A DNA stretch of 64,000 nucleotides, from assembly GCF_030296615.1 (NCBI RefSeq), contig NZ_AP027732.1:3663042-3727041 (forward strand), given 5' to 3'. The number at the start of each line of letters is the position of its first letter. Position 1 is the first letter of the stretch. A model generated the notes under the pieces. That model did not search any database, had not been told where the DNA came from, and was given only the letters and a program-made list of their open reading frames with translations. The DNA is from Frondihabitans sucicola (GTDB taxonomy: Bacteria > Actinomycetota > Actinomycetes > Actinomycetales > Microbacteriaceae). Below are positions 1 through 64,000 of this stretch, in pieces. Position numbers and translations under genes: made by a program.

Positions 1-1026
1 CATCTCGGAGGGGTAGCCGATCAGCGACTCGACACCGCCGAGCGATTCGGCGAGTTGGAAGACCTCGGTCGACTCGGCGAACAGGCGCGCCGCGGCACCG
101 CCTCCTCGAACCGCGACGGAGAGCATCCCGCCGAAGCGCCTCATCTGCCGAGCAGCCAGCTCGTGCCCCGGATGGCTCGGCAGACCCGGGTAGTAGACGT
201 CTTCGACGGCCGGATGCGAGACGACGGCCTCCGCGATCGCCTGGGCGTTCTCGGAGTGTCGATCGATCCGGACTCCCAGGGTCTTGATGCCTCGCACGGT
301 GAGCCAGGCCTCCATGGGCGCCGACACGGCTCCGACTCCGAACTGCACGAAGCCGACCTTCTCGGCCAGGGCGTCATCGTTCACGACGAGCGCGCCCCCG
401 AGGGTGTCGGAGTGGCCGCCGAGGTACTTGGTGGTCGAGTGCACGACGACGTCTGCCCCCAGGGCGATCGGCTGCTGCACGTACGGCGACGCGAAGGTGT
501 TGTCGACCACGACGAGCGCCCCTGCCGCGTGGCCGATTTCGGCCAGCGCAGCGATGTCACTGATCTTCATGAGGGGATTCGACGGAGTCTCGACCCAGAG
601 GACGGTGGTCTCGCCAGGGCGAGCCGCAGCCCGGACGGCGTCGAGGTCGCTCATGTCGACGGTCTCGAGGGCCACTCCCCACGGGCCCCAGACGCGGCTG
701 ACCAGGCGGTGGGTGCCGCCGTAGACGTCGTTGCCCATGATCACGCGCGATCCGGGAGTCAGGACCGCCCGGAGGAGGGCGTCTTCGGCCGCGAGCCCGG
801 ACGCGAAGCTGAAGGCCGCGGAGCCGCCCTCGAGGCTGGCCAGCACGGTCTGGAGGGAGTCGCGCGTCGGGTTGGCCGAGCGGCCGTACTCGTAGCCGCC
901 ACGGAAACCGCCGATGCCGTCTTGCACGAAGGTCGACGTCTGGTAGATCGGCGGGACGACCGCGCCGGTGGTGGGATCGAACGCTTGTCCGTCGTGGATG
1001 GCGCGGGTCTCGAAGTTGTGGGTCAC
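1..1026 (-). CDS. metB: Cystathionine gamma-synthase/lyase (partial, cut by window edge)
   Basis: A PLP enzyme of the Cys/Met metabolism family (fold type I), acting in transsulfuration in the cytoplasm. 342 residues from the start are visible; the C-terminus lies outside the window. The N-terminal stretch HNFETRAIHDGQ and the PLP-lysine motif STTKYLGGHSD are typical. GTG at 1026 is taken as the start, 28 bp downstream of the cystathionine beta-synthase stop, so the two genes probably form an operon linking homocysteine and cysteine. Synthase and gamma-lyase activities cannot be separated by eye. Pairing with a beta-synthase favours a role in reverse transsulfuration. Confidence 0.92.
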   Translation of the reverse strand, partial: MTHNFETRAIHDGQAFDPTTGAVVPPIYQTSTFVQDGIGGFRGGYEYGRSANPTRDSLQTVLASLEGGSAAFSFASGLAAEDALLRAVLTPGSRVIMGNDVYGGTHRLVSRVWGPWGVALETVDMSDLDAVRAAARPGETTVLWVETPSNPLMKISDIAALAEIGHAAGALVVVDNTFASPYVQQPIALGADVVVHSTTKYLGGHSDTLGGALVVNDDALAEKVGFVQFGVGAVSAPMEAWLTVRGIKTLGVRIDRHSENAQAIAEAVVSHPAVEDVYYPGLPSHPGHELAARQMRRFGGMLSVAVRGGGAAARLFAESTEVFQLAESLGGVESLIGYPSEM

Positions 1027-1054
1027 GTGAAGCTCAATTCAGGGGAGGAGGCGA

Positions 1055-2419
1055 TCATTCCGACAGGAACGCGAGGAGATCGTGCCGAGTCAGGACGGCG
1101 GCGGGCTTTCCGTCGGAGGTCACGAGCAGGGCGTCGTTCTTCTCGAGGGAGCGGCGCGCCTGTGAGACCGATTCGTTGAGCCCGATCAGATCGAGCGGAG
1201 CCCCGGTGAACTTCTCGATCGCGTCGGTCATCAGGGCGGCCCCGGAGAACACCTGCTCGAGGAGGGTCTTCTCCTCGACGGCACCGACGACCTCGCCCAT
1301 GACGACGGGAGGCTCGGCCGACAGCACCGGCATCTGGGAGACGCCGTACCTGGCCATGATCTGCACGACGTCGCGCACCGTGTCGGACGGGTGCGCGTGC
1401 ACGAGATCGGGCAGCGAACCGTTCTTGGAGGCGATCAGGTCGGACACCGTCTGCTCGTCGCCGACCTCGCTGAAACCGTACGAGCGCATCCAGCGGTCGT
1501 TGAAGATCTTGCCGAGATAGCCGCGGCCGCTGTCGGGGAGCAGGACCACGACCACGTCGTCGGGACCGAGTTCACGGGCGACGTCGAGGGCTGCCGCGAC
1601 GGCCATGCCGCTCGAACCTCCGACGAGCAGGCCCTCCTCGCGGGCGAGGCGCCTGGTCAGCTCGAACGAGCGGGCGTCGGACACCGCGATGATCCGGTCG
1701 ACGACGCTGCCGTCGTAGGCTCCGGGCCAGAAGTCTTCACCCACTCCCTCGACGAGATACGGGCGGCCGCTGCCACCGGAGTAGACGCTGCCCTCCGGGT
1801 CGGCTCCGATGTTCTGCACGCGCCCCTCGGAGACCTCTTTGAGATAGCGCCCGGTGCCGCTGATCGTGCCGCCGGTGCCGACCCCGGCGACGAAGTGCGT
1901 GATCCGCCCCTCCGTGTCGCGCCAGATCTCGGGCCCCGTGGTCTCGTAGTGGCTCAGGGGACCGTTCGGGTTCTCGTACTGGTTGGGCTTGAAGGCACCA
2001 GGGATCTCGCGGACGAGGCGGTCGGAGACGCTGTAGTACGACTCCGGGCTCTCGGGAGCGACAGCCGTCGGCGTGACGACGATCTCGGCGCCGTAGGCGG
2101 TGAGGACGTTCCGTTTGTCTTCGCCGACCTTGTCGGGCAGGACGAACACGCAGCGGTAGCCCCGTTGCTGGGCGACGAGCGCGAGCCCGACACCGGTGTT
2201 GCCACTGGTCGGCTCGACGATGGTGCCCCCGGGTTTCAGGAGGCCCTCGCGTTCTGCCGCGTCGATGATCCGGGTGGCGATGCGGTCTTTGCTCGACCCT
2301 CCGGGGTTCAGGTACTCGACCTTCACCAGGACGGTCGCGCTGATGCCCTCGGTGACGCGATTGAGTTTGACGAGTGGGGTGTTGCCGACGAGATCGACGA
2401 CAGAGCCTGCGTACTTCAC
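1055..2419 (-). CDS. cbs: Cystathionine beta-synthase
   Basis: Condenses serine and homocysteine to cystathionine (PLP, fold type II). The 454 residues begin with a catalytic domain: VGNTPLVKLNR, the lysine motif NPGGSSKDRIA near residue 44, and the phosphate-binding GVGTGGTISGTGRY. A C-terminal region of about 120 residues holds a pair of CBS domains, which separates it from plain cysteine synthases. The start is GTG at 2419, with a TACACT box (2426-2431) only 6 nt upstream, suggesting a leaderless mRNA. It is followed after 28 bp by the metB-like gene. Confidence 0.93.
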   Translation of the reverse strand: MKYAGSVVDLVGNTPLVKLNRVTEGISATVLVKVEYLNPGGSSKDRIATRIIDAAEREGLLKPGGTIVEPTSGNTGVGLALVAQQRGYRCVFVLPDKVGEDKRNVLTAYGAEIVVTPTAVAPESPESYYSVSDRLVREIPGAFKPNQYENPNGPLSHYETTGPEIWRDTEGRITHFVAGVGTGGTISGTGRYLKEVSEGRVQNIGADPEGSVYSGGSGRPYLVEGVGEDFWPGAYDGSVVDRIIAVSDARSFELTRRLAREEGLLVGGSSGMAVAAALDVARELGPDDVVVVLLPDSGRGYLGKIFNDRWMRSYGFSEVGDEQTVSDLIASKNGSLPDLVHAHPSDTVRDVVQIMARYGVSQMPVLSAEPPVVMGEVVGAVEEKTLLEQVFSGAALMTDAIEKFTGAPLDLIGLNESVSQARRSLEKNDALLVTSDGKPAAVLTRHDLLAFLSE

Positions 2420-2450
2420 CCCGCGAGTGTATCGACCGCCCCTGACGGTG

Positions 2451-3902
2451 CTACGGGGTCAGGCCGGGGAGGACCGTCGTGGCCGCGAGCTCCGGGGCCG
2501 CCGCGACCGTCTCGCTGACCTGCTGACGCCGTCGCTCGATCACCTCGCCGAACTCCCGGGCGAGGCGGGGTCGTGCGCGCACCAGACCGTCGAGGCTCTC
2601 GACCGGAACCCTCAGGACGGCGACTTCCGTCAGGGCGATCGACGACGTGATCAGAGCTTCGCGGGTGAGGGCCGTCTGGCCGAGGTAGTCGCCGGCCTCG
2701 ACCCGCGCCACCGGCAGCAGCCCTCCGTCGGCCAAGGGGATGGCGAGATTCACGACGCCGCGGAGAACGAACAGGATGGAGGTCGGGACGACTCCGACGT
2801 CGAGGATGGTCTCCCCCGCTGCGAACCGCTGCAGTCGCACGACGGGCTCCAGGGCGGCCGCGTCGTCGCCGGCCAGGTGCAGCAGCGGAGCGATCTCGCG
2901 GACGGCGTCGGCGGTGCGCTCCGGGGTCACGAACGCGTCGGTGGTGTCGCCGTCGAGCCCGAGGTTCGCGCGCCGCGCGGCGTACCAGAGCCGACCGCGG
3001 AAGACCGCGAGGGCGTCGCCTTCCGCTGCCGGACCGCGCACCTCGAAGGACAGCTCGAAGTCGGCGCCGCCCACGGGAACGGCGACCGGCTGCGTGTTCG
3101 GCAGGATCCCGGGGAGCCCGCGCGCCACGCCGACCAAGAGGGCGACGACCTCGGCCGGTGGATCGTCGGTGGTGAAGCCGACCTTCGTCGTGACCGTGTA
3201 GCCGCCGTCTCCGCGGCTGAGATTCGTGAACGAGGATCCTGCCAGGGACGCGTTCGGGATGATCTGAACGCCGTTGCCGGTGTCGATGTGGACCGCGCGC
3301 CAGTTGACCTCGATGACTCGGCCGCGGGTGCCGCCCGCCTCGAGGAAGTCGCCGAGGCGGAACGGCTGCTCGAAGAGCAGCAGCAGACCGGACACCACGC
3401 TGCCGATGGCACCCTGAAGCGCGAGCCCCAGCACGATCGACGTGACGCCGAGCGCGGTGAACAAGCCACCCACGTCGGTGCCCCAGACGACCTGGAACAG
3501 GATGGCGAGTCCGATGGCGATCATGATGATTCGCGCGATGTCGACGAAGATCGACGGGAGGCGCTCGCGCCAGGATCCGGACTCGGCGTTCGTGAACAGG
3601 GCCAGATTGAAGGCGTTCAGGATGAACAGGATGGCCAAGAACCCGAACAACGTCGTGAACAGCTTCGCCCAGGTGAAGTCGGCGGATCCGACCGACTTGG
3701 TGACCTCGGCGAGCAGGACTGCGACGGCCGCGCTCGGCACGACGAAGTTTCGGGCGAGACGCACGAGCTTGTACCCGGGGTTGCCGCGGCGCTCGAGATT
3801 CGACCCGACCTCGGTCAGGACGATCAGGATCACCGGCAGACCGACGACCACCGCCACGGCGGGCCAGAACCAGGGCTGCTGCCAGAGGGTCAGCACGCTC
3901 AC
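2451..3902 (-). CDS. MscS-family channel with C-terminal cyclic-nucleotide-binding-like domain
   Basis: A membrane protein of 483 residues. Four or so hydrophobic segments lie in the first 170 residues, followed by the MscS pore/beta-domain region (LGLALQGAIGSVVSGLLLL, then FRLGDFLEAGGTRGRV and IPNASL). Residues of about 345-460 look like a cNMP-binding domain (RFAAGETILDVGVVPTSILFVLRG, cut here for length). The phosphate-binding cassette is unusual: GQTAL stands where GE.AL is expected, and the arginine of the usual PRxA is not visible in ALITSSIAL. GTG at 3902 overlaps the TGA of the cyclase-like gene (GTGA), so the two are translationally coupled and probably work together. Confidence 0.85.
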   Translation of the reverse strand: MSVLTLWQQPWFWPAVAVVVGLPVILIVLTEVGSNLERRGNPGYKLVRLARNFVVPSAAVAVLLAEVTKSVGSADFTWAKLFTTLFGFLAILFILNAFNLALFTNAESGSWRERLPSIFVDIARIIMIAIGLAILFQVVWGTDVGGLFTALGVTSIVLGLALQGAIGSVVSGLLLLFEQPFRLGDFLEAGGTRGRVIEVNWRAVHIDTGNGVQIIPNASLAGSSFTNLSRGDGGYTVTTKVGFTTDDPPAEVVALLVGVARGLPGILPNTQPVAVPVGGADFELSFEVRGPAAEGDALAVFRGRLWYAARRANLGLDGDTTDAFVTPERTADAVREIAPLLHLAGDDAAALEPVVRLQRFAAGETILDVGVVPTSILFVLRGVVNLAIPLADGGLLPVARVEAGDYLGQTALTREALITSSIALTEVAVLRVPVESLDGLVRARPRLAREFGEVIERRRQQVSETVAAAPELAATTVLPGLTP

Positions 3903-6067
3903 TCACCGCCGATCAGGAACACCTGCTGCGAACCGGACTGCGTGTCGACCGAACCGGCCTCCGTGAAGGGGACCGTGTCGCCGAGCTTGTCGACGACACG
4001 CTGCGTCGCGTAGATGCCGGGCACGCGCCCGGTGCCCTGCACCCGGTAGGCGAGGCTGACGGCGTCGCCCCACATGTCGTAGACCATGCTGCTCCGGCCG
4101 ATCAGGCCGCTGGTCACGACACCGGAGTCGATGCCGGCCCGGAGCGACAGTTTGGTGCCGTTCACGCCGTTGAAGCGCTCGACGATCGCCTGCTGCTCGA
4201 GAGTGAAGTCGACGATCCGGCGAGCGTTGTCGACCCGGGGCACCGTCATGCCGCAGCTCGCGAGATACCCCCGCTGCGTCGACCGCACCTTCTCGACGCC
4301 GAGCCGCGCCGCGGCGTCGTCGAACGACTTCCAGAGGCCGTTCAGCAGGAGCAGCGACTCACCCGACGCCTTCGTCCTGGCGAACTCGTCGAATCCGACC
4401 ACGTCGGCGAACGAGACCGAGACGTCGGTGTGGTCCTCGGCGATCGTCTCCTCGCCCTCCTTGTAGCGACGCGCCACCTCGGCCGGCATCAGGGTGAGCA
4501 GCAGACGGTCGTTCTCCGCCTTCTGCTCGTCGAGGAGATCCTGCTTCAGCTTGAGGCTTCGGTTCATGTCGTTGAACGAGTTGCCGAGGTCGCCGAACTC
4601 GTCACCCGAACGGGTCTCGACCTCCACCCCGATCTCGCCGGCACTGACCCGGTTGACGGCCGTCTGCAGTTTTCGCACCGGTCTCACGAAGACTTGGGCG
4701 AGCAGGAGCGACAGGAGGGTGACCACGACGATGATCGCCGCCATCGACAGGAAGAGATTGCGCGTGAAGACGTCCACCGGCGCGAAGGCCTCGGAGGCGT
4801 CGACCTTGGCGACCACCACGTAGTTGAGACCGTTGAGGCCGAGTGGCGCGTACGCGACAAGGGCCTGATGCCCGAGGTAGTCGGTGTCGACGGCTGTCCC
4901 CTTCTGTCCCTTCAACCCGCGATCGACCGCCGTCGTGTTGACCGTCTGCAGCAGGATGCTGCTCTTCGTCGCGACCTCGCGTTTCGCTGTGGCCGTCGAC
5001 GTCCCGGCCGCGACGGCGTCCTTCTCGAACTGCTTGGGATGCTGGATCAGCTCGCGGGACGTCGACCGCATGAGCTTGTCGGGGCCGGCGATGTACGACT
5101 CGCCCGTGTCTCCGAGTCCGTCGCCCTTCCAGCCCTGGTTGCCCGTCATGACGTCGTCGATCGTCGCGCTCGGAATCTGGACGGCCAGGACGCCGAGAAC
5201 GCTCGACCCGGAGCCGACGGGCGACGCGACCCACGCCGTCGGGGCATCGAGCGAGGGCTGGTAGGCCGCGTAATCGGCCACCTGCGCGGAATCGACCGAG
5301 TTGGAGCGCAGCGACTCGTTGTAGACGGTCGCCAGATTCGACTTCGAGTAGGGGCCGGTGGTGACGTTGGTGCCGAGGTCGACGCCCGAGTAGGCCGAGT
5401 AGACGACGTTGCCCTTGGTGTCGAGCAGCAGGACGTCCTCGTAGCCCAGCTGGTACACGAGCTCCCGGTAGTAGTCGTGGAACTTCGCGTGGGCGGCCGA
5501 CCAGGCGCTTCCGTCACCGGCATCGTCGGTCTTGATCGCCTCGTCGTAGTCGCCGTTGTACGGCACCGTGTAGTGGGTCTGCAGGTAGGCCTGCGGGTTG
5601 GTCGTCGGTTCGAAGAGCTTCGGGTCGGTCGTCTCGCCGCTCTGCTTCTCGAGCGCGGGAGCGAACGAGTCGGAGTAGTACTTCGACAGCGCCGTCGTCT
5701 CGTCGGCCGACACCGGCGTGCCCTGGAGGGCGTCGAACCCCTTCGTGAAGGCCGCGGTCGATTCGATGGCGCTCTGGTTCCGGCTGTCGAGGACCACGGC
5801 CTGCTCGATGCCCTGAAGCGTGCGCTTGAGTTCGGAGGTGCGCGACTCCCGGAGGTTCGTGACCTGCTGGAACGCGGCGTCCTGCAGGGAATTACGACCG
5901 TTCACGTAGCCGATGGCGCCGATCACCAGCGTGGCGAGGATGCTCACGGCGAGGAGCATGACGAGGAGCTTCGACTGGATGTCGAGGCTGCCTCGACCGA
6001 GGAACGCCCGCCACCGAAATCTTCGCTTCGGGACCGAGGTGACGACGTCGGAGGATTCCTGGCTCAC
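3899..6067 (-). CDS. Membrane receptor with HAMP and class III adenylate/guanylate cyclase-like domain
   Basis: 722 residues: a transmembrane helix near 34-54, a large extracellular Cache-type sensor region, a second helix near 440-460, a HAMP domain, a short coiled coil and a C-terminal cyclase homology domain from about 545. The first metal aspartate is present (SFADVVGF). The segment aligned with TIGDAYM reads STQRGYL, so the second metal aspartate is an arginine, and WGDxVN reads WGDAVS, so the transition-state asparagine is serine. It may be a pseudo-cyclase or one half of a heterodimer. The GTG start has GGGAGC just upstream. The gene overlaps the channel gene downstream. Confidence 0.85.
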   Translation of the reverse strand: MSQESSDVVTSVPKRRFRWRAFLGRGSLDIQSKLLVMLLAVSILATLVIGAIGYVNGRNSLQDAAFQQVTNLRESRTSELKRTLQGIEQAVVLDSRNQSAIESTAAFTKGFDALQGTPVSADETTALSKYYSDSFAPALEKQSGETTDPKLFEPTTNPQAYLQTHYTVPYNGDYDEAIKTDDAGDGSAWSAAHAKFHDYYRELVYQLGYEDVLLLDTKGNVVYSAYSGVDLGTNVTTGPYSKSNLATVYNESLRSNSVDSAQVADYAAYQPSLDAPTAWVASPVGSGSSVLGVLAVQIPSATIDDVMTGNQGWKGDGLGDTGESYIAGPDKLMRSTSRELIQHPKQFEKDAVAAGTSTATAKREVATKSSILLQTVNTTAVDRGLKGQKGTAVDTDYLGHQALVAYAPLGLNGLNYVVVAKVDASEAFAPVDVFTRNLFLSMAAIIVVVTLLSLLLAQVFVRPVRKLQTAVNRVSAGEIGVEVETRSGDEFGDLGNSFNDMNRSLKLKQDLLDEQKAENDRLLLTLMPAEVARRYKEGEETIAEDHTDVSVSFADVVGFDEFARTKASGESLLLLNGLWKSFDDAAARLGVEKVRSTQRGYLASCGMTVPRVDNARRIVDFTLEQQAIVERFNGVNGTKLSLRAGIDSGVVTSGLIGRSSMVYDMWGDAVSLAYRVQGTGRVPGIYATQRVVDKLGDTVPFTEAGSVDTQSGSQQVFLIGGE

Positions 6068-6193
6068 GCGCGTGCTCCCGCGGGACGCTGTCAGTGAGGG
6101 GAACTCACCGTCCCAGAGTCAACAATTACCACACGGGTCACTCGTGCACCAGGGGTCGAAAATCGGACAGCAGCACGTACCCCGAGAGGCGCC

Positions 6194-8077
6194 TCAGCTC
6201 GCTACGGCGGCCTGCTGCTCGTAGAGCTCCGTGTAGAGGCCACCCAGGGCGACGAGCTCGTCGTGGGTGCCGCGTTCGACGATCCTGCCCGCCTTGACGA
6301 CGAAGATCACGTCGGCGCCGCGCACGGTCGAGAGCCGGTGCGCGATCGAGATCGTGGTGCGGCCGCGGGCAGCCGTGTCGAGGGCGGTCTGGACGATGCG
6401 CTCGGAGACGGAGTCGAGCGCGCTCGTGGCCTCGTCGAGCACGAGGACGGCCGGATCTTTCAGCAGCACGCGAGCGATGGCGATCCGCTGCTTCTCACCA
6501 CCGGAGAGACGATAGCCGCGCTCGCCCACCACGGTGTCGTACCCCAGAGGGAACGAGGCGATCGTCTCGTGGATGTTGGCCTGCCGAGCGGCGTCCTCGA
6601 TCTGCGCCTGCGTGGCGTCGGGCCGGGCATACCGCAGGTTGTCACCGATCGTGGCGTGGAAGAGGTAGGTCTCTTGACTCACGATCCCGATGTTGGCGAC
6701 GAGATCCTCCTGGCCGATCTTCCGCACGTCGACGCCTGCGAAACGAACGCTCCCGCCCGACACCTCGTAGAACCGCGGGATGAGGTACGACACGGTCGTC
6801 TTCCCGGCCCCGGACGGACCGACGAAAGCGGCGAACTGCCCCGGTTCGATGTCGAAGGTGAGCCCGTCGAGAGTCTTCGCCCCGGGCTCGGCGTCCGGGT
6901 AGGCGAACGAGACGTCGTCGAACTCGACGCGGCCGAGGGCACTGTGGTTCATCGTCTGAGGCTCCTTCGGGTCGCGGATCGCCGGGTGCAGGTCGAGGTA
7001 CTCGAAGATGCGGGCGAACAGCGCGCCCGACGTCTGGATGTCGAGCGCGACGCGCAGGAGCGCCATCAGGGGGAACGTGAGCCGGGCCTGGACTGTCGTG
7101 AAGGCGACGATCGTTCCGGCCGTGATCGGGATCCCGCCCTGGATCAGGTACGCCGCCACGACGTAGATGGCGGCCGGGATGATCGACAGGAAGATCTGCA
7201 CCGTGGCGAAGAACCACTGGCCGCTCATCTGCTGACGCACCTGCAGGCCGATCTGGGTGCGGTTCTCGGACGCGTACCGCTCGATCTCCGTGCGCTGCTG
7301 GTTGAAGCTCTTCGCGAGCAGGATCCCCGACACGCTCAGCGTCTCCTGCGTGATCGCGGTCATGTCGCTCAGCGACTCCTGCGTCAGGGTCGCGATGCGG
7401 GCTCGGACCTGACCGACCTTGCGCTGCGCGATCACGAGGATCGGAAGCAGGATCACGGCGACCACTGTCATCTGCCAGCTCAGCAGCAGCATGGCCACGA
7501 AGGCGGCGATCACCGTGACGGTGTTGCCGAGCACGCTCGAGATGGTGTTGCTGAGGACGCTGGCGACACCTCCGACGTCGTTCTGCAGGCGCGACTGGAT
7601 CACGCCCGTCTTGGTGCGGGTGAAGAACGAGAGCTCCATGCGCTGCAGGTGGCCGAAGAGTCTGATGCGGAGCGCACCCATCACCTTGTTGCCGACCGTC
7701 GCGGTCAGGTAGGTCTGCCAGACGCCGATCGCGGCCGACAGGATCCAGAGACCCACCATCGCACCGACGAGCCGGTAGAGGACGGGAACGTTCGGGCCGC
7801 CCTTCGGGAACAGCCCTTTGTCGAAGGCCTGCTGGGTGAGCAGAGGCGGCAGGACGCTGATGGCCGCACCCACGAGCACGAGGATCACGGTGATGACGAG
7901 CGCGGTCTTGTGCGGGGAGAACAGGCTCTTGATGCGGTCGACCAGATCGGGGATCTTCGGGGCGTTCGCGTTGGCGGCCTTCTGGGCTCGGGCATCGGCT
8001 GCCGACACCCGCCCGCCGCGACCACCGCCGCCACCTCGCATGCCCCCGCCGGAGGCCACCTGATCCATCCTGCTCAC
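6194..8077 (-). CDS. ABC exporter, fused permease and ATPase
   Basis: A half-transporter of 627 residues (ABCB/MsbA-like). A glycine-rich N-terminus is followed by a six-helix exporter domain (residues about 55-350) and an ATPase domain with Walker A GPSGAGKTT, signature LSGGEKQR and Walker B VLVLDEAT. It probably works as a homodimer exporting a lipid or drug. GTG at 8077 is preferred over ATG at 8068 because a TACAGT box (8084-8089) lies 6 nt upstream, as in other leaderless genes here. It is transcribed divergently from the LuxR-type gene. The substrate cannot be told from sequence. Confidence 0.93.
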   Translation of the reverse strand: MSRMDQVASGGGMRGGGGGRGGRVSAADARAQKAANANAPKIPDLVDRIKSLFSPHKTALVITVILVLVGAAISVLPPLLTQQAFDKGLFPKGGPNVPVLYRLVGAMVGLWILSAAIGVWQTYLTATVGNKVMGALRIRLFGHLQRMELSFFTRTKTGVIQSRLQNDVGGVASVLSNTISSVLGNTVTVIAAFVAMLLLSWQMTVVAVILLPILVIAQRKVGQVRARIATLTQESLSDMTAITQETLSVSGILLAKSFNQQRTEIERYASENRTQIGLQVRQQMSGQWFFATVQIFLSIIPAAIYVVAAYLIQGGIPITAGTIVAFTTVQARLTFPLMALLRVALDIQTSGALFARIFEYLDLHPAIRDPKEPQTMNHSALGRVEFDDVSFAYPDAEPGAKTLDGLTFDIEPGQFAAFVGPSGAGKTTVSYLIPRFYEVSGGSVRFAGVDVRKIGQEDLVANIGIVSQETYLFHATIGDNLRYARPDATQAQIEDAARQANIHETIASFPLGYDTVVGERGYRLSGGEKQRIAIARVLLKDPAVLVLDEATSALDSVSERIVQTALDTAARGRTTISIAHRLSTVRGADVIFVVKAGRIVERGTHDELVALGGLYTELYEQQAAVAS

Positions 8078-8222
8078 GGCTTCACTGTAGGCCCGCGAGC
8101 GTGCCCCCAGTTGTGGTCGACTTCGGAAAAGGCGGGATGAAGAAGAAATCTCAGTTTATGATGTGGTGGTCCGCATTCCCCGTCCCGACCGGGGAACTAC
8201 CCGATGCGGCAGAGGTAAAAGC

Positions 8223-9817
8223 GTGAAATCCCGAAATGACACGACTGTCGACCCCGAAAACTCGACGGCACTAGAACTCGACCATCGTTCGCTTCTCGAC
8301 ACCATCGAGACCATGTGGCCGCAGATCGCACCCATCCAGGGTGCGCGGCTTCGCGACGCCGTCCGCAGCGTTCCGGAATCGGAATGGAGCCACCGGCCGC
8401 GGATCCTGCTGGCCGTGGCGGCCAGCCACCGGTCGATCGGATCGACGAGCCGCAGCGCAGCCCTGCCGTGGCTCCGGGCCGTCGACAAGAGCATCCGAGC
8501 CGACCCCCAGACGCCGCTCGACATCCGCGCCGGCTATCTGATCCAGCTCGCGACGACGCTCAGGACGCTCGGCGACCAGGTGAAGGCGCGCGAGCACCTC
8601 GAGGCGGTTCGCAGCCTCCTCGAGCAGGACCTCTCCGACGACGTCGGCGGCAGGATCGACCTCAGCGCGTCGTTCTCGCTGCAGCTCGGGCTCGTCCGCA
8701 TCCACCTCGGCGAGTTCGACCAGGCCCTCTTCGCCCTGTCGCTCGCCGAGGGGCTCGCCGACGAACACCTCTCCCCGCCGAGCGCGTCGAGTGCCACTCA
8801 GCGCTCGCCTACGTGTCACTCCAACTCGGCGACTTCGCCGGGGCCGAACGCCAGGTCGACCTCGCCGTCCAGCACGCCGAGGGCACCGACCTCCTCCGGT
8901 CCACCTTCGCGGCGCTCACGCAGATCACGCGCTACCTCCTCCTGATCGAGCGGGAGAGCGGCGGGGCGGACGTCGACACGACGCTCCGGGACGTCCGGAT
9001 CGCGACCCGGAACAGCGACTGGGAGGCGCACGCCCTCTACTCCGAGGCCCTGGGCAAGCATGCGACCGGGGCCTGGATCGAAGCGCTCGACCTGCTCGGG
9101 CGCGTCACGCGTCTGCTCGCGGGCTTCAGCGGGCAGCTCGTCCTCGATCGGGAGACCCGGATCCTGCGCGCCGAGTCGATGAGGAACCTCGGCGAGGTCG
9201 AGCAGTCCCGCCGCGCGATCCTGGCCATCGACCCCGGGCAGCACCATGCCCCCTGCCCGAGTCGCATCCTGGCTCTGGCCTCGTTCACGCTCGGCGACCC
9301 GCAGGCGGCCCTGGACGCCCTGGCCGAGTGCCTCGACCTCGCCGACCTGCACTCGACGCGGTCGATGGCGCAGATCTACGCCGTCGAGGCAGCAGCGCAC
9401 CAGGATCTCGGCGATCTGGTCGCCTCGTCGATCGCCTTCGACCGAGCGCTCCTCGTCGCGGCGATCAACGGGGTGAGCTGGCCGTTCAGGATGCTGCCGA
9501 CCGAGGTCCTGGAGCGGTTGCTGGCGCGCGCGGCGGACCGCACGCAGCCCGCCGTCGTCGCGGCCCTCATCGAGCGCATGCACGTGACGCCGCGCACCGA
9601 GACGCACCCGCTGGCCGACCCGCTCAGCGAGCGGGAGCTCGTGATCGTGCGGCACCTGGCCACCGGAGCGACCCTCAGCCAGATCGGCGGTGAGCTGTTC
9701 ATCTCCGTCAACACGGTCAAGAGCCACGTGCGCAGCATCTACCGCAAGCTGTCGGCGACGAATCGGCGCGAGGCGATCGCGCGAGCGGCGCAGTTGGGGT
9801 TGGCCGACGAGGACTGA
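8223..9817 (+). CDS. LuxR-family transcriptional regulator (frameshifted)
   Basis: About 531 residues when repaired. A long helical, TPR-like N-terminal region precedes a C-terminal LuxR-type helix-turn-helix (LSERELVIVRHLATG, then VNTVKSHVRSIYRKL). GTG at 8223 is chosen for the AGAGG just upstream. The frame breaks in the CCCC run at 8773-8776; adding one C joins the halves, with ERVECHSALAYVSLQ following directly. A sequencing error is likelier than a true pseudogene because both parts keep coding character. The signal sensed is unknown. It ends just before a strong bidirectional terminator. Confidence 0.82.
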
Positions 9818-9843
9818 GCGGCAGAGAGCTCCCGCGTGGAACA

Positions 9844-9879
9844 GAAGAAGCCCCCGACCAGACGGCCGGGGGCTTCTTC
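9844..9879. terminator. Bidirectional terminator
   Basis: A perfect 13-bp inverted repeat (GAAGAAGCCCCCG and its complement, 10-nt loop) lies between the convergent LuxR-type gene and rplL. The arms supply T-rich ends on both strands. Confidence 0.9.
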
Positions 9880-9894
9880 GTGGTGTGGCTTGGA

Positions 9895-10278
9895 CTACTT
9901 GAGGGTCACCGTGGCGCCGGCGGCCTCGAGCTGAGCCTTGGCCTTCTCGGCGGCTTCCTTGTTCGCACCCTCGATGACGACGCCGGGGGCGCCGTCGACG
10001 ACGGCCTTGGCCTCGCCGAGACCGAGGCTCGTGAGCGCGCGGACCTCCTTGATGACCTGGATCTTCTTGTCACCGGCGGCCTCGAGGACGACGTCGAACG
10101 AGTCCTTCTCCTCGACCTCTTCGGCCGGAGCGGCGGGGCCGGCGGCACCGGCAGCGGCGACGGGGGCCGCAGCGGTGACCTCGAAGACCTCTTCGAACTT
10201 CTTGACGAAGTCGCTGAGCTCGATGAGCGTGAGCTCCTTGAAAGCCTCGATCAGGTCGTCCTGGCTGAGCTTTGCCAT
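9895..10278 (-). CDS. rplL: 50S ribosomal protein L7/L12
   Basis: 127 residues, the normal length for the stalk protein that recruits translation factors. The N-terminal dimerisation segment ([21 protein letters not shown]) is followed by an Ala/Gly-rich hinge and the conserved C-terminal domain ([20 protein letters not shown]). ATG at 10278 follows rplJ after a 58-bp gap, in the usual rplJ-rplL order. Confidence 0.98.
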
Positions 10279-10336
10279 GTTGTTTCTCCTTGTTGTCTAG
10301 CTGAAAAAATGGTGGTGATGCGAATACTGCAGCTAC

Positions 10337-10852
10337 TTACGCTGCGGATTCCTGCTTCTCGCGCAGTGCCTCGACCGTGCGAACGGTCTTGGACAGCGGC
10401 GCCTGGAAGAGGTAAGCCGCACCGAACAGCGAGGCCTTGAAGGCGCCGGCCAGCTTGCCCAGCAGCACCTCCCGCGACTCGAGATCGGCGAGCTGGTTGA
10501 CCTCGGACGCGGTCAGGGGGTTACCGTCGAAGTAACCGCCCTTCACCACGAGCTGAGGGTTCGCCTTGGCGAAGTCACGCAGGCTCTTGGCAACGGCGAC
10601 AGGGTCTCCGTGGACGAAAGCGATAGCGGAAGGGCCAACGAGCTCGGCATCGAAGGAGCTGATGCCGGCGTTGTTCGCCGCGATCTTGGTGAGCGTGTTC
10701 TTCACGACGGCGTAGGTGGCGTGCTCCTTGATACCGGTGCGCAGCTGCTTGAGCTGTGCAACGGTGAGCCCGCGGTACTCGGTGAGCAGGACGGCGGTCG
10801 AGTCGCGGAACGAGTCCGTGAGCTCGGCGACCGAAGCTTCCTTGTTCGCCAT
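10337..10852 (-). CDS. rplJ: 50S ribosomal protein L10
   Basis: 171 residues starting [15 protein letters not shown] at ATG 10852. The frame stays open upstream, but that extension is leader RNA and has no L10 similarity. L10 anchors the L7/L12 dimers to 23S rRNA and, in many bacteria, L10 with L12 represses its own leader. The gene lies first in the rplJL operon. It is 17 kb away from rplK-rplA, which often sit next to it in other bacteria. Confidence 0.98.
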
Positions 10853-10903
10853 GTCGCTCCTAACGTGTGTGGTGCCGGTAGCCCCCGGGACCTCTGCACG
10901 AAA

Positions 10904-10929
10904 AAGCTCCGCGCGGATGCACGGAGCTT
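10904..10929 (-). promoter_or_regulatory. Attenuator-like hairpin in rplJ leader
   Basis: On the minus strand, the 8-bp stem AAGCTCCG/CGGAGCTT is followed directly by TTTTCG, as in an intrinsic terminator, about 50 nt before the rplJ start. The promoter lies about 120 bp further upstream. The layout fits an L10-type leader controlling read-through, although the mechanism is inferred. Confidence 0.6.
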
Positions 10930-11045
10930 GTCTTTGCAGAACTGGCTTCACACACCTGCGCGGGACGTCTCTCGGAAGAGAACCTTCGGCCGGTGTGATG
11001 CTCTTGCGAGCGCACGCCGACAACCAGCGGTCTTGGGCTTCGATC

Positions 11046-11074
11046 AGTGTAGGCGACGAGCCCCTGCCCCGCAA
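11046..11074 (-). promoter_or_regulatory. Predicted rplJL promoter
   Basis: On the minus strand, TTGCGG (11069-11074) and TACACT (11046-11051) are spaced by 17 bp. There is no start codon at the expected +1, so transcription would give a leader of about 190 nt before rplJ. Confidence 0.6.
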
Positions 11075-11096
11075 CTCGGCGGTCGCCGCCGGCGTG

Positions 11097-11158
11097 GGCG
11101 GGCTGCCGCAGGTGCGGGCGCGCCGCCGCAGGCGCGCCCTTGCCTGCCGCAGCCCGCC
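11097..11158. repeat. Large near-perfect inverted repeat
   Basis: Two 28-nt arms (11097-11124 and 11131-11158) with a 6-nt loop match with only a few mismatches. It lies between the 3' end of the histidine kinase gene and the rplJ promoter. It could terminate the kinase operon, though the T-run is poor, or be a palindromic repeat element. Confidence 0.75.
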
Positions 11159-11171
11159 GACACCGGCCCGG

Positions 11172-12731
11172 CTACTGCGCGGGGACGGGCTCGGGGGCCG
11201 GGAGCGGGACCGGCTGGCCCTGGGGTGCACGCTCGAGCGGCAGCCGCACGGTGAAGATCGCGCCGGGGTCGCCGTTCGACGCGGTCACCGTGCCGCCGTG
11301 GGAGTTCACGACCGCCTGCACGATCGCGAGGCCGAGGCCGGTGGATCCGGCCTTGCGAGACCGGGAGCTGTCGGCCCGCGCAAAGCGTTCGAACAGGACG
11401 GGCATGACCGCAGGATCGATCCCTGGCCCGTTGTCGGACACCGTCACCACCGCCTCGTGAGACTCGTCGTCGCGTTCGAGGGTGACCCAGACCTCGGTGC
11501 CGTCGGGCGTGTGCGTGCGAGTGTTGCCCAGCAGGTTCGCGACGACCTGGTGCAGGCGCATCGGGTCGCCGAGCAGCGTGATGGGTTTTTCGGGCACGGA
11601 GACCTCGAACTGATGGGTCGAGTCCTGCACCCCCGTGTCGTGCACCGCGTCGAGGACGATCCGCGTCAGGTCGACCTCCTTCTTGATGAGGTCGGTTCCT
11701 TCGTCGAGCCGCGCGAGCAGAAGCAGCTCTTCGACGAGGGAGGTCATTCGAACCGACTCCGACTCGATCCTGCCCATGGCGTAGACGACGTCTTCGGGAA
11801 GGTCTTTGCCCATGCGTCGGGTGAGTTCGGCGTAGCCGCGCACGGAGGCGAGCGGTGTACGGAGCTCGTGCGAGGCGTCGGCGACGAACTGCCGCACCTT
11901 GTTCTCGGACTGCTGGCGGGCCGTGAGCGCGTGGGAGACGTGACCGAGCATGCGGTTCATGGCCGCGCCGACGCGGCCGACCTCGGTGCGGGTGTCGATG
12001 TCTTCTTCGGGCACGCGAGCGTCGAGCGCCACCTCGCCGCGATCGAGCGGCATCTCGGCGACACGCGACGCGGTCTCGGCCATGCGCTGCAGAGGGCGCA
12101 GCGCGTACTGGACGGTCAGGAGCGCGAAGAAGATCGAGACCGCGATACCGGCGGCGGCGATGATCGCGATGCTGGCGATGAGCTTGGCGACGGGGCCGGT
12201 GACGCTCGTGCGCGGGAGAGCGACGACGACGTGGATGGTGGCGACGCCGGTGCCGGTGTTGATGCTCAGCGTGCTGGCCTTCGCGCGATAGCTGCCCAGC
12301 GATCCGCCGAGGTTGATGGTCGTGGGTGTGCCGTCGACACCGGTCGCCGGAATGGTCAGGAGTCGATCGCCGATGGACTTGGCGATCCTGACCTCCGGAC
12401 CGTCTTCGCTCACGCGAAGCTGGATCTGCTGGCTGCCCGTCGCCGCCACCTCGATCGTGTTCGTGAGCTGGCCCCGGCCACCGTCGTTGCCGAGACTCAT
12501 TCCGCTGGGCACGAGCTGGTTCGTGAAGCGTCCGAGGCTCGACTGGACCTGGTTGTCGAGCTGCTGCTCGAGGACCCGCTGCAGGACGAGCACGCTGAGA
12601 GCACCGATCACGATCGCGAGCAGGGCCGCGAGCGCGACGATGCTGAGGACCAGTCGGCGACGGAGGGTCAGAGGACCGCTCCAGGTGCGTGCCCAGCCCC
12701 GAACTGCGGCGGCCGGGTGGTGCTGGCTCAT
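11172..12731 (-). CDS. Two-component sensor histidine kinase
   Basis: 519 residues with two transmembrane helices (about 28-50 and near 180-205) bracketing an extracellular sensor, then HAMP, a HisKA domain with the phospho-histidine in [18 protein letters not shown], and an HATPase domain ([32 protein letters not shown]). The ATG overlaps the TGA of the response regulator (ATGA), so the two are co-translated. The divergent ABC exporter may be its target, by context only. The C-terminus is Pro-rich. Confidence 0.95.
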
Positions 12732-13477
12732 GCGACGGGCTTGATCACGTATCCCACGCCGCGGACGGTGTGGATCATGGGTTCTTCACCGGCGTCGATC
12801 TTCTTGCGCAGGTAGGAGATGTAGATCTCGACGACGCTGGATTTGCCACCGAAGTCGTAGCTCCAGACGCGGTCGAGGATCTGCGCCTTCGAGAGGACGC
12901 GGCGGGGGTTGCGCATGAGGAAGCGCAGCAGCTCGAACTCGGTCGCGGTCAGCTCGATCTCGCGGCCGTTGCGGTTGACCTCGTAGCTCTCCTCGTCGAG
13001 GACCAGGTCGCCGACCGTGATTCGCGAGTCGCCGCCTTCCGAGACCAGGGCGGCGGAGCGGCGGATGAGGCCGCGGAGGCGTGCGACGACCTCTTCGAGG
13101 CTGAACGGCTTCGTGACGTAGTCGTCGCCGCCGGCCGTGAGACCCGTGACGCGGTCTTCGACGGCGTCCTTGGCGGTGAGGAACAGGATCGGCGTGTCGT
13201 CGCCACCGGAGCGCAGGCGGCCGAGCACCTGGAGCCCGTCGATGTCGGGGAGCATCACGTCGAGCACGATGGCGTCGGGCTTGAACTCACGCGCCTGGGT
13301 GAGAGCCGACTGGCCGTCGGCGGCCGCCTTGACGTCCCATCCCTCGTAGCGGAGGGCCATGGAGAGGAGATCGGTGAGGCTGTTCTCGTCGTCGACGACG
13401 AGAACGCGAAGAGGCGAGCCGTCGGCGCGGGTGAGCCGCGGCGCGGCGGGAGCGGTGATGGGAGCTGAAGTGGTCAC
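12728..13477 (-). CDS. OmpR-family response regulator
   Basis: A receiver domain with the phospho-acceptor aspartate in AIVLDVMLPDIDG and the conserved KPF is followed by a winged-helix DNA-binding domain (VVEIYISYLRKKID, VRGVGYVIKP). GTG at 13477 gives 249 residues. It is preferred over upstream starts because a GATACT box (13485-13490) sits 7 nt before it, the leaderless pattern seen across this window. It is the first gene of the pair with the kinase. Confidence 0.95.
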   Translation of the reverse strand: MTTSAPITAPAAPRLTRADGSPLRVLVVDDENSLTDLLSMALRYEGWDVKAAADGQSALTQAREFKPDAIVLDVMLPDIDGLQVLGRLRSGGDDTPILFLTAKDAVEDRVTGLTAGGDDYVTKPFSLEEVVARLRGLIRRSAALVSEGGDSRITVGDLVLDEESYEVNRNGREIELTATEFELLRFLMRNPRRVLSKAQILDRVWSYDFGGKSSVVEIYISYLRKKIDAGEEPMIHTVRGVGYVIKPVA

Positions 13478-13499
13478 CTTTCCAAGTATCTGCCGTTTT

Positions 13500-13551
13500 C
13501 TATGAGCCCCCTGTGACGACCTGATGAGGAAACCCGGGAAATGCCTCATAG
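13500..13551. promoter_or_regulatory. Possible operator in divergent intergenic region
   Basis: The heptamers CTATGAG (13500-13506) and CTCATAG (13545-13551) form an inverted pair between the response regulator and the divergent ABC permease gene. A role as a regulator binding site is a guess from position. Confidence 0.3.
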
Positions 13552-13673
13552 GGGATTGAGAACGTCGCGAGAGCACGGGCATAGCCGTCATTTCTAGGGT
13601 TCAGCACTGTCGGGCCGTCGGCGCCCGTCCCCCTTCGCCCCTTTCCCGTTCACGCACCCACTAGAGGAGACCC

Positions 13674-15209
13674 ATGTTCTTGACCTATCTGTTCCGCGAG
13701 CTCAGCAATCGGCGCAAACAGACGGCCATCATCGCGACAGGCATGGCCCTGGCCATCGCGCTCGTCATCATCGTCAACTCGGTCGCCGGCGGTGTGAAGG
13801 CAGCGCAGTCGACCGTACTCGAGTCGGTCTACGGCGTCGGCACCGACATCACGATCAGCCAGACGCAGAGCGCGACGACGAACGGCGGCCGCCCGACGTT
13901 CACGTTCGGCTCCGGCGGCGGATCGACGAGCGGCAACAGCACCGCCCTCTCGCAGAGCAGCTTGACGGCGGCGCGCGGGACCGCCACGTTCGCGGCCAGT
14001 CAACTCGACACGGTGAAGAAGACGACCGGGGTGAAATCGGCGGCCGCGACGCTCTCCTTGCAGCTCAACGACTTCTCGGGGACGACGAGCCGCACGCAGA
14101 CGCCATCCGGCACGGGCACCGGCACCGGCACCGGGGGCACGGGCACGGGCGGCTCCGGTTCGGCCGAGGCTCCCGCCGGCGGCCAGGGCGGCGGCTTCGG
14201 CGGTGGCTCGTTCAGCTTCGACTCGACCACGGTCACCGGCGTCGGTGTCACGGCCGACGCGGTCGGTCCGCTGACCAGCGTCTCGCTCAGCTCAGGCCGC
14301 ACCTTCACGGCGGCCGACGCCGGCAAGAACGTGCTGATCGTCGACAAGGCCTACGCGAAGACCAACAGCCTGAAGGTGGGCGGCACGAAGAAGATCGGCA
14401 GCACGACCTTCTCCATCATCGGCATCGTCGCCTCGACCTCGTCCTCGTCGACGACCGCGTCGAACCTGTACATGCCCCTCGACACGGCGCAGAAGGCGTC
14501 GAGCCTGACCGGCAAGATCAGCACCGTCTACGTCAGCGCCGACTCCGCGAACGACGTGGCGAGTGTCAAGACCGCCCTCGAGAAGGCCCTTCCGAAGGCG
14601 ACCGTCTCCACCGAGGCCGACCTGGCCTCGAGCGTCTCCGGATCGCTGTCGACGGCCTCGAGCCTCGTCTCGAACCTGGGCACCTGGCTGTCGCTGATCG
14701 TCCTCGCAGCGGCCTTCCTCATCGCGATCCTGTTCACCGTCTCCGGTGTCACGCGGCGCACGCGCGAGTTCGGAACGCTCAAGGCCATCGGCTGGTCGAA
14801 CGGACGCATCGTCCGTCAGGTGGCCGGCGAGTCGTTCGTCCAGGGGCTGATCGGCGGTGTCGCCGGCGTGGTCGTCGGTCTCATCGGGATCGTCGTGATC
14901 AACCTGATCGCACCGACCCTGTCCGGTGGAGCGGCCACCACCACGGCGGGTGCGGGCGCTCCCGCCGGTGCCGCTCCGGGAGGCGCAGGGGGCGGCACCG
15001 CTCCCGAAGGCGGCGCGGAGTCCGCGGCGCGCTTCGGCGCTCGGGTCGCGTCCACCGCGACCGAGGTCAGCCTGCACGCCCCCGTCGCCGTCACCATCAT
15101 CGTGATCGCGGTGGCCCTCGCCGTCCTCGGCGGGCTGCTCGCCGGAGCGATCGGCGGCTGGCGCGCCTCCCGCCTCCGACCCGCCGAGGCCCTCCGCAGC
15201 GTGGCGTAG
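13674..15209 (+). CDS. MacB/FtsX-type ABC transporter permease
   Basis: 511 residues: one N-terminal helix (IIATGMALAIALVIIVNSVAG), a large extracellular region rich in Gly/Ser/Thr (residues about 60-330), and three C-terminal helices, the FtsX/MacB layout. AGAGGAG lies just before the ATG. The ATPase gene follows after 39 bp. Such pairs typically export peptides or antibiotics or act on the cell envelope by mechanotransmission. Regulation by the adjacent two-component system is likely but only from context. Confidence 0.9.
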   Translation: MFLTYLFRELSNRRKQTAIIATGMALAIALVIIVNSVAGGVKAAQSTVLESVYGVGTDITISQTQSATTNGGRPTFTFGSGGGSTSGNSTALSQSSLTAARGTATFAASQLDTVKKTTGVKSAAATLSLQLNDFSGTTSRTQTPSGTGTGTGTGGTGTGGSGSAEAPAGGQGGGFGGGSFSFDSTTVTGVGVTADAVGPLTSVSLSSGRTFTAADAGKNVLIVDKAYAKTNSLKVGGTKKIGSTTFSIIGIVASTSSSSTTASNLYMPLDTAQKASSLTGKISTVYVSADSANDVASVKTALEKALPKATVSTEADLASSVSGSLSTASSLVSNLGTWLSLIVLAAAFLIAILFTVSGVTRRTREFGTLKAIGWSNGRIVRQVAGESFVQGLIGGVAGVVVGLIGIVVINLIAPTLSGGAATTTAGAGAPAGAAPGGAGGGTAPEGGAESAARFGARVASTATEVSLHAPVAVTIIVIAVALAVLGGLLAGAIGGWRASRLRPAEALRSVA

Positions 15210-15248
15210 CCGCGCTCCCCACCCACCCGCCACGAACGAACGGATCCC

Positions 15249-15916
15249 ATGTACACGCTCGACGACGTCACCAAGACCTACGTCCAGAAGAAACGCACCG
15301 TCACCGCCCTCAACAAGGTGAGTCTCGAGATCCCGACCGGTCAGATGGTCGCGATCCAGGGTCCCACCGGCGGCGGGAAGTCGACCCTCCTCCAGATGCT
15401 CGGCGCCCTCGACAAGCCCACCTCGGGCTCCGTGGTGCTCGGCGGCAAGCAGGTCTCCTCGCTCGGGGATTCGAAGCTGGCCGACATCCGCGCCCAGGAG
15501 ATCGGCTTCGTCTTCCAGAGCTTCAACCTCATCCCCACCCTCACCGCCCTGGAGAACGTGGAGACGGCGTTCGCCCGCTCGCCGCTCCCCGAGACGACCA
15601 GAAAAGCAAGGCGGCGGCGGCACTCGAATCGGTCGGGCTCGGCGAGCGCGGCGACCACCTGCCGGCCGAGCTCTCCGGCGGCCAGCAACAGCGCGTCGCC
15701 ATCGCCCGGGCCCTCGTCAAGGAGCCGCAGGTGCTCCTGGCCGACGAACCCACCGGCAGCCTCGACGAGACCACCCGCGACGAGATCATGGAGCTGCTGG
15801 AGGGTCAGTGGCGCGACCGCGGCCTGACCTTCATTCTGGTCACCCACGACTCGTCGGTGGCCCGTCGCGCCGAGCGGCGCCTCTACCTCAAGGGCGGCGC
15901 CGTCAAAGAGGCGTGA
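15249..15916 (+). CDS. ABC transporter ATPase, MacB/LolD type (frameshifted)
   Basis: 222 residues when repaired, the usual size for this family. Walker A is GPTGGGKST and the Q-loop region [16 protein letters not shown] lies before the break. [15 protein letters not shown] and Walker [14 protein letters not shown] lie after it. The break fits loss of one C in the run 15587-15590; the next-frame sequence [18 protein letters not shown] then continues the domain. It partners the permease just upstream. Confidence 0.88.
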
Positions 15917-15928
15917 TGCGCGCGGTGG

Positions 15929-15973
15929 TGCGCGGATCGGGAGCCGTCACGAAAGGCACCCGCGATCCGCGCA
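15929..15973. terminator. Hairpin between convergent genes
   Basis: A 10-bp inverted repeat (TGCGCGGATC/GATCCGCGCA) with further GC pairing inside lies between the ABC ATPase gene and the convergent beta-propeller gene. It may terminate both. Confidence 0.6.
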
Positions 15974-15982
15974 TCGCCGGCA

Positions 15983-16890
15983 TCAGGCCAGGGGGTAGTC
16001 GACGCAGGCGAAGCGGCGCGAGTCGGGGGCCCATCCCGCCACGTTCAGCGTGCCCTGCCCGCCGAAGAGCCGCAGCAGGTCGCGTGCGCTCGACGGGTCG
16101 GGGTCTCCGTCGTCGAGGCGCAGGATCCGGAGAGCGACGTCGCGGTTCTCCGGGTGGCCCAGCGTGCCCGCCGAGTAGGCGAGGTAGACGAGCGCCGCTC
16201 CGTCGGGCGACGGGTGCGGGAACCAGTCGACGGTGTCGCTGTCGACGACGCGCGCCAGGTCCCGTCCGTCGGGCCTCACCCGAGCGAGCTGGGCGTGACC
16301 CGGCGCCGACGTGAACCGCTCGGTGGTGAACCAGAGCCACTCGTCGTCGAAGGAGAACTCGGCTCCGTCGTCGGCGTGCTCGTCGGAGGTGACGAACGTC
16401 GTCGCTCCGTCGAGGACGGAGACGAGGGCCACGTCGGTCCGCCACTCGGCGGGGCTCGAGGTGCTGGTGGGCACCGATCCGACGATCACGGCGAGCGTGC
16501 TGCCGTCGGACGAGACACCGTGGAGGTAGTGCTTGTAGGGCCGATCCGGATGGTCTCTCGTGATCCTGCGCACCTCGCCGCCGGCCAGGGGACCTCGTAC
16601 AGGTGTCCGTCTCTCCCGCTCACGTAGGCGAACCCGCCCGACGGGGCGAGGACGTGGTCGTTGTTGATCTCCGGCACGCCCGGCATCGGCACAGGAGTGA
16701 GCCGGCCGCCCGACACCGGCAGCCGCCAGAGCAGGCCGTCGGCGTTGACGACGAGCTCCCGGCCGTCCGGGGTCCAGTTCGGGGCCTCGACGAGCACCGT
16801 GGCGCTCTCGAAGACGACCTCGGTCGACCCGGTCGAGGCATCGACCAGCAGGATCCGCGACGACTGTCTCGGCAGGAGGTTCCGCGCCAC
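15983..16890 (-). CDS. TolB/PD40-like beta-propeller protein (frameshifted)
   Basis: About 302 residues after repair. Repeated WTPDGRELVV, SSDGSTLAV, HPSPDGAALVY and WAPDSRRFA motifs mark PD40/TolB-type propeller blades. There is no obvious signal peptide. GTG at 16890 is only 2 bp after the LacI-type stop, so it is probably co-translated with that regulator. The frame breaks at the GGGG run 16588-16591; one added base joins GHLYEVP to RRITRDHPD. Propellers of this kind often read oligosaccharide or polymer substrates, so a sugar link is plausible but unproven. Confidence 0.72.
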
Positions 16891-16892
16891 CG

Positions 16893-17935
16893 CTACGAAC
16901 CCGCGACCTTCGCGGTGCTGCCTCGCACGATCAGGCTCGTGGCGAGTTCCAGCCGCGTCGACTTCAGCTGGGGCTCGGCGCGAAGACGCAGAACGAGGCG
17001 CGTGGCCTCCTCCGCCATCTCGGTGAGCGGCTGCCGGACGGTGGTCAGCGGCGGGCCGGTCCACTTCGCCACCTGGAGGTCGTCGTAGCCGACGACGGAG
17101 AGGTCGTCGGGGATCGCCAGGCCCAGCGTGCGCGCAGCCTCGTAAGCGCCGAGAGCCTGCATGTCGCTCGCCGCGAAGATGGCCGTCGGCCGGTCGTCGC
17201 GCCCGAGCAGACGGGTCGCCTCGGCCGCTCCCGACTCGTGGCTGAAGTCGCCGTGCGGCGAGTATCCGGGCGTCTCGGCGATGCCGGCACCGGCGAGAGC
17301 GGCCCGGTAGCCGGACAGGCGCGCGGTGGCGGCGAGGAAGTCGAAGGGGCCGGCCAGCGTCGCGATCCTGCGGTGACCGAGTTCGATGAGGTGACGGGTC
17401 GCCAGAAAGCCGCCCATCCAGTTGGCCGAGCCGATGGCCGGCACGTCGGGTGCCGGATCGCCCTCCGGATCGACGATGACGAACGGGATGTTGTGGCTGC
17501 GCAGCTGGTGCTGGTTGAGCTTGGAGATGTCGGCGATCACCAGGATCACGCCGGCCGGTTTCCGCTGCAGCACGCCCTCGATCCAGCTCGGGTCGCGCTC
17601 ACGGCGATCTTTCATGCCGGTGACGACGAGGCTCATTCCGTTCTCACGGGCCACGCGGTCGATGCCGATGACGACCTCGACCATCCACGGGCTGTCGACC
17701 GCCTCGCAGACGAGCTCGAGCAGTCGCGCCGGGCTCTGCGTCGTGTTCCGACGGTTGTAGCGTTCCTCGCGCAGGATCCCCGAGACACGATTGCGCGTGT
17801 CGAGGGAGACCCCTCGCGACCGTTGAGAACCTTCGAGACGGTCGCGATCGACACCCCGGCCCGCGCTGCCACGTCGGAGAGCTTGGCGCGCGATTCCGCT
17901 CCCTGATTTCGCGACCCGTCCGACACAGTCGTCAT
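16893..17935 (-). CDS. LacI-family transcriptional regulator (frameshifted)
   Basis: 347 residues when repaired. The N-terminal helix-turn-helix reads AKLSDVAARAGVSIATVSKV, followed by a periplasmic-binding-protein-like ligand domain (GFLATRHLIELGHRRIA, then FAASDMQALGAYEAAR). The frame breaks at the CCCC run 17810-17813; one added base restores GREGVSLDTRNRVS. ATG at 17935 has GGAGGGG about 11 nt upstream. It lies at the end of the carbohydrate cluster and is probably its repressor. Confidence 0.9.
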
Positions 17936-17986
17936 GTTAGTGGTCACCCCTCCGCCGCTTCGTCGCGCCGATCGGTGTCGCTCGGC

Positions 17987-19084
17987 CTACCAGGTTTCGG
18001 GGTTCGCCCCGTGCGGCACGGGGTCGGGCCGCTCGACGGTACTGGTCAGTTCCACCACGCGCTTCTCGTCGCTGGAACGCAGGATCGCGTCCATCGCCTC
18101 GAGGACGTGGAAGGCGAGCCGGCCGGAGGCCCGGTGCGGGCGGTCGGTCTCGATGGCTCGCGCCATGTCGGCGAGTCCGTAGCCGCGACCGGCATCGTCG
18201 TAGCCGGCCGAGACCGGCACTTCGGTGAACTCGGGCGCGTCGCTGGTCGAGATCTCGACGGGGTCCGAGAAGCGGTTCGGGTCGGGAACCGCCAGCGTGC
18301 CCTTCGTGCCGTAGACCTCGAACAGCGGCGACCGGGTCGCCCACACCTCGAAGCTCACGGTGACGGTCGAGGTGACGCCCGAGGCGTGCTCGAGCAGGGC
18401 ACTGACGTGCGTGTCGACGTCGACCGGGATCGCCGTCCCTTCGAGAGGCCCGGTCTCGACCTTGCGCTCCCGGGTCGACCTCGTCGCGAGCCCCGAGACG
18501 CGCGCGATCGGACCGAACAGCGTCACCAGGCTGGTCAGGTAGTAGGGCGCCATGTCGAAGAGAGGCCCGCCTCCCGGCTGGTAGTAGAACAGCGGCGACG
18601 GGTGCCAGCGCTCGTGACCCGGGGCCGACCAGTGGACCTGAGCCGCGACGGGATCGCCGATGGCCCCGCTGTCGAGCACCTGGCGCGCGGTCTGGATGCC
18701 GGTGCCGAGCACGGTGTCGGGTGCGCTTCCGACGCGGAGCCCCTTCTCGTCGGCGAGTTCGAGCATCGGCAGAGCCTCCTCGGGCGAGAGGCCGAGCGGC
18801 TTCTCGGCGAAGACGTGCTTGCCGGCCTTCAGGGCCCGCGTGCCGACCTCGACGTGCGCCGCCGGGATGGTGAGGTTCACGATCGCATCGATGGCAGGAT
18901 CCGCGAGCAGTTCGTCGACGGTGAGCGCCGCGACGCCCTGCTCGTCGGCGACCTGCTTCGTGCGGGCAGCGTCGATGTCGGCCACCGCCGTCAGGTGGAG
19001 CCCGGGCAGCTTCGGGAAGCTCGCGAAGTACTGCTCGGAGATCTTGCCGACTCCGATGATGCCGACTTTCAGCGGGACGCCCAC
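17987..19084 (-). CDS. Gfo/Idh/MocA-family oxidoreductase
   Basis: 365 residues. The N-terminal Rossmann motif KVGIIGVGKISEQY, the catalytic-domain motif EKPLG near residue 100 and the C-terminal alpha/beta domain are typical of NAD(P)-dependent sugar or inositol dehydrogenases. GTG at 19084 overlaps the repaired end of thuA by 16 nt. The frame is open into the thuA reading frame only because of the missing bases there, so a fused protein is not real. The exact sugar substrate is unknown. Confidence 0.92.
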   Translation of the reverse strand: MGVPLKVGIIGVGKISEQYFASFPKLPGLHLTAVADIDAARTKQVADEQGVAALTVDELLADPAIDAIVNLTIPAAHVEVGTRALKAGKHVFAEKPLGLSPEEALPMLELADEKGLRVGSAPDTVLGTGIQTARQVLDSGAIGDPVAAQVHWSAPGHERWHPSPLFYYQPGGGPLFDMAPYYLTSLVTLFGPIARVSGLATRSTRERKVETGPLEGTAIPVDVDTHVSALLEHASGVTSTVTVSFEVWATRSPLFEVYGTKGTLAVPDPNRFSDPVEISTSDAPEFTEVPVSAGYDDAGRGYGLADMARAIETDRPHRASGRLAFHVLEAMDAILRSSDEKRVVELTSTVERPDPVPHGANPETW

Positions 19085-19780
19085 AGCAGCCCCTTTCGAT
19101 GATGGTGCGGACGTTGGTGTCTTCGAGGATGTCGACGTGGTGCCCGGGCGTCGAGACGAAGATCCGCCCCGCACCCCACTGCCTGGTCCAGATCGCGGGC
19201 GAGGTGACTTCGCGGTTCCAGGGTCCCACGGCCGCACCGCCTGCGTCGTCGTGGCCAGCACGTCGATGTAGTCGTCGTGAAGCACCCAGTACTGCTCGGT
19301 GGTCAGCTCGAAGTCGCCGATGCCCTCCGTGATCGGATGCGTCGCCGCCGCGTCCGTCATATGCACCGTGTAGGGCACGTAGTTGTCGGACTGCTCGCCG
19401 ATCCGCTCCTCGGGAGCTTTTCCCGGGTGCGTCGCGAACTGGCCGCCGATCATGTGCAGGTAGTCGGAGTTGTTGCGATAGGAGTCGGCGATTCCGCCGT
19501 GCCAGCCACCGAGGCCGGTGCCGTTCTCGACGGCCAGGCGGAGTCCTTCGAACTCCTCCTTCTCGATGGTGGACATCGTCACCGACTGGACGATGAGGTC
19601 GACGGTGTCGAGGTAGTCGCCGTCGGTGTAGATCGCCGGGGACTCCTCGATCCTGACCTCGTAACCGTTCTCCTTCAGGAACGGGACGAACAGGTCGGTG
19701 GCTTCGACAGGCTGGTGTCCGTCCCAGCCGCCGCGGACCACGAGGGCCCTCTTGGTCGGGGTGAGATCAACGTCCGGCAA
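19069..19780 (-). CDS. ThuA-like domain protein (two frameshifts)
   Basis: 237 residues when two missing bases are restored, at GGG 19221-19223 and CCCC 19090-19093. The repaired C-terminus reads ERGLLWASR, the normal end of ThuA-like glutamine-amidotransferase-fold proteins. The N-terminal ALVVRGGWDGHQP and GTGLGGWHGG are characteristic. TTG at 19780 overlaps the upstream permease stop. ThuA proteins belong to trehalose and related disaccharide pathways and are usually paired with Gfo/Idh enzymes, as here. The enzymatic role is not settled. Confidence 0.82.
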
Positions 19781-20663
19781 GCGAGCCGCCGATTCCGCCG
19801 ACCGAGAAGTACCGGTTCAGGAACGAGAACAGGATGATCGGGGGCAGCATCATCACGACCGCGACGGCCATGACGAGACCCCAGTTCGTCGCGTTCTGCT
19901 GGAAGAACGTCTCGAGCCCGACCGGCAGCGTGTAATTCGGGTCGGAACGCAAGAACACCAAAGCGATCAAGTAATCATTCCACGCGAGCAGGAACGCGAA
20001 GATCGCCGTCGACAAAATACCCGGGAGAGAGTTGCGCAGCACGATACGGGTGAAGGACCCGAACAAGGAAGCACCATCCATCCAGGCCGCCTCCTCGAGA
20101 GCGATCGGGATCGAGTCGTAATACGCCGCCATCATCCAGATCGCGACCGACATCGTCGAACCGACATAGATGATCGTGACACCGACGAGGTTGTCGACGA
20201 GATTGAACTTCGCGAACAGGATGAACAACGGAATCACCGCGGACACGACCGGCAACGACTGGACCACGAACAACACCAGCGAATACCCCGACACGAGCTT
20301 GTTCCGTGCCCGCGACAACACATACCCGGCCGGAGCGGCGACAGCGACCGCGATGACGACCGTGACCACCGTGACCGTGAGACTGTTCGTCAACCAGGTC
20401 ACCACCGCGGTCTGCGTGAAGATCGACGAGTAATTCTCCAGCGTGAAGTTCCCCTTCACCGTCGACCCCAGCGAGGGCTGGAACGACAACCCCACGACGG
20501 CGATGATCGGAACCAACACCAACGCCGTGATGACGACGATCAGCGCGAAACGCCACCACCCGCCGCGCTTGCGCTGCTCGGTCTGAGTACGGCGACGAGT
20601 CGCCGTGACCGAACCAGCGGCCTGGTCTTTGACGCGAGCGCGTCGGACACTGAGCGTGCTCAT
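19767..20663 (-). CDS. Sugar ABC transporter permease (MalG-like)
   Basis: 298 residues with six hydrophobic segments and the inner-membrane permease EAA loop (YDSIPIALEEAAWMDGAS, then F..IVLRNSLPG). The ATG overlaps the stop of the partner permease (ATGA). It would form the membrane channel with that partner, fed by the binding lipoprotein upstream. No ATPase is present in the cluster, so a shared MsiK-type ATPase elsewhere is likely, as in many actinobacteria. Confidence 0.94.
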   Translation of the reverse strand: MSTLSVRRARVKDQAAGSVTATRRRTQTEQRKRGGWWRFALIVVITALVLVPIIAVVGLSFQPSLGSTVKGNFTLENYSSIFTQTAVVTWLTNSLTVTVVTVVIAVAVAAPAGYVLSRARNKLVSGYSLVLFVVQSLPVVSAVIPLFILFAKFNLVDNLVGVTIIYVGSTMSVAIWMMAAYYDSIPIALEEAAWMDGASLFGSFTRIVLRNSLPGILSTAIFAFLLAWNDYLIALVFLRSDPNYTLPVGLETFFQQNATNWGLVMAVAVVMMLPPIILFSFLNRYFSVGGIGGSLAGR

Positions 20664-21628
20664 TCGACGTTCACCTTTCGGATCTGGCGGTACAAAACCA
20701 CCGAGATGATGACCAACACGAGCGTCATGACGAACGCGATCGCGATGCCAGGGCCGGTCTGGAAGTTCTGGAACACGGTCAGATACGCCAACACGACCAA
20801 CGACTGAGTCGCGTTCACCGGACCACCACCGGTCAGCAAGAAGATCGTCGGGAAATCATTCACGCAGAAAATCGTCATCAAGATCCACGACACGAACGTG
20901 GTCCGGGCGATCATCGGCATCGTGATGAACCGGAAACCCTGCCAATTACTGGCACCATCGACCTTCGCCGCCTCGTACACATTGGTATCCACCGACGCCA
21001 ACGCCGACGACATCATCATCATCATGAACGGGAACGAGATCCACACCTTGAAAACGCACACGACGATCTTCGCCAGCGTCGGATCCGCGAGGAACAACAC
21101 GTTCCCGAAACCGAGATGCGCGAACAGGATCGGCAACGGCGACTGCGGCGTCGCGACCAACCAGTTCCACGACGTCGCCGACACCACCACCGGAACGATC
21201 CACGGCAACAACAACAACACCTTGAACAAACCATTCGCCGGAATATGCGTGCGCAACAACAACGACAACGCCAGGCCCACGATCCACGACCCGAACACAC
21301 CCACGATCGTGAAGACCAACGTGAACAACGCCGCGTTCCAGAACGACGCCTGAGTCAAAATGTCCGTGTAGTTCTTCAACCCCACGAACGGCCCCGAGTC
21401 CAACAAGGTCCCGTTATGCAGAGACTGAATGAACGCGTAGATCACCGGATACAAATTGATCAACAACAACAAGACCAACGACGGCAACGCGAACGCCAAC
21501 AACGTCCACGTCCGCGGCGTGAACCGCTTCGACTTACGCACCGGACGAGGCGCGCCCGACCCAGAGCCGGAAACACCGACCCCACGCCGGGCACGCCTCA
21601 AATTCTCAGCGACGCTAGAGACCGACAT
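20660..21628 (-). CDS. Sugar ABC transporter permease (MalF-like)
   Basis: 322 residues, six hydrophobic segments and the EAA-type loop (TNVYEAAKVDGASNWQGF). It follows the binding-protein gene after 50 bp. Base use is odd: the stretch is rich in GTTGTTG and TTG leucine codons on the coding strand and has visibly lower G+C than its neighbours, suggesting a different origin or special translation constraints. Confidence 0.94.
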   Translation of the reverse strand: MSVSSVAENLRRARRGVGVSGSGSGAPRPVRKSKRFTPRTWTLLAFALPSLVLLLLINLYPVIYAFIQSLHNGTLLDSGPFVGLKNYTDILTQASFWNAALFTLVFTIVGVFGSWIVGLALSLLLRTHIPANGLFKVLLLLPWIVPVVVSATSWNWLVATPQSPLPILFAHLGFGNVLFLADPTLAKIVVCVFKVWISFPFMMMMMSSALASVDTNVYEAAKVDGASNWQGFRFITMPMIARTTFVSWILMTIFCVNDFPTIFLLTGGGPVNATQSLVVLAYLTVFQNFQTGPGIAIAFVMTLVLVIISVVLYRQIRKVNVE

Positions 21629-21678
21629 GCTTCACTCCTTCGTGACGGACTGGGATGAACGGCCACGCCGCACGGGGA

Positions 21679-22991
21679 TCAGGACGCCTTGATGGCGTTC
21701 TGCAGGGTGGTCAGCGCCTCTTTCGAGGTGACCTTGCCGCCGAGGATCGACTGCGTGAAGTTGGTCATCGCCGGCGTGCCGTCGACGGCCGTGACACCCT
21801 CGAACAGTGCGTCCCCGCCGGGAGCGGCCCAGGTCTTCGAGATGGGCTGCCAGTCGTTGATGACCTTGACGGCGTTGGCGTTGGCCTTGAAGCCGGCGGT
21901 GTCGGCGATCGACTTGAGGACGGGGAGACCGATGCCAGTGCTCTTGGTCCACAGCGGGGACATGTTCTTGTAGTAGTACGTCAGGAACGCCTCGCTGTCT
22001 TTCTGCGAGGGGGTGTTCTTGTACATCATGATGTTGTTCGGGAAGAAGAGCGCGCCCTTCTTGCCCGAGGGGCCCGTCAGCGGGTCGCCGACCAGGAGGT
22101 CGCCGATGGCCGAGCCGCCGACGTTCTGGTCGAGGGCCGCGCCGTCCCAGCCGAAGCCGAACTTCTTCGCCTTCCACTGAGCCTGGACGTTGGCGCTCGT
22201 GTACGTGGCGGACGCGGGGTCGGTGTAGCCCTTCTTCACCAGTTCGAGCATGAAGTCCATGGCCTCGATGTTGGCGCTCGTGACGCAGTTGGCCTTCTGG
22301 TTCTCGTCGAAGAGGCCGCCGCCGTTGTTGATCATGAAGCTGACCATGATGTGCGAGCCGGTGAAGTTGCCGGAGCCGGAGCCCTGACCCCAGCCGTAGA
22401 CGCCGATCTTCTTGAGCGCGGCACAGACGTCGAGGTAGCTCTGCCAGTCGGTGGGGGCTGGACGCCCGCCTTCGCGAGGAGCGACTTCGAGTACCACGAC
22501 ACGCGCATGTCGAGGTTGTAGGGGACGGCCGCGTAGCCGTTCTTGGTCTTCATCGTGTCGACCAGACCGGGGAGGAAGTCGTCGTAGATCCCGTTCTTCT
22601 TCCAGCTGTCGAGAAGGTCGTCGGCGTAAGCGATCTTGCCCTGCGCCGCGTACTGGAAAGCCTGCGTACCACCGCCGGAGGAGACGGCGGGCCCGGTGTT
22701 CGAGGCGATCGCTGACGAGAAGGTCTGGGTGAAGTTGGCCCACTGGATGACCTGGTAGGTCGACTTGGGGAGGCCGCTGGCCGGCTTGTAGGCGACGGCG
22801 ATCTGCTTGTCGAGCGTGTTGAAGGTCGTGTTGCCCCAGGGCATGTTCCAGAACTTCAGAGTCTTGGAGCTGGATCCCTTGCCGCCGCCGCCGGAGGTGC
22901 AGGCAGCCAGGAGGGCTACGGCCGAGACTCCCGCCGCGCCGCCGAGGAAAGCTCGGCGGGAGAAGGCGGAAGTCGTGATCTTGGTTGGCAT
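21679..22991 (-). CDS. Extracellular sugar-binding lipoprotein, Tat-type signal (frameshifted)
   Basis: 437 residues when repaired. The signal region has a twin-arginine motif SRRAFLGG and a lipobox LLAAC, so export by Tat and lipid anchoring are expected. The mature part matches family 1 solute-binding proteins (WGQGSGSGNFTGSH, FFPNNIMMYKN). The break lies in the GGGGG run 22453-22457; one added base joins AKAGVQPP to TDWQSYLDVCAAL. GGAAGGA lies about 9 nt before ATG 22991. It delivers substrate to the two permeases that follow. Confidence 0.88.
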
Positions 22992-23293
22992 GGTCGGTGT
23001 CCTTCCGGCCCCAGCAGCTTTGCTGACGCCTATTCCTCTTTGAATAAGAACTGTGTTGCAGTGAAACTTTCGGGCTTCGGGCGGCTTCTTTTGGCCGCCG
23101 ACGGCCCCGTCAACCACTTGCTGGCATCATCTTCACCGAACGATCCGGCGAAGTCAACGACAATTTGCTGCGGTTATCCCATCGTTATTCGATGAGGTGG
23201 CACCAATCGAGCACGAAAGTTTCGTAAGTAGTCGATTGTGTTTCGCCATCCGAGGATGACGAAAGACGGATGCTCAGAGACGAGCCCGGTGGT
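22992..23293 (-). promoter_or_regulatory. Intergenic region with predicted promoter for the sugar transport operon
   Basis: No gene is seen in these 302 bp, which are more AT-rich than their surroundings. On the minus strand TTGACT (23152-23157) and GAAGAT (23129-23134) are 17 bp apart and could drive the binding-protein operon with a leader of about 130 nt. No clear LacI-type palindrome was recognised. Confidence 0.4.
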
Positions 23294-24046
23294 TCAGGCG
23301 CGAATCTTCTCGAGGAAGGCGAGGCTCTCTTCGAGGGCGGTGAAGATGTCGCCCTCGTGGTCGTCGAGCTCGATGACGGGCAGCGCCTGTGGCGCGGCGC
23401 GGAGGATGTCGCGGATGGGCAGGACGCCTCGCCCGACTGCGACCTGCTCCTTGTCGTTCTTGGTCTTCGGGCCGTCCTTGACGTGGAGGAACTGGACACG
23501 ATCGCCGAGGCGCGCGAGCAGCTCGGGCGCGTCGACGCCGCCCACCTCCGCCCAGTAGGTGTCGACCTCCAGGACGACTCCGGCCGGCAGGGCCCCGGCC
23601 AGGATCTCGAGAGCGGGCACGCCGTCGATGAGGTTCTCCAGCTCGAAGGCGTGGTTGTGGTAGCCGACGCTCAGATCATGCTCGGCCGCGCGGTCGGCGA
23701 CGGACCCGAGGTCGCGAGCGATGCTCTCGACGTCTTCTCTCGTGATCCAGCGCGTCTCATCGATGTGGGGGTCGATGATCGTCGAGACCCCGAGCCGCTT
23801 GGCCGCGGCGAAGATCGGGTCGAGCTCGTCTTTCGCTGCGGCGGCGACGAGGCCCGCGTGAGCGCTGGGAGCCGAAAGACCGGAGGCGGGAAGCAGTTCG
23901 GCGTACTCGTCGACGCGCTCGACGAAACCCCATGGCTCGACCTTCGTGAAGCCGAGGGCTGCGAGCCGGGCGAGGGTACCCGGGAGATCGTCGGCGATGG
24001 CCGACCGGACCGTATAGAGCTGAACCGAAGGTGGGACGGTTGACAC
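23294..24046 (-). CDS. Xylose-isomerase-like TIM-barrel sugar isomerase/epimerase
   Basis: 250 residues of the AP endonuclease family 2/IolE-like barrel fold. The start PSVQLYTVRSAIADDLPGTL and the internal metal-ligand pattern (GYHNHAFELE, EVDTYWAEVGG, FLHVKDG) are typical. Such enzymes interconvert keto-sugars or inositols and often accompany Gfo/Idh dehydrogenases, as in this cluster. The GTG start has GAGGAG upstream. It is divergent from the ROK regulator. Confidence 0.9.
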   Translation of the reverse strand: MSTVPPSVQLYTVRSAIADDLPGTLARLAALGFTKVEPWGFVERVDEYAELLPASGLSAPSAHAGLVAAAAKDELDPIFAAAKRLGVSTIIDPHIDETRWITREDVESIARDLGSVADRAAEHDLSVGYHNHAFELENLIDGVPALEILAGALPAGVVLEVDTYWAEVGGVDAPELLARLGDRVQFLHVKDGPKTKNDKEQVAVGRGVLPIRDILRAAPQALPVIELDDHEGDIFTALEESLAFLEKIRA

Positions 24047-24079
24047 CTGTTTGTCTCCTCATCGAGCGACGTTTGCGGT

Positions 24080-24099
24080 GGCGACCCGAGGGGGTCGCC
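24080..24099. promoter_or_regulatory. Possible operator between isomerase and ROK genes
   Basis: The inverted repeat GGCGACCC/GGGTCGCC with a 4-nt centre lies in the divergent promoter region. Binding by the ROK regulator is inferred from position. Confidence 0.35.
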
Positions 24100-24208
24100 G
24101 TCGACCGACACTCACCCTATGGCCACTTCTGTCGAGGCGCAAGCAAAAGATGCAAGACGCTCGACAGCTTTCTCCTCCCGGGAGCTGAAGCTGTGGTTAA
24201 CTCCTCTC

Positions 24209-25399
24209 ATGTCAGACGCGATGCGCACGTCTGTCCTCGGCACGACGGGGGCGGGCGACCTCTTCCAGCTCCTGCGAGACGGACGACCGCGCACCCGAGC
24301 CGAGCTCGCCGCCCTGACCGGTCTCGCGCGATCCACCATCGGCCTCCGCCTCGACTCGCTCACCGACCTGGGCCTCATCGGGCCCGTGGCCGACGCCGTG
24401 TCGACCGGCGGCCGGCCGCCGTCCCGGGTCGCGCTTCGCCCGTCTTCGCGAGTCGTCCTGGCCGCCGACCTCGGCGCGAGCCACGCGCACGTCGCGATCA
24501 GCGATCTCATGGGCGCCGAGCTCCTGAGCCACCGCGAAGAGCTCGAGATCGGCCTCGGCCCCGAACACGTGCTGGGCTGGATGATCGAGCACGCCGACGC
24601 GCTGCTCGCCGAGCTCGGAAAGACCCGTCGCGACCTCATCGCCGCCGGCATCGGCCTGCCCGGGCCGGTCGAATTCTCCACCGGCCGCCCGGTCAACCCG
24701 CCGATCATGCCCGGCTGGGACGCCTTCGACGTGCCGGGCTGGGTGCAGCAGCACATCGACGTCCCCGTGTTCGTCGACAACGACGTCAACATCATGGCCC
24801 TGGGCGAGCGTCAGCACTCGTGGCCGGACGTCGATCACCTCTTCTTCCTCAAGGTCGCCACCGGAATCGGCTCCGGCATCATCTCGGGCGGGCAGCTCCA
24901 GCGCGGCGCGCAGGGCATCGCCGGCGACATCGGCCACATCCCCGTCTCGCGAGGTGCGGGCATCGCCTGCCGCTGCGGCAACACCGGCTGCCTCGAGGCC
25001 GTCGCCTCCGGGCCGGCGATCGCCGCCGGTCTGCGTCGCGAGGGCGTCGAGGCGGCATCCGGATCCGACGTGATCGAACTCGTCCGCGGCGGCGACATCG
25101 ACGCCGTGCGGGCCGTCCGGCAGGCAGGGCGCGACATCGGCGAGGTACTCACGACCTGCGTCAGCCTCATCAACCCGTCGGTGATCGCCATCGGGGGGTC
25201 GATGGCGGAGGCCGGCGAGCATCTGCTCGCGGGGGTCCGCGAAGTCGTCTACTCGCGCTCGATGCCGCTCTCGACCGAACACCTCACCATCGTGGCCTCG
25301 CGGGCGGGCGACGACTCCGCGATCCTCGGCGCCAGCATGCTGGCCATTCACTACGCGCTGTCGCCGTCCGGCCTCGACACGCTCGCCGCCTCCTCCTGA
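24209..25399 (+). CDS. ROK-family transcriptional regulator
   Basis: 396 residues. An N-terminal winged helix (RTRAELAALTGLARSTIGLR) is fused to an ROK sugar-kinase-like domain with the ATP/sugar motifs ADLGASHAHVAI and GLPGPVEF, and the zinc-binding signature CRCGNTGCLE. It probably represses the divergent sugar cluster in response to a sugar. ATG at 24209 is used; an in-frame ATG at 24119 would add 30 residues and cannot be excluded. Confidence 0.93.
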   Translation: MSDAMRTSVLGTTGAGDLFQLLRDGRPRTRAELAALTGLARSTIGLRLDSLTDLGLIGPVADAVSTGGRPPSRVALRPSSRVVLAADLGASHAHVAISDLMGAELLSHREELEIGLGPEHVLGWMIEHADALLAELGKTRRDLIAAGIGLPGPVEFSTGRPVNPPIMPGWDAFDVPGWVQQHIDVPVFVDNDVNIMALGERQHSWPDVDHLFFLKVATGIGSGIISGGQLQRGAQGIAGDIGHIPVSRGAGIACRCGNTGCLEAVASGPAIAAGLRREGVEAASGSDVIELVRGGDIDAVRAVRQAGRDIGEVLTTCVSLINPSVIAIGGSMAEAGEHLLAGVREVVYSRSMPLSTEHLTIVASRAGDDSAILGASMLAIHYALSPSGLDTLAASS

Positions 25400-25440
25400 A
25401 TCTGCCCCTCGATCGCCTTTCGTCGAGAGACAATGGTCGG

Positions 25441-26064
25441 GTGACCCTCGTTCAGCCGACCCTCTCCCTGTGGGACGAACCGGCTGAGCCCACCCTCAAC
25501 CACAGGCAACGCGTGCTCGCCGACTCGACCGATCGCGTCGCGTGGCTCCGGGCTCGGAGCCGCGGCATCACCGCCACCGACGTGGCCCGGCTGTCGAGCG
25601 CGGCAGCCGTCCAGGCCGTCGTGCTCGACAAGCTCTACGGCAACGGCTTCCGCGGCAACGACTACACCGACCACGGTCGGGCCCGTGAGCCCGTGATCGC
25701 TCGCTGGGTGAGCCGCAACCACGCCATCGAGCCGAGCAGCCTCCTCTTCCATGCGCAGGGCCAGAAGCTCCATCTGGCCACACCCGACGGCGTCGCCGAG
25801 CGTTCCGACGGCACCGTGGTGCTCTGCGAGATCAAGACGACGTCGAAGGCCTGGCGAAGCATCCCGCGCTCGTACCTCCGTCAGGTCTGGTGGCAGCAGT
25901 ACGTCCTCGGTGCCGAGCGCACCCTCGTCGTGTGGGAACAGCACGTCGACTTCGTCCCACTCGCCGGCCCGCCGGAGTGCCAGTGGGTCGAGCGCGACGA
26001 CAACGAGATCCACCAGCTGGTGAACCTCGCCGATCAGGTGCTGGAGACGCTCGCCCGCTCCTGA
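25441..26064 (+). CDS. YqaJ-like PD-(D/E)XK nuclease family protein
   Basis: 207 residues. The segment GITATDVARL near the N-terminus and the motif LCEIKTTSK, with acidic and lysine residues spaced as in the PD-(D/E)XK nuclease core, point to the YqaJ/lambda exonuclease-like group. It stands alone rather than in a phage context, so a chromosomal repair or defence role is possible. GTG at 25441 has GACAAT 6 nt upstream, fitting a leaderless mRNA. It overlaps the convergent membrane-protein gene by 31 bp. Confidence 0.75.
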   Translation: MTLVQPTLSLWDEPAEPTLNHRQRVLADSTDRVAWLRARSRGITATDVARLSSAAAVQAVVLDKLYGNGFRGNDYTDHGRAREPVIARWVSRNHAIEPSSLLFHAQGQKLHLATPDGVAERSDGTVVLCEIKTTSKAWRSIPRSYLRQVWWQQYVLGAERTLVVWEQHVDFVPLAGPPECQWVERDDNEIHQLVNLADQVLETLARS

Positions 26065-26687
26065 CGAGGCAGGTCGGAGTCGGGGCGCAGGATCCGCAGG
26101 CGGCTGACCCAGATCACGAGCGCCGACATTCCGACGACGAACGCCGTGATCGCGATGCAGTAGAGCGTCACGGAGCCGGCGCCGATCGTGACGACGTTCA
26201 AGAACGGGTACGGCACGAAGTCCTGGCCCCGGAGCAGGATCACGATGAGCCAGATCACCGGGTAGATCAGGAAGTACCAGAGCCTCTTCCACGCGATCGA
26301 CGAGCGGTCTCCGAACAGGATCCACTGGAGGACGGCCACGACGGGGATCACGCGGTGGAGGATGTTGTTCGACCAGGCCACGTTGAAATCGCCGAGCGGG
26401 CCGTTGGCCAGCAGGAGGTTGTAGACCACTCCGGTCGTCGCGATGTACGTGATGGTCGCGGCGTGGGCGACGGTCAGCCATCCCGGCTGCGAGCGGGAAC
26501 GCAGCCCATACGCCGCCGCGACGAGGAAGACCGCGCCGACGAAGATGTTGCTCTGGATCGTGAAATACCCGAAGAAGTTCACGAAGCGGTAGCCGGGATC
26601 GTTCTGGCTCTCGATCCACTGGGCCGTGATGGCCACGATGATTGCCACGGCCGCAGCCACGCGGAGAAGTGCGAAGAGTTGTCTCAC
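26034..26687 (-). CDS. Pr6Pr-family membrane protein
   Basis: 217 residues with about six hydrophobic helices and the family pattern FFGYFTIQSNIFV and NNILHRVIPV. The function of the family is unknown. GTG at 26687 is preferred because TACCCT (26695-26700) lies 7 nt upstream, the leaderless layout common in this window. An in-frame ATG at 26756 would add 23 poorly conserved-looking residues. Confidence 0.8.
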   Translation of the reverse strand: MRQLFALLRVAAAVAIIVAITAQWIESQNDPGYRFVNFFGYFTIQSNIFVGAVFLVAAAYGLRSRSQPGWLTVAHAATITYIATTGVVYNLLLANGPLGDFNVAWSNNILHRVIPVVAVLQWILFGDRSSIAWKRLWYFLIYPVIWLIVILLRGQDFVPYPFLNVVTIGAGSVTLYCIAITAFVVGMSALVIWVSRLRILRPDSDLPRQERASVSST

Positions 26688-26826
26688 ACGCCCGAGGGTA
26701 CCGAGCAGATGGATAGTTTCCCGAGCAGTGACACCCCTGAAACACAGCGGACTCATCGTCCGCCTTTACTGAGAGGAGCAAAGGCGCCTGACCCGACAGC
26801 CGCACGAATCGACGATGGAGAGCTCG

Positions 26827-27816
26827 ATGACGACGACGACCGAAAGTCCGGCGATGACCAGCACGATGCGCGCCGTGGTGATCACCGAGAACGGCGGCCC
26901 GGACGTCCTGACGCCGGCGGACATCCCGACGCCGGGGCGCCAGGGCTCCGAGGTCCTCATCCGGGTGGTCGCCGCCGGCGTGAACCCGTTCGATGTCGAG
27001 GCGCGCAAGGGCCTGGCAGGACGATGCGGCTCACCGGAGCTACCGGCGGTCCTGGGTTGCGACTTCAGCGGAGTCGTCGTCGAGAGCCCGTATGCGGCTC
27101 ACCCGCTGAAGCCGGGATACGAGGTCTACGGCGTCGCCTCCGTCCCGCGATCACCCGGCGCCTACGCGGAATACGTCAGTGTCCCGGCGCTCCAGGTGGC
27201 TCGCAAGCCGAAGTCCCTCTCGCACCTGGAGGCCGCCGGTGTGCCCCTCGCCGCCCTCACCGCGTGGGGTCTCGTCGTCGACGTCGCGAAAGCGCACGAG
27301 GGCCAGCGCATCCTGATCCAGGCGGGTGCCGGCGGCGTGGGCCACTTCGCCGTCCAGTTCGCCGCCTACTTCGGAGCGCACGTCATCACGACCGGATCAC
27401 CGCGCAACGCCAGCTGGCTGCGGCAACTCGGTGCGACCCAGGTGATCGATCACACCACGCACCGCTTCGAGAGCGAGGTCTCGCAGGTCGACGTGGTGAT
27501 CAACCTCGTCGACGATGCCGACGTCGCGAGCCGTTCGCTCGACGTGATCCGCCCGGGCGGCCTGCTGGTGCACGTGCCCGTCGGAGACATGGCCGGACTC
27601 GACGACAGCGCGACGGCCGCGGGCGTCCGGTTCACCGACTACGCGATGGCGCCGGATGCCACGTGCCTGGCCATCATCGCCCGACTGCTCGACTCCGGCG
27701 ACGTCAGCGTGTACGTCGACGACGTCTACGACCTCGAAGACGTCGCGGATGCGCACCGCCTTCTCGAGCGCGGACACACCCGGGGAAAGCTGGTGCTCAA
27801 GATCGCCGAGGACTGA
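26827..27816 (+). CDS. NADP-dependent alcohol dehydrogenase/quinone oxidoreductase
   Basis: 329 residues of the zinc-free medium-chain dehydrogenase group: AVVITENGGPDVL at the start, the VNPFDVEARKG and GCDFSGVV segments, and the nucleotide-binding motif AGAGGVGHFAVQ. No zinc ligands are visible. ATG at 26827 has GGAG 8 nt upstream; an ATG 12 bp earlier is less well placed. The physiological substrate is unknown. Confidence 0.9.
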   Translation: MTTTTESPAMTSTMRAVVITENGGPDVLTPADIPTPGRQGSEVLIRVVAAGVNPFDVEARKGLAGRCGSPELPAVLGCDFSGVVVESPYAAHPLKPGYEVYGVASVPRSPGAYAEYVSVPALQVARKPKSLSHLEAAGVPLAALTAWGLVVDVAKAHEGQRILIQAGAGGVGHFAVQFAAYFGAHVITTGSPRNASWLRQLGATQVIDHTTHRFESEVSQVDVVINLVDDADVASRSLDVIRPGGLLVHVPVGDMAGLDDSATAAGVRFTDYAMAPDATCLAIIARLLDSGDVSVYVDDVYDLEDVADAHRLLERGHTRGKLVLKIAED

Positions 27817-27844
27817 TCGCCGGATCGGCAGTCTTCGGGGACGA

Positions 27845-27880
27845 CGAAGGGCCCGCACCTCGTGAGGTGCGGGCCCTTCG
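27845..27880. terminator. Bidirectional terminator
   Basis: A perfect 17-bp inverted repeat with a 2-nt loop lies between the oxidoreductase and the convergent rplA gene. Confidence 0.9.
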
Positions 27881-27936
27881 TGCAAGCCTTGAGGCCCACC
27901 CGAGCGCCGCCGTCGAACGGTGGCGCCTACCGGAGG

Positions 27937-28626
27937 CTACAGAGCGTTGACGTCGAGGGGGATGCCAGGACCGAAGGTGGTCGAGACGGTGCCCTTGGTG
28001 ATGTAGCGGCCCTTGGAGGAGGACGGCTTGAGGCGCGTGACCTCGTCGAGAGCGGTGTCGAGGTTGGCGTTGAGCTGCTCTTCGGAGAAGCCGGCCTTTC
28101 CGATGACGAAGTGCACGTTGGCGTGCTTGTCGACGCGGAACTCGATCTTGCCGCCCTTGATGTCGTTCACGGCCTGAGCGACGTTCGGGGTGACGGTGCC
28201 GGTCTTCGGGTTCGGCATGAGGCCGCGGGGGCCGAGAACCTTACCGAGACGACCGACCTTGCCCATGAGCTCGGGCGTCGAGACGGCCGAGTCGAACGAC
28301 GTGTAGCCGCCGGCGACCTTCTCGATGAGCTCGTCGCCGCCGACCTCGTCGGCGCCGGCAGCGATGGCGGCCTCGGCCGCAGCGCCCGTCGCGAAGACGA
28401 TGACGCGAGCGGTCTTGCCGGTGCCGTGGGGCAGGATGACGGTGCCGCGCACCATCTGGTCGGCCTTGCGCGGGTCGACGCCGAGCTTCAGCGCGACCTC
28501 GACGGTCGAGTCGAACTTCTTGGAACCGGTCTCACGAGCGACGGCGACGGCCTCGCTGGTGCTGTAGAACTTGCCTGCCTCGATCTTCTCGGCAGCGGCG
28601 CGGTACGCCTTTGACTTCTGAGCCAT
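27937..28626 (-). CDS. rplA: 50S ribosomal protein L1
   Basis: 229 residues, normal length. The conserved segments [14 protein letters not shown] and [15 protein letters not shown] are present. L1 binds 23S rRNA at the stalk and often represses the rplK-rplA mRNA. It is the last gene of the secE-nusG-rplK-rplA cluster. Confidence 0.98.
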
Positions 28627-28719
28627 GTGAAATCTCCTGATTTCGAGAGCGTGGTAACGAGCCTGGCCGGCTCTCCCACTGGATGTCTTGGGGGGTGTCG
28701 TGCGAGTGGGCGGTGAGGC

Positions 28720-29151
28720 CTACGCGTCGACGGTGATGCCCATGGAACGAGCGGTGCCGGCGATGATCTTCGCCGCAGCGTCGATGTCGTTGGCGTTGAG
28801 GTCGGCCTGCTTGGCGGTGGCGATCTCGCGGACCTGCTCCTGCGTCAGCTTGCCCACCTTGACGGTGTGCGGCGTGGCGGAACCCTTGGCGAGACCGGCG
28901 GCCTTCTTGATGAGCTCGGCGGCCGGGGGCGTCTTGAGGATGAACGTGAACGAACGGTCTTCGTAGACGGTGATCTCGACGGGGACGACGTTGCCGCGCT
29001 GCGACTCGGTCGCGGCGTTGTACGCCTTGCAGAACTCCATGATGTTCACGCCGTGCTGACCCAGGGCCGGGCCGATGGGCGGGGCGGGGTTCGCGGCGCC
29101 GGCGTTGATCTGAAGCTTGATCAGACCCGTGACCTTCTTTTTCGGTGCCAT
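28720..29151 (-). CDS. rplK: 50S ribosomal protein L11
   Basis: 143 residues with the N-terminal [18 protein letters not shown] and the conserved [19 protein letters not shown] region. It forms the GTPase-associated centre with 23S rRNA. It is separated from nusG by 127 bp and from rplA by 93 bp. Confidence 0.98.
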
Positions 29152-29278
29152 GTTGTTTTCCTTCTTTATGGGTTCGAACTCGTTGCGGTTGCAACGTGCT
29201 CTCCCGGACTGGGATGACCCGAAATCCGGTGGTGTGAAAAGCTGTGGTGCGGCCCGGCGGGAACCGGTCGCAATCGGC

Positions 29279-30322
29279 TCAGAGCTTGGTGACCTGGTCG
29301 AAGCTCAGCTCGACCGGCGTCTCGCGCTCGAACAGCGAAACGAGCACCGTGAGCTTACCCGATTCGGGCTTGATCTCGTTGATCGTTCCGGGAAGTCCTG
29401 CGAACGAGCCCTCCTTGATCGTGATCGTCTCGCCGATCTCGAAGTCGACCTCTGCGGGGATGACCCGCTGGGCGGCCTTGCCACCCTTCGCTCCGCCCTT
29501 GGCGGCCGGTGCGGCCTCCTGCACCTGGACGAGGCTCTTCAGCATGTTGAAGGCCTCCTCGAAGCGCAGCGGCGTCGGGTTGTGGGCGTTGCCCACGAAG
29601 CCGGTGACACCGGGGGTGTGACGGACGACCGACCAGCTGTCTTCGTTGAGGTCCATGCGGACGAGGACGTAACCGGGGATGCGAACGCGCGTGACGAGCT
29701 TGCGCTGACCGTTCTTGATCTCGACGACGTCCTCCATCGGGACCTCGACCTGGTAGATGAAGTCTTCCATCGTGAGCGAGACCATGCGGTTCTCGATGTT
29801 CTGCTTCACGCGACGCTCGAACCCGGCGTAGGAGTGGATGACGTACCACTTGCCCGGCTTGCCGCGGAGCTCGTAGCGGAAGGCCTCGTACGGGTCGACC
29901 TCGGTCTCTTCTTCTTCTTCGGCATCGGCCGCGTCGGTCTCGGCGGCCTCGATGTCGGAGACGGCGTCGAACGCGCCCGCGGCGTCGCCCTCGGCCTGGA
30001 GGTCTTCTGCCACCTCTTCGGCTTCGTCTTCGGTCGCCTCGACGGCCGCTTCGGCCTCGTCGCTGGAGTCGATGTCGAGAGCATCGTCGACGACCGCGTC
30101 GGCCTGCTCGTCTTTCGCCTCGTCGAGACTGTCGAGCAGCTCGTCGAGGTTGACGACGTCGGACGCACCGGACTCGTCGTCGACCTCGAGGGCCTCGTGC
30201 TCGGCGGAGTCGACGGACAGCTCGTCGGCCGTCTGCGTCGAGCCCTCTTGGACCTCTTCGACCTCGGAGGACTGCTCGGCGGCGGTGGCGAGATCGATGT
30301 CGTCGCGCTCGTTCTTCGGCAA
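29279..30322 (-). CDS. nusG: Transcription termination/antitermination factor NusG
   Basis: 347 residues. The C-terminal half is standard NusG: an NGN domain ([41 protein letters not shown]) and a KOW domain ([16 protein letters not shown]). About 165 N-terminal residues are extremely acidic and low in complexity, as in several actinobacterial NusG proteins but long. TTG at 30322 has GAAAGAAG upstream and gives MPKNERDD. It couples RNA polymerase to Rho, the ribosome or pausing control. Confidence 0.95.
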
Positions 30323-30432
30323 GGGTTCTTCTTTCGGTGGAATGGGGCGGGTCGCCTCGTGGAGTGGGACGCCCGGGGTCGTGATCGGGTGGGCAGGTGG
30401 GTCAGGCCGCGAGGAAGGCGACCGACAGCTCA

Positions 30433-30714
30433 CTAGCTCGCATTGACGCCGTTACCGAACACGTACTGGACGAGGAAGCCGAACAGCGTGTCGAGGCCGA
30501 ACACGAGCGCCATCATGATGACGACGAAGACCAACACGACGAGCGTGTAGCTGACCAGCTCTTTGCGGGTCGGGGTGACGACCTTCTTGAGCTCGTTGAT
30601 GACCTGGCGCAGGAAGAGCGCGATGCGCGCAAAACGACCGCGGCGCGCTGCACCGTCGGCTCTCGCGATCGCGACGACGTCCTCGCTGGGAACGTCTACG
30701 TCTTTTCTCGCCAC
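30433..30714 (-). CDS. secE: Preprotein translocase subunit SecE
   Basis: 93 residues: a short basic segment, the conserved FLRQVINELKKVVTPTRKEL and one C-terminal transmembrane helix (LVVLVFVVIMMALVFGL). GTG at 30714 has GAAGG upstream. It stabilises SecY in the membrane. It lies between tRNA-Trp and nusG in the usual order. Confidence 0.97.
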   Translation of the reverse strand: MARKDVDVPSEDVVAIARADGAARRGRFARIALFLRQVINELKKVVTPTRKELVSYTLVVLVFVVIMMALVFGLDTLFGFLVQYVFGNGVNAS

Positions 30715-30802
30715 TGTCGTACTTACCTTCCGAGCTTCGGCCTGGAGTTCTGTTGAGCGCCAGGGCCTTCGTCCAATTCGTACGTCTGCACGAAGCGGGC
30801 TG

Positions 30803-30875
30803 CAGGGCGGACAGGACTTGAACCTGCAACCTGCGGTTTTGGAGACCGCTGCTCTACCAATTGAGCCACCGCCCT
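30803..30875 (-). tRNA. tRNA-Trp (CCA)
   Basis: 73 nt with a full cloverleaf; the acceptor AGGGCGG pairs with CCGCCCT, and the anticodon loop CTCCAAA gives CCA. CCA is not encoded in full. It sits just upstream of secE, as is common. Confidence 0.98.
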
Positions 30876-30969
30876 TTGGATACCGGAACCCCCGGCCTTT
30901 CGGCACGAACTTCGCCCCGCTACCTTCGCAGGGCAGAGAAAAGCTTGGTGGATTCCACCACCGCAGACA

Positions 30970-30998
30970 AGTGTAGGTGACCCACCTGGGCAAGTAAA
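30970..30998 (-). promoter_or_regulatory. Predicted promoter of tRNA-Trp-secE-nusG
   Basis: On the minus strand, TTTACT (30993-30998) and TACACT (30970-30975) are separated by 17 bp. Transcription would start about 88 nt before the tRNA. Confidence 0.65.
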
Positions 30999-31063
30999 GT
31001 TGGGCGCCGGGCTCGGCATGTCGCCCCGTGTCACACGGCGAAGCCTCCCGTTAGGCTGTGCGG

Positions 31064-32281
31064 GTGAACAGCGCCGACTCCCGTGTCCGTCTTCCCCGCC
31101 TCTCCACTCGCATCGCCGCGATTGCGGAATCGGCGACGCTCAAGGTCGATGCGAAGGCGAAGGCTCTCCAGGCCGAAGGCAAGCACGTCATCAGCTACGC
31201 CGCGGGCGAACCGAACTTCGCCACGCCCGAGCACATCGTCGAAGCGGCGGTCGTCGCCGCTCGCGACCCGAAGAACCATCGCTACACGCCGGCCGCCGGA
31301 CTCCCCGACCTCCGCGAGGCGATCGCGCAGAAGACCCTGCGCGACAGCGGCACCCACGTGACGGCGTCGCAGGTCATCGTCACCAACGGCGGCAAGCAGG
31401 CCGTCTACCAGTCGTTCGCCGCGATCGTCGACGACGGCGACGAGGTGATCCTGCCCACCCCGTACTGGACCACGTACCCCGAGGCCGTGAAGCTCGCCGG
31501 CGGCGTCCCCGTCGACGTCTTCGCCGGCGCCGACCAGGGCTACCTCGTCACGGTCGACCAGCTCGAGGCCGCGCGCACGGCCCGCACGAAGGTCCTGCTG
31601 TTCGTCTCGCCGTCGAACCCGACCGGCGCCGTCTACTCCGAAGAGCAGACCCGCGCCATCGGCGAGTGGGCGCTGGAGCACGGCATCTGGGTGATCACCG
31701 ACGAGATCTACCAGAACCTCGTCTACGACGGCGTCAAGGCCGTCTCGATCACGCAGGCCGTTCCCGAGCTGCTCGACACCGCGATCCTGGTCAACGGCGT
31801 CGCCAAGACCTACGCCATGACCGGCTGGCGGGTCGGCTGGATGGTGGCGCCCGCCGACGTCACCAAAGCGGCGTCGAACCTCCAGTCGCACCTCTCGTCG
31901 AACGTGTCGAACATCTCGCAGCGCGCTGCCCTCGCCGCGTTGACCGGCCCACAAGACTCGGTCGAGACCATGCGTCAGGCCTTCGACGCACGCCGCAAGA
32001 CCATCGTGGCCGAGCTCAACACGATCCCCGGCGTCGTGACGCCGACACCCCAGGGCGCCTTCTACGTCTACCCCGACGTCACCGGCCTCCTGGGCCGGGA
32101 GTGGGGTGGGGTCACCCCCACGACGAGCCTCGAACTCGCCGACCTCATCCTCGACCAGGCCGAGGTCGCGACGGTGCCCGGGGAGGCCTTCGGGCCGAGC
32201 GGCTACCTGCGGCTGTCGTATGCGCTGGGTGACGACGCGCTCCTCGAAGGCGTCCACCGCCTCCAACGCCTCTTCGCCTAG
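31064..32281 (+). CDS. Aspartate/aromatic aminotransferase (class I)
   Basis: 405 residues. Motifs include [34 protein letters not shown], the PLP lysine in [16 protein letters not shown] and the C-terminal arginine segment [10 protein letters not shown]. This matches the Igamma aspartate aminotransferase group of actinobacteria. GTG at 31064 lies 6 nt after a TAGGCT box (31052-31057) and is probably leaderless; GTG at 31058 is the alternative. Its 3' end borders the 97-bp repeat array. Confidence 0.95.
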
Positions 32282-32305
32282 CGCGGCGCCCGGGGGCGCG
32301 ATCTG
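32281..32305. repeat. Left 25-bp inverted repeat flanking the tandem array
   Basis: This GC-rich 25-mer is the exact reverse complement of 32801-32825. It begins at the last base of the aminotransferase stop codon. Confidence 0.9.
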
Positions 32306-32330
32306 CCATGACGCCGCACCGCGCTCCCCG

Positions 32331-32815
32331 CTCAGCGCGGCGCCCGGAGGCGTGAGCTGCAAGGCGGAGGACGCCGCGCATGGCGGAGCCATTCGCAAGG
32401 ACGACAACGCCGCAGACCGCCCCACCGCTCAGCGCGGCGCCCGGAGGCGTGAGCTGCAAGGCGGAGGACGCCGCGTATGGCGGAGCCATTCGCAAGGACG
32501 ACAACGCCGCAGACCGCCCCACCGCTCAGCGCGGCGCCCGGAGGCGTGAGCTGCAAGGCGGAGGACGCCGCGTATGGCGGAGCCATTCGCAAGGACGACA
32601 ACGCCGCAGACCGCCCCACCGCTCAGCGCGGCGCCCGGAGGCGTGAGCTGCAAGGCGGAGGACGCCGCGTATGGCGGAGCCATTCGCAAGGACGACAACG
32701 CCGCAGATCGCCCCACCGCTCAGCGCGGCGCCCGGAGGCGTGAGCTGCCAGGCGGAGGACGCCGCGTATGGCGGAGCCATTCGCAAGGACGACAACGCCG
32801 CAGATCGCGCCCCCG
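32331..32815. repeat. Tandem array of five 97-bp repeats
   Basis: Five head-to-tail units begin with CTCAGCGCGG at 32331, 32428, 32525, 32622 and 32719. They are nearly identical: the first has GCATGG where the others have GTATGG, the last two have CAGATCG where the others have CAGACCG, and the last has CTGCCAGG for CTGCAAGG. The array fills the space between the convergent aminotransferase and murB genes. Both strands are open over long stretches, but this reflects a unit length that is not a multiple of three together with GC-richness. No protein is supported. Confidence 0.95.
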
Positions 32816-32825
32816 GGCGCCGCGC
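32801..32825. repeat. Right 25-bp inverted repeat flanking the tandem array
   Basis: Exact reverse complement of 32281-32305, ending right at the murB stop codon. The two copies could pair in either transcript or act as a terminator. Confidence 0.9.
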
Positions 32826-33931
32826 TCAGAGGGTGAGGCCGAGGAGGATCGGTTCGGGGTGAAGGACCACACCGAACTCCGCCGCCACCCGGCTCTGCAC
32901 GTAGCGGGCCAGTTCGGCGACCTCGTCGGCCGTGGCGCCGCCCCGGTTCGTGATGGCGAGGGTGTGCTTGGTCGAGATCGCCGCGCCCGAGCCGGGCAGG
33001 TGGAACCCGCGCGCGATGCCGGCGTGCTCGATGAGCCAAGCGGCACTGAGCTTCACCGGCCCGGGGGTGAAGGTGGGCGGAGGCGCGGGTTTCTCGCCCA
33101 GCGGGACCACGCGATCCTGCGGTTCCGCCTGGGTCTCCCACCGCGGTGCGTCGGCCGGGACTCCTTCGAGGGCTTCGCGAGGCACGATCGGATTGGTGAA
33201 GAACGAGCCGCTCGAGGCGGTGTCGCGATCGGCAGGATCGAGGACCATTCCTTTCGACGCGCGCAGGTCGAGCACGCGGGCGCGCACGTCGGCGAGCGCC
33301 ACCCGGGCGCCGAGCGGCACGTCGAGGGCGGTGGCGAGCTGCCCGAAGGCCACCGGGGCCGACACTCCCCGCCGTCGGCGAGGAGGAACTCGACGGCCGT
33401 GATGACCCCGAGGCGCGCAGGATCCGTGAGCCCCGGCTTGAACACGCTGGTCCGGTAGTCGAGGCCCAGGTTCGCGCGCGGGATGCGGAGGAACTCTGCC
33501 GTGTCGGCGTCGAGGAAGTCGACGCTGACGACGGTCTCGGAGACCTCCTGGCCGTACGCGCCGATGTTCTGGACCGGGGCCGCCCCGACGGAACCGGGGA
33601 TGCCGCTCAGCGCTTCGATGCCCGACCAGCCGCGGGAGACGGTGAGCGCGACCAGTTCGTCCCACGGTTCGCCCGCGGCGACGCGGAGGCGCACCTCGCC
33701 CTCGGCCGCGTCGAGGACGTCGACCCCTCGGGTCGCGACGTGGATCACCGTGCCGGGGAAGCCCTCGTCGGATGCGACGAGGTTGGACCCTCCGCCGAGG
33801 ACGAACCAGGGCTCTTCGGCGACGAACGCCTCGCGGGCCAGGGTGAGGAGCTCGTCGTGCGTCGTGGCCTCCACGAGGCGGGCAGGCGTTCCGCCGACCT
33901 GCATCGTGGTGAGCTCGGAGAGCTTCGTCAC
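32826..33931 (-). CDS. murB: UDP-N-acetylenolpyruvoylglucosamine reductase (frameshifted)
   Basis: 368 residues when repaired. It reduces the enolpyruvyl group in peptidoglycan precursor synthesis using FAD and NADPH. TMQVGGTPARL, LGGGSNLVASDEGFPGTVI, GIEALSGIPGSVGAAPVQNIGAYG (cut by motif) and SGSFFTNPIV are MurB hallmarks. The break is at CCCC 33367-33370; one added base joins FLLADGG to VSAPVAFGQL. GTG at 33931 overlaps the MaoC stop (GTGA), so it is coupled to the hydratase genes, an arrangement I know from actinobacterial HadA/HadB-murB neighbourhoods. Confidence 0.93.
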
Positions 33932-34365
33932 GCCCAGGCCACGCGCACCTGAGCCTTGCCCAGGACGGTCGCGCCTTCGAAGGTCACGGTGAGGTCGACG
34001 CGGGCCGTGTTCGCCTCGGGGTCGACCTGGCCGACCTTCGCGGTGACGGTCAGGACGGCGCCGTGAGCAGGATCGACGACGACCGGTCGCGTGAACCGCA
34101 CCTGGTAGTCGGAGACCCACCCTCCGGCGGGGACGGCGTCGCCCTCGAGCCAGGAGACGACCGGCTGCACCGCCGTGCCCATGGTCAACATGCCGTGGGC
34201 GAGCACCCCGGGGAGGCCGACCGAGGCGGCGACGTCGTCGCGGTAGTGGATCGGGTTGAAGTCGCCCGAGGCTCCGGCGTAGCGCACGAGCGAGTCGCGC
34301 GTCAGCGTGAAGTCCTGCTCCGCGACGATCTGCCCGACCTCGAGGCCGGCGACCGCGGCGCTCAT
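33928..34365 (-). CDS. MaoC-family hydratase (HadB-like)
   Basis: 145 residues of the hot-dog fold with the MaoC/R-hydratase signature YAGASGDFNPIHYRDD and GVLAHGMLTMG. With its partner just upstream it probably dehydrates 3-hydroxyacyl thioesters. Start ATG overlaps the partner stop (ATGA). It is coupled to murB downstream. Confidence 0.92.
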   Translation of the reverse strand: MSAAVAGLEVGQIVAEQDFTLTRDSLVRYAGASGDFNPIHYRDDVAASVGLPGVLAHGMLTMGTAVQPVVSWLEGDAVPAGGWVSDYQVRFTRPVVVDPAHGAVLTVTAKVGQVDPEANTARVDLTVTFEGATVLGKAQVRVAWA

Positions 34366-34808
34366 TCGTCGCCCCGGACGACGAGGGTCGAGGTGGTCGT
34401 GACGACGTGCTCGCCCTCACCGTCGACCATGACCGACTCGGCGGTGACCATCGAGTGGCCGCCCAGCGACTTGACGCTCGCCACGGTCAGGGTCGCGGTC
34501 AGTTCGTCGCCTGCGACGATCGGCCGCGAGTAGCTGAACCGCTGGTCGCCGTGCACGACGCGCGCGAAGTCGATGCCGGCGTCGGGAGCGGCGAGGAGCT
34601 GCTGGAGGGTGGCCTCCTGCACGACGATCGCGAACGTCGGCGGAGCCACGACATCGCGGAAGCCGGCGGCGCGCGCGGCCTCCGGATCGAGGGACAGGCG
34701 GCTCGTCGACGACGTCGCGCGAGCGAACTCGCGGATCTTCTCGCGACCGACGAGATAGGGACTCACGGACGGGAAGGACCGCCCCTGGAGCTCGGGGTTC
34801 ACAGACAC
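34362..34808 (-). CDS. MaoC N-terminal-type hydratase (HadA-like)
   Basis: 148 residues with the segments GRSFPSVSPYLVGREKIREFA and VVHGDQRFSYSRPIVAGDEL, typical of the non-catalytic half of FAS1-type or HadAB dehydratases. GTG at 34808 has a TAGACT box (34816-34821) 7 nt upstream and is probably leaderless. It heads the hadA-hadB-murB unit. Confidence 0.9.
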   Translation of the reverse strand: MSVNPELQGRSFPSVSPYLVGREKIREFARATSSTSRLSLDPEAARAAGFRDVVAPPTFAIVVQEATLQQLLAAPDAGIDFARVVHGDQRFSYSRPIVAGDELTATLTVASVKSLGGHSMVTAESVMVDGEGEHVVTTTSTLVVRGDE

Positions 34809-34897
34809 GCGGGCAAGTCTAGGACGTGGTGATCGTGACGCCGGAAATCGGCGGGAATCGAACGGGGCGACCCCTTCTCAGGAGACATTTCACGGCG

Positions 34898-35157
34898 TAG
34901 TATCGCGCTCACGTCTGGGATGGTAACTCGACGTGAGTGCCCGTTCAGATGACGCCGAAGAACGACCCTGGTTCTGATCCGCCGAGGATGCCTACGAGCA
35001 TCCAAGGGTGCGGCGCCGTCCGGGTACCAGGTGTGCTCCGCCCGAGCGACTCGGTCGGGGCACACCGCCTCGTTAACGGCACGTCGGTGCGTTCGCGCCC
35101 CGCCCACCCCTGGGGCGTGTCTCTCGATTGACCGCAGGCGAGTCGAGAGACACGCCC
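34898..35157 (+). ncRNA. Candidate structured RNA upstream of ubiA
   Basis: The 361 bp between the divergent MaoC and UbiA genes hold no convincing protein gene. TTCTCA (34875-34880) and TAGTAT (34898-34903) are spaced by 17 bp, and no start codon lies at the expected +1 near 34910. The transcript would contain several perfect stems: CTCACGT/ACGTGAG, GGATGC/GCATCC, GGTGTGC/GCACACC with a nested stem, and a final 15-bp stem (35113-35127 with 35143-35157). No known family was recognised. A leader of ubiA is the alternative. Confidence 0.4.
35113..35157. promoter_or_regulatory. 15-bp inverted repeat just upstream of ubiA
   Basis: GGGCGTGTCTCTCGA and its exact complement are separated by 15 nt and abut the TAGGCT box (35158-35163) from which ubiA seems to be transcribed without a leader. 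It may be an operator or the terminator of the upstream RNA. Confidence 0.55.
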
Positions 35158-35169
35158 TAGGCTGGGACG

Positions 35170-36018
35170 ATGCTGAACAGAGCCCGGTATCTCGCGCTCT
35201 CGTCGCACCCTGGGCCGACGCTCGCTGTCACCGTCCTGTCGGGGCTGCTGGCGGCCTCCCTCGGGTACCCGGTCGCGCGGATCCTGGTGATCGCCCTCGC
35301 GATCCTGCTCGGTCAGCTCTCGATCGGATTCTCCAACGACTGGATCGACGCGGGGCGCGACTCCGCCACGGGGCGCACCGACAAGCCGGTCGCGCAGGGC
35401 CTCGTTCCGGTGGCGGATGTGCGGCGCGCCGCCGTCTCGACCCTCGTGATCGGACTCGCCGTCTCGATCGCCCTCGGGCCCGCCGCGGCGATCGCGCACG
35501 CCGTGCTGATCCTCTCCGGCTGGGCCTACAACGTGGGCCTCAAACGGACGCCGGCGTCCGTGCTGCCGTTCATCGTGAGCTTCGGGCTGCTCCCCGCCGT
35601 CATCACCCTCGCCGGTCAGGAGGGCGTGCCGCCCGCGCCGTGGGCGGTGCTCGTCGGCGCCGTGTTCGGGGTGTCGATCCACTTCACGAACGTCCTGCCC
35701 GACCTGGCCGACGACGCAGCGACCTCCGTGAGGGGCCTGCCCCACCGACTCGGCGCCCGGATCTCGGGCCTGGTCGCCTTCGGAGCTCTCGTCGTCGCCG
35801 CGCTCCTCGTCCTCGTCGGGCCGCTCGTGGCACATCCGGGGACGACCGTGACGCTCGCGTCGGTGATCGGCCTCGTCGTGTCGCTGGCCATTGCAGCGTG
35901 GGGCGTGTGGCTCGTCTCGACCCGCCCTCCCGGGAGACTGCTGTTCCGTCTCGTGATCCTGGCCTCGCTCGTGATCGCGGTCGAGCTGGTGCTCAGCGGA
36001 ACCCGCCTGGCGTCGTAG
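35170..36018 (+). CDS. UbiA-family prenyltransferase
   Basis: 282 residues with about eight hydrophobic helices. The first aspartate-rich motif is NDWIDAGRD and the second is likely DLADD. Such enzymes attach isoprenoid chains to aromatic acceptors in the membrane. It converges on the polyketide operon with 21 bp between stops, so the two are not one operon, but an aromatic acceptor from that pathway is conceivable. The start is leaderless, 6 nt after TAGGCT. Confidence 0.9.
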   Translation: MLNRARYLALSSHPGPTLAVTVLSGLLAASLGYPVARILVIALAILLGQLSIGFSNDWIDAGRDSATGRTDKPVAQGLVPVADVRRAAVSTLVIGLAVSIALGPAAAIAHAVLILSGWAYNVGLKRTPASVLPFIVSFGLLPAVITLAGQEGVPPAPWAVLVGAVFGVSIHFTNVLPDLADDAATSVRGLPHRLGARISGLVAFGALVVAALLVLVGPLVAHPGTTVTLASVIGLVVSLAIAAWGVWLVSTRPPGRLLFRLVILASLVIAVELVLSGTRLAS

Positions 36019-36039
36019 CGGCCCCTTCGACGAGCAGGA

Positions 36040-37181
36040 TCAGCTCCAGGTCATCGAATAGGACCGAGCCAGCAGGCGCTTGGCCGGGGTCGCCAGCACG
36101 AGTCCGAACCCGGCGTCGCGAGTCGCCCGGCGGATGCTGCCCGCGGGTCGCCCCATCGCCATGTTCGCCTCGGCCTGCCGCGCTGCTCGCTTGGCCACGC
36201 GCATCCGGCGGACCTCGAAGTCGTCGAGGGCTTTCCTGTCGATGCGATCGCGACCGACGGCCCCGGTGAGGAGCGGCGCCAGCTCGGCGGCGTCGAGCCA
36301 GCCCAAGTTCATGCCCTGTCCACCGATCGGGCTGATCTCGTGCGCGGAATCGCCGATCAGGATCACGCGGCCGACCACCATCCGCTCGGCCAGTCGCCGA
36401 CGGGTGACGAACGCGCTCAGCATCGAGTTGCTCGTGGGATCGACCCGGCTCCCGATCCTCCCGCCGATCAGTTCGGCGAGCATGTCGGCGGTCGGACGCA
36501 CCATCGGCTCACCGGTGTGCACGACGAAACGCCGCAGGCCACCGGGCAGCGGGAACGACTCGACCACTCCCCGGCCTCGAGGTGGATCACGGCGTCGTCC
36601 GCGTCGCCCGTGTCGTCGCGGAAGTCGCCCATCACGAAGGGGTCGTCGTAGATCTTCAGGGTCGCCGGGATCCGCAGCAGGGAGCGAACCGCGCTGCGAG
36701 CGCCGTCGGCTCCGACCACGAAGCGCGCCAGCTCGAACACGTCGTGCCCTCCGGAGCGTCCGTGGAGCCGGACGTGGCCGGGGTCGACGTCGTCGATCCC
36801 CCGCAGTTCGACGCCACGCTGCAGAGCCTGCGGGTTCAGGGCCTCGAGCCGGGCGCTGATGATGGCCTCGGTGCGGTGCTGAGGGAGGGACGCCACGAAG
36901 GGGAACTCCGCCGAGACTCCTGCGAACGACACGGCGCCGAGGGTGCGGCCGGCGCTCTTCGCGACGCCGCGGCTGATGTGCACCGCCTCCCCCACCACGT
37001 CGTCGGCGACACCGACGCGCGAGAACGCCTCCAGGGCGGGCGGATGGACGCCGATGGCGCGCGACAGCGCCGAGGGCGAGACGCGCTTCTCCCAGACGGC
37101 GACGTCGAGACCCCGCTCGGCGAGCAGAGCCGCGAGGAACATGCCCACCGGCCCGCCGCCGACGATGACGACGTCACGCAC
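36040..37181 (-). CDS. FAD-dependent monooxygenase (frameshifted)
   Basis: 380 residues when repaired; UbiH/PHBH-type hydroxylase. The FAD-binding motif DVVIVGGGPVGMFLAALL is at the N-terminus and GDSAHEISPIGGQGMNLG is in the second half. The break is at CCCC 36569-36572, where one added base joins HLEAGG to VVESFPLPGG. GTG at 37181 overlaps the methyltransferase stop by 8 bp. In type III PKS clusters such flavoproteins hydroxylate the resorcinol or quinol product. Confidence 0.9.
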
Positions 37182-37938
37182 GAGCGCCCCCGGGAGTCTC
37201 ACCGGATTCGTGGGTGAGCAGCAGCCGGAACGGCCACTGCGGCACCACCAGCCACCCGCTCGGCACGGCGGCGGCGAGCTCGGACCGACGATAGCTGCGC
37301 CGGATCGACAGGAGACCGTCGTGGTGGATGAACGAGCCCCGGAACGTCGCCGCCGTCGCCACCCCGTACGCCGCGTAGGCGACCCGCCCGCGCGCGATGT
37401 CGTTGTGGAGCACGAGCTTCCGGGCAAGACGTTCACTGTCGTGCAGCAGCGCGCCGAACGCCTCGGGGTCGAGGTGGTGGAGCACGTGGTTCGACACGAC
37501 GAGGTCGAAGGTTCGCCCGGCTTCGACGAGCGTGCGACTCGCCGTCCGCTCGAAGGTCACCTGGGGCACCTGCGGCCGTCCGGACGCGTAGTCGAAGGCG
37601 CGGGGGTCCGGGTCGATCGCCGTGATCTGCAGGGGGTGGCCGTCGGCCGCCGACCACCCGGCCAGGGCTCGGGCGACGTCACCGCCGCCCGAGCCGACGT
37701 CGAGCACGGTCAGGGGTTCGCGCGAGGCCTTCGCGAGGGGCAGGATCCTGCGCCGGTAGACCGTGCGCCAGCCCGCGACGAGACGGTTGACGAGGTCGAA
37801 GTGGCCGTAGGTGGCTTCGAGGGCGCTCTGATCGCACTCCGGGTCGTCCATCAGCTCGAGGCTGGTCGTCTCGCGTCGACGCAGATCGACGCGTCCTCGC
37901 GCGGGAGGGGCTTTCTTGCCGTCGACCGGGGCGGTCAC
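37174..37938 (-). CDS. SAM-dependent methyltransferase, class I
   Basis: 254 residues. Motif I is VLDVGSGGGDVARAL, followed by ITAIDPDPRAFDYA and FDLVVSNHVLHHLD. It probably methylates the polyketide product made by the adjacent synthase. GTG at 37938 overlaps the synthase stop (GTGA) and the gene overlaps the monooxygenase downstream, so all three are one translationally coupled unit. Confidence 0.92.
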   Translation of the reverse strand: MTAPVDGKKAPPARGRVDLRRRETTSLELMDDPECDQSALEATYGHFDLVNRLVAGWRTVYRRRILPLAKASREPLTVLDVGSGGGDVARALAGWSAADGHPLQITAIDPDPRAFDYASGRPQVPQVTFERTASRTLVEAGRTFDLVVSNHVLHHLDPEAFGALLHDSERLARKLVLHNDIARGRVAYAAYGVATAATFRGSFIHHDGLLSIRRSYRRSELAAAVPSGWLVVPQWPFRLLLTHESGETPGGARA

Positions 37939-39122
37939 GACGTCGGCTGGCGGACGGGCTGACGGTGGACGGCCGGACGTCGCGGTGCGGCGATCGTCGC
38001 GGGCTGGCGCCTCAGGGTCATCAGCGCCGACTCGACGGTGAGTCCGGGGCCGAAGGCGAGAGCCGCGACGCGCTCGGGGCCGTCGACGGCCCCCAGCAGA
38101 ATGCGGCGCAGGACGAACAGGATCGTGGCGCTCGACATGTTGCCGTACTCGCGGAGGACGTCGCGCGAGTCGGCGAGCTGCCCCTCCGAGAGCTCGAGCG
38201 CCGTCTGCACCCGGTCGAGGATGCTGCGGCCGCCCGGGTGGACGGCCCAGCGGTCGACCGATGCGGGTGCGCGACCGTCGAGGCGCGCATCGCGCGCGAG
38301 CAGGGGCTTCAGGATCTCGCCGATGTTCTGCTCCAGGAGCCTCGGCACGTAGGTGGAGAGCACCATGTCGAACCCCTGGTCGCCGATGGTCCAGGCCATC
38401 TCGCTCTCGCCCTCGGGGACCAGCGCGCTCTCGAAGGCGTCGAGCTCCAGAAGGGGTGTTCCGACCGGAGCCGGGCGGGCCGTCACGAGGGCGGCCGCGG
38501 CTCCGTCGGCGAACACCGAGTTCGCGACGATGGTGTCGGTGTCGTCGGTGACGTGGAGATGCAGCGAGCACAGCTCGACGCAGACGACGAGGACGACCGC
38601 GGCGGGGTCGGCGAGACAGAACTGCTGAGCGGCTCGAAGAGCCGGGAAGGCGGCGTAGCAGCCCATGAAGCCCAGGTGCAGACGCTGCGTCGATGGGGCG
38701 AGACGGAGACCCTGCGCGACGGCCAGGTCGACGCCGGGCGCCGAGAAGCCGGTGCACGAGACGGTGATGACGTGCGTGACGTCTTGCGCGGTGAGATCCT
38801 GCGCCCCGCTGCTCGCCAAGGTCTTTCGAGCCGCCTCGAGGGCGAGCGGCCCGGCGTGAGCGACGTACGCCGCGTTCCGGGCGCCGGTGCCCGGGGCGGC
38901 TGCACCCGGTTCGAGGAACGCAGGATGCTCGGGGCCGGCACCGGGAACGAGCTCGTCGAGCACGGTGTGACGGGTCTCGATGGCCGACGCGTCGAAGGCG
39001 GCGGTGACGAGGCGCTTGCCCAGGCGGCCGAAAGCGGGCTGGGAGGCGAACAGATCGCGGAGCGCGTCTTGGCGGACGACGTTCTGCGGGACCGCGGTCT
39101 CGAGGGAACGGATGGCGACCAT
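37935..39122 (-). CDS. Type III polyketide synthase
   Basis: 395 residues of the chalcone/stilbene synthase superfamily. The catalytic Cys-His-Asn residues are visible in GFMGCYAAFPALR, WAVHPGGRSILDRV and EYGNMSSATILFVL. It condenses malonyl-CoA onto an acyl-CoA starter. Together with the methyltransferase and flavoprotein it resembles the srsABC set of Streptomyces griseus for methylated alkylresorcinols and quinones, so a phenolic lipid is the best guess. The ATG lies 5 nt after a TAGCAT box. Confidence 0.94.
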   Translation of the reverse strand: MVAIRSLETAVPQNVVRQDALRDLFASQPAFGRLGKRLVTAAFDASAIETRHTVLDELVPGAGPEHPAFLEPGAAAPGTGARNAAYVAHAGPLALEAARKTLASSGAQDLTAQDVTHVITVSCTGFSAPGVDLAVAQGLRLAPSTQRLHLGFMGCYAAFPALRAAQQFCLADPAAVVLVVCVELCSLHLHVTDDTDTIVANSVFADGAAAALVTARPAPVGTPLLELDAFESALVPEGESEMAWTIGDQGFDMVLSTYVPRLLEQNIGEILKPLLARDARLDGRAPASVDRWAVHPGGRSILDRVQTALELSEGQLADSRDVLREYGNMSSATILFVLRRILLGAVDGPERVAALAFGPGLTVESALMTLRRQPATIAAPRRPAVHRQPVRQPTS

Positions 39123-39167
39123 GCGTCATGCTAGCGCCGGGCGCCGACGGGGGCTCAGGAACGGGCA

Positions 39168-39213
39168 AAAGGCCCTCTGACACGCTCCGAAGACGCGTGA
39201 ACGGAGGGCCTTT
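39168..39213. terminator. Hairpin terminator
   Basis: A 10-bp stem AAAGGCCCTC/GAGGGCCTTT with inner pairing. On the minus strand it follows the gene fragment at 39239-39558 and precedes the polyketide synthase promoter, so it likely belonged to the intact form of that gene. Confidence 0.7.
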
Positions 39214-39238
39214 CTCGCTTCCCACCGTCGAACCGGAA

Positions 39239-39558
39239 TCAGACCTCGTCGAAAGTGGGGGGACGGGCTGTCGCTCTCGGGAGAGTTGAGTCAGCCTTTG
39301 GGAAGTAGTTTCCCTCCGTTCGGGCGGCTTCGCAAGGGGCGTCTGCCGCCCGGTCCGCCGTGGGCGTTTTGTCGTAGCCATGCTGGCTATTCCTGAGGAC
39401 CCGCAGCCACTCGCTTGCCGCCGTCGCGAGCGGCACATGGGTTTCGACCCCGCTCGAATCTGCACGGAGGAGCTTCCCGTCCGTAATTCGGCCTTTGTCA
39501 AAGAACCCGTTTTGCACCTGCCGGAGCGCCTCGACCGTGCCTCTTTCACGACGGTCGT
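39239..39558 (-). pseudogene. 5'-truncated gene fragment
   Basis: The minus strand reads as one open frame from about 39558 down to a stop at 39239 (SRLNDRRERGTVEALRQV, then FFDKGRITDGKLLRADSSG, ASEWLRVLRNSQHGYDK). It has protein-like composition and its own downstream terminator, but no start region: it abuts the MFS gene stop. I do not recognise the family. It may be the remnant of a gene cut by arrival of the efflux island. An intact short protein from GTG 39517 is the alternative. Confidence 0.4.
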
Positions 39559-40773
39559 TCAGGCGTGAGAGGTGTGTGCAGCGGTCGCGCGGCGCAGCGC
39601 CAGGACACCGAGCGGGATGAGGCCAAGGACGACCATGACCAGGCCGATCACTTCAGGCGCGGTGACCCCGAGGGGGCCGTCGAGGGCTTCGCTCTCGAGC
39701 CACGACGCGATCGCAGTCCCGCCGTTGAACGCTGCCACCGAAAGGGCCGCGGCAAGGGTCGGAGCCGATGGAGCGAACCGAACAGCGAGCCCGGTGGCCA
39801 CCGGAGGGACGGCCATCCCTACGATGCCGAGCAGGATTACGAGCACAATCGTCGGAACAACGAAGACGGAGAGCCCGAACAGGAGACCCAGCACGGCTGC
39901 GACTCCGACGGCCGCCGACACCAAGGTCGTAAGGGGGCGTCGGTCGGCGAAGCGTCCGGCCAGGTTCGTACCGATGACCGCGCCGATACCGAAGCAGACC
40001 AGCACGATCGGCACCGACCGCTCGGGAAGCCCCGTGCGTTCCGTCGCCAGCGGGGTCAGGTAGCTGAAGGCGCCCATGTAGGCGCCGGTGATCAGGACAG
40101 TGGCGGCGACGAGCAGCCAGGTCTTCCCGTGGGCCAGCGCCTGAAGTTCGGCCACGGCCGATTGCGGTGCACGGTCTTCATCGGCGGGCGCGAAGCGGTG
40201 GATGATGACCGCGGCGACAGCTGCCAGAACGGCGAGGCCCCAGAACGCGCCGCGCCAGCCGATCAGCTGGCCGGCGAGTGGCCCGAGGGGAACCCCGGCG
40301 ACGGTTGCGAGTCCGACACCGCTCATCATCACGCCGAGCGCTCGCGAGCTCCTGGTGGGACCGGCGGCGGTGGTCGCGACGACCGAGGCCACCGACCAGA
40401 ACGCCCCGGTCGCGACCGCGGTCAGCACGCGAGCGACCAGCACGATCGCAAAGCTCGCACTGAGGGCAGCGATTACATGCCCGAGGGCGAAGACCACGAG
40501 CGCGATCACCAGTGTCGACCGGCGCGGCAGGCGCAGGGTGGCGACCGCCATGACAGGCGCACCGACGACCATCCCGATCGCGAACGCCGTGATCAGCAGC
40601 CCCACTTGCGCCACGTTGACGTCGAGCCCGGTTGAGATCTGCTGCAGGAGCCCCGCGACGATGTACGCACTCGTGCACATCAAAAACGTCCCGACGGCGA
40701 GGAGCGGCACCACGAAGGGCAGGCGCTCCTTCGCCGGCGCGGACGTCGAGCTGGTCGCGGCGGTCGAGGTCAC
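39559..40773 (-). CDS. MFS transporter, 12-helix drug/sugar efflux type
   Basis: 404 residues with 12 hydrophobic helices and the AraJ/Cmr-like pattern (AFAIGMVVGAPVMAVAT, LGVMMSGVGLATVAGVPLG). It probably exports a drug or small metabolite. GTG at 40773 overlaps the stop of the carboxymuconolactone-decarboxylase-like gene (GTGA). It ends the five-gene MmyB-regulated unit. Confidence 0.92.
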   Translation of the reverse strand: MTSTAATSSTSAPAKERLPFVVPLLAVGTFLMCTSAYIVAGLLQQISTGLDVNVAQVGLLITAFAIGMVVGAPVMAVATLRLPRRSTLVIALVVFALGHVIAALSASFAIVLVARVLTAVATGAFWSVASVVATTAAGPTRSSRALGVMMSGVGLATVAGVPLGPLAGQLIGWRGAFWGLAVLAAVAAVIIHRFAPADEDRAPQSAVAELQALAHGKTWLLVAATVLITGAYMGAFSYLTPLATERTGLPERSVPIVLVCFGIGAVIGTNLAGRFADRRPLTTLVSAAVGVAAVLGLLFGLSVFVVPTIVLVILLGIVGMAVPPVATGLAVRFAPSAPTLAAALSVAAFNGGTAIASWLESEALDGPLGVTAPEVIGLVMVVLGLIPLGVLALRRATAAHTSHA

Positions 40774-41474
40774 GAGGCGGGTGCCGCCGTGTTGACCTGG
40801 GCGAGCGCGTTGAGGGTGCGCGGGTAGCCGATGGAGGGCACGAGCACGGTCAGCACGTCGAGCAGGTCGCCGCGGGTGTTGCCGACGTTCAGGTTGGCGA
40901 TGACGTGTCCCTTGACCTGGTCGTCCGCGCCGCCGAGGGCGGCGAGCAGGGCGAAGGTGATGAGTTCGCGCTTCTTCACGTCGAAGCCCGTTCGCGTGTA
41001 ATAGTCGCCGAAGCAGTTGCCCGAAAGGAACTCCTGGAAATGCAGGGCGTCAGCAGGAGCGTTCGCGTACATGCCGTCGACGGCCTCGTTTCCGACGATC
41101 TCCTTCTGCCTCGCCGTGCCTACCTCGAGGCGGGTCTCACGCGTCGTGCTCGACTGGCCGGCCAGCGGCAGCTCGACGCCGCGCGCAGTCAGCACCTCGT
41201 TGGTGGCCGTCAGGAAGTCGGACACGCGGGCGAAGCCGACATAGGCAACCGCCTGGTAGACGAGTTCCTTCGCCTGGATGGGGGCCACACCGGTATCGAG
41301 CGCTGCACCTAACAACGCGTGGAACTCGGTGACGGCGCCGACCGCGATCGTCGCAGCGAGCCGGTAGACGTGGCGGTCTCGGGGTTCGAGTGACGAATGG
41401 CTCAGCGTCTCGCGTTCGGCGAAGTTCTCGTAGAAGGCGGCGAATTCCGGGTCGGTGTCGGTGAGGGGCCGCAT
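40770..41474 (-). CDS. Carboxymuconolactone decarboxylase family protein
   Basis: 234 residues with two CMD/AhpD-like segments (EFHALLGAALDTGVAPIQAKELVYQ by motif, and KRELITFALLAALGGADDQVKGH). AhpD-type CxxC is not seen, so a redox or lactonase-like role cannot be decided. Start and stop junctions overlap both neighbours, indicating one operon with the dehydrogenase and the MFS pump. The gene often occurs with cupins, as here. Confidence 0.88.
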   Translation of the reverse strand: MRPLTDTDPEFAAFYENFAERETLSHSSLEPRDRHVYRLAATIAVGAVTEFHALLGAALDTGVAPIQAKELVYQAVAYVGFARVSDFLTATNEVLTARGVELPLAGQSSTTRETRLEVGTARQKEIVGNEAVDGMYANAPADALHFQEFLSGNCFGDYYTRTGFDVKKRELITFALLAALGGADDQVKGHVIANLNVGNTRGDLLDVLTVLVPSIGYPRTLNALAQVNTAAPAS

Positions 41475-42496
41475 CAGAATCGCACCAGGGCCTTGATCGC
41501 GCGGCGCTCGTCCATGGCCTTATAGCCGTCGGCGATGTCGTCGAGAGACACCTCGAGGTCGAAGACCTTGCCGGGGTTGATCTTGTCGGTCCAGATGAGA
41601 TCGATCAGCTCGGGAAGGTACTGCCGGACGGGGGCAGGTCCGCCGTGCAGGTGCACGCCCGACATGAACAGCAGGTCTCCCGAGAGCGACACGTCGTGGG
41701 AGACGCCGACGAAGCCGACGTGGCCGCCCGCGCGGGTCGAGTTGAGGGCCTGGAGCATCGACTCTTGCGTGCCGACCGCTTCGACGACCGAGTGCGCACC
41801 GAGCCCGTCGGTGAGTTCTTTGATCTTCACCACGCCCTCGTCGCCGCGCTCCGTGACGATGTCGGTCGCGCCGAACTCGCGGGCCAGCTTCTGTCGTGAT
41901 TCGTGGCGGCTCATGGCGATGATCCGGGAGGCACCGAGCTGCGACGCCGCGAGGACGGCGAGCAGCCCCACGGCTCCGTCGCCCACGACGACGACTGTCT
42001 TGCCGGGGCCGGCTTCCGCCGCGACCGCGCCGTACCAGCCGGTACCGAGCACGTCCGAGGCGGCCATCAGCGACGGGATCTTGTCAGGCGCCGGCATCTC
42101 GGGCGTCGCGACGAGGGTGCCGTCGGCGAGCGGGATGCGGGCGTATTCGGCCTGCGTGCCGATGGTGCCCATCAGGGTGCGGTGCACGCAGTGCGACTGG
42201 TAGCCGGCCTGACAGATCTCGCAGGTGTTGTCGGACGACCAGAACGACCCGACGACGAAGTCGCCGACCTTGACGTTCGTGACCTCGGAGCCGATCTCAT
42301 CGACGACGCCGACGTATTCGTGACCCATCGGCATCGGCTGGTCAGAGGTTTCGACGCCGCGCCAGGGCCAGAGGTCGGACCCGCAGACGCAGGTCGCGGA
42401 GAGCCTGATGATCGCGTCGGACGGTTCTTGGAGGGTGGGGCGGTCGCGGTCTTCGACGCGGACGTCGCCGGGGGCATGCAGTACTGCTCCTCGCAC
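41474..42496 (-). CDS. Zinc-dependent alcohol dehydrogenase family protein
   Basis: 340 residues of the MDR family. Zinc ligands are seen in TCVCGSDLW, GHEYVGVVDEIG and the structural-zinc loop CEICQAGYQSHC. The cofactor motif is VVGDGAVGLLAV. GTG at 42496 has AAAGGA about 9 nt upstream and gives VRGAVLHAPGDV. It follows the cupin gene in the operon. Substrate unknown. Confidence 0.93.
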   Translation of the reverse strand: MRGAVLHAPGDVRVEDRDRPTLQEPSDAIIRLSATCVCGSDLWPWRGVETSDQPMPMGHEYVGVVDEIGSEVTNVKVGDFVVGSFWSSDNTCEICQAGYQSHCVHRTLMGTIGTQAEYARIPLADGTLVATPEMPAPDKIPSLMAASDVLGTGWYGAVAAEAGPGKTVVVVGDGAVGLLAVLAASQLGASRIIAMSRHESRQKLAREFGATDIVTERGDEGVVKIKELTDGLGAHSVVEAVGTQESMLQALNSTRAGGHVGFVGVSHDVSLSGDLLFMSGVHLHGGPAPVRQYLPELIDLIWTDKINPGKVFDLEVSLDDIADGYKAMDERRAIKALVRF

Positions 42497-42593
42497 GGAG
42501 GTGTTCCTTTCACAGGGGCGCGACGATAGAGCCGGCGCAGAATGCACGAGGCATCCCCGCCTGCTTCGTCGCGTGATCGAGAGGGTGGGTTAC

Positions 42594-42995
42594 TTACGGG
42601 CGGCGGTACTCGTCGTCGGTGACGGGCTCGAGCCAGGTCGTCGCGGTCGACGGGTCGTCGGGGATGTCCATCATGACGAGGTGCTCCATGAAGGCGTCCG
42701 GGCTGGCGCCGTGCCAGTGTTCTTCGCCCGGGGCCGTGTAGACGGTCTGGCCGGGGTGGACCTCGAGGATTTCTCCGCCGCGTGCCTGGATCCAGGCGAT
42801 GCCTTCGGTGACGTGGATCGTCTGACCGAGGCCGTGGGAGTGCCAGTTGCTGCGGGCTCCGGGTGAGAAGTGCACTCGTGCGGTGCTCGCGCGCTGACCG
42901 TCGTCTTGAGGAACGCCGATCATGTCGACCCAGACGTCACCGGTGAACTGCGTGGCGGGGTTCTTGGCGGTGGGTTTCATCGGTTGGAGTTTCAT
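42594..42995 (-). CDS. Cupin-domain protein
   Basis: 133 residues. Cupin motif 1 is visible as HFSPGARSNWHSHGLGQTIHV and motif 2 in PGEEHWHGASPDAFMEHLVM (both abbreviated). Metal-binding histidines are present. The ATG overlaps the regulator stop (ATGA). A small oxidoreductase or sensor role with the CMD-family protein is likely. Confidence 0.92.
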   Translation of the reverse strand: MKLQPMKPTAKNPATQFTGDVWVDMIGVPQDDGQRASTARVHFSPGARSNWHSHGLGQTIHVTEGIAWIQARGGEILEVHPGQTVYTAPGEEHWHGASPDAFMEHLVMMDIPDDPSTATTWLEPVTDDEYRRP

Positions 42996-43909
42996 GAGTT
43001 ATTTTCATTCGTGAGGTCGGCCGCCGCGGAGGCGGCGGAAGTGGGCGGCGTCGCTGCCCACGACGCCAGCAGGCTCAGAGCCTCGGCGGTCGGGGTGCCT
43101 GGCGCGGCGGTGTAGATCATGAGGTTGAGGCCGGGGTCGGCGACCAGTTCCGTGCCTTCGAAGATCATGTCCAGCGGCCCGACGAGTGGGTGGATGAAGT
43201 GCTTCATCCCGCTCGCGTGACGGCGGACGTCGTGCACGCCCCAACGGGCACGAAACGCGTCGCTGCGGGTCGACAGCTCGCCGATCAGATCTTGCAGGTC
43301 TTTGTCGTACGGGTCCTTGCCTGCTTCGGTGCGGAGGATCGCAACGGTCTGGTCGGCGGCGATACCCCAGTCGGGGTAGAAGCGGTCGGCGCGGTCGGGG
43401 TCGAGGAAGCAGTGCCGGGCGAGGTTCATGGGCTTGCCGGGCAAGGTCGCCTCGGCACTGTCGTAGAGGTCCGCGTAGACGGCTTTCCCGAGCGCGTTCG
43501 AGGCCAGGATGTCGAGCCGCCCGTTTCGCACGAAGGCGGGGCCTCCCGTGATGGCGTCGAGGATGAACTGCAGGCTCGGACGCACGTTCTGCGCCTTCGC
43601 GGCGCGACGCTTGGAAGAGATCGGTGACGCGTTCGCCGTCTTGGCCAGGTCGAATAGGTGCGCCCGCTCGTCGTCGTTCAGCAGCAGGGCCTGCGCCAGA
43701 GAGTGCAGGACGCCGTCGGAGGCGCCGGCGAGGCTGCCCCGCTCGAGACGGGAGTAGTACTCGACGCTGACACCGGCGAGCAGTGCTACTTCGGTACGCC
43801 GAAGGCCGGGCACGCGCCGGTTCGGCCCGCTCGGCAGCTCTACCTGCGCAGGAGTCACGTTCGCCCTGCGGGTCGTGAGGAACTCGCGCACCTCGTCGGA
43901 ATTGTCCAT
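42992..43909 (-). CDS. XRE-family regulator, MmyB-like
   Basis: 305 residues. The N-terminal helix-turn-helix includes GLRRTEVALLAGVSVEYYSRLERG, listed here by its core VEYYSRLERG. The C-terminal MmyB-type ligand-binding domain contains DPDRADRFYPDW. ATG at 43909 is chosen over an upstream start lacking similarity. It heads the cupin-dehydrogenase-CMD-MFS unit and is divergent from a second MFS pump; palindromes at 43945-43974 and 45390-45404 are its likely targets. Confidence 0.93.
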   Translation of the reverse strand: MDNSDEVREFLTTRRANVTPAQVELPSGPNRRVPGLRRTEVALLAGVSVEYYSRLERGSLAGASDGVLHSLAQALLLNDDERAHLFDLAKTANASPISSKRRAAKAQNVRPSLQFILDAITGGPAFVRNGRLDILASNALGKAVYADLYDSAEATLPGKPMNLARHCFLDPDRADRFYPDWGIAADQTVAILRTEAGKDPYDKDLQDLIGELSTRSDAFRARWGVHDVRRHASGMKHFIHPLVGPLDMIFEGTELVADPGLNLMIYTAAPGTPTAEALSLLASWAATPPTSAASAAADLTNENNS

Positions 43910-43944
43910 GGCTCGAGCGTACGAGCGCGCCGTCGCTGGTGGAA

Positions 43945-43974
43945 TGCCCTGCCAGTACACCCTTCGTCAGGGCA
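43945..43974. promoter_or_regulatory. Likely operator of the MmyB-type regulator
   Basis: TGCCCTG (43945-43951) and CAGGGCA (43968-43974) form an inverted pair in the 99-bp divergent promoter region. The first is part of TGCCCTGCCAGTACA, an imperfect copy of the perfect palindrome at 45390-45404. Confidence 0.5.
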
Positions 43975-44008
43975 CCCTTCCGGGAAAAATCCGGGTCATG
44001 CTGGCGGC

Positions 44009-45385
44009 ATGACTTTCACGACGACGGCTTCGACGACGCGCGCGGGCCGCACCCTGGCGCTTGCGTCGCTTGGGTTCTTCCTTATCACGCTCGACATTCT
44101 CATCGTGAACGTCGCACTGACCAGGATCGGCCGTGACCTCGGCGGCAGCACCTCCGGCCTGCAGTGGGTCATCGACGCCTACACGCTGATGTTCGCCTCG
44201 TTGCTGCTCTTCGCGGGAAACCTCTCCGACCGGATCGGGGCGAAGAGGGCGCTCGGGTGGGGTATCGCGGGGTTTCTTACCGCGTCCATCGGGTGCGCAG
44301 TCGCACCGTTCCTCGGTGTCCTCATCTTTGCCCGTGTCGTGCAGGGCTCGGCGGCCGCGATCATGCTTCCGGCCTCGATGGCGCTCATCCGCGAGGCCTA
44401 CCAGGACCCGAAGGAACGGGCACACGCCCTTGGTATCTGGGCCGTCGGCGGTGCTGTCGCCGGAGCCGTCGGGCCTGTGCTGGGTGGCGCCCTTACCACG
44501 ATCGACTGGCGACTGGTCTTCGCCATCAACCTGCCGGTCTGCGTCGTCATGCTCGTTCTCCTGCGCTCGGTCCAGAAGTCCGCCGCTCGCCCGACCCGAT
44601 TCGACTGGGGCGGCCAGATCGCCGCCCTCGCGACCCTAAGCGGTCTCGTCTTCGGTCTCATCGAAGGTGGCTCTCTCGGGTTCGCCTCTCCCGTGGTGAT
44701 TGGCGCGTTCGCGGTGGCTGCCGTTGGCCTGGTGGCGTTTCTCGCGATTCAAGCGCGTATCCGGAACCCGATGATGCCTTTGCCACTCTTCCGCCCCCGG
44801 GGCATGCGCATCGCGCTGCTCGTCGGCTTCGCCTTCATGGTCGGCAACTTCGGCACCGTCTTCGTGAACAGCCTGTTTTTACAGCAGCACCTCGGCATGT
44901 CGCCCCTCCTCGCGGGCCTCGTGTTCCTGCCGTCCGCGGCTTTCAGCGTCTGCGGCAACATGATCAGCGGCACCCTTGCCAACCGTCATGGCGCCCGCGT
45001 GCCCATCGTCTTCGGCCTGCTCACGATGGTCATGGGTCTCGTCATCCTGATCCTCACGGCCCCGCTCGGGTCTCCGTGGGCGGTCCTCATCGGGTCGATC
45101 TTCACCGGAGCCGGCGGCTCCGTGGCCATGCCGCCCGTCACCTCCGTCGTCCTCGCCAGCGTCCCAGCCGAACGGTCCGGCACGGCCAGTGCCGTCTTAA
45201 ACACCTTCCGCCAGGTCGGCGGCGCCGTAGCCATCGCCGTCTTCGGCGTCCTCATCGCCAACCGGACGCACTTCGTCAGCGGCGCGCAAACCAGCTTCAT
45301 CGTCGCGGGAGCAGTCATCCTCGTAGCCGCGGTCGCCGCGATCTTCATCCGACCGCCGGTCGAGAGCACCGCAGCGGTCGCGTGA
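44009..45385 (+). CDS. MFS transporter, DHA2 (14-helix) family
   Basis: 458 residues, about 14 hydrophobic helices. The motif LDILIVNVALTRIGRDLG in helix 1, GNLSDRIGAKR and GAVAGAVGPVLGG are typical of the EmrB/QacA drug:H+ antiporters. It is divergent from the MmyB-type regulator and probably controlled by it. The ATG is at 44009. Confidence 0.94.
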   Translation: MTFTTTASTTRAGRTLALASLGFFLITLDILIVNVALTRIGRDLGGSTSGLQWVIDAYTLMFASLLLFAGNLSDRIGAKRALGWGIAGFLTASIGCAVAPFLGVLIFARVVQGSAAAIMLPASMALIREAYQDPKERAHALGIWAVGGAVAGAVGPVLGGALTTIDWRLVFAINLPVCVVMLVLLRSVQKSAARPTRFDWGGQIAALATLSGLVFGLIEGGSLGFASPVVIGAFAVAAVGLVAFLAIQARIRNPMMPLPLFRPRGMRIALLVGFAFMVGNFGTVFVNSLFLQQHLGMSPLLAGLVFLPSAAFSVCGNMISGTLANRHGARVPIVFGLLTMVMGLVILILTAPLGSPWAVLIGSIFTGAGGSVAMPPVTSVVLASVPAERSGTASAVLNTFRQVGGAVAIAVFGVLIANRTHFVSGAQTSFIVAGAVILVAAVAAIFIRPPVESTAAVA

Positions 45386-45389
45386 CGGG

Positions 45390-45404
45390 TGCCCTGGCAG
45401 GGCA
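45390..45404. promoter_or_regulatory. Perfect 15-bp palindrome after the DHA2 gene
   Basis: TGCCCTGGCAGGGCA lies 4 bp after the stop codon and matches the half-sites in the divergent promoter region. It may be a second operator or a short terminator stem. Confidence 0.5.
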
Positions 45405-45757
45405 TCCCCGTCAGCAAGCCCACGGGGTTCGTTTGAAGTCAGACAGATCGAGCGCTCCGTGGTGCTGGGGATGGACGTCGCCTTCACGATCGAGGCAATC
45501 GGACCCGATCGACCCGCCGACTCTGACCTGACTGTCGGTGGCGCCGGCAATGGTGTGCGGGCTCCTCCTGTTGGGACTTCCCGTAAGCACGCTCGTTTTC
45601 GCTGCCCTTGGGGCCGCTACCGGCCTGCTGGAGGCCGCAACGCCCTGTCTGCACGCCGCTGACGCCGAACCGGCTCGACAGCCTCGCTCGTCATCGCACT
45701 CGAGTCGTTCTTGGACAACTCTGAACACCTCCACGATCGAGGTGTTGCGACGACCAG

Positions 45758-46090
45758 TTGAATCCGCCCTCGCGCGGCTTCACCGGTCCTTCCATCGCCG
45801 TTGTCCGGCGACCAGACCGGACGGAGCCACCCGCCAACGAAGCCGTCGTAGTCGACGGTGCCAACATGGCGTCGGAGATGTTGCTGGGCCCGCTGCGCGT
45901 CATTCAAGTCGAGCACCGTATCGAGCGGCTTCACTTCGCAGCGCTCGTCGGCCTCGCCACCGATGACGGCGACTGGGAGCGCGACGACCCTCAGGAGACC
46001 CACCGCATCGCAGATGACTTCCAGCTGTGCGTCGAAGCCGAAGCCGTTGTCGTGACCGGCCAGATCATGGAGCGGCGCCACCGCGCTTGA
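45758..46090 (+). CDS. Hypothetical small protein, weak
   Basis: 110 residues from TTG with a plausible globular stretch (NEAVVVDGANMASEMLLGPL, VEHRIERLHFAALVGLATDD). No family is recognised, no ribosome-binding site is clear, and the opposite strand is also open. It may be coding or a remnant. Confidence 0.3.
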   Translation: MNPPSRGFTGPSIAVVRRPDRTEPPANEAVVVDGANMASEMLLGPLRVIQVEHRIERLHFAALVGLATDDGDWERDDPQETHRIADDFQLCVEAEAVVVTGQIMERRHRA

Positions 46091-46120
46091 TCCGCGCGCG
46101 TTCTTCGACCGCCCGTCAAC

Positions 46121-46165
46121 GACAAGACCCCTTTCACCCTCACGGGTGTCGGGGGTCTGTCTTTT
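46121..46165 (+). terminator. Rho-independent-type terminator
   Basis: GACAAGACCCC pairs with GGGGTCTGTC around an inner stem CACCC/GGGTG, followed by CTTTTC on the plus strand. It lies between the weak frame at 45758-46090 and the convergent doc gene. Confidence 0.7.
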
Positions 46166-46190
46166 CGCCAGACCCGCGAGGCGGACTCGT

Positions 46191-46571
46191 TCAGGAGGCG
46201 AACGACTCCAGCGCTCGCGCAATGTCGTCTACCTCAAGGGCACCGGTTGCGGCGTCGACCACGAAGTCGTACGCCGCGTCGACGTCGAAGCCCGGATCAA
46301 GCGTCACGCCGTTGACACCGAGGAACACCCACGCCGCCGCCCACGCCGTGCGCTTGTTGCCGTCGACGAGAGCGTGATTGCGTGCCAACGAGTGCAGCAA
46401 CGCGGCGGCCTTCAGCCAGAGGTCCGCATACGCGTCGATGCCGAAGACGCTCGTGCGCGGCCGAGCCACCGCGGCGTCGAGAAGCCCGAAGTCGCGGACG
46501 GCCAATGTGCCACCGAAGGCCGCCGAGCCAGCGGTCAGCACATCGTCGCGGTCAAGGAAGTACGTCGTCAC
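46191..46571 (-). CDS. doc: Doc-like Fic-fold toxin
   Basis: 126 residues. The Fic/Doc core reads NHALVDGNKRTAWAAA, close to the HxFx(D/N)(A/G)NKR signature; the histidine, aspartate and NKR are kept. Doc toxins phosphorylate EF-Tu in known cases. The ATG overlaps the antitoxin stop (ATGA), the standard antitoxin-first order. Confidence 0.92.
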   Translation of the reverse strand: MTTYFLDRDDVLTAGSAAFGGTLAVRDFGLLDAAVARPRTSVFGIDAYADLWLKAAALLHSLARNHALVDGNKRTAWAAAWVFLGVNGVTLDPGFDVDAAYDFVVDAATGALEVDDIARALESFAS

Positions 46572-46759
46572 GCGAGACGTGCGTTCAGCTCCGCGGACGT
46601 AGCCGCGACCTGCTGCGCCAGCTGAGCCACCAGAGCCTTGCGATTCCGCGCGGCGCTCAGGGCCTGGTCGTGCACGTAGGACTTCAGGGATGTCTCAGCC
46701 GAAGCTGTGCGGATCTCTTCGAGCTCGGCTTCTGTGAACGTGACGTTGAGCGAAGGCAT
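46568..46759 (-). CDS. Antitoxin of the Doc pair
   Basis: 63 residues starting MPSLNVTFTEAELEEIRTA, with a ribbon-helix-helix-like N-terminus rather than a classical Phd. The C-terminal helix (LVAQLAQQVAATSAEL) would wrap the toxin. A TAGACT box (46766-46771) lies 6 nt before the ATG, so the mRNA is probably leaderless, and a palindromic operator overlaps the promoter. Confidence 0.85.
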   Translation of the reverse strand: MPSLNVTFTEAELEEIRTASAETSLKSYVHDQALSAARNRKALVAQLAQQVAATSAELNARLA

Positions 46760-46778
46760 GACAGGAGTCTAGAACGCT

Positions 46779-46796
46779 GGTACCTAATTTGGTACC
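46779..46796. promoter_or_regulatory. Likely autoregulatory operator of the toxin-antitoxin pair
   Basis: Two GGTACC palindromes flank the AT-rich hexamer TAATTT, giving an 18-bp near-symmetric site over the spacer/-35 region of the predicted promoter. Confidence 0.6.
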
Positions 46797-46871
46797 GCGG
46801 GGACGGTACTCAGAGCTCGACCAGCCCCCTTCACCCTCACGGGGGCGCGGCTCTTATCTCAGCACGCCCGG

Positions 46872-47118
46872 CTAGACGAGCCGCTTCGTCTGCACAGGAA
46901 CCTCGTCGCCGTCTTCGAACTCGCGGAAGCTCACGACGCGCACTGCGCCGTCGCTCCTATCGGCGAGATCCTCCAGCGCCTCGAACACCTCAGCGTCGAT
47001 GCTCGCCGCCACCACCGTGAGGACCTGCCGCTAGTTGGCGTCGCCGGGTGCTTCACGCCCGAACATGGAGCCGAAGAGTTCGTCGAGCGTGAAGTCGTCG
47101 CGGTAGCCGGCGAAGATG
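46872..47118 (-). pseudogene. Decayed gene fragment next to the satellite
   Basis: The minus strand reads IFAGYRDDFTLDELFGSMFG...GDAN, an in-frame TAG at 47031-47033, then VVAASIDAEVFEALEDLADR...VQTKRLV up to a TAG at 46872. Both halves look like protein but no start is present upstream of 47118. A separate 43-residue protein from an internal GTG is possible. No family is recognised. Confidence 0.4.
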
Positions 47119-47221
47119 CTCCGGAGTCAGCGGTTTGAGGAGTCATCGATGAGCGCACCAGAGCTTTCACGAAGGCTTGAGCGTCGTTCTGAGCGACAAA
47201 GACAGAGCATCTCAACAAGAG

Positions 47222-47261
47222 AAGGCCCTCCGCCTGGAGAAACCCCAGGTCAGAGGGCCTT
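47222..47261. terminator. Hairpin beside a decayed tRNA 3'-end-like sequence
   Basis: AAGGCCCTC/GAGGGCCTT with inner pairing CCTGG/CCAGG. It is followed at about 47265-47285 by a sequence resembling the tRNA-Met 3' end (TGTAGCGAAAGCGGGACTCG), suggesting an older attachment scar. Confidence 0.55.
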
Positions 47262-47391
47262 ACATGTAGCGAAAGCGGGACTCGACTCCCCACCGAGCCG
47301 CCGCACCATGCCTCCGCTTCGCTCCGGCAAGCCGCGGACTGCCCGGCGTGGGCCCACGAGCGGCTTCTCGATCCGCCCACCCGACAGACGA

Positions 47392-47427
47392 CGAAACGGC
47401 CCGGCCCTGGAGGGCCGAGCCGTTTCG
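47392..47427 (-). terminator. Original terminator of tRNA-Met, now displaced
   Basis: CGAAACGGC...GCCGTTTCG with GC-rich inner pairing sits directly beyond the tRNA 3'-end copy at 47433. It would have ended the tRNA-Met transcript before the element inserted. Confidence 0.75.
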
Positions 47428-47432
47428 ACGTC

Positions 47433-47473
47433 TGTAGCGAGGGCGGGACTCGAACCCGCGACACCACGATTAT
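47433..47473. repeat. Attachment site, left copy (41-bp direct repeat)
   Basis: 41 bp identical to 56735-56775, containing the 3' part of tRNA-Met from the anticodon arm to the discriminator base. It is followed by unrelated sequence (CGGCGCTCC). Confidence 0.95.
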
Positions 47474-47618
47474 CGGCGCTCCTATATCGGGAGTTTCCGC
47501 TGACTGCCCGCACCTACCGCTTACGTCTGGATCAAGGGAATGCTGTTTCCTAGGTGGTCCAGCTTGTTCCTCTGAATCTGCGGGGTTTATGCGGGTTTTT
47601 CTGAGGGTCGCAAGACGG

Positions 47619-48077
47619 TTAGCCTCGTTCGACTTCGGCGCGAATCTCACGAACGACTTGATTGACCGCGAGCTGCGTCTCGATCGCGTCCTTAATATAG
47701 GCCGGATTGTCGGGAGACTCGGGGGCGTCGAGTTTGGCCTGTAGGCCCGCGTCGTCGTGGGCAATGCGTCGATCCCACTGCCGCGGGAGTCGGTCTCGAC
47801 CAATCAGGCCGATAAGTGTGAGGGCCTCTGCGCCGAGGCGTTTGCTCTCGGCCGGGTCGGTGCTACCTCCCCGGTTATTGTTCTCCAGCAGCCCGGCAAG
47901 AGCGTCCAGCTCGAACATGAGGCGCGCCTGACTCAGTGCGGAAGCCCGATCCTTGACGGCAATGTCGCGGCTGTTCTTGCGCTCGCGGCGCGAGACCTCC
48001 AGAGCCACAATCGACGCCCCGACGGCTACGACGACGGCTATGGCCTGAATCCAGAGAGTGACGTCTTGATTAGTCAT
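47619..48077 (-). CDS. Hypothetical membrane-anchored protein (satellite cargo)
   Basis: 152 residues. One N-terminal helix (WIQAIAVVVAVGASIVAL) is followed by a charged, probably helical cytoplasmic part (SRRERKNSRDIAVKDRASAL...). Not assigned to a family. Its start lies back to back with a second membrane-protein gene, and both sit in the accessory zone next to attL where satellites commonly keep phage-interference genes. That role is inferred only from position. Confidence 0.6.
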   Translation of the reverse strand: MTNQDVTLWIQAIAVVVAVGASIVALEVSRRERKNSRDIAVKDRASALSQARLMFELDALAGLLENNNRGGSTDPAESKRLGAEALTLIGLIGRDRLPRQWDRRIAHDDAGLQAKLDAPESPDNPAYIKDAIETQLAVNQVVREIRAEVERG

Positions 48078-48132
48078 GGGCACACCCTATGAGATGCCAG
48101 CGCGGCGAGCGTCGAACTGTCATTATCGGCTA

Positions 48133-48546
48133 GTGGCCTTCCAGTTCATCCTCATTGCCCTTGCGACCGGGGGTCTAGTTCTTCCCGTTACGGGTGCCGT
48201 GCGCGCCTACCATTCTGGCCGGAGAGCCATTAAGAAAGCTCGCCACGACTCTGAGCGTATCGCCGCGATCCGAGAGAGTTGGGCGAATGAGCAAGGGCAA
48301 GAGCGTGCCCGCCTCGGCCAGGATTACGACGGCGAGGTCGTGAATGAAAAATATGCTCGGCTCTTCTTGGCGGAGGAGTTGGTAGTACCGAATTGGGACT
48401 ATTCGTCTCGCAACGCGGCGGGCGACCTCACGATTGTCCGCGTGCTGGAACTGATCGTCGAGTCGAATCTGAGCAACGTCGGTCTCATCTTCCTCGGGGC
48501 AGTCTGCTCATATGTGGCGACCCTCCTCGCGATTCTCTACTCATGA
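48133..48546 (+). CDS. Hypothetical membrane protein (satellite cargo)
   Basis: 137 residues from GTG 48133; an ATG at 48076 would overlap the divergent gene. There is an N-terminal helix (FQFILIALATGGLVLPVTGAV), a charged central part (IAAIRESWANEQGQERARLG) and a C-terminal helix (NVGLIFLGAVCSYVATLLAIL). No family recognised. Divergent from the other membrane protein, it may work with it. Confidence 0.55.
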   Translation: MAFQFILIALATGGLVLPVTGAVRAYHSGRRAIKKARHDSERIAAIRESWANEQGQERARLGQDYDGEVVNEKYARLFLAEELVVPNWDYSSRNAAGDLTIVRVLELIVESNLSNVGLIFLGAVCSYVATLLAILYS

Positions 48547-48585
48547 ACGCCGACAACGTGTCAGTCGGGGAGTTCTTCTCTAGGG

Positions 48586-49167
48586 TCAGACGCCCTCGCC
48601 GTGAGTGGCCGCGTCAATGACGACCGTGAGCAGTTCGTATGCCTCATCGAGTGCCGCCGAGAGCGTGCGGAAGTCGAGAGTGATGCTCGGGACCGTGAGT
48701 ACCCCGGCGTAGCGGAATCCAGTGCCGCCGTTATCGAGGGCAGCGAGTAACTTCAGGGTCTCGGCGACGGGCTCGGGGATGACCTCCAGCCTCAAGGCAG
48801 CGATGTGCTCGTCGTGCTCTGCGATTAGGCCCGCCATGTTGTGGCCCAGCTTGAACTGGAGACGCTTGTCGACGGTCTTACGCCAGAGTCTCTCGTCGGT
48901 CTCGCCCTGCTCGCGTCGCAACGTTGCGAGGTCTCGAATGTTTGCCTTGATCTGGATTTCGATCGCTTGTCGCCACACGAACAGAAACGGCAGGAGCATG
49001 ACGTCGTCCCATGGTTCGTCGTTGAAGGAGGCTTCGAGGCGATGGGCAGCATCGGCGTAGCCGGTACCTACGAGCCGTTCGCTCGTCCAATGCTCGCGGT
49101 ACTGGATTTGGTTCGCGAGGCCAGCGTTCGCGTGCGCGGTGAAGAGTGTCTCGTCGGGTTTGCTCAC
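48586..49167 (-). CDS. Hypothetical helical protein (satellite cargo)
   Basis: 193 residues, mostly helical, soluble. A central segment (LPFLFVWRQAIEIQIKANIR, then LQFKLGHNMAGLIAEHDEHI) resembles the layout of HEPN-like proteins, but no decisive RX4-6H motif is present. It is convergent with the membrane-protein gene by 40 bp. A defence role is possible from its position in the element, not from sequence. Confidence 0.6.
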   Translation of the reverse strand: MSKPDETLFTAHANAGLANQIQYREHWTSERLVGTGYADAAHRLEASFNDEPWDDVMLLPFLFVWRQAIEIQIKANIRDLATLRREQGETDERLWRKTVDKRLQFKLGHNMAGLIAEHDEHIAALRLEVIPEPVAETLKLLAALDNGGTGFRYAGVLTVPSITLDFRTLSAALDEAYELLTVVIDAATHGEGV

Positions 49168-49269
49168 GTCCCAATGATGTCTCTCAGTACGCCGAAACGC
49201 GTAGCAAACACGTTCGGGCTGAAATAGCTATCCATCGGACGACCGCGGCCGACGCGATAGCGTCGGGTC

Positions 49270-49536
49270 ATGGTCCTGACTGATTCGCTCGTCGCCCAGC
49301 TCAGCGTCGAGGCGCGCGTAACGTGTGATCCGACGGGCCGTGATGGAGTCGTTGCGGTTGCAGGCGATGTGCATGTCGGGACTTTGGCGGCGATCGTGTT
49401 GGACCACGCGGCCGAGGTGGTTATGGCGGCTCGGTACTTGGGCACGGTGGCCGCGCCGGGTCGTGCTGCGACACCGCACGAAATCGCGGCGGAGTTGCGT
49501 CGTCAGGCCGACGTCTACCGCGTCGGCATTGAATGA
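49270..49536 (+). CDS. Hypothetical small protein (satellite cargo)
   Basis: 88 residues (VLDHAAEVVMAARYLGTVA, ATPHEIAAELRRQADVYRVG). Composition is protein-like and the frame is preceded by a divergent promoter space. No family recognised. Confidence 0.5.
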   Translation: MVLTDSLVAQLSVEARVTCDPTGRDGVVAVAGDVHVGTLAAIVLDHAAEVVMAARYLGTVAAPGRAATPHEIAAELRRQADVYRVGIE

Positions 49537-49552
49537 GTCGGTTTGGTGCCCG

Positions 49553-50167
49553 TTAGCGGGTGGCGATAGCGGCTGTCAGGGCGCTGAGTTCTGCGAGGAA
49601 CGTGGCACGGGCGTCGACTTCCCAGCGGAGAGCCGTGGCGAGGCTTGTGCGCCACTCTGCGAGGTCGGTAGAGGTGCTGTTGAGGTAGCGGTCGAGGTCA
49701 GCGTGGACGCGGGCGACGTGGGCCTCGACGGTGGCGGCGAAGACGTGCCGCCCGCTGGTGTCGATGACGACGGCCCGCCCGCTGACGGTGACGGTGGTGT
49801 CGAATCCGCCGATGTAGTGCAGCGAGGGGCGGCTCGTGAGCAGGCCCGGCGATCCGGTGAAGGGCACGGTCGTGAGGACGCGCATGCCGGGCACGGGTGT
49901 GCTGCGGCGCTCGCCCGGCGACGGGTTAGCGAGGCGTTCGACGACGGTGGCCTCATCAGCTCTCGTCGTCGTCGACTCCCAATCGAAGACGGGCACGACA
50001 AGGCCCGCCTGCGCGGCGAGGTCGGCGGCGGGGTCGCGTGGCGTGCCGTCCTCTAGCGGTGCCCACGCTCGGGCGGGCAGGTTCGCGGCGGAGGTGAGAA
50101 GCTTGCCGGTGGTGTCGTCCAGGACGTGGGCGAGGGGCGGGCCAGTGAAGAGGCGGCGAGGGCTCAT
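49553..50167 (-). CDS. Hypothetical phage-type protein
   Basis: 204 residues, soluble, with no recognised domain (VFDWESTTTRADEATVVERL; a C-terminal helical part WRTSLATALRWEVDARATFL). It follows the zinc-ribbon gene by 10 bp on the same strand and lies downstream of the capsid gene, so a late structural or packaging role is possible. Confidence 0.55.
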   Translation of the reverse strand: MSPRRLFTGPPLAHVLDDTTGKLLTSAANLPARAWAPLEDGTPRDPAADLAAQAGLVVPVFDWESTTTRADEATVVERLANPSPGERRSTPVPGMRVLTTVPFTGSPGLLTSRPSLHYIGGFDTTVTVSGRAVVIDTSGRHVFAATVEAHVARVHADLDRYLNSTSTDLAEWRTSLATALRWEVDARATFLAELSALTAAIATR

Positions 50168-50177
50168 GAGGGGCCTT

Positions 50178-50429
50178 TCAGAGCGGATCGGTGGGCGGCG
50201 TGATTCGTTTGCGGAGCGCTATCAGGGCAGCTCTGGCCCGGTCGCGCTCCGCGACCGTCCAGGACGTGCTCCAGTCGCGCTCTTGGCGCTCCGCCCTGGC
50301 AACGGCGGAGACGGCACGACGGAGGCTCAATTCCGCTGTCTTGCGGCAACGCGTGGAGCAGTAGCGGCGGGGCCGGCCGATTCGAGCGGCCGTCTGGATC
50401 GGGGTGTTGCAAGTCAGGCAGATGGTCAT
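50178..50429 (-). CDS. Small zinc-ribbon protein
   Basis: 83 residues. Cysteines in CLTCNTPI and RYCSTRCRKTAE form a likely C-x2-C...C-x3-C zinc site. Such small DNA-binding proteins are common in actinophages and satellites. GGGGAGAA lies directly before the ATG, and TATACAT (minus strand, around 50491-50497) upstream may be its -10 box. Confidence 0.65.
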   Translation of the reverse strand: MTICLTCNTPIQTAARIGRPRRYCSTRCRKTAELSLRRAVSAVARAERQERDWSTSWTVAERDRARAALIALRKRITPPTDPL

Positions 50430-50853
50430 TTCTCCCCTGTTTCAAGTCCCAGACTCTCGCGCGGAGAGAGATGCAGACCGCGCAGCGATCTATGTATAGG
50501 TACCGGGGGCGGGTGGGGCGGCCCCGTGCGTGGTTCCCGTGGTGGTCCTGGCCTTGCTGTGGTCGGCGTGTAGCTGTGTGCGGTTCGACGATGCCCGCCC
50601 GCGGGTGTCAGGGCGGGTTCCTGTCGCCTGTGTGAGGCGGTGGTGACCTCGGCGCTGGGGTCGGTCGTGGTGTGGGTGACCGGGTATCCGCTGACCAACG
50701 ACTAAGTGAGGGCGGATACCCGGTCCGAGTGTCCGTCACCCTGGGACCGGAAGGCTCCCGTGGTGACGGACGGCGGGTGTCGTTCACATCCCACCCAGGA
50801 TGTGAGACCGACTTGCGGCTGACCAGGCCACCCGCGGTTTGGTGCAGGGGTGG
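50430..50853. other. Gene-free region with stacked hairpins
   Basis: No convincing gene. Stems are GACCGGGTATCCGC with its complement (50678-50691/50712-50725), GTCCGTCACC/GGTGACGGAC (50731-50740/50762-50771) and TCACATCC/GGATGTGA (50784-50791/50798-50805). A fourth stem, GCGGCT/AGCCGC around 50814-50860, runs into the capsid gene end. It may be a terminator cluster, structured RNA or packaging site. Confidence 0.7.
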
Positions 50854-51696
50854 TTAGCCGCCTGCCTTGATCTTGATAATCGCCTCGGGCTGGGGGAAGC
50901 CGAAGCCGACGCGGGCGACGCCGCGGATGGCGACGCGGTCGGAGGTGAAGAGTACGGAACTGTCGATCGTGATCGAGGTGTCCTCACGCAGGATCGTGAA
51001 GGCGCGCGACTTGGGGATGCCCCACGCGGTACCAGGGAGGACGAACGGCGACACGATGTAGGGCACGCCGTGGATGGTTCGGAGGGTGCCGTTGTTGGCC
51101 GTAGGCGACAGGAGAGGCTGGTTGGACCCGTCCGACGACTTCATCTTGGCCAGGGCGGTACCGGTCTGCGGGTCGACCACGAACACGTCGATGGCGACGC
51201 CGAGGCCGTCCGCGATGGACATGGCGTCCACGTACGGGTCAAGGCTCGCTGTCGGGTCGGCCACGAGGATCGAGTGAGCGGCGGACTCCAGGCCTCCCTG
51301 CTGCACGGGGCTGTCGACGGGTGCCGCTCCGAAGAACGCGAGGTCGATCTTCCGGGCGATGTCGCGGCCGATGCCGTCACCGACGGCTTGGAGAGCCTGC
51401 GGGTCGGAGTCGTTGGCCAGCTCGTTGCTCGTGCTCGACAGGGCTGCGATTTTGGTGGGGGTGACGATGACCTCACCACCGGTGGCCTCGCTGAGCGGAA
51501 TCTCCTGCGACTCAGCGACCCACGCGGCGGACGGGTCCTGGGTGATCTTGGGGATGCGGTAGGTAACGCCCTTGGTGGTGACGACCGTCGTTACGGCGAA
51601 GGCCTTGGACTCGGCAGTGATCGGCTCGATGAGCAGCTCACCGGTCTCGTTGATGCCGATGAAGGACTTGAGACCGGCGTTGTTGTTGAAAGGCAA
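50854..51696 (-). CDS. HK97-type phage major capsid protein
   Basis: 280 residues. The pattern VTTKGVTYRIPK, AAWVAESQEIPLSEATGGEV (shortened) and TPTKIAALSSTSNELANDSD matches the HK97-fold capsid family N-arm and spine helix. The C-terminal part has the expected VPYIVSPFVLPG and RVAIRGVARVGFG strands. TTG at 51696 has GGAG upstream and gives MPFNNNAGLKSF; an ATG at 51750 would add a poor extension. It is the only clear structural phage gene in the element. Confidence 0.88.
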   Translation of the reverse strand: MPFNNNAGLKSFIGINETGELLIEPITAESKAFAVTTVVTTKGVTYRIPKITQDPSAAWVAESQEIPLSEATGGEVIVTPTKIAALSSTSNELANDSDPQALQAVGDGIGRDIARKIDLAFFGAAPVDSPVQQGGLESAAHSILVADPTASLDPYVDAMSIADGLGVAIDVFVVDPQTGTALAKMKSSDGSNQPLLSPTANNGTLRTIHGVPYIVSPFVLPGTAWGIPKSRAFTILREDTSITIDSSVLFTSDRVAIRGVARVGFGFPQPEAIIKIKAGG

Positions 51697-51872
51697 TGGG
51701 AACTCCAGGAGAGGGGTGAGGGATGTGGGGGTGTGCTCCGCGCGGCGCATGCTGCGGCGGGTGGCCCTCAGGGCCTCTCTGCTGGCGGTCGTCGAGTCAC
51801 AGACTCAAGACGATCGGGCGTCCCGAGATTAACACACGGGACGCCCGAAAGGGTTGCTACGAGGGTGCTCGA

Positions 51873-52418
51873 CTACGGCTGTCGGGGATTCAGTGCGTTG
51901 CCCCAGGTGGGCGCACCCGTAGCCATGTTGGCCAGGCCGCCGCGCGGTGCCATCGAGGCCGTCGCTTGCGCGGCCGACATGCCCGTGTATCGGGCGGGCT
52001 TGAGAAGGTAGTCGCGGTCTTCGGTCCCAGCGTCGATAAAGTCGGCCAGGGCCGTCTTGTCGAGGTTGCCTTCGTCGTCGTAGAACTGGTCGGGCGTGCC
52101 CTTGAGGAACTCCCACAGGTCGGCGGTCTTGTTGAGCCGCTTGGGGGCGGAGCCGTCCCCTCGGAGGTCGGTCTCCGAGTCGAGGAGGTTCTCGACGAGC
52201 TGGCGTCGGTCGTTGCTCCGCTGCGCCAGGAGGCTGTCGCGCTCGGCCTCGACATCGCGGAGCTGTGTGCGGCGCGCTGCGGCCTCGGCGTTCGGGTTCT
52301 TCTGGCGTCGTTCTTTCTCGGGGGTCTCGTCCGGCTCCGGGACTGTGGTAGCCGCTGCGGTGCCCTCGGGCTCCGTGTCGTCGACTCCGGGCTGAGGGGT
52401 GGGTGTGGCGGTGGTCAT
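51873..52418 (-). CDS. Putative scaffold-like phage protein
   Basis: 181 residues. An acidic, Thr/Pro-rich N-terminus is followed by a charged coiled-coil-like segment (AAARRTQLRDVEAERDSLLA) and a Gly/Ala-rich C-terminus. This layout and the position directly before the capsid gene suit a scaffolding protein. ATG 52418 has GGAAG upstream; ATG 52430 is the alternative. Confidence 0.6.
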   Translation of the reverse strand: MTTATPTPQPGVDDTEPEGTAAATTVPEPDETPEKERRQKNPNAEAAARRTQLRDVEAERDSLLAQRSNDRRQLVENLLDSETDLRGDGSAPKRLNKTADLWEFLKGTPDQFYDDEGNLDKTALADFIDAGTEDRDYLLKPARYTGMSAAQATASMAPRGGLANMATGAPTWGNALNPRQP

Positions 52419-52533
52419 GGTGTCTTCCATTTCAAGTCTGGGGTGATGTGCCGCGCTCGGGCGGCTGTTCGGGCGAACGTCGGGCGAAATATTTTTCCCG
52501 CTGAGATGTCTTCCGGGGAGCTGGTAAATCAGG

Positions 52534-52827
52534 TCATGCGGCGGGCGGGGCGAGGGTCAGGTCGCACGTGGGGCACGTGTCCCGGCCCTCTGCCTCGACG
52601 ACGGGGTGGAGCGGGAATCCGCAGGATACGCAGACAGTCCACTCGTAGGGGTCTGCGAGGAGGTCGGCGCGCCAGGCTGACACGCAGTAGGCGCACACAC
52701 CCAGACGGTCTGTCGTCTGCCCGCGGTGCTCCAGGCAAGAGACCGCTGGTCGGTCGTCGTCCAGTGAGAGCACCCACCGGTAGGGGCGACCGGGCTCCCG
52801 CGTTGGCCAGTCGAGGAGAGCGCCCAT
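52534..52827 (-). CDS. Zinc-ribbon protein (satellite)
   Basis: 97 residues with three cysteine pairs (CAYC, CVSCG, CPTC), probably two zinc sites. The ATG overlaps the stop of the replication-type gene (ATGA). Function unknown; may bind DNA. Confidence 0.65.
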   Translation of the reverse strand: MGALLDWPTREPGRPYRWVLSLDDDRPAVSCLEHRGQTTDRLGVCAYCVSAWRADLLADPYEWTVCVSCGFPLHPVVEAEGRDTCPTCDLTLAPPAA

Positions 52828-53422
52828 CAAGCGGTCCGCCTCAACTGCACTTTGTTGCCGACCTTCTCCACGTGCCTCTCCACCACGGGAACGAGCCCGT
52901 CGGGGTCGGCTACACGGACTGTCCCTCGCGGCGCATCCGGGGGTGCCGTGTCTGCTCCCCGCTCTGGAGAAACCTCCTTCGTAAAGGCTTGACCTGGCCT
53001 GTCCCTTTCGGTTGGCGAATCGCTTGCCGACTCGCTTACCGATTTGCTTTCCTTGCGGCCAGGCGATTCGGTTAGCGATTCGCTTGCGATGTCCTGCGCC
53101 TGCTCGCGGGGCGGTCGTCCCCCTTCTTGCCGTTGCGGGTGTTCGCGCGCTGTTGTTTGAGGACGTCCTCCTTGAGGCGCTGGTAGGTGGCGTGGTGGAC
53201 GACCGCATACGTGTCGCCGTCGTCCTCCCACCAACCCGCTTCGAGCAGTTCCTCGACGGCCTCGGGACGTTTAGCGAACCGGGCCACGTCCTCTTTGGGG
53301 ATCACCATGTCGAGGAGTTTGCGGTTGGACCAGATGAGAGCCTCGGTGTGGAGTCGGAAGGCGGCATCGGACAACGACCAGTTGTCGTCTCCGAAGTCGT
53401 CAGAAAGCTTGGTCCAGGTCAC
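52827..53422 (-). CDS. Phage-type replication/DNA-binding protein (frameshifted)
   Basis: 198 residues when repaired. It starts VTWTKLSDDFGDDNWSLSD, like winged-helix replication proteins of actinophages and integrative elements, followed by LWSNRK-type and EAGWWEDDGDTYAVVHH segments. The break is at GGGG 53108-53111; one added base joins KGDDRPR to EQAQDIASES. GTG at 53422 is backed by GGAGGGGGAG. The Ser/Glu-rich tail may be a linker. Confidence 0.65.
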
Positions 53423-53570
53423 GAACTCCCCCTCCACGGCGACGACGTGCCACGCGCCGCCGGACAGGCCGGGGTGTGACCTCGGCGCGCTGGGCCTGCT
53501 CGCAGTCGTCACAGCGGGGCGGGTAAAGCTCGCCCACATGCTCTTCACAGCGCGCCTCGGGCTCTGCCAC
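53400..53570 (-). CDS. Small Cys/His protein, possible zinc binder
   Basis: 56 residues from GTG 53570 (ARCEEHVGELYPPRCDDCEQ). CxxH and CxxC suggest a zinc site. It overlaps the upstream stop (TAGTG). If one C were missing in the CCCC near 53470, as elsewhere in this window, it would end at the GTGA of the next gene. Confidence 0.4.
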   Translation of the reverse strand: MAEPEARCEEHVGELYPPRCDDCEQAQRAEVTPRPVRRRVARRRRGGGVRDLDQAF

Positions 53571-54343
53571 TAGCTCCACCCGAGCTTCGGGCGGGCTCCC
53601 GTGCCGTTGCTAAGAGCGCTGCGGTGCTCAACCTCCTGGACGTTCCGCAGGAGTGCCACGGCGAGCAGACGGCCCTCCGACGGGAGAAGGCTCACCACGT
53701 CGTTCCGTGTCTGCATCAGAGTGACGATCGTGTCGGTTTCCGTGGGGTGTCGACACGAGAGGATGTTGACGCTCGACGTGGAGAGCTGCGCGCTGACTCG
53801 ATTGCGTGGGAGGGGCACGGGCTGACGGGTGCTCTCGCCCCGGATGGCCTCGTTCAGTCCACGAACCTGCATGGACTCGTCGAGCATGGCGACTACGAGC
53901 GCTTCGGTCTCGTCTGGGGCCTGATCCTCGGGAGCCTCGGTGTGGGTCCGCCACTCTCCGGAGCCGACGCTGTGCGACTGGACGGACCAGGTTCCGTCGT
54001 CGGCGGTCGTGCCCTCGGTCGAGTGCAGGGGCTCATGTGGGCCCTCGTGGAACCTCGTCCCGCCGATGCAGCCGGGCTTGGAACAGGGTATCGATAGGAC
54101 ACTCGCGGTTGCGCTAGTACTGTCGTGTATTGAGGTCATGACTTCTTCCTGGCAGTTGGAGTTCTGGTCTTCGCCTCCGCGGTGTTCAAGCACCTCGGGG
54201 GCATCCTTGTCTTCGGCCTGTTGGGCATGCTGCGAACCGGCCATGAGCGCCGCCCACGGAGACGTAGCCGTGACGACGTGGCCGCACGTGCATGTGAGCA
54301 CAGCGCCCTCTAAGACCGCGATCTCGTGCTCGTCGCCGCTCAT
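53570..54343 (-). CDS. Hypothetical Cys-rich protein (satellite)
   Basis: 257 residues. The first part has CTCGHVVTATSPWAALMAG, the middle CSKPGCIGGTRFHEGPHEP (Cys/His pairs), and the C-terminal part is helical with LLPSEGRLLAVALLRNVQEV. No family recognised. The ATG overlaps the excisionase-like stop (ATGA). Confidence 0.6.
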   Translation of the reverse strand: MSGDEHEIAVLEGAVLTCTCGHVVTATSPWAALMAGSQHAQQAEDKDAPEVLEHRGGEDQNSNCQEEVMTSIHDSTSATASVLSIPCSKPGCIGGTRFHEGPHEPLHSTEGTTADDGTWSVQSHSVGSGEWRTHTEAPEDQAPDETEALVVAMLDESMQVRGLNEAIRGESTRQPVPLPRNRVSAQLSTSSVNILSCRHPTETDTIVTLMQTRNDVVSLLPSEGRLLAVALLRNVQEVEHRSALSNGTGARPKLGWS

Positions 54344-54573
54344 GCCGAGGCAGCCATCTGCTGAGCGAGCCACTCCAGAACATCGGCCTTCGCGTAGCGA
54401 ACGGCAGTTCCCCCGAGTTTTGTGATGCGCGGGCCTTTGCCCTCGACTGCCCATCGGGCAAGTGTCTGGACGGCGATTCCGGTGTACTCGCTGAGTTGCG
54501 AGCGATCGGGCCAGTCGGGAAGGTCCTCGACGTGGCGGATCGGCGGGCTCTTAGCCCCGGTGACGAGCGTCAT
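54340..54573 (-). CDS. Excisionase-like helix-turn-helix protein
   Basis: 77 residues. The core LSEYTGIAVQTLARWAVEGK, then ITKLGGTAVRYAKADVLEWL, is the MerR-like HTH_17 pattern of Xis/AlpA proteins that direct excision. It is the first gene of the leftward transcript, divergent from the repressor, as in temperate phages. Confidence 0.85.
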   Translation of the reverse strand: MTLVTGAKSPPIRHVEDLPDWPDRSQLSEYTGIAVQTLARWAVEGKGPRITKLGGTAVRYAKADVLEWLAQQMAASA

Positions 54574-54595
54574 ATTTCTCCCTCTGCGGCTGCCT

Positions 54596-54667
54596 CACCG
54601 TGAAGCAGTTGGCCGCAAAAGGAAGCTAGCACACGTTGAGGGAAGTTGTCGCACCGTGATGCAATTG
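54596..54667. promoter_or_regulatory. Repressor operator pair in the divergent promoter region
   Basis: CACCGTGAAGCAGTTG (54596-54611) and CACCGTGATGCAATTG (54652-54667) are direct repeats, 14 of 16 matching, between the excisionase-like and repressor genes. One lies near each start, as expected for a lysis-lysogeny-type switch. Confidence 0.65.
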
Positions 54668-54684
54668 AAAGGTAAGGTGTTCGC

Positions 54685-55521
54685 ATGCCCCGTGAGCCCC
54701 GCGAGTATTCTCAAACCCCTTTGGGCCGTCGACTGGCCGAGTTCCGCATCAGGCGTCGATTTTCCGCCGCGGGCCTAGCGAAGAAAATCGACGATCCAAC
54801 CATCACGCGCGCCGTGATAACGAACATCGAGACTGGACGTAAGGCTGACCCTCCCTTGTCGGAGGTCATGAAGATTTGCGACGCGCTCGGAATCTCACCC
54901 CTTGCGCTCATGATCGACACCTCCTCCCCCTGGGCTCCACTCGATACGCCCGGTTTAAGTACCGGACGGCTTAGGGAGGTAAGCGCCATCGAGTACGCTC
55001 GCGCCGCGACGCTCTACGGTCCGAGCGGGTTTAGAAATGGCGGTTTCAGCAGCGACTTGAGCAGCTTCCTGGAGGCTCTAATCGAGTCGGAAGTTCAGGT
55101 CGAGCGCGCTAAATTCATTTCGAACCTTCTCATGGGTGGCGAACCTCTCGACCAGGAGGCCTCCTATTCAGGCGAGACCGAGGCCTACGAACCGTGGTCG
55201 GTCAGCGCCCCCGATGTGTCCGAAGAAGGCCTTGAGGAAGCACAAGAGACCGTAGTAGCCGCTTACCGCACAGCCCTTGCGGCGCGAGAACAAGACGCTA
55301 GGTGGCCCGGGCAAATGTCGAAGCTCAGTCGACTTTCGCCCCGGTTTGAGCGGCGTCTCGACGAGGTCAGACGCGTGGTCGTCAACATCATCGCCGCCAA
55401 TGCGGAGATCGACTACGGCCAAGATGGTCGGCGCAGTCTCCGAGGACGCTTTGCGACGCCGCCGCTTGACCCCAAAACAGGACTGGCAATCCGACCGGCG
55501 ATTGGAGAGCTGGATGGCTAG
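54685..55521 (+). CDS. XRE-family repressor of the element
   Basis: 278 residues. The N-terminal helix-turn-helix (LGRRLAEFRIRRRFSAAGLA, TRAVITNIETGRKADPPLSE) is followed by a long helical part without protease motifs, so it is not a LexA/CI-type autocleaving repressor. AAAGGTAAGG lies before the ATG. It overlaps the integrase gene by 8 bp and probably holds the leftward operon silent. Confidence 0.85.
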   Translation: MPREPREYSQTPLGRRLAEFRIRRRFSAAGLAKKIDDPTITRAVITNIETGRKADPPLSEVMKICDALGISPLALMIDTSSPWAPLDTPGLSTGRLREVSAIEYARAATLYGPSGFRNGGFSSDLSSFLEALIESEVQVERAKFISNLLMGGEPLDQEASYSGETEAYEPWSVSAPDVSEEGLEEAQETVVAAYRTALAAREQDARWPGQMSKLSRLSPRFERRLDEVRRVVVNIIAANAEIDYGQDGRRSLRGRFATPPLDPKTGLAIRPAIGELDG

Positions 55522-56643
55522 GCCCCGCACACCATTGTCGGCGCACGGCACAATCTTGGTGCAGCAGCTCGCGCCCGAGCGCTTTCGGGCTCGTGCCCGC
55601 TACCGCTTTGACGACGGGAGTTTGCGTCAGGTTGAGAGGACCGCTGAAACGGGCCCGAAGGCGCGGCGGGCTCTCCAAGAGGCCATGACCAAACTCGATC
55701 TGTCTGCACGCGGGGAGATAAAGAGGGAGACCCGGCTCTCCGATCTGGCCGTTCGATTCCTCGACTCCAAATCCAGCCGGGCTCCCCGCACCGTCGAGAC
55801 GTACCGCCAGACCATTCGGCACCTGATCATCCCGGCTATTGGCGACCTCGGCGTCCATGAGGCGACGACACAGCGCCTCGACGCTTTCATCCGGGCAGTG
55901 ACCGAGAAGAACGGACCGGGTGCGGCCAAGGCCTGCCGCGCCGTCCTCAGCGGCATGCTTGGCTTGGCGGCCCGAGCGGACGCGGTTCGGGTCAACCCCG
56001 TGCGCGAGGTGGGACACATCGCGCGGCTGGGGGCGGGGCGGAAGCTATCCCCCTCGACGTGCTGCCGAAGCTCATCTCTGCCGTGAAGCTCGACGAGAGA
56101 CTCGAGGAACTCGATCAGGCAGACCTCATCATTTTCCTGGCCAACACCGGCTGCCGAGTCGGTGAGGTCTGCGGACTGCGCTGGGATGCTCTCGATCTCG
56201 CGAAAGGGACCGCCTCAATCCGGGCAAATGTGGTGCGGGCGACGGGCGTGGGGCTGATCATCCAGGACCATCCCAAAACGAAGGCGGGGGTCAGGACCAT
56301 AGCCCTTCCCTCGCCCCTGCTTGCTGTCCTCAGGCTGCGCGACAAACGGTCGCCGCACACTGATCATGATCTCGTTTTTCCGACCGTGCTGGGCCACGTG
56401 AGGGACCCACGGAACACGGCGAGGGACTGGCGTGAAGCCCGTGGGCGTCTCGGGTTCCCTGACGTCACGACACACAGCTTTCGCAAGACGGTAGCCACCG
56501 CTCTTGACCAGGCGGGCCTCACTGCACGGGAAATTGCGGAGTACCTCGGCCACGAGAATCCCTCTCTGACCCAAGACGTGTACATGAGCAAGAACACGGG
56601 CGGCAAGAGAGCCGCCGTCGCCCTGGCTGCGATCACTGGCTGA
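55514..56643 (+). CDS. int: Tyrosine-recombinase integrase (frameshifted)
   Basis: 376 residues when repaired. It has an N-terminal arm-binding part, a SAM-like core-binding domain (TVETYRQTIRHLIIPAIGDLG, cut), then a catalytic domain with R in NTGCRVGEVCGLRW, H-x-x-R in THSFRKTVAT, H in YLGHENPS and the tyrosine in DVYMSKN. The break is in the G-rich stretch 56029-56038; one added G restores HIARLGAG...KAIPLDVLPKL. If the break is real, the element could not excise by itself. The gene ends 91 bp before attR. Confidence 0.9.
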
Positions 56644-56697
56644 TTTCAAAGTGCGGGGTTTACGCGGGGCTCGATGGCTCATATCTCGTCGGAAGTA

Positions 56698-56732
56698 CAA
56701 AAAGGCCCGGAGATCATTGATCTTCCGGGCCT
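56698..56732 (-). terminator. Terminator supplied by the element to tRNA-Met
   Basis: AGGCCCGGA/TCCGGGCCT followed by TTTTT on the minus strand, directly after the tRNA-Met 3' end. It replaces the original terminator now at 47392-47427. Confidence 0.85.
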
Positions 56733-56734
56733 GT

Positions 56735-56775
56735 TGTAGCGAGGGCGGGACTCGAACCCGCGACACCACGATTAT
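56735..56775. repeat. Attachment site, right copy (41-bp direct repeat)
   Basis: Identical to 47433-47473; this copy restores the intact tRNA-Met. Confidence 0.95.
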
Positions 56776-56810
56776 GAGCCGTGTGCTCTAACCAACTGAG
56801 CTACCCCGCC
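56737..56810 (-). tRNA. tRNA-Met (CAT)
   Basis: 74 nt with a full cloverleaf; the loop CTCATAA gives CAT. The acceptor begins GG and pairs through to position 72 (G-U), unlike an initiator, so elongator Met is likely; tRNA-Ile2 cannot be excluded. Its 3' half is the integration site. Confidence 0.95.
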
Positions 56811-56892
56811 GCACACCGGCTGAGCCGGCCAGTGCCTCTCTCGCTCGACTGCCGGCCGCGTGAGCGTGCCTTCAGTGTCGTTCGGAGGAACG

Positions 56893-56964
<72 letters not shown>

Positions 56965-57077
56965 GTGACCATGACTCTCGGCCGAATGTTTTCGGCCGCA
57001 GAATGGCACCAGACGAGAATAGCAGGACTCGGCGGCCCCTCATGACACGTGACCCGCCGAGCAACGATCTCCTCGCG

Positions 57078-57113
57078 CGACGTCGATCCACTCGCAGGAG
57101 TGGATCGACGTCG
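57078..57113. terminator. Perfect 16-bp hairpin after the aldo/keto reductase gene
   Basis: CGACGTCGATCCACTC with its exact complement and a GCAG loop. It lies 20 bp past the reductase stop. There is no T-run, so termination is likely but not certain. Confidence 0.65.
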
Positions 57114-57133
57114 AACCAGTGGATCGGCACCGA

Positions 57134-58107
57134 TTACGCGGGGACGGACGACGACGCAGCCGACAGGGCAGCCACCTCGTCGGCGGCCAGCTCGAGCGTC
57201 GCGGCGGCGATCAGGTCGGGAAGCTGCTCGAGGTTACGGGCACTGGCCACGGGGGCTGCGACGGACGGCTGCGCCAGGAGCCAGGCGAGAGACACCGCAG
57301 ACACCGACGTGGCGTGGGCCTGGGAGATCCGGTCGAGTTCGGCCAGGATCCTGCGCCCTCGATCGTCGAGGTAGGCCGACGCACCACCCGCGCGCGGGCT
57401 GTCGACGGAGACGCCGTCGCGATACTTCCCGGTGAGGAAGCCGCTGGCGAGCGACGAGTACGGCAGCACGGAGACGTTCTCGGCGAGTGCGACCTCGACG
57501 ACCGTCGGGCCGCCGGCACCGACCTCGACGTCGTGACGCTCGACGAGGCTGTACTTGTTCTGGATCGCGACGTACTTCGAGAGGTTCTCCGACTCGGAGA
57601 AGCGCAGTGCCTGCTCGAGCCGCTGGCCGGAGAAGTTCGAGGCGCCGATGGTTCGCACCTTGCCGAGCTGAACCTGTTCGTCGAGAGCCTCGACGGCCTC
57701 CTCGACCGGACGGTCGGCGAAGTCGACGTGCGCGTAGTACAGGTCGATCCGATCGGTGTCGAGACGGCGCAGGGAGTCGTCGACGGCCCGACGGACGATG
57801 TCGCGGGACGTGCCTTCGAGGCCGGTCAACTGGCCGACCTTCGTCGCGATGACGAGGTCGTCGCGGTTGCCGCGCGACGTCATCCACCGGCCGATGATGG
57901 CCTCCGAGTCGCCGCCCGAGTTGCCGGGAACCCACATCGAGTACATGTCGGCCGTGTCGATGAAGTTGCCGCCTGCTGCGACGTACGCGTCGAGGACGGC
58001 GAACGACGTCTCTTCGTCGGCGGTCCAGCCGAAGACGTTGCCACCGAGATTGATCGGGAAGACGCTGAGGTCGCTGTCACCGAGCGGGACGCGGGGGCGT
58101 GGGTCAT
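57134..58107 (-). CDS. Aldo/keto reductase (frameshifted near the start)
   Basis: 324 residues when repaired; NADPH-dependent barrel reductase. GGNFIDTADMYSMWVPG, the lysine in VIATKVGQL, IDLYYAHVDF and GASNFSGQRLEQ match the family (Asp-Tyr-Lys present; the histidine is in YAHVD). The break is in GGGGG 58093-58097, six codons after ATG 58107; one added base joins MTHAP to RVPLGDSDLSV. AAGGAG precedes the ATG. A paralogue lies next to it. Confidence 0.88.
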
Positions 58108-58234
58108 GGAGGTGCTCCTTGAGAGTTCGAGAGTCGGGTTGCTTGTCAAGACAACACCGACGGGCTCGGAGGATTCCGGAAACGCGTCGATCGACCCGAG
58201 AGCCAGGATCGTCGCGCCCGGCCGAGCCGCGGAC

Positions 58235-59202
58235 TCACCCCTGCGACGGGGCCGAGACCCGAGACAGGGCAGCGAGGTCGCCCTCGTCGAGCCGGACGCG
58301 AGCAGCCGACAGCAGACCGTCGAGCTGCCCTATCGAGCGGGCGCTGGCCAGGGCTCCCACGACGTTGGCGCGGGACGCCAGCCAGGCCACGGCCACGGCC
58401 GCGTTCGAGACGCCGTAGCGATCGGCGATCCCGTCCATCACCTCGAGAGTGGCGATGTTCTGCGGCGTGAGGTAGCTCAGAGCGCGGCTGCCCCGCGGGG
58501 AGTCGCCGCGGTTCGTGAGATCGCGGTACTTGCCGGTGAGGAAGCCGCTTGCGAGCGAAGAATGCGGCAGGACCGCGAGACCGAAGTGATCGACGATCGG
58601 CGCGACGTCCTGTTCGTACTCGTCGCGGCGGACCAGGTTGTAGCCCGTCTGGACGGCGGCGAACGGGTGGAGGTTCTCGCTGTCGGCGATCGCCAGCGCC
58701 TGGCGGAGCCGGGCGCCGGTGTAGTTCGAGGCGGCGGGGTAGCGGATCTTGCCTTCGTCGACGAGCTCGCTGAACGCCGCGACCGTCTCGTCGAGCGGTG
58801 TCTGGTCGTCGTCGAAGTGCGCGAAGTAGAGGTCGATGCGGTCGGTGCGGAGCCTCTGGAGAGATGCCTCGACGGCCGCGCGGATACTCGCCCGGCTCAG
58901 CCCCGGCGCATCCGGATGCTGCCCGGCCTTGGTGCTGACGACGACGCGATCCCGATTGCCGGGGCGGGCCAGCCATCGCCCGATGATGGTTTCGGACTCG
59001 CCGCCGGAGTTGCCCGGCAGCCAGGCCGAGTAGACGTCCGCGGTGTCGATCACTCGGCCGCCGTCGGCCGTGAACTCGTCGAGGATCTCGAGTGCCGTCG
59101 GCGCCCCCACGGTCCAGCCGAAGACGTTCGTGCCGAGCGCGAGCGGGAAGGGCGTCGCGTCGTCGGGGAAGAGATCGGGGAGGAGATTCAGGGTGAGCCC
59201 AT
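58235..59202 (-). CDS. Aldo/keto reductase, paralogue (probable frameshift at start)
   Basis: 322 residues if ATG 59202 is joined by one added base at GGG 59191-59193 (MGSPLNLLPDL leading to ALGTNVFGWTVGAP); without it only GTG 59110 is available, losing the first strand. DTADVYSAWLPGNSGG, VVSTKAGQHPD, IDLYFAHFDDD and AASNYTGARLRQ mark the family. It resembles the neighbouring reductase closely and probably arose by duplication. Confidence 0.85.
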
Positions 59203-59301
59203 CTGGTCGAGAACAACCACGTTATCCGATCCGAAGACGGGCGCTGCCGCACCCGCCGAAAGCGCATTGCCGAGAGGCCGCGCTGTCGTATCGTTTCAGG
59301 C

Positions 59302-61050
59302 ATGTCCCTCGACGAGACCGCCCAGCCGACCGACCCCCTCGACTCCTCCGCAGACACCGACTCCTCCGCAGACACCGACCTCGACGCCGAACTGGCGACC
59401 GTGGTCGAAGCCGACTCGGAGTGGTGGCGCACCGCGGTGATCTACCAGATCTACCCGCGCTCCTTCGCCGACAGCGACGGCGACGGGATCGGCGACCTGC
59501 CGGGCATCACGCGGCGCCTCGACTCCCTGGCCGATCTCGGCGTGGATGCCGTGTGGCTGTCACCCTTCTACACGTCACCGCAGAAGGACGCGGGCTACGA
59601 CGTCGCCGACTACTGCGACGTGGACCCGCTGTTCGGGACCCTCGCCGATTTCGACGCCCTCCGCGCCAAGGCCACCGCCCTCGGACTCCGAGTCATCGTC
59701 GACATCGTGCCGAACCACTCCTCCAGCGCCCACCCCTGGTTCCAGGCCGCCCTCGAGGCGGGGCCGGGCTCGGTCGAGCGCTCGCACTACCTGTTCCGCG
59801 ACGGCCGCGGGTCGAACGGTGAACTGCCGCCCAACAACTGGAAGTCGGTCTTCGGCGGCGACGCCTGGAGTCGCGTGACCGAAGCCGACGGGACACCCGG
59901 CCAGTGGTACCTCCACCTGTTCGACTCGTCCCAGCCCGACTTCGACTGGACGAGCGAGTGGGTGCGCGAGCAGTTCCTCGGCGTCCTCCGGTTCTGGCTC
60001 GACCGCGGCGTCGACGGCTTCCGGGTCGACGTCGCGCACGGGATGATCAAGAAGGCCGGGCTCCCCGACTACACGCCTCCCGCAGACGGCGGCAGCATGG
60101 GTGGCGGCCAGAACGAGGGCGAGACGCCGCCGTACTGGGCACAGGACGGCGTGCACGAGATCTACCGGTCCTGGCGAAAAGTCCTCGACTCCTATCCGGG
60201 CGAGCGCATCCTGGTAGCCGAGGCCTGGGTCGAGCCGCTGGCGAAGCTCGCGAACTGGGTGCGACCCGACGAGATGCAGCAGGCGTTCAACTTCTCGTAC
60301 CTCGAGAGCGGCTGGTCAGCCTCGTCGATCCGGCGCGTGATCGATGCCTCGATCGAGGTGTTCTCGTCGGTCGGTGCTCCGTCGACCTGGGTGCTCTCCA
60401 ATCACGACGTCGTCCGTCACGCGTCACGCCTGGCGCTCACCGCCGACAACCCGCAGGGAGCCGGGATCGGCCCGAAGAGCAAGGGGCTCCCCGACCGAGC
60501 GATCGGCCTGGCCAGGGCGCGGGCCGCGAGCGCTGTGATGCTCGCACTCCCCGGGTCGGCCTACCTCTACCAGGGCGAGGAGCTCGGCCTGCCCGAGGCC
60601 ATCGACCTTCCGGACGAAGCCAGGCAGGATCCCACTTGGTTCCGCACCAGGGGCGAGCGTTACGGTCGCGACGGCTGCCGCGTCCCGCTCCCCTGGGAAG
60701 CCGCGTCACCGGCCTTCGGCTTCAACACCACGGGCGAGTCGTGGTTGCCGCAGCCGGCCGACTGGGGAGCCTACGCCCGCGACACCGAGACCGGAGACCC
60801 CTCGTCGACCCTCGAGCTGTACCGGCTCGCGCTCGACACGCGCTCGCGTCTGGCGCTGGGTTCGGGCTCGGTCGAGTGGCTGAGCGGCTACGGCCCCGAG
60901 GTCGTGGCGTTCCGTAACGGCGACGTCACCGTCATCGCGAACACCGGCGCGATCCCGGTCGAGCTGCCCGTCGCCGAGGAGCTCCTGTCGACGGTGCCCC
61001 TGGACGGAGCGGCCCTCCCGAGCGACGCGACGGTCTGGCTGCGCAGCTAG
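59302..61050 (+). CDS. Alpha-glucosidase, glycoside hydrolase family 13
   Basis: 582 residues. GH13 motifs: VDIVPNHSS, the nucleophile aspartate in GFRVDVAHG, the acid/base glutamate in LVAEAWVE and the third aspartate in LSNHDVVRH. It likely hydrolyses maltose or isomaltose-type oligosaccharides in the cytoplasm; no signal peptide is seen. An acidic N-terminal extension contains DSSADT twice, from an 18-bp duplication at 59341-59376. The ATG lies 7 nt after a TATCGT box, so it is probably leaderless. Confidence 0.95.
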   Translation: MSLDETAQPTDPLDSSADTDSSADTDLDAELATVVEADSEWWRTAVIYQIYPRSFADSDGDGIGDLPGITRRLDSLADLGVDAVWLSPFYTSPQKDAGYDVADYCDVDPLFGTLADFDALRAKATALGLRVIVDIVPNHSSSAHPWFQAALEAGPGSVERSHYLFRDGRGSNGELPPNNWKSVFGGDAWSRVTEADGTPGQWYLHLFDSSQPDFDWTSEWVREQFLGVLRFWLDRGVDGFRVDVAHGMIKKAGLPDYTPPADGGSMGGGQNEGETPPYWAQDGVHEIYRSWRKVLDSYPGERILVAEAWVEPLAKLANWVRPDEMQQAFNFSYLESGWSASSIRRVIDASIEVFSSVGAPSTWVLSNHDVVRHASRLALTADNPQGAGIGPKSKGLPDRAIGLARARAASAVMLALPGSAYLYQGEELGLPEAIDLPDEARQDPTWFRTRGERYGRDGCRVPLPWEAASPAFGFNTTGESWLPQPADWGAYARDTETGDPSSTLELYRLALDTRSRLALGSGSVEWLSGYGPEVVAFRNGDVTVIANTGAIPVELPVAEELLSTVPLDGAALPSDATVWLRS

Positions 61051-61076
61051 TGACGCGACGGTCTGGCTGCGCAGCT
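61024..61076. repeat. Direct duplication over the alpha-glucosidase stop codon
   Basis: A 25-bp sequence at 61024-61048 recurs exactly at 61052-61076 (period 28), so the last codons of the gene are repeated after the stop. Confidence 0.9.
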
Positions 61077-61118
61077 GGTGCTGCCGGATGTCGCCGGTCG
61101 CGCGAGCGATCCGTGGCC

Positions 61119-62321
61119 TCAGGAGCCGGCGTTGGCCTCGAGCCAGGGGTAAGGATCGACCGGGACCCCGTCGATGTGGATCTCGAAGTGGAGGTGCGCA
61201 CCGGTGCTGTTGCCGGTCGAGCCGACAAGGCCGACGATCTGCCCGACCTTCACCTGCTGACCCTGAGTGACCTTGATCGAACCGGCCAGCATGTGCGCGT
61301 AGACGCTGGTGACTTTCTTGCCGCCGATGGTGTGCTCGATCCACACGTTGTAGCCGAGCGCGCCGCTGCCCTGGTCGACCTTCGAGACGGTGCCGTCGGC
61401 GACGATCTGGATCGGCGACCCCGCGCCCGGGATGAAGTCGAGGCCCTCGTGGAACGTGGAGCAGAAGCCACAGTTGGCGACCTGCCGCGCGCCGAAGCCG
61501 CTGGAGATCGGGACACCGACGGCGAACGGCCACTGCACCGCGGAGGTCGGGTCGTTGCTGAAGGTGCCGGAGCTGGTGTTCTTGATGGCCTGCGTCTTGG
61601 ACGTGACGGAGTAGCCGTCGCGGTCGAGGTCTTCGGCGCTGGCGGCGCGCGAGGCGACGAACTTCTGCCCGCGGGTGTCGACGGCACCGCCGACCGTGGT
61701 GCCCGATTCGGCAGCCGCGGCGAGCTTCACGGCGACGTGCTCGGGGGTGTCGACGTAGTAGGCGTTGGCGGGGACGGACGTCGAGACGATCGTCGCCCCG
61801 ACGAAGAGCATGGCTCCCAGGACGCCGAACCGGGTGGTGCGCTGCACGACGGTGCGGCGGGGTGCGGCAGGAGAGCCGGCGGTGGCGCGGCGCTTCTCTG
61901 CGGCACCGGCGGGGGTGCCGCTCGGACGCCCGGTGACGCCGGGTGCCGAGCTGCGGCGGAGGGTGCCGGCCGAGGCGCGACGAGGCGCCGAGCTCGTCGG
62001 TTTCGCGGGGCGCACGGAGCTCGCGGCGGCTGAGGCGCGGCGGCCGGCGCGTTCGGCGGCACGAAGGTCGCGGCGGCCAGGCAGGCGAGCCGGACCGAGC
62101 AGTGGTTCGGTGGCGACGGGGTTGACGACGAACGAGGAGTCGACCTGAAGGGCTGCTGCGGCGACCTCGCGTTGTCCGGCCTCAGCACGCTCGAGAGCCC
62201 GGGCTTCACGACGGGTGAGCGGCACCGATGCCGCGGAAGACCGCGCTGCCTCGGCCGTCGGGTCGTCGGACGCGCGGACGGCGTCGCCCTCGGAATCGGC
62301 GGCGGGGTGGAGCGTCGTCAC
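61119..62321 (-). CDS. M23-family metallopeptidase, membrane-anchored
   Basis: 400 residues. A long Ala/Arg/Pro-rich cytoplasmic part is followed by one helix (FGVLGAMLFVGATIVSTSV, near residue 170) and an extracellular LytM/M23 domain with zinc ligands in FHEGLDFIPG and HLHFEIHIDG. It probably cleaves peptidoglycan cross-bridges. GTG at 62321 is chosen; an upstream extension is open but consists of low-complexity leader sequence. Confidence 0.9.
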   Translation of the reverse strand: MTTLHPAADSEGDAVRASDDPTAEAARSSAASVPLTRREARALERAEAGQREVAAAALQVDSSFVVNPVATEPLLGPARLPGRRDLRAAERAGRRASAAASSVRPAKPTSSAPRRASAGTLRRSSAPGVTGRPSGTPAGAAEKRRATAGSPAAPRRTVVQRTTRFGVLGAMLFVGATIVSTSVPANAYYVDTPEHVAVKLAAAAESGTTVGGAVDTRGQKFVASRAASAEDLDRDGYSVTSKTQAIKNTSSGTFSNDPTSAVQWPFAVGVPISSGFGARQVANCGFCSTFHEGLDFIPGAGSPIQIVADGTVSKVDQGSGALGYNVWIEHTIGGKKVTSVYAHMLAGSIKVTQGQQVKVGQIVGLVGSTGNSTGAHLHFEIHIDGVPVDPYPWLEANAGS

Positions 62322-62703
62322 GGAGTGGAGTCCTCGGGGTCGGGGGCGTGCTGGTCGGGGCTGTGCTGCTGGTCGGTGCTGCTTGGTGCTGCCGTGCTGG
62401 TGTGTCTGTCGACGCTCCGGTGCCCGTCGACGCTCAGGTGTTCGTCGACGCTCAGGTGTTCGCGGCACACGTGTTACCCACGACACGAGTGTCGTCGACC
62501 TCGTTCGCGCCGTGTGCCGGTCACCCGGGCACCACGTCGCACTGTCGGTCACTGGTAGGTGGCTGTCGCCGGTCTCGAGACGGTAAGACCGGGCCCATAG
62601 GGGCGACGACTCTTCAAGTGTAGCGAATGTCGAGCGAGACCGAAAGAAGTGATATTTGCATACGAACGCCGTAGCTCGTTGTCTCCACCGCCGATCCTGC
62701 GCT
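62322..62703 (-). promoter_or_regulatory. Long structured leader of the M23 gene
   Basis: TTTCGG (minus strand, 62640-62645) and TACACT (62617-62622) are 17 bp apart, giving a leader of about 290 nt. It includes an outer 9-bp stem CGGCACACG/CGTGTGCCG (62463-62471 and 62511-62519) around CGACAC/GTGTCG, and three 18-bp tandem repeats at 62408-62461. A riboswitch is possible, since cell-wall hydrolase genes in actinobacteria often carry c-di-AMP riboswitches, but the known consensus was not recognised. Confidence 0.4.
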
Positions 62704-63504
62704 CTAGTACCCCGTCTCGGCGATCGCCGCGCCCAGTTCGGCCGAGACCGCGGGCGACGAGACGAAGGTCAGGTCGCGGCTCGCCTGGGCTCCGGCCGGC
62801 GTCATGACCACCGCGCCGGCCTCCTCGGCGATCAGGACGCCGGCCGCGTGATCCCAGGGCTGGAGGCCCCGCTCGAGGTAGGCGTCGAGACGCCCGGCCG
62901 CGACGTAGCAGAGGTCGAGCGAGGCGGCGCCGATCCTGCGGATGTCACGGACTCGACCGAGCAGGCCGGCCAGCCGAGTGCCCTGCTCGACGCGGCGAGC
63001 GGGGTCGTAGGCGAATCCGGTGGCCAGGAGCGCCTGCGAGAGAGAGGCGGGCGTCGACACGGCGATGGCGCCGCCGTCGAGGAAGGCGCCACCGCCGCGC
63101 GTGGCCGTGTACTCCTCGCCGGACGCCGGGTTGAAGACGCACGCCGCCAGCGCGTGCCACCGGAGCGGGTCGGGTTCGCCCTCGACGACCGCGATGCTGA
63201 CCGCGTACATCGGGATGCCGTAGAGGAAGTTGACGGTTCCGTCGATCGGATCGACGATCCAGGTGAGCCCGGTCGTCGACTCGGACGCACCGCTCTCTTC
63301 GCCGAAGAAACCGTCGCCGGGACGCTCTTCTGCCAGTCGGCGCCGGATCAGAGCCTCGACCTCGCGATCGGCGAACGTCACGATGTCGACCTCGCTCGAC
63401 TTGCGGTCGGCCACCTCGACGCCCTCGGCCCGGCGGCGTGCCGCCAGCACGCCCGCCTCGCGAGCGATCGAACGGGCGGTCGCCAGGAGGTCTTCGTGCG
63501 CCAT
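62704..63504 (-). CDS. Inositol monophosphatase family protein
   Basis: 266 residues. Metal-binding motifs are GFFGEES, WIVDPIDGTVNF and WDHAAGVLIAEEAG, diagnostic of the IMPase/FBPase-like superfamily. It may act on inositol phosphate, histidinol phosphate or PAP. ATG at 63504 has AAGGAG upstream and gives MAHEDLLATA. Confidence 0.94.
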   Translation of the reverse strand: MAHEDLLATARSIAREAGVLAARRRAEGVEVADRKSSEVDIVTFADREVEALIRRRLAEERPGDGFFGEESGASESTTGLTWIVDPIDGTVNFLYGIPMYAVSIAVVEGEPDPLRWHALAACVFNPASGEEYTATRGGGAFLDGGAIAVSTPASLSQALLATGFAYDPARRVEQGTRLAGLLGRVRDIRRIGAASLDLCYVAAGRLDAYLERGLQPWDHAAGVLIAEEAGAVVMTPAGAQASRDLTFVSSPAVSAELGAAIAETGY

Positions 63505-63521
63505 GGGGCTCCTTCGAACGA

Positions 63522-63558
63522 CGAAGGGCCCCGCAGCACGGATGCGCGGGGCCCTTCG
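63522..63558. terminator. Terminator after tRNA-Tyr
   Basis: Perfect 13-bp stem CGAAGGGCCCCGC/GCGGGGCCCTTCG just past the tRNA 3' end on the minus strand, immediately before the phosphatase gene. Confidence 0.85.
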
Positions 63559-63564
63559 AGCGGG

Positions 63565-63646
63565 TGGCAAGTGAGGGATTCGAACCCCCGAAGTCTAAGA
63601 CGGCTGATTTACAGTCAGATCCCTTTGGCCGCTTGGGTAACTTGCC
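63565..63646 (-). tRNA. tRNA-Tyr (GTA)
   Basis: 82 nt with a long variable arm, as expected for bacterial tRNA-Tyr. The acceptor GGCAAGT pairs with ACTTGCC and the loop CTGTAAA gives GTA. Confidence 0.98.
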
Positions 63647-63754
63647 ATGCGCCCCGAGATGTTCGTCAACCGAAGGCGCCCGTCAACAATACAGCCTCGG
63701 CGAGCTCCCGACGACCACGGTGCGCGTCGGTCCATCCCCGGTAGGCTGGCGGGC

Positions 63755-64000
63755 ATGGCAGACAGTTCATTCGACGTGGTCAGCAAGGTCGACTCGATGG
63801 AGGCCGCCAACGCGCTCAACCAGGCACACAAAGAGGTCGAGCAGCGCTACGACTTCAAGAACGTCGGCGCGTCCATCGAACAGAGCGGCGAGAAGGTGTT
63901 GATCAAGGCCAACACCGAAGAGCGTGCGAAGGCGGTGCTCGACGTCTACGAGTCGAAGCTCATCAAGCGCGGCATCTCGTTGAAGAGCATCGACGCGGGC
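63755..64000 (+). CDS. yajQ: YajQ-family nucleotide-binding protein (partial)
   Basis: The first 82 residues are visible, cut by the window end: MADSSFDVVSKVDSMEAANA, then KEVEQRYDFKNVGASIEQ. This is the conserved YajQ N-terminus; some members bind cyclic di-GMP. The ATG lies 7 nt after TAGGCT (63742-63747), so the mRNA is probably leaderless. Confidence 0.95.
   Translation, partial: MADSSFDVVSKVDSMEAANALNQAHKEVEQRYDFKNVGASIEQSGEKVLIKANTEERAKAVLDVYESKLIKRGISLKSIDAG

Follow-up and report, generated by a model that had tools for sequence, protein, structure and literature searches.

An important question raised by this locus is how a mobile element can carry a capsid gene of its own with no visible portal, terminase or tail gene, and whether such an element is the remnant of a phage or a phage satellite. 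Hereafter, the window denotes the whole stretch of 64,000 nt of the Frondihabitans sucicola genome that was analysed, and the element denotes its positions 47433–56775.

Boundaries and Integration Site

The element is 9,343 bp long and is flanked by exact 41-bp direct repeats; the left repeat (47433–47473) forms the junction with the chromosome, and the right one (56735–56775) lies within the 3′ half of a tRNA-Met gene with CAT anticodon (56736–56810, minus strand; found by ARAGORN and Rfam), which is left intact. The insertion point is the 3′ end of this tRNA gene. In all six other genomes of the genus that were searched the site is empty and the tRNA-Met uninterrupted, and the 41-bp sequence is present there without mismatch in four genomes (41/41) and with one and two mismatches in the others (40/41 and 39/41); at locus L111 the left flank of the window continues straight across the empty site (82% over 209 bp). 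The precise att repeats reported in the first-pass annotation were therefore found as described. A further sequence at 47265, which resembles the repeat at 61%, was taken as a chance match.

The element brings its own terminator-like hairpin adjoining the tRNA (56694–56734, minus strand; fold −22.4 kcal/mol, z −5.8, followed by a U run), and a second hairpin on its far side (47376–47432; fold −41.4, z −6.2) is probably the former hairpin of the tRNA-Met; both were recognised by folding, and the pattern scan listed neither. That scan gave no promoter-like site either. Searches with the element found no match among plasmids, and those with the element and with G204, a gene described below, found none among phage records.

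Genes Carried by the Element

The gene at 50854–51750 (minus strand) encodes a major capsid protein of 298 aa as called, although its relatives begin about 20 residues downstream of the called start. It matches Pfam Phage_capsid (E 3.4e-26) and TIGR01554 of NCBIfam (E 2.2e-26), and the best PDB folds found by Foldseek for its AlphaFold2 model (pLDDT 81) include HK97 Head II (E 1.1e-15) and the SaPI1 capsid. The HK97-type capsid proposed earlier is thus borne out by profiles and by structure comparison, and the lack of this fold, which had been named as a ground for giving up the proposal, did not occur.

The scaffold-like gene (51873–52430, minus strand) is a more qualified case: its own match to the PHROG head scaffolding family is weak (E 0.039), while its homologues adjoin the capsid gene in related loci. 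A profile built from the family matches 32 of the 38 loci compared (12 seeds and 20 of the 26 others), and in 29 of those 32 the gene immediately precedes the capsid gene. This position is that of the annotated scaffolds in two phages, to which the family profile gave no match.

Integrase, repressor, excisionase-like and replication-type genes were all recognised as the first-pass annotation had claimed, with the difference that the integrase and the replication initiation protein (Rep) are each split over two frames. The tyrosine integrase (55514–56643, plus strand; frames 55514–56086 and 56059–56643) matches PHROG integrase with E 1.1e-15 and 1.7e-37, its start at 55514 being our reading of a tblastn alignment, and is broken at a C5 run near 56050. 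It is accompanied by a Cro/CI-type repressor (54685–55521, plus strand; HTH_31 6.2e-9, HTH_3 1.2e-7) and by an excisionase/AlpA-like helix-turn-helix (HTH) protein (54340–54573, minus strand; HTH_17 3.2e-8, PHROG excisionase 5.5e-8). Rep (52827–53422, minus strand; PHROG replication initiation 1.9e-12), whose start at 53422 is again our reading, is broken at a C5 run near 53120, and by eye both halves resemble Rep of L037, C-terminus included. It is followed by a small cysteine-rich, zinc-finger-like protein (52534–52830, minus strand), which is 65% and 60% identical over 91–97 residues to what follows Rep in L037 and L032, respectively.

These frame breaks are likelier to be assembly errors than signs of decay, because two conserved chromosomal genes in the window are broken likewise: that at 36043–37142 reads through in four relatives and that at 32829–33931 in one. 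All four breaks lie at most 8 nt from a C4–C5 run, compared with a background of 14% of window positions, and the completeness of 92% in two contigs is a further sign of faulty assembly.

Portal, large terminase, protease, connector and tail genes were searched for by scanning the ORFs of the element (18 in PHROGs, 18 in Pfam and 7 in NCBIfam), and no credible match was obtained; local portal/connector and terminase profiles, applied in six frames, likewise detected none in the element. The finding of a portal, terminase or tail gene had been named as another ground for giving up the proposal, and it too did not occur. The excisionase ORF was considered as a small terminase (E 0.097) and rejected in favour of excisionase (5.5e-8), the former match being taken as the shared HTH. 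The 83-aa ORF at 50178–50429 (minus strand) encodes a small cysteine-containing protein with weak HNH/zinc-finger matches (PHROG E 0.001–0.08), among them one to an HNH family at E 0.0023. Among the genes called by codon use, the largest without an assignment has 204 aa, and a 294-aa ORF (53570–54454) has no match in PHROGs or Pfam; in three related loci portals have 429–442 aa and large terminases (TerL) 483–487 aa, or 249 + 222 aa. The element has no room for a portal and TerL together.

The gene of 204 aa downstream of the capsid gene, here G204 (49553–50167, minus strand), has homologues in L023, L024 and L038 and was found by profile only in the capsid clade of the window (4/4 rows versus 0/34 other element rows); a weak blastp match in L083 (E 0.002) was not repeated by the profile. 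It matches the first half of PDC-S54, a candidate defence family of PADLOC (E 1.3e-13), covering profile positions 5–198 of 410 and so falling short of a full-length (~410-aa) member. Its model (pLDDT 72) had no PDB fold match at E ≤ 0.001, nor did its sequence retrieve anything useful among solved structures. Evidence on G204 as ordinary defence cargo only points both ways: full-length PDC-S54 genes in L119 and L120 adjoin genes read as type I restriction, which favours cargo, and the tracking of one capsid clade opposes it. Beyond G204 lie an accessory protein at 48586–49167 (minus strand) with no match in PHROGs, Pfam, PADLOC or NCBIfam, and two with no significant match in PHROGs, Pfam or PADLOC, namely that at 47619–48077 (minus strand), whose N-terminus we read as membrane-like, and a possible one at 48076–48546 (plus strand), an ORF of uncertain start that we also read as membrane-like.

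Family of Related Elements

The capsid lineage is common to 38 loci, including the window. From the first capsid search we took the best 15 of 25 genomes other than our own, leaving out 10 weaker ones, and from the second 20 stretches of 36 such places, one more of which, in G083, was already included as L032; a further search contributed no rows. Repeats bound 26 of the 38 loci, whose mean length is 9,212 bp (sd 865); the other 12 lack a bracketing repeat, their borders being arbitrary or those of a whole contig or record. Capsids of the relatives are only 20–47% identical to that of the window (20-row set), and the gene has no internal stop in all 26 places of one search and in 36 of 37 of another, which at such divergence indicates that it has been kept by selection.

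According to local profiles built from the members themselves, a portal is present in four of the 38 loci and a large terminase in seven, both occurring together in L032, L033, L035 and L088. Additional virion parts in other loci are a tape measure (four), a small terminase only (three) and an adaptor (one), and in three loci (L030, L080 and L087) the capsid alone was detected. The check proposed in the first-pass annotation, a search for the same gene order without terminase, yielded relatives of similar size and the same order. Twenty further large ORFs (15 from 16 plain scaffold-and-capsid loci, four from loci with G204 and one from a capsid-alone locus) were scanned against PHROGs, and five had no match (475 aa in L072, 537 aa in L078, 446 aa in L082, 360 aa in L075 and 189 aa in L024), so that some relatives may have a portal or motor of a novel kind.

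Among phage records, the best matches to the capsid of the window (33–35% identity) are in twelve records of about 11 kb from Mycolicibacterium aichiense (OR387110–OR387121), which were deposited as phages and carry the same capsid lineage; motifs common to their ends resemble a cos site. In Alyssa1, the record examined, a homologue of the scaffold gene is present, and neither a portal nor a large terminase is annotated. One phage capsid (L128) is placed within the element rows by the capsid tree, where its branch is long and marked as uncertain. A scan of IMG/VR with the capsid of the window gave no match, and scans with three relatives brought up L130, a tandem contig, as a close match and L131–L133 as distant ones. 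On the basis of these sequence comparisons, the element is not a lone relic and belongs to a family of like-sized elements.

Possible Nature of the Element

The element lacks the packaging, portal and tail genes of an intact prophage and, by recognisable sequence, the gene set for making a particle alone, as a phage satellite does; its anatomy fits a capsid-encoding satellite. We consider it probable that it is an integrated satellite which builds its own small head and would be excised and packaged via a helper. Upon induction, or when a helper phage infects the cell, the element would excise and use its own initiator to replicate. A small shell, assembled on the helper portal from the scaffold and capsid of the element, would be packed by the helper terminase with the genome of 9.3 kb, and the particle would be completed with connectors and tails of the helper; G204 may serve in docking of the shell or in interference with phages. 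No helper prophage was seen in the genome by limited searches, in which the only capsid-family match was the element itself and PhageMin_Tail had no match; one weak terminase-like match (E 5.5e-4) lies elsewhere. The PHROG searches of whole genomes for portal and TerL genes were not counted as negatives, since they missed clear genes of both kinds in L032 and L033.

The absence of a visible helper, the broken integrase and Rep frames as assembled, and the three loci with only a capsid detected are also what would be expected if a prophage had lost its tail and packaging genes and kept capsid and scaffold by chance. We regard such decay as unlikely, because the breaks have the marks of assembly error explained above and independent losses would not leave the same two genes, within so narrow a size range, across many host families. 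The narrow size, which suits a packaging limit, and the building parts of sister elements (TerS, TerL or tape measure) speak also against the idea that capsid and scaffold poison or divert helper assembly and do not package the satellite; this is quite unlikely in our opinion, even though the element has no recognisable portal or motor and G204 resembles half of a candidate defence protein whose full-length members have restriction-like neighbours. That the element is a complete capsid-forming PICI with a portal and terminase too divergent to recognise appears highly improbable: four relatives do have both genes, and the missed cases just mentioned tell that such genes can be overlooked, but the unassigned gene of 204 aa is far below the sizes of the relatives' proteins, and the 294-aa ORF is without a family match.

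For the family as a whole, we tentatively propose a hitherto undescribed actinobacterial satellite lineage in which scaffold and capsid may make up the sole widespread virion module, which would dock on a portal and motor of foreign origin. Sister lineages would then add made-to-measure parts, such as a terminase unaccompanied by a portal, an adaptor, or a tape measure of reduced length that would shorten the helper-built tail. In the lineage of the window this part would be G204, which goes with a single capsid clade and resembles half of a candidate protein of phage defence. If satellites have a tape measure of their own, hybrid particles with shortened tails are to be expected, and the relatives, some of which have one or two further parts, offer a graded set in which to ask what virion components a parasite needs to own.

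Comparison with Known Satellites

Canonical PICIs and SaPIs are small and have an integrase, a divergent repressor, and excision and replication genes, and SaPIs reshape helper capsids. The element shares this gene set and small size with SaPIs; unlike them, it has a capsid gene of its own. Alyssa1 is similar to the element in its size, related capsid and scaffold homologue, and differs in having a serine integrase, small terminase, adaptor, stopper and tape measure protein. The view that such elements are poorly described in Microbacteriaceae agrees with our finding no such paper in searches of open-licence literature.

The candidate PICIs described in Mycobacterium, among them phiRv1 and phiRv2, are defined by integration machinery and a major capsid gene, and in some of them a scaffold, terminase or replication gene also occurs (PMC10654092). 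The element has what this definition names: an integrase (with one frame break), att repeats, empty sites and a major capsid gene. Compared with those candidates, its family has other host families, a shared scaffold-and-capsid core, a conserved size and lineage-specific extras, G204 being the feature of the window's lineage.

Capsid-forming PICIs (cf-PICIs) encode portal, protease and terminase (PMC10690885). The element resembles them in having an integrase, regulators and a capsid gene of its own, and differs in lacking a recognised portal, head maturation protease, connectors and TerL/TerS (PMC10690885); for the HNH endonuclease expected of cf-PICIs it has only the weak match (E 0.0023). 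Of the logic of capsid-carrying phage-inducible islands invoked in the first-pass annotation, an integrated mobile element with capsid and scaffold-like genes is supported, phage induction and packaging are presumed, and the strict cf-PICI class does not apply; compared with cf-PICIs, the element would need to borrow far more than tails. The Streptomyces phage satellites MulchRoom and MiniFlayer are likewise actinobacterial and have scaffold and capsid genes, but they also encode a portal and both terminase subunits, which the element lacks, and have no recognisable primases, whereas the element has a replication initiator (PMC10690885). Known satellites either reshape the shell of a helper or, as cf-PICIs, bring the full head and packaging set; an element with shell and scaffold only must fit its shell to the portal and motor of another virus, and the specificity of this fit is testable.

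Insertion site and gene content of the element

The element had been delimited in the first-pass annotation at 47433-56775, with precise 41-bp att repeats, and these ends are real: a 41-bp exact direct repeat bounds it, and the right copy falls in the 3' half of tRNA-Met(cat) (56736-56810). This tRNA gene is uninterrupted in all six other genomes of the genus searched, in one of which the window's left flank runs directly into the intact tRNA-Met (82% over 209 bp). A hairpin just outside the element's left end (47376-47432; -41.4 kcal/mol) is probably the former terminator of tRNA-Met, now cut off from its gene by the element, and an element-borne terminator-like hairpin with a U run (56694-56734; -22.4 kcal/mol) adjoins the tRNA. 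Among the seven genus genomes, only that of the window has a capsid match. About 8 kb (39130-47260), with an MFS-like transporter and a Fic-domain gene (46191-46571), separate the tRNA-Met site from a conserved gene (37944-39122); in two relatives within the genus (L106 and L110), the corresponding interval measures roughly 0.2-1 kb.

The repressor (54685-55521) and the tyrosine integrase lie on the plus strand. The minus-strand genes, reading away from them, are in order the excisionase (54340-54573), the replication initiator (Rep), a cysteine-rich protein, a scaffold-like gene (51873-52430), the capsid (50854-51750), a small protein (50178-50429) and a 204-residue gene, G204 (49553-50167), followed by accessory genes up to the element's left end. 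The HK97-type capsid proposed at first pass has been borne out by three libraries (PHROG 8e-35, Pfam 3.4e-26, TIGR01554 2.2e-26) and by an AlphaFold2 model from 20 sequences (pLDDT 81), which matches HK97 Head II (E 1.1e-15) and the SaPI1 capsid (E 6.7e-15) in structure.

The same annotation saw no portal, terminase or tail genes, and our scans of element ORFs in PHROGs (18), Pfam (18) and NCBIfam (7) likewise gave no match to a portal, large terminase, protease, connector or tail protein; nor did local profiles, built from the compared loci themselves, detect a portal, terminase, connector or tail gene in the six frames of the element. The excisionase ORF hit a small-terminase family with E 0.097, compared with 5.5e-8 for its excisionase match. 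The window genome gave neither a second Phage_capsid match nor a PhageMin_Tail match, and thus no sign of a resident helper. Genome-wide searches for terminases and portals by PHROG family were set aside as evidence, because they overlooked clear genes of these kinds in two relatives.

Frame breaks in the integrase and Rep genes

The integrase changes frame once, at a C5 run near 56050, and so does Rep, at a C5 run near 53120; the second half of Rep ends like the Rep of a compared locus, L037, as judged by eye. When ten neighbouring conserved genes were compared with six relatives (counted by reading), two were found broken in the window, both at a C4 run: 36043-37142, which reads through in four relatives (L106, L109, L110 and L111), and 32829-33931, which reads through in L110. 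Each of the four breaks is no more than 8 nt away from a run of four or five Cs; the share of window positions equally close to a run of at least four Cs or Gs is 14%. Basing on this proximity, on the breakage of chromosomal genes as well and on the assembly's 92% completeness in 2 contigs, we consider homopolymer errors of assembly likelier than true mutations.

Related loci and their virion modules

Searching the family with the window capsid gave matches in 26 of 398 genomes (E<=1e-3), and a 10-row capsid profile found 31 of 396 genomes in the order and 10 of 396 in the phylum (E<=1e-20), the window genome being included each time. We compared 38 loci: the window, 15 family stretches, 20 stretches from the order search, one Microbacterium metagenome locus and Alyssa1, a Mycolicibacterium aichiense record deposited as a phage. 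A direct repeat brackets the capsid in 26 of them, at tRNA genes in 22, at genes read as glutamine synthetase in two (L028 and L071) and elsewhere in two (L082 and L088). These repeat-bounded elements average 9,212 bp (sd 865, range 6,530-10,956), and the small spread points to a small head of fixed size.

Position and conservation are the basis for calling 51873-52430 scaffold-like; by itself, the gene has only a weak PHROG match (E 0.039). A 12-member scaffold profile matches 32 of the 38 loci (the 12 seeds and 20 of the 26 others), and in 29 of these 32 the gene immediately precedes the capsid gene, on the same strand. Annotated scaffolds of two phages occupy the same position relative to the capsid; the family profile found no sequence match to them.

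By local profiles, and by annotation for the Alyssa1 tape measure, 16 of the 38 loci have scaffold and capsid without any listed extra part, and the others carry G204 (4), TerL with portal (4), TerL and TerS without portal (3), a tape measure (4), TerS only (3), an adaptor only (1) or the capsid alone (3). PHROGs also back the L025 TerL, L029 TerS, L032 portal and L027 adaptor, as well as the tape measure proteins of L028, L029 and L037 through many tape-measure families, the single best family for L028 and L037 being phrog_971, labelled endolysin. Satellites in which a tape measure gene accompanies scaffold and capsid are L028 (6661-8850 for the tape measure), L029 (11364-14450), L037 (6578-8608) and L002 (8355-10310). 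At 651 residues, the tape measure protein of Alyssa1 is shorter than its Blinn1 relative (742), and the one encoded by L037 (676) is shorter than the one of Curtobacterium phage Elener (1,206); both may give shorter tails. In L025, L069 and L070, TerS is accompanied by a large terminase split over two genes (249 + 222-228 aa for L025 and L070), and the local profile detected no portal. Twenty further large ORFs, 15 of them from loci of the plain class, were scanned in PHROGs; most of those matched are primases, helicases or regulators, and 5 of the 20 gave no match. A weak portal match of one L082 ORF (E 1.9e-5) ranked below NUDIX (1.2e-5).

The gene G204

A maximum-likelihood tree built from 41 capsids groups L023, L038 and L024 with the window in one clade (98/97); among the compared loci, G204 is confined to these four, all of which carry it. 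The gene directly follows the capsid in L023 and L024; in the window and in L038, at least one small ORF lies between the two. G204 resembles the first half of the PADLOC family PDC-S54 (E 1.3e-13), which has a match at E<=1e-6 in 7 of 376 order genomes, the window genome included. G204 could serve in particle building, as a part specific to this lineage, or could act in interference. In two other stretches (L119 and L120), a full-length PDC-S54 gene adjoins genes read as type I restriction-modification; an ORF after the PDC-S54 gene of L122 was considered as a phage capsid and rejected, being unsupported by Pfam and the local capsid profile. The accessory end of the sister element L023 has an ORF pair (5877-6904) read as toxin-antitoxin-like, the larger ORF of which has an unnamed PHROG match (2.2e-63).

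Possible packaging and mobility of relatives

The best matches of the window capsid in phage records are twelve M. aichiense records of about 11 kb (33-35% identity), for which we found no paper in the literature searched. The first gene of Alyssa1, one of the twelve, is an annotated terminase of 134 aa. Its two terminal motifs, of about 22 bases at the start and 32 at the end, reappear in records with different neighbouring bases, and in some records they stand side by side, as expected of a cos site. These sequence features suggest that the relatives travel in particles. L085 (1-9087), a contig with a 95-base terminal repeat, is an apparent circle of 8,992 bp; it carries scaffold, capsid and an HNH gene, with no integrase recognised, and its genome holds two more capsid loci of the same lineage. 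An IMG/VR contig, L130 (1-13549), has two related tandem units spaced by about 8.8-9.1 kb, each with a capsid and, by reading, a replication-initiator-like and an excisionase-like gene, and looks like a plasmid-like or AICE-like element with a satellite capsid.

Proposed mechanism and comparison with known systems

An element with the insertion, gene set, capsid fold and lineage established here would be induced by or together with a helper phage, excise, and replicate via its own initiator; its scaffold and capsid would build a small shell upon the helper's portal, DNA would be packaged by the helper's motor, and tails would be supplied by the helper. Such elements had been called poorly described in Microbacteriaceae; in agreement with this, no description was found in the literature searched, which covered few subscription papers and no bioRxiv preprints. 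In PMC10654092, Mycobacterium elements with integrase and capsid, including phiRv1/phiRv2, are described as candidate PICIs, some of which have scaffold or terminase, and the window element falls within this working definition of integrase plus capsid. It falls outside the cf-PICI definition given in PMC10690885, where Streptomyces satellites are described as retaining portal and terminases. Within this known kind of element, it is new in its host family, its smaller virion module and its lineage-specific fourth gene.
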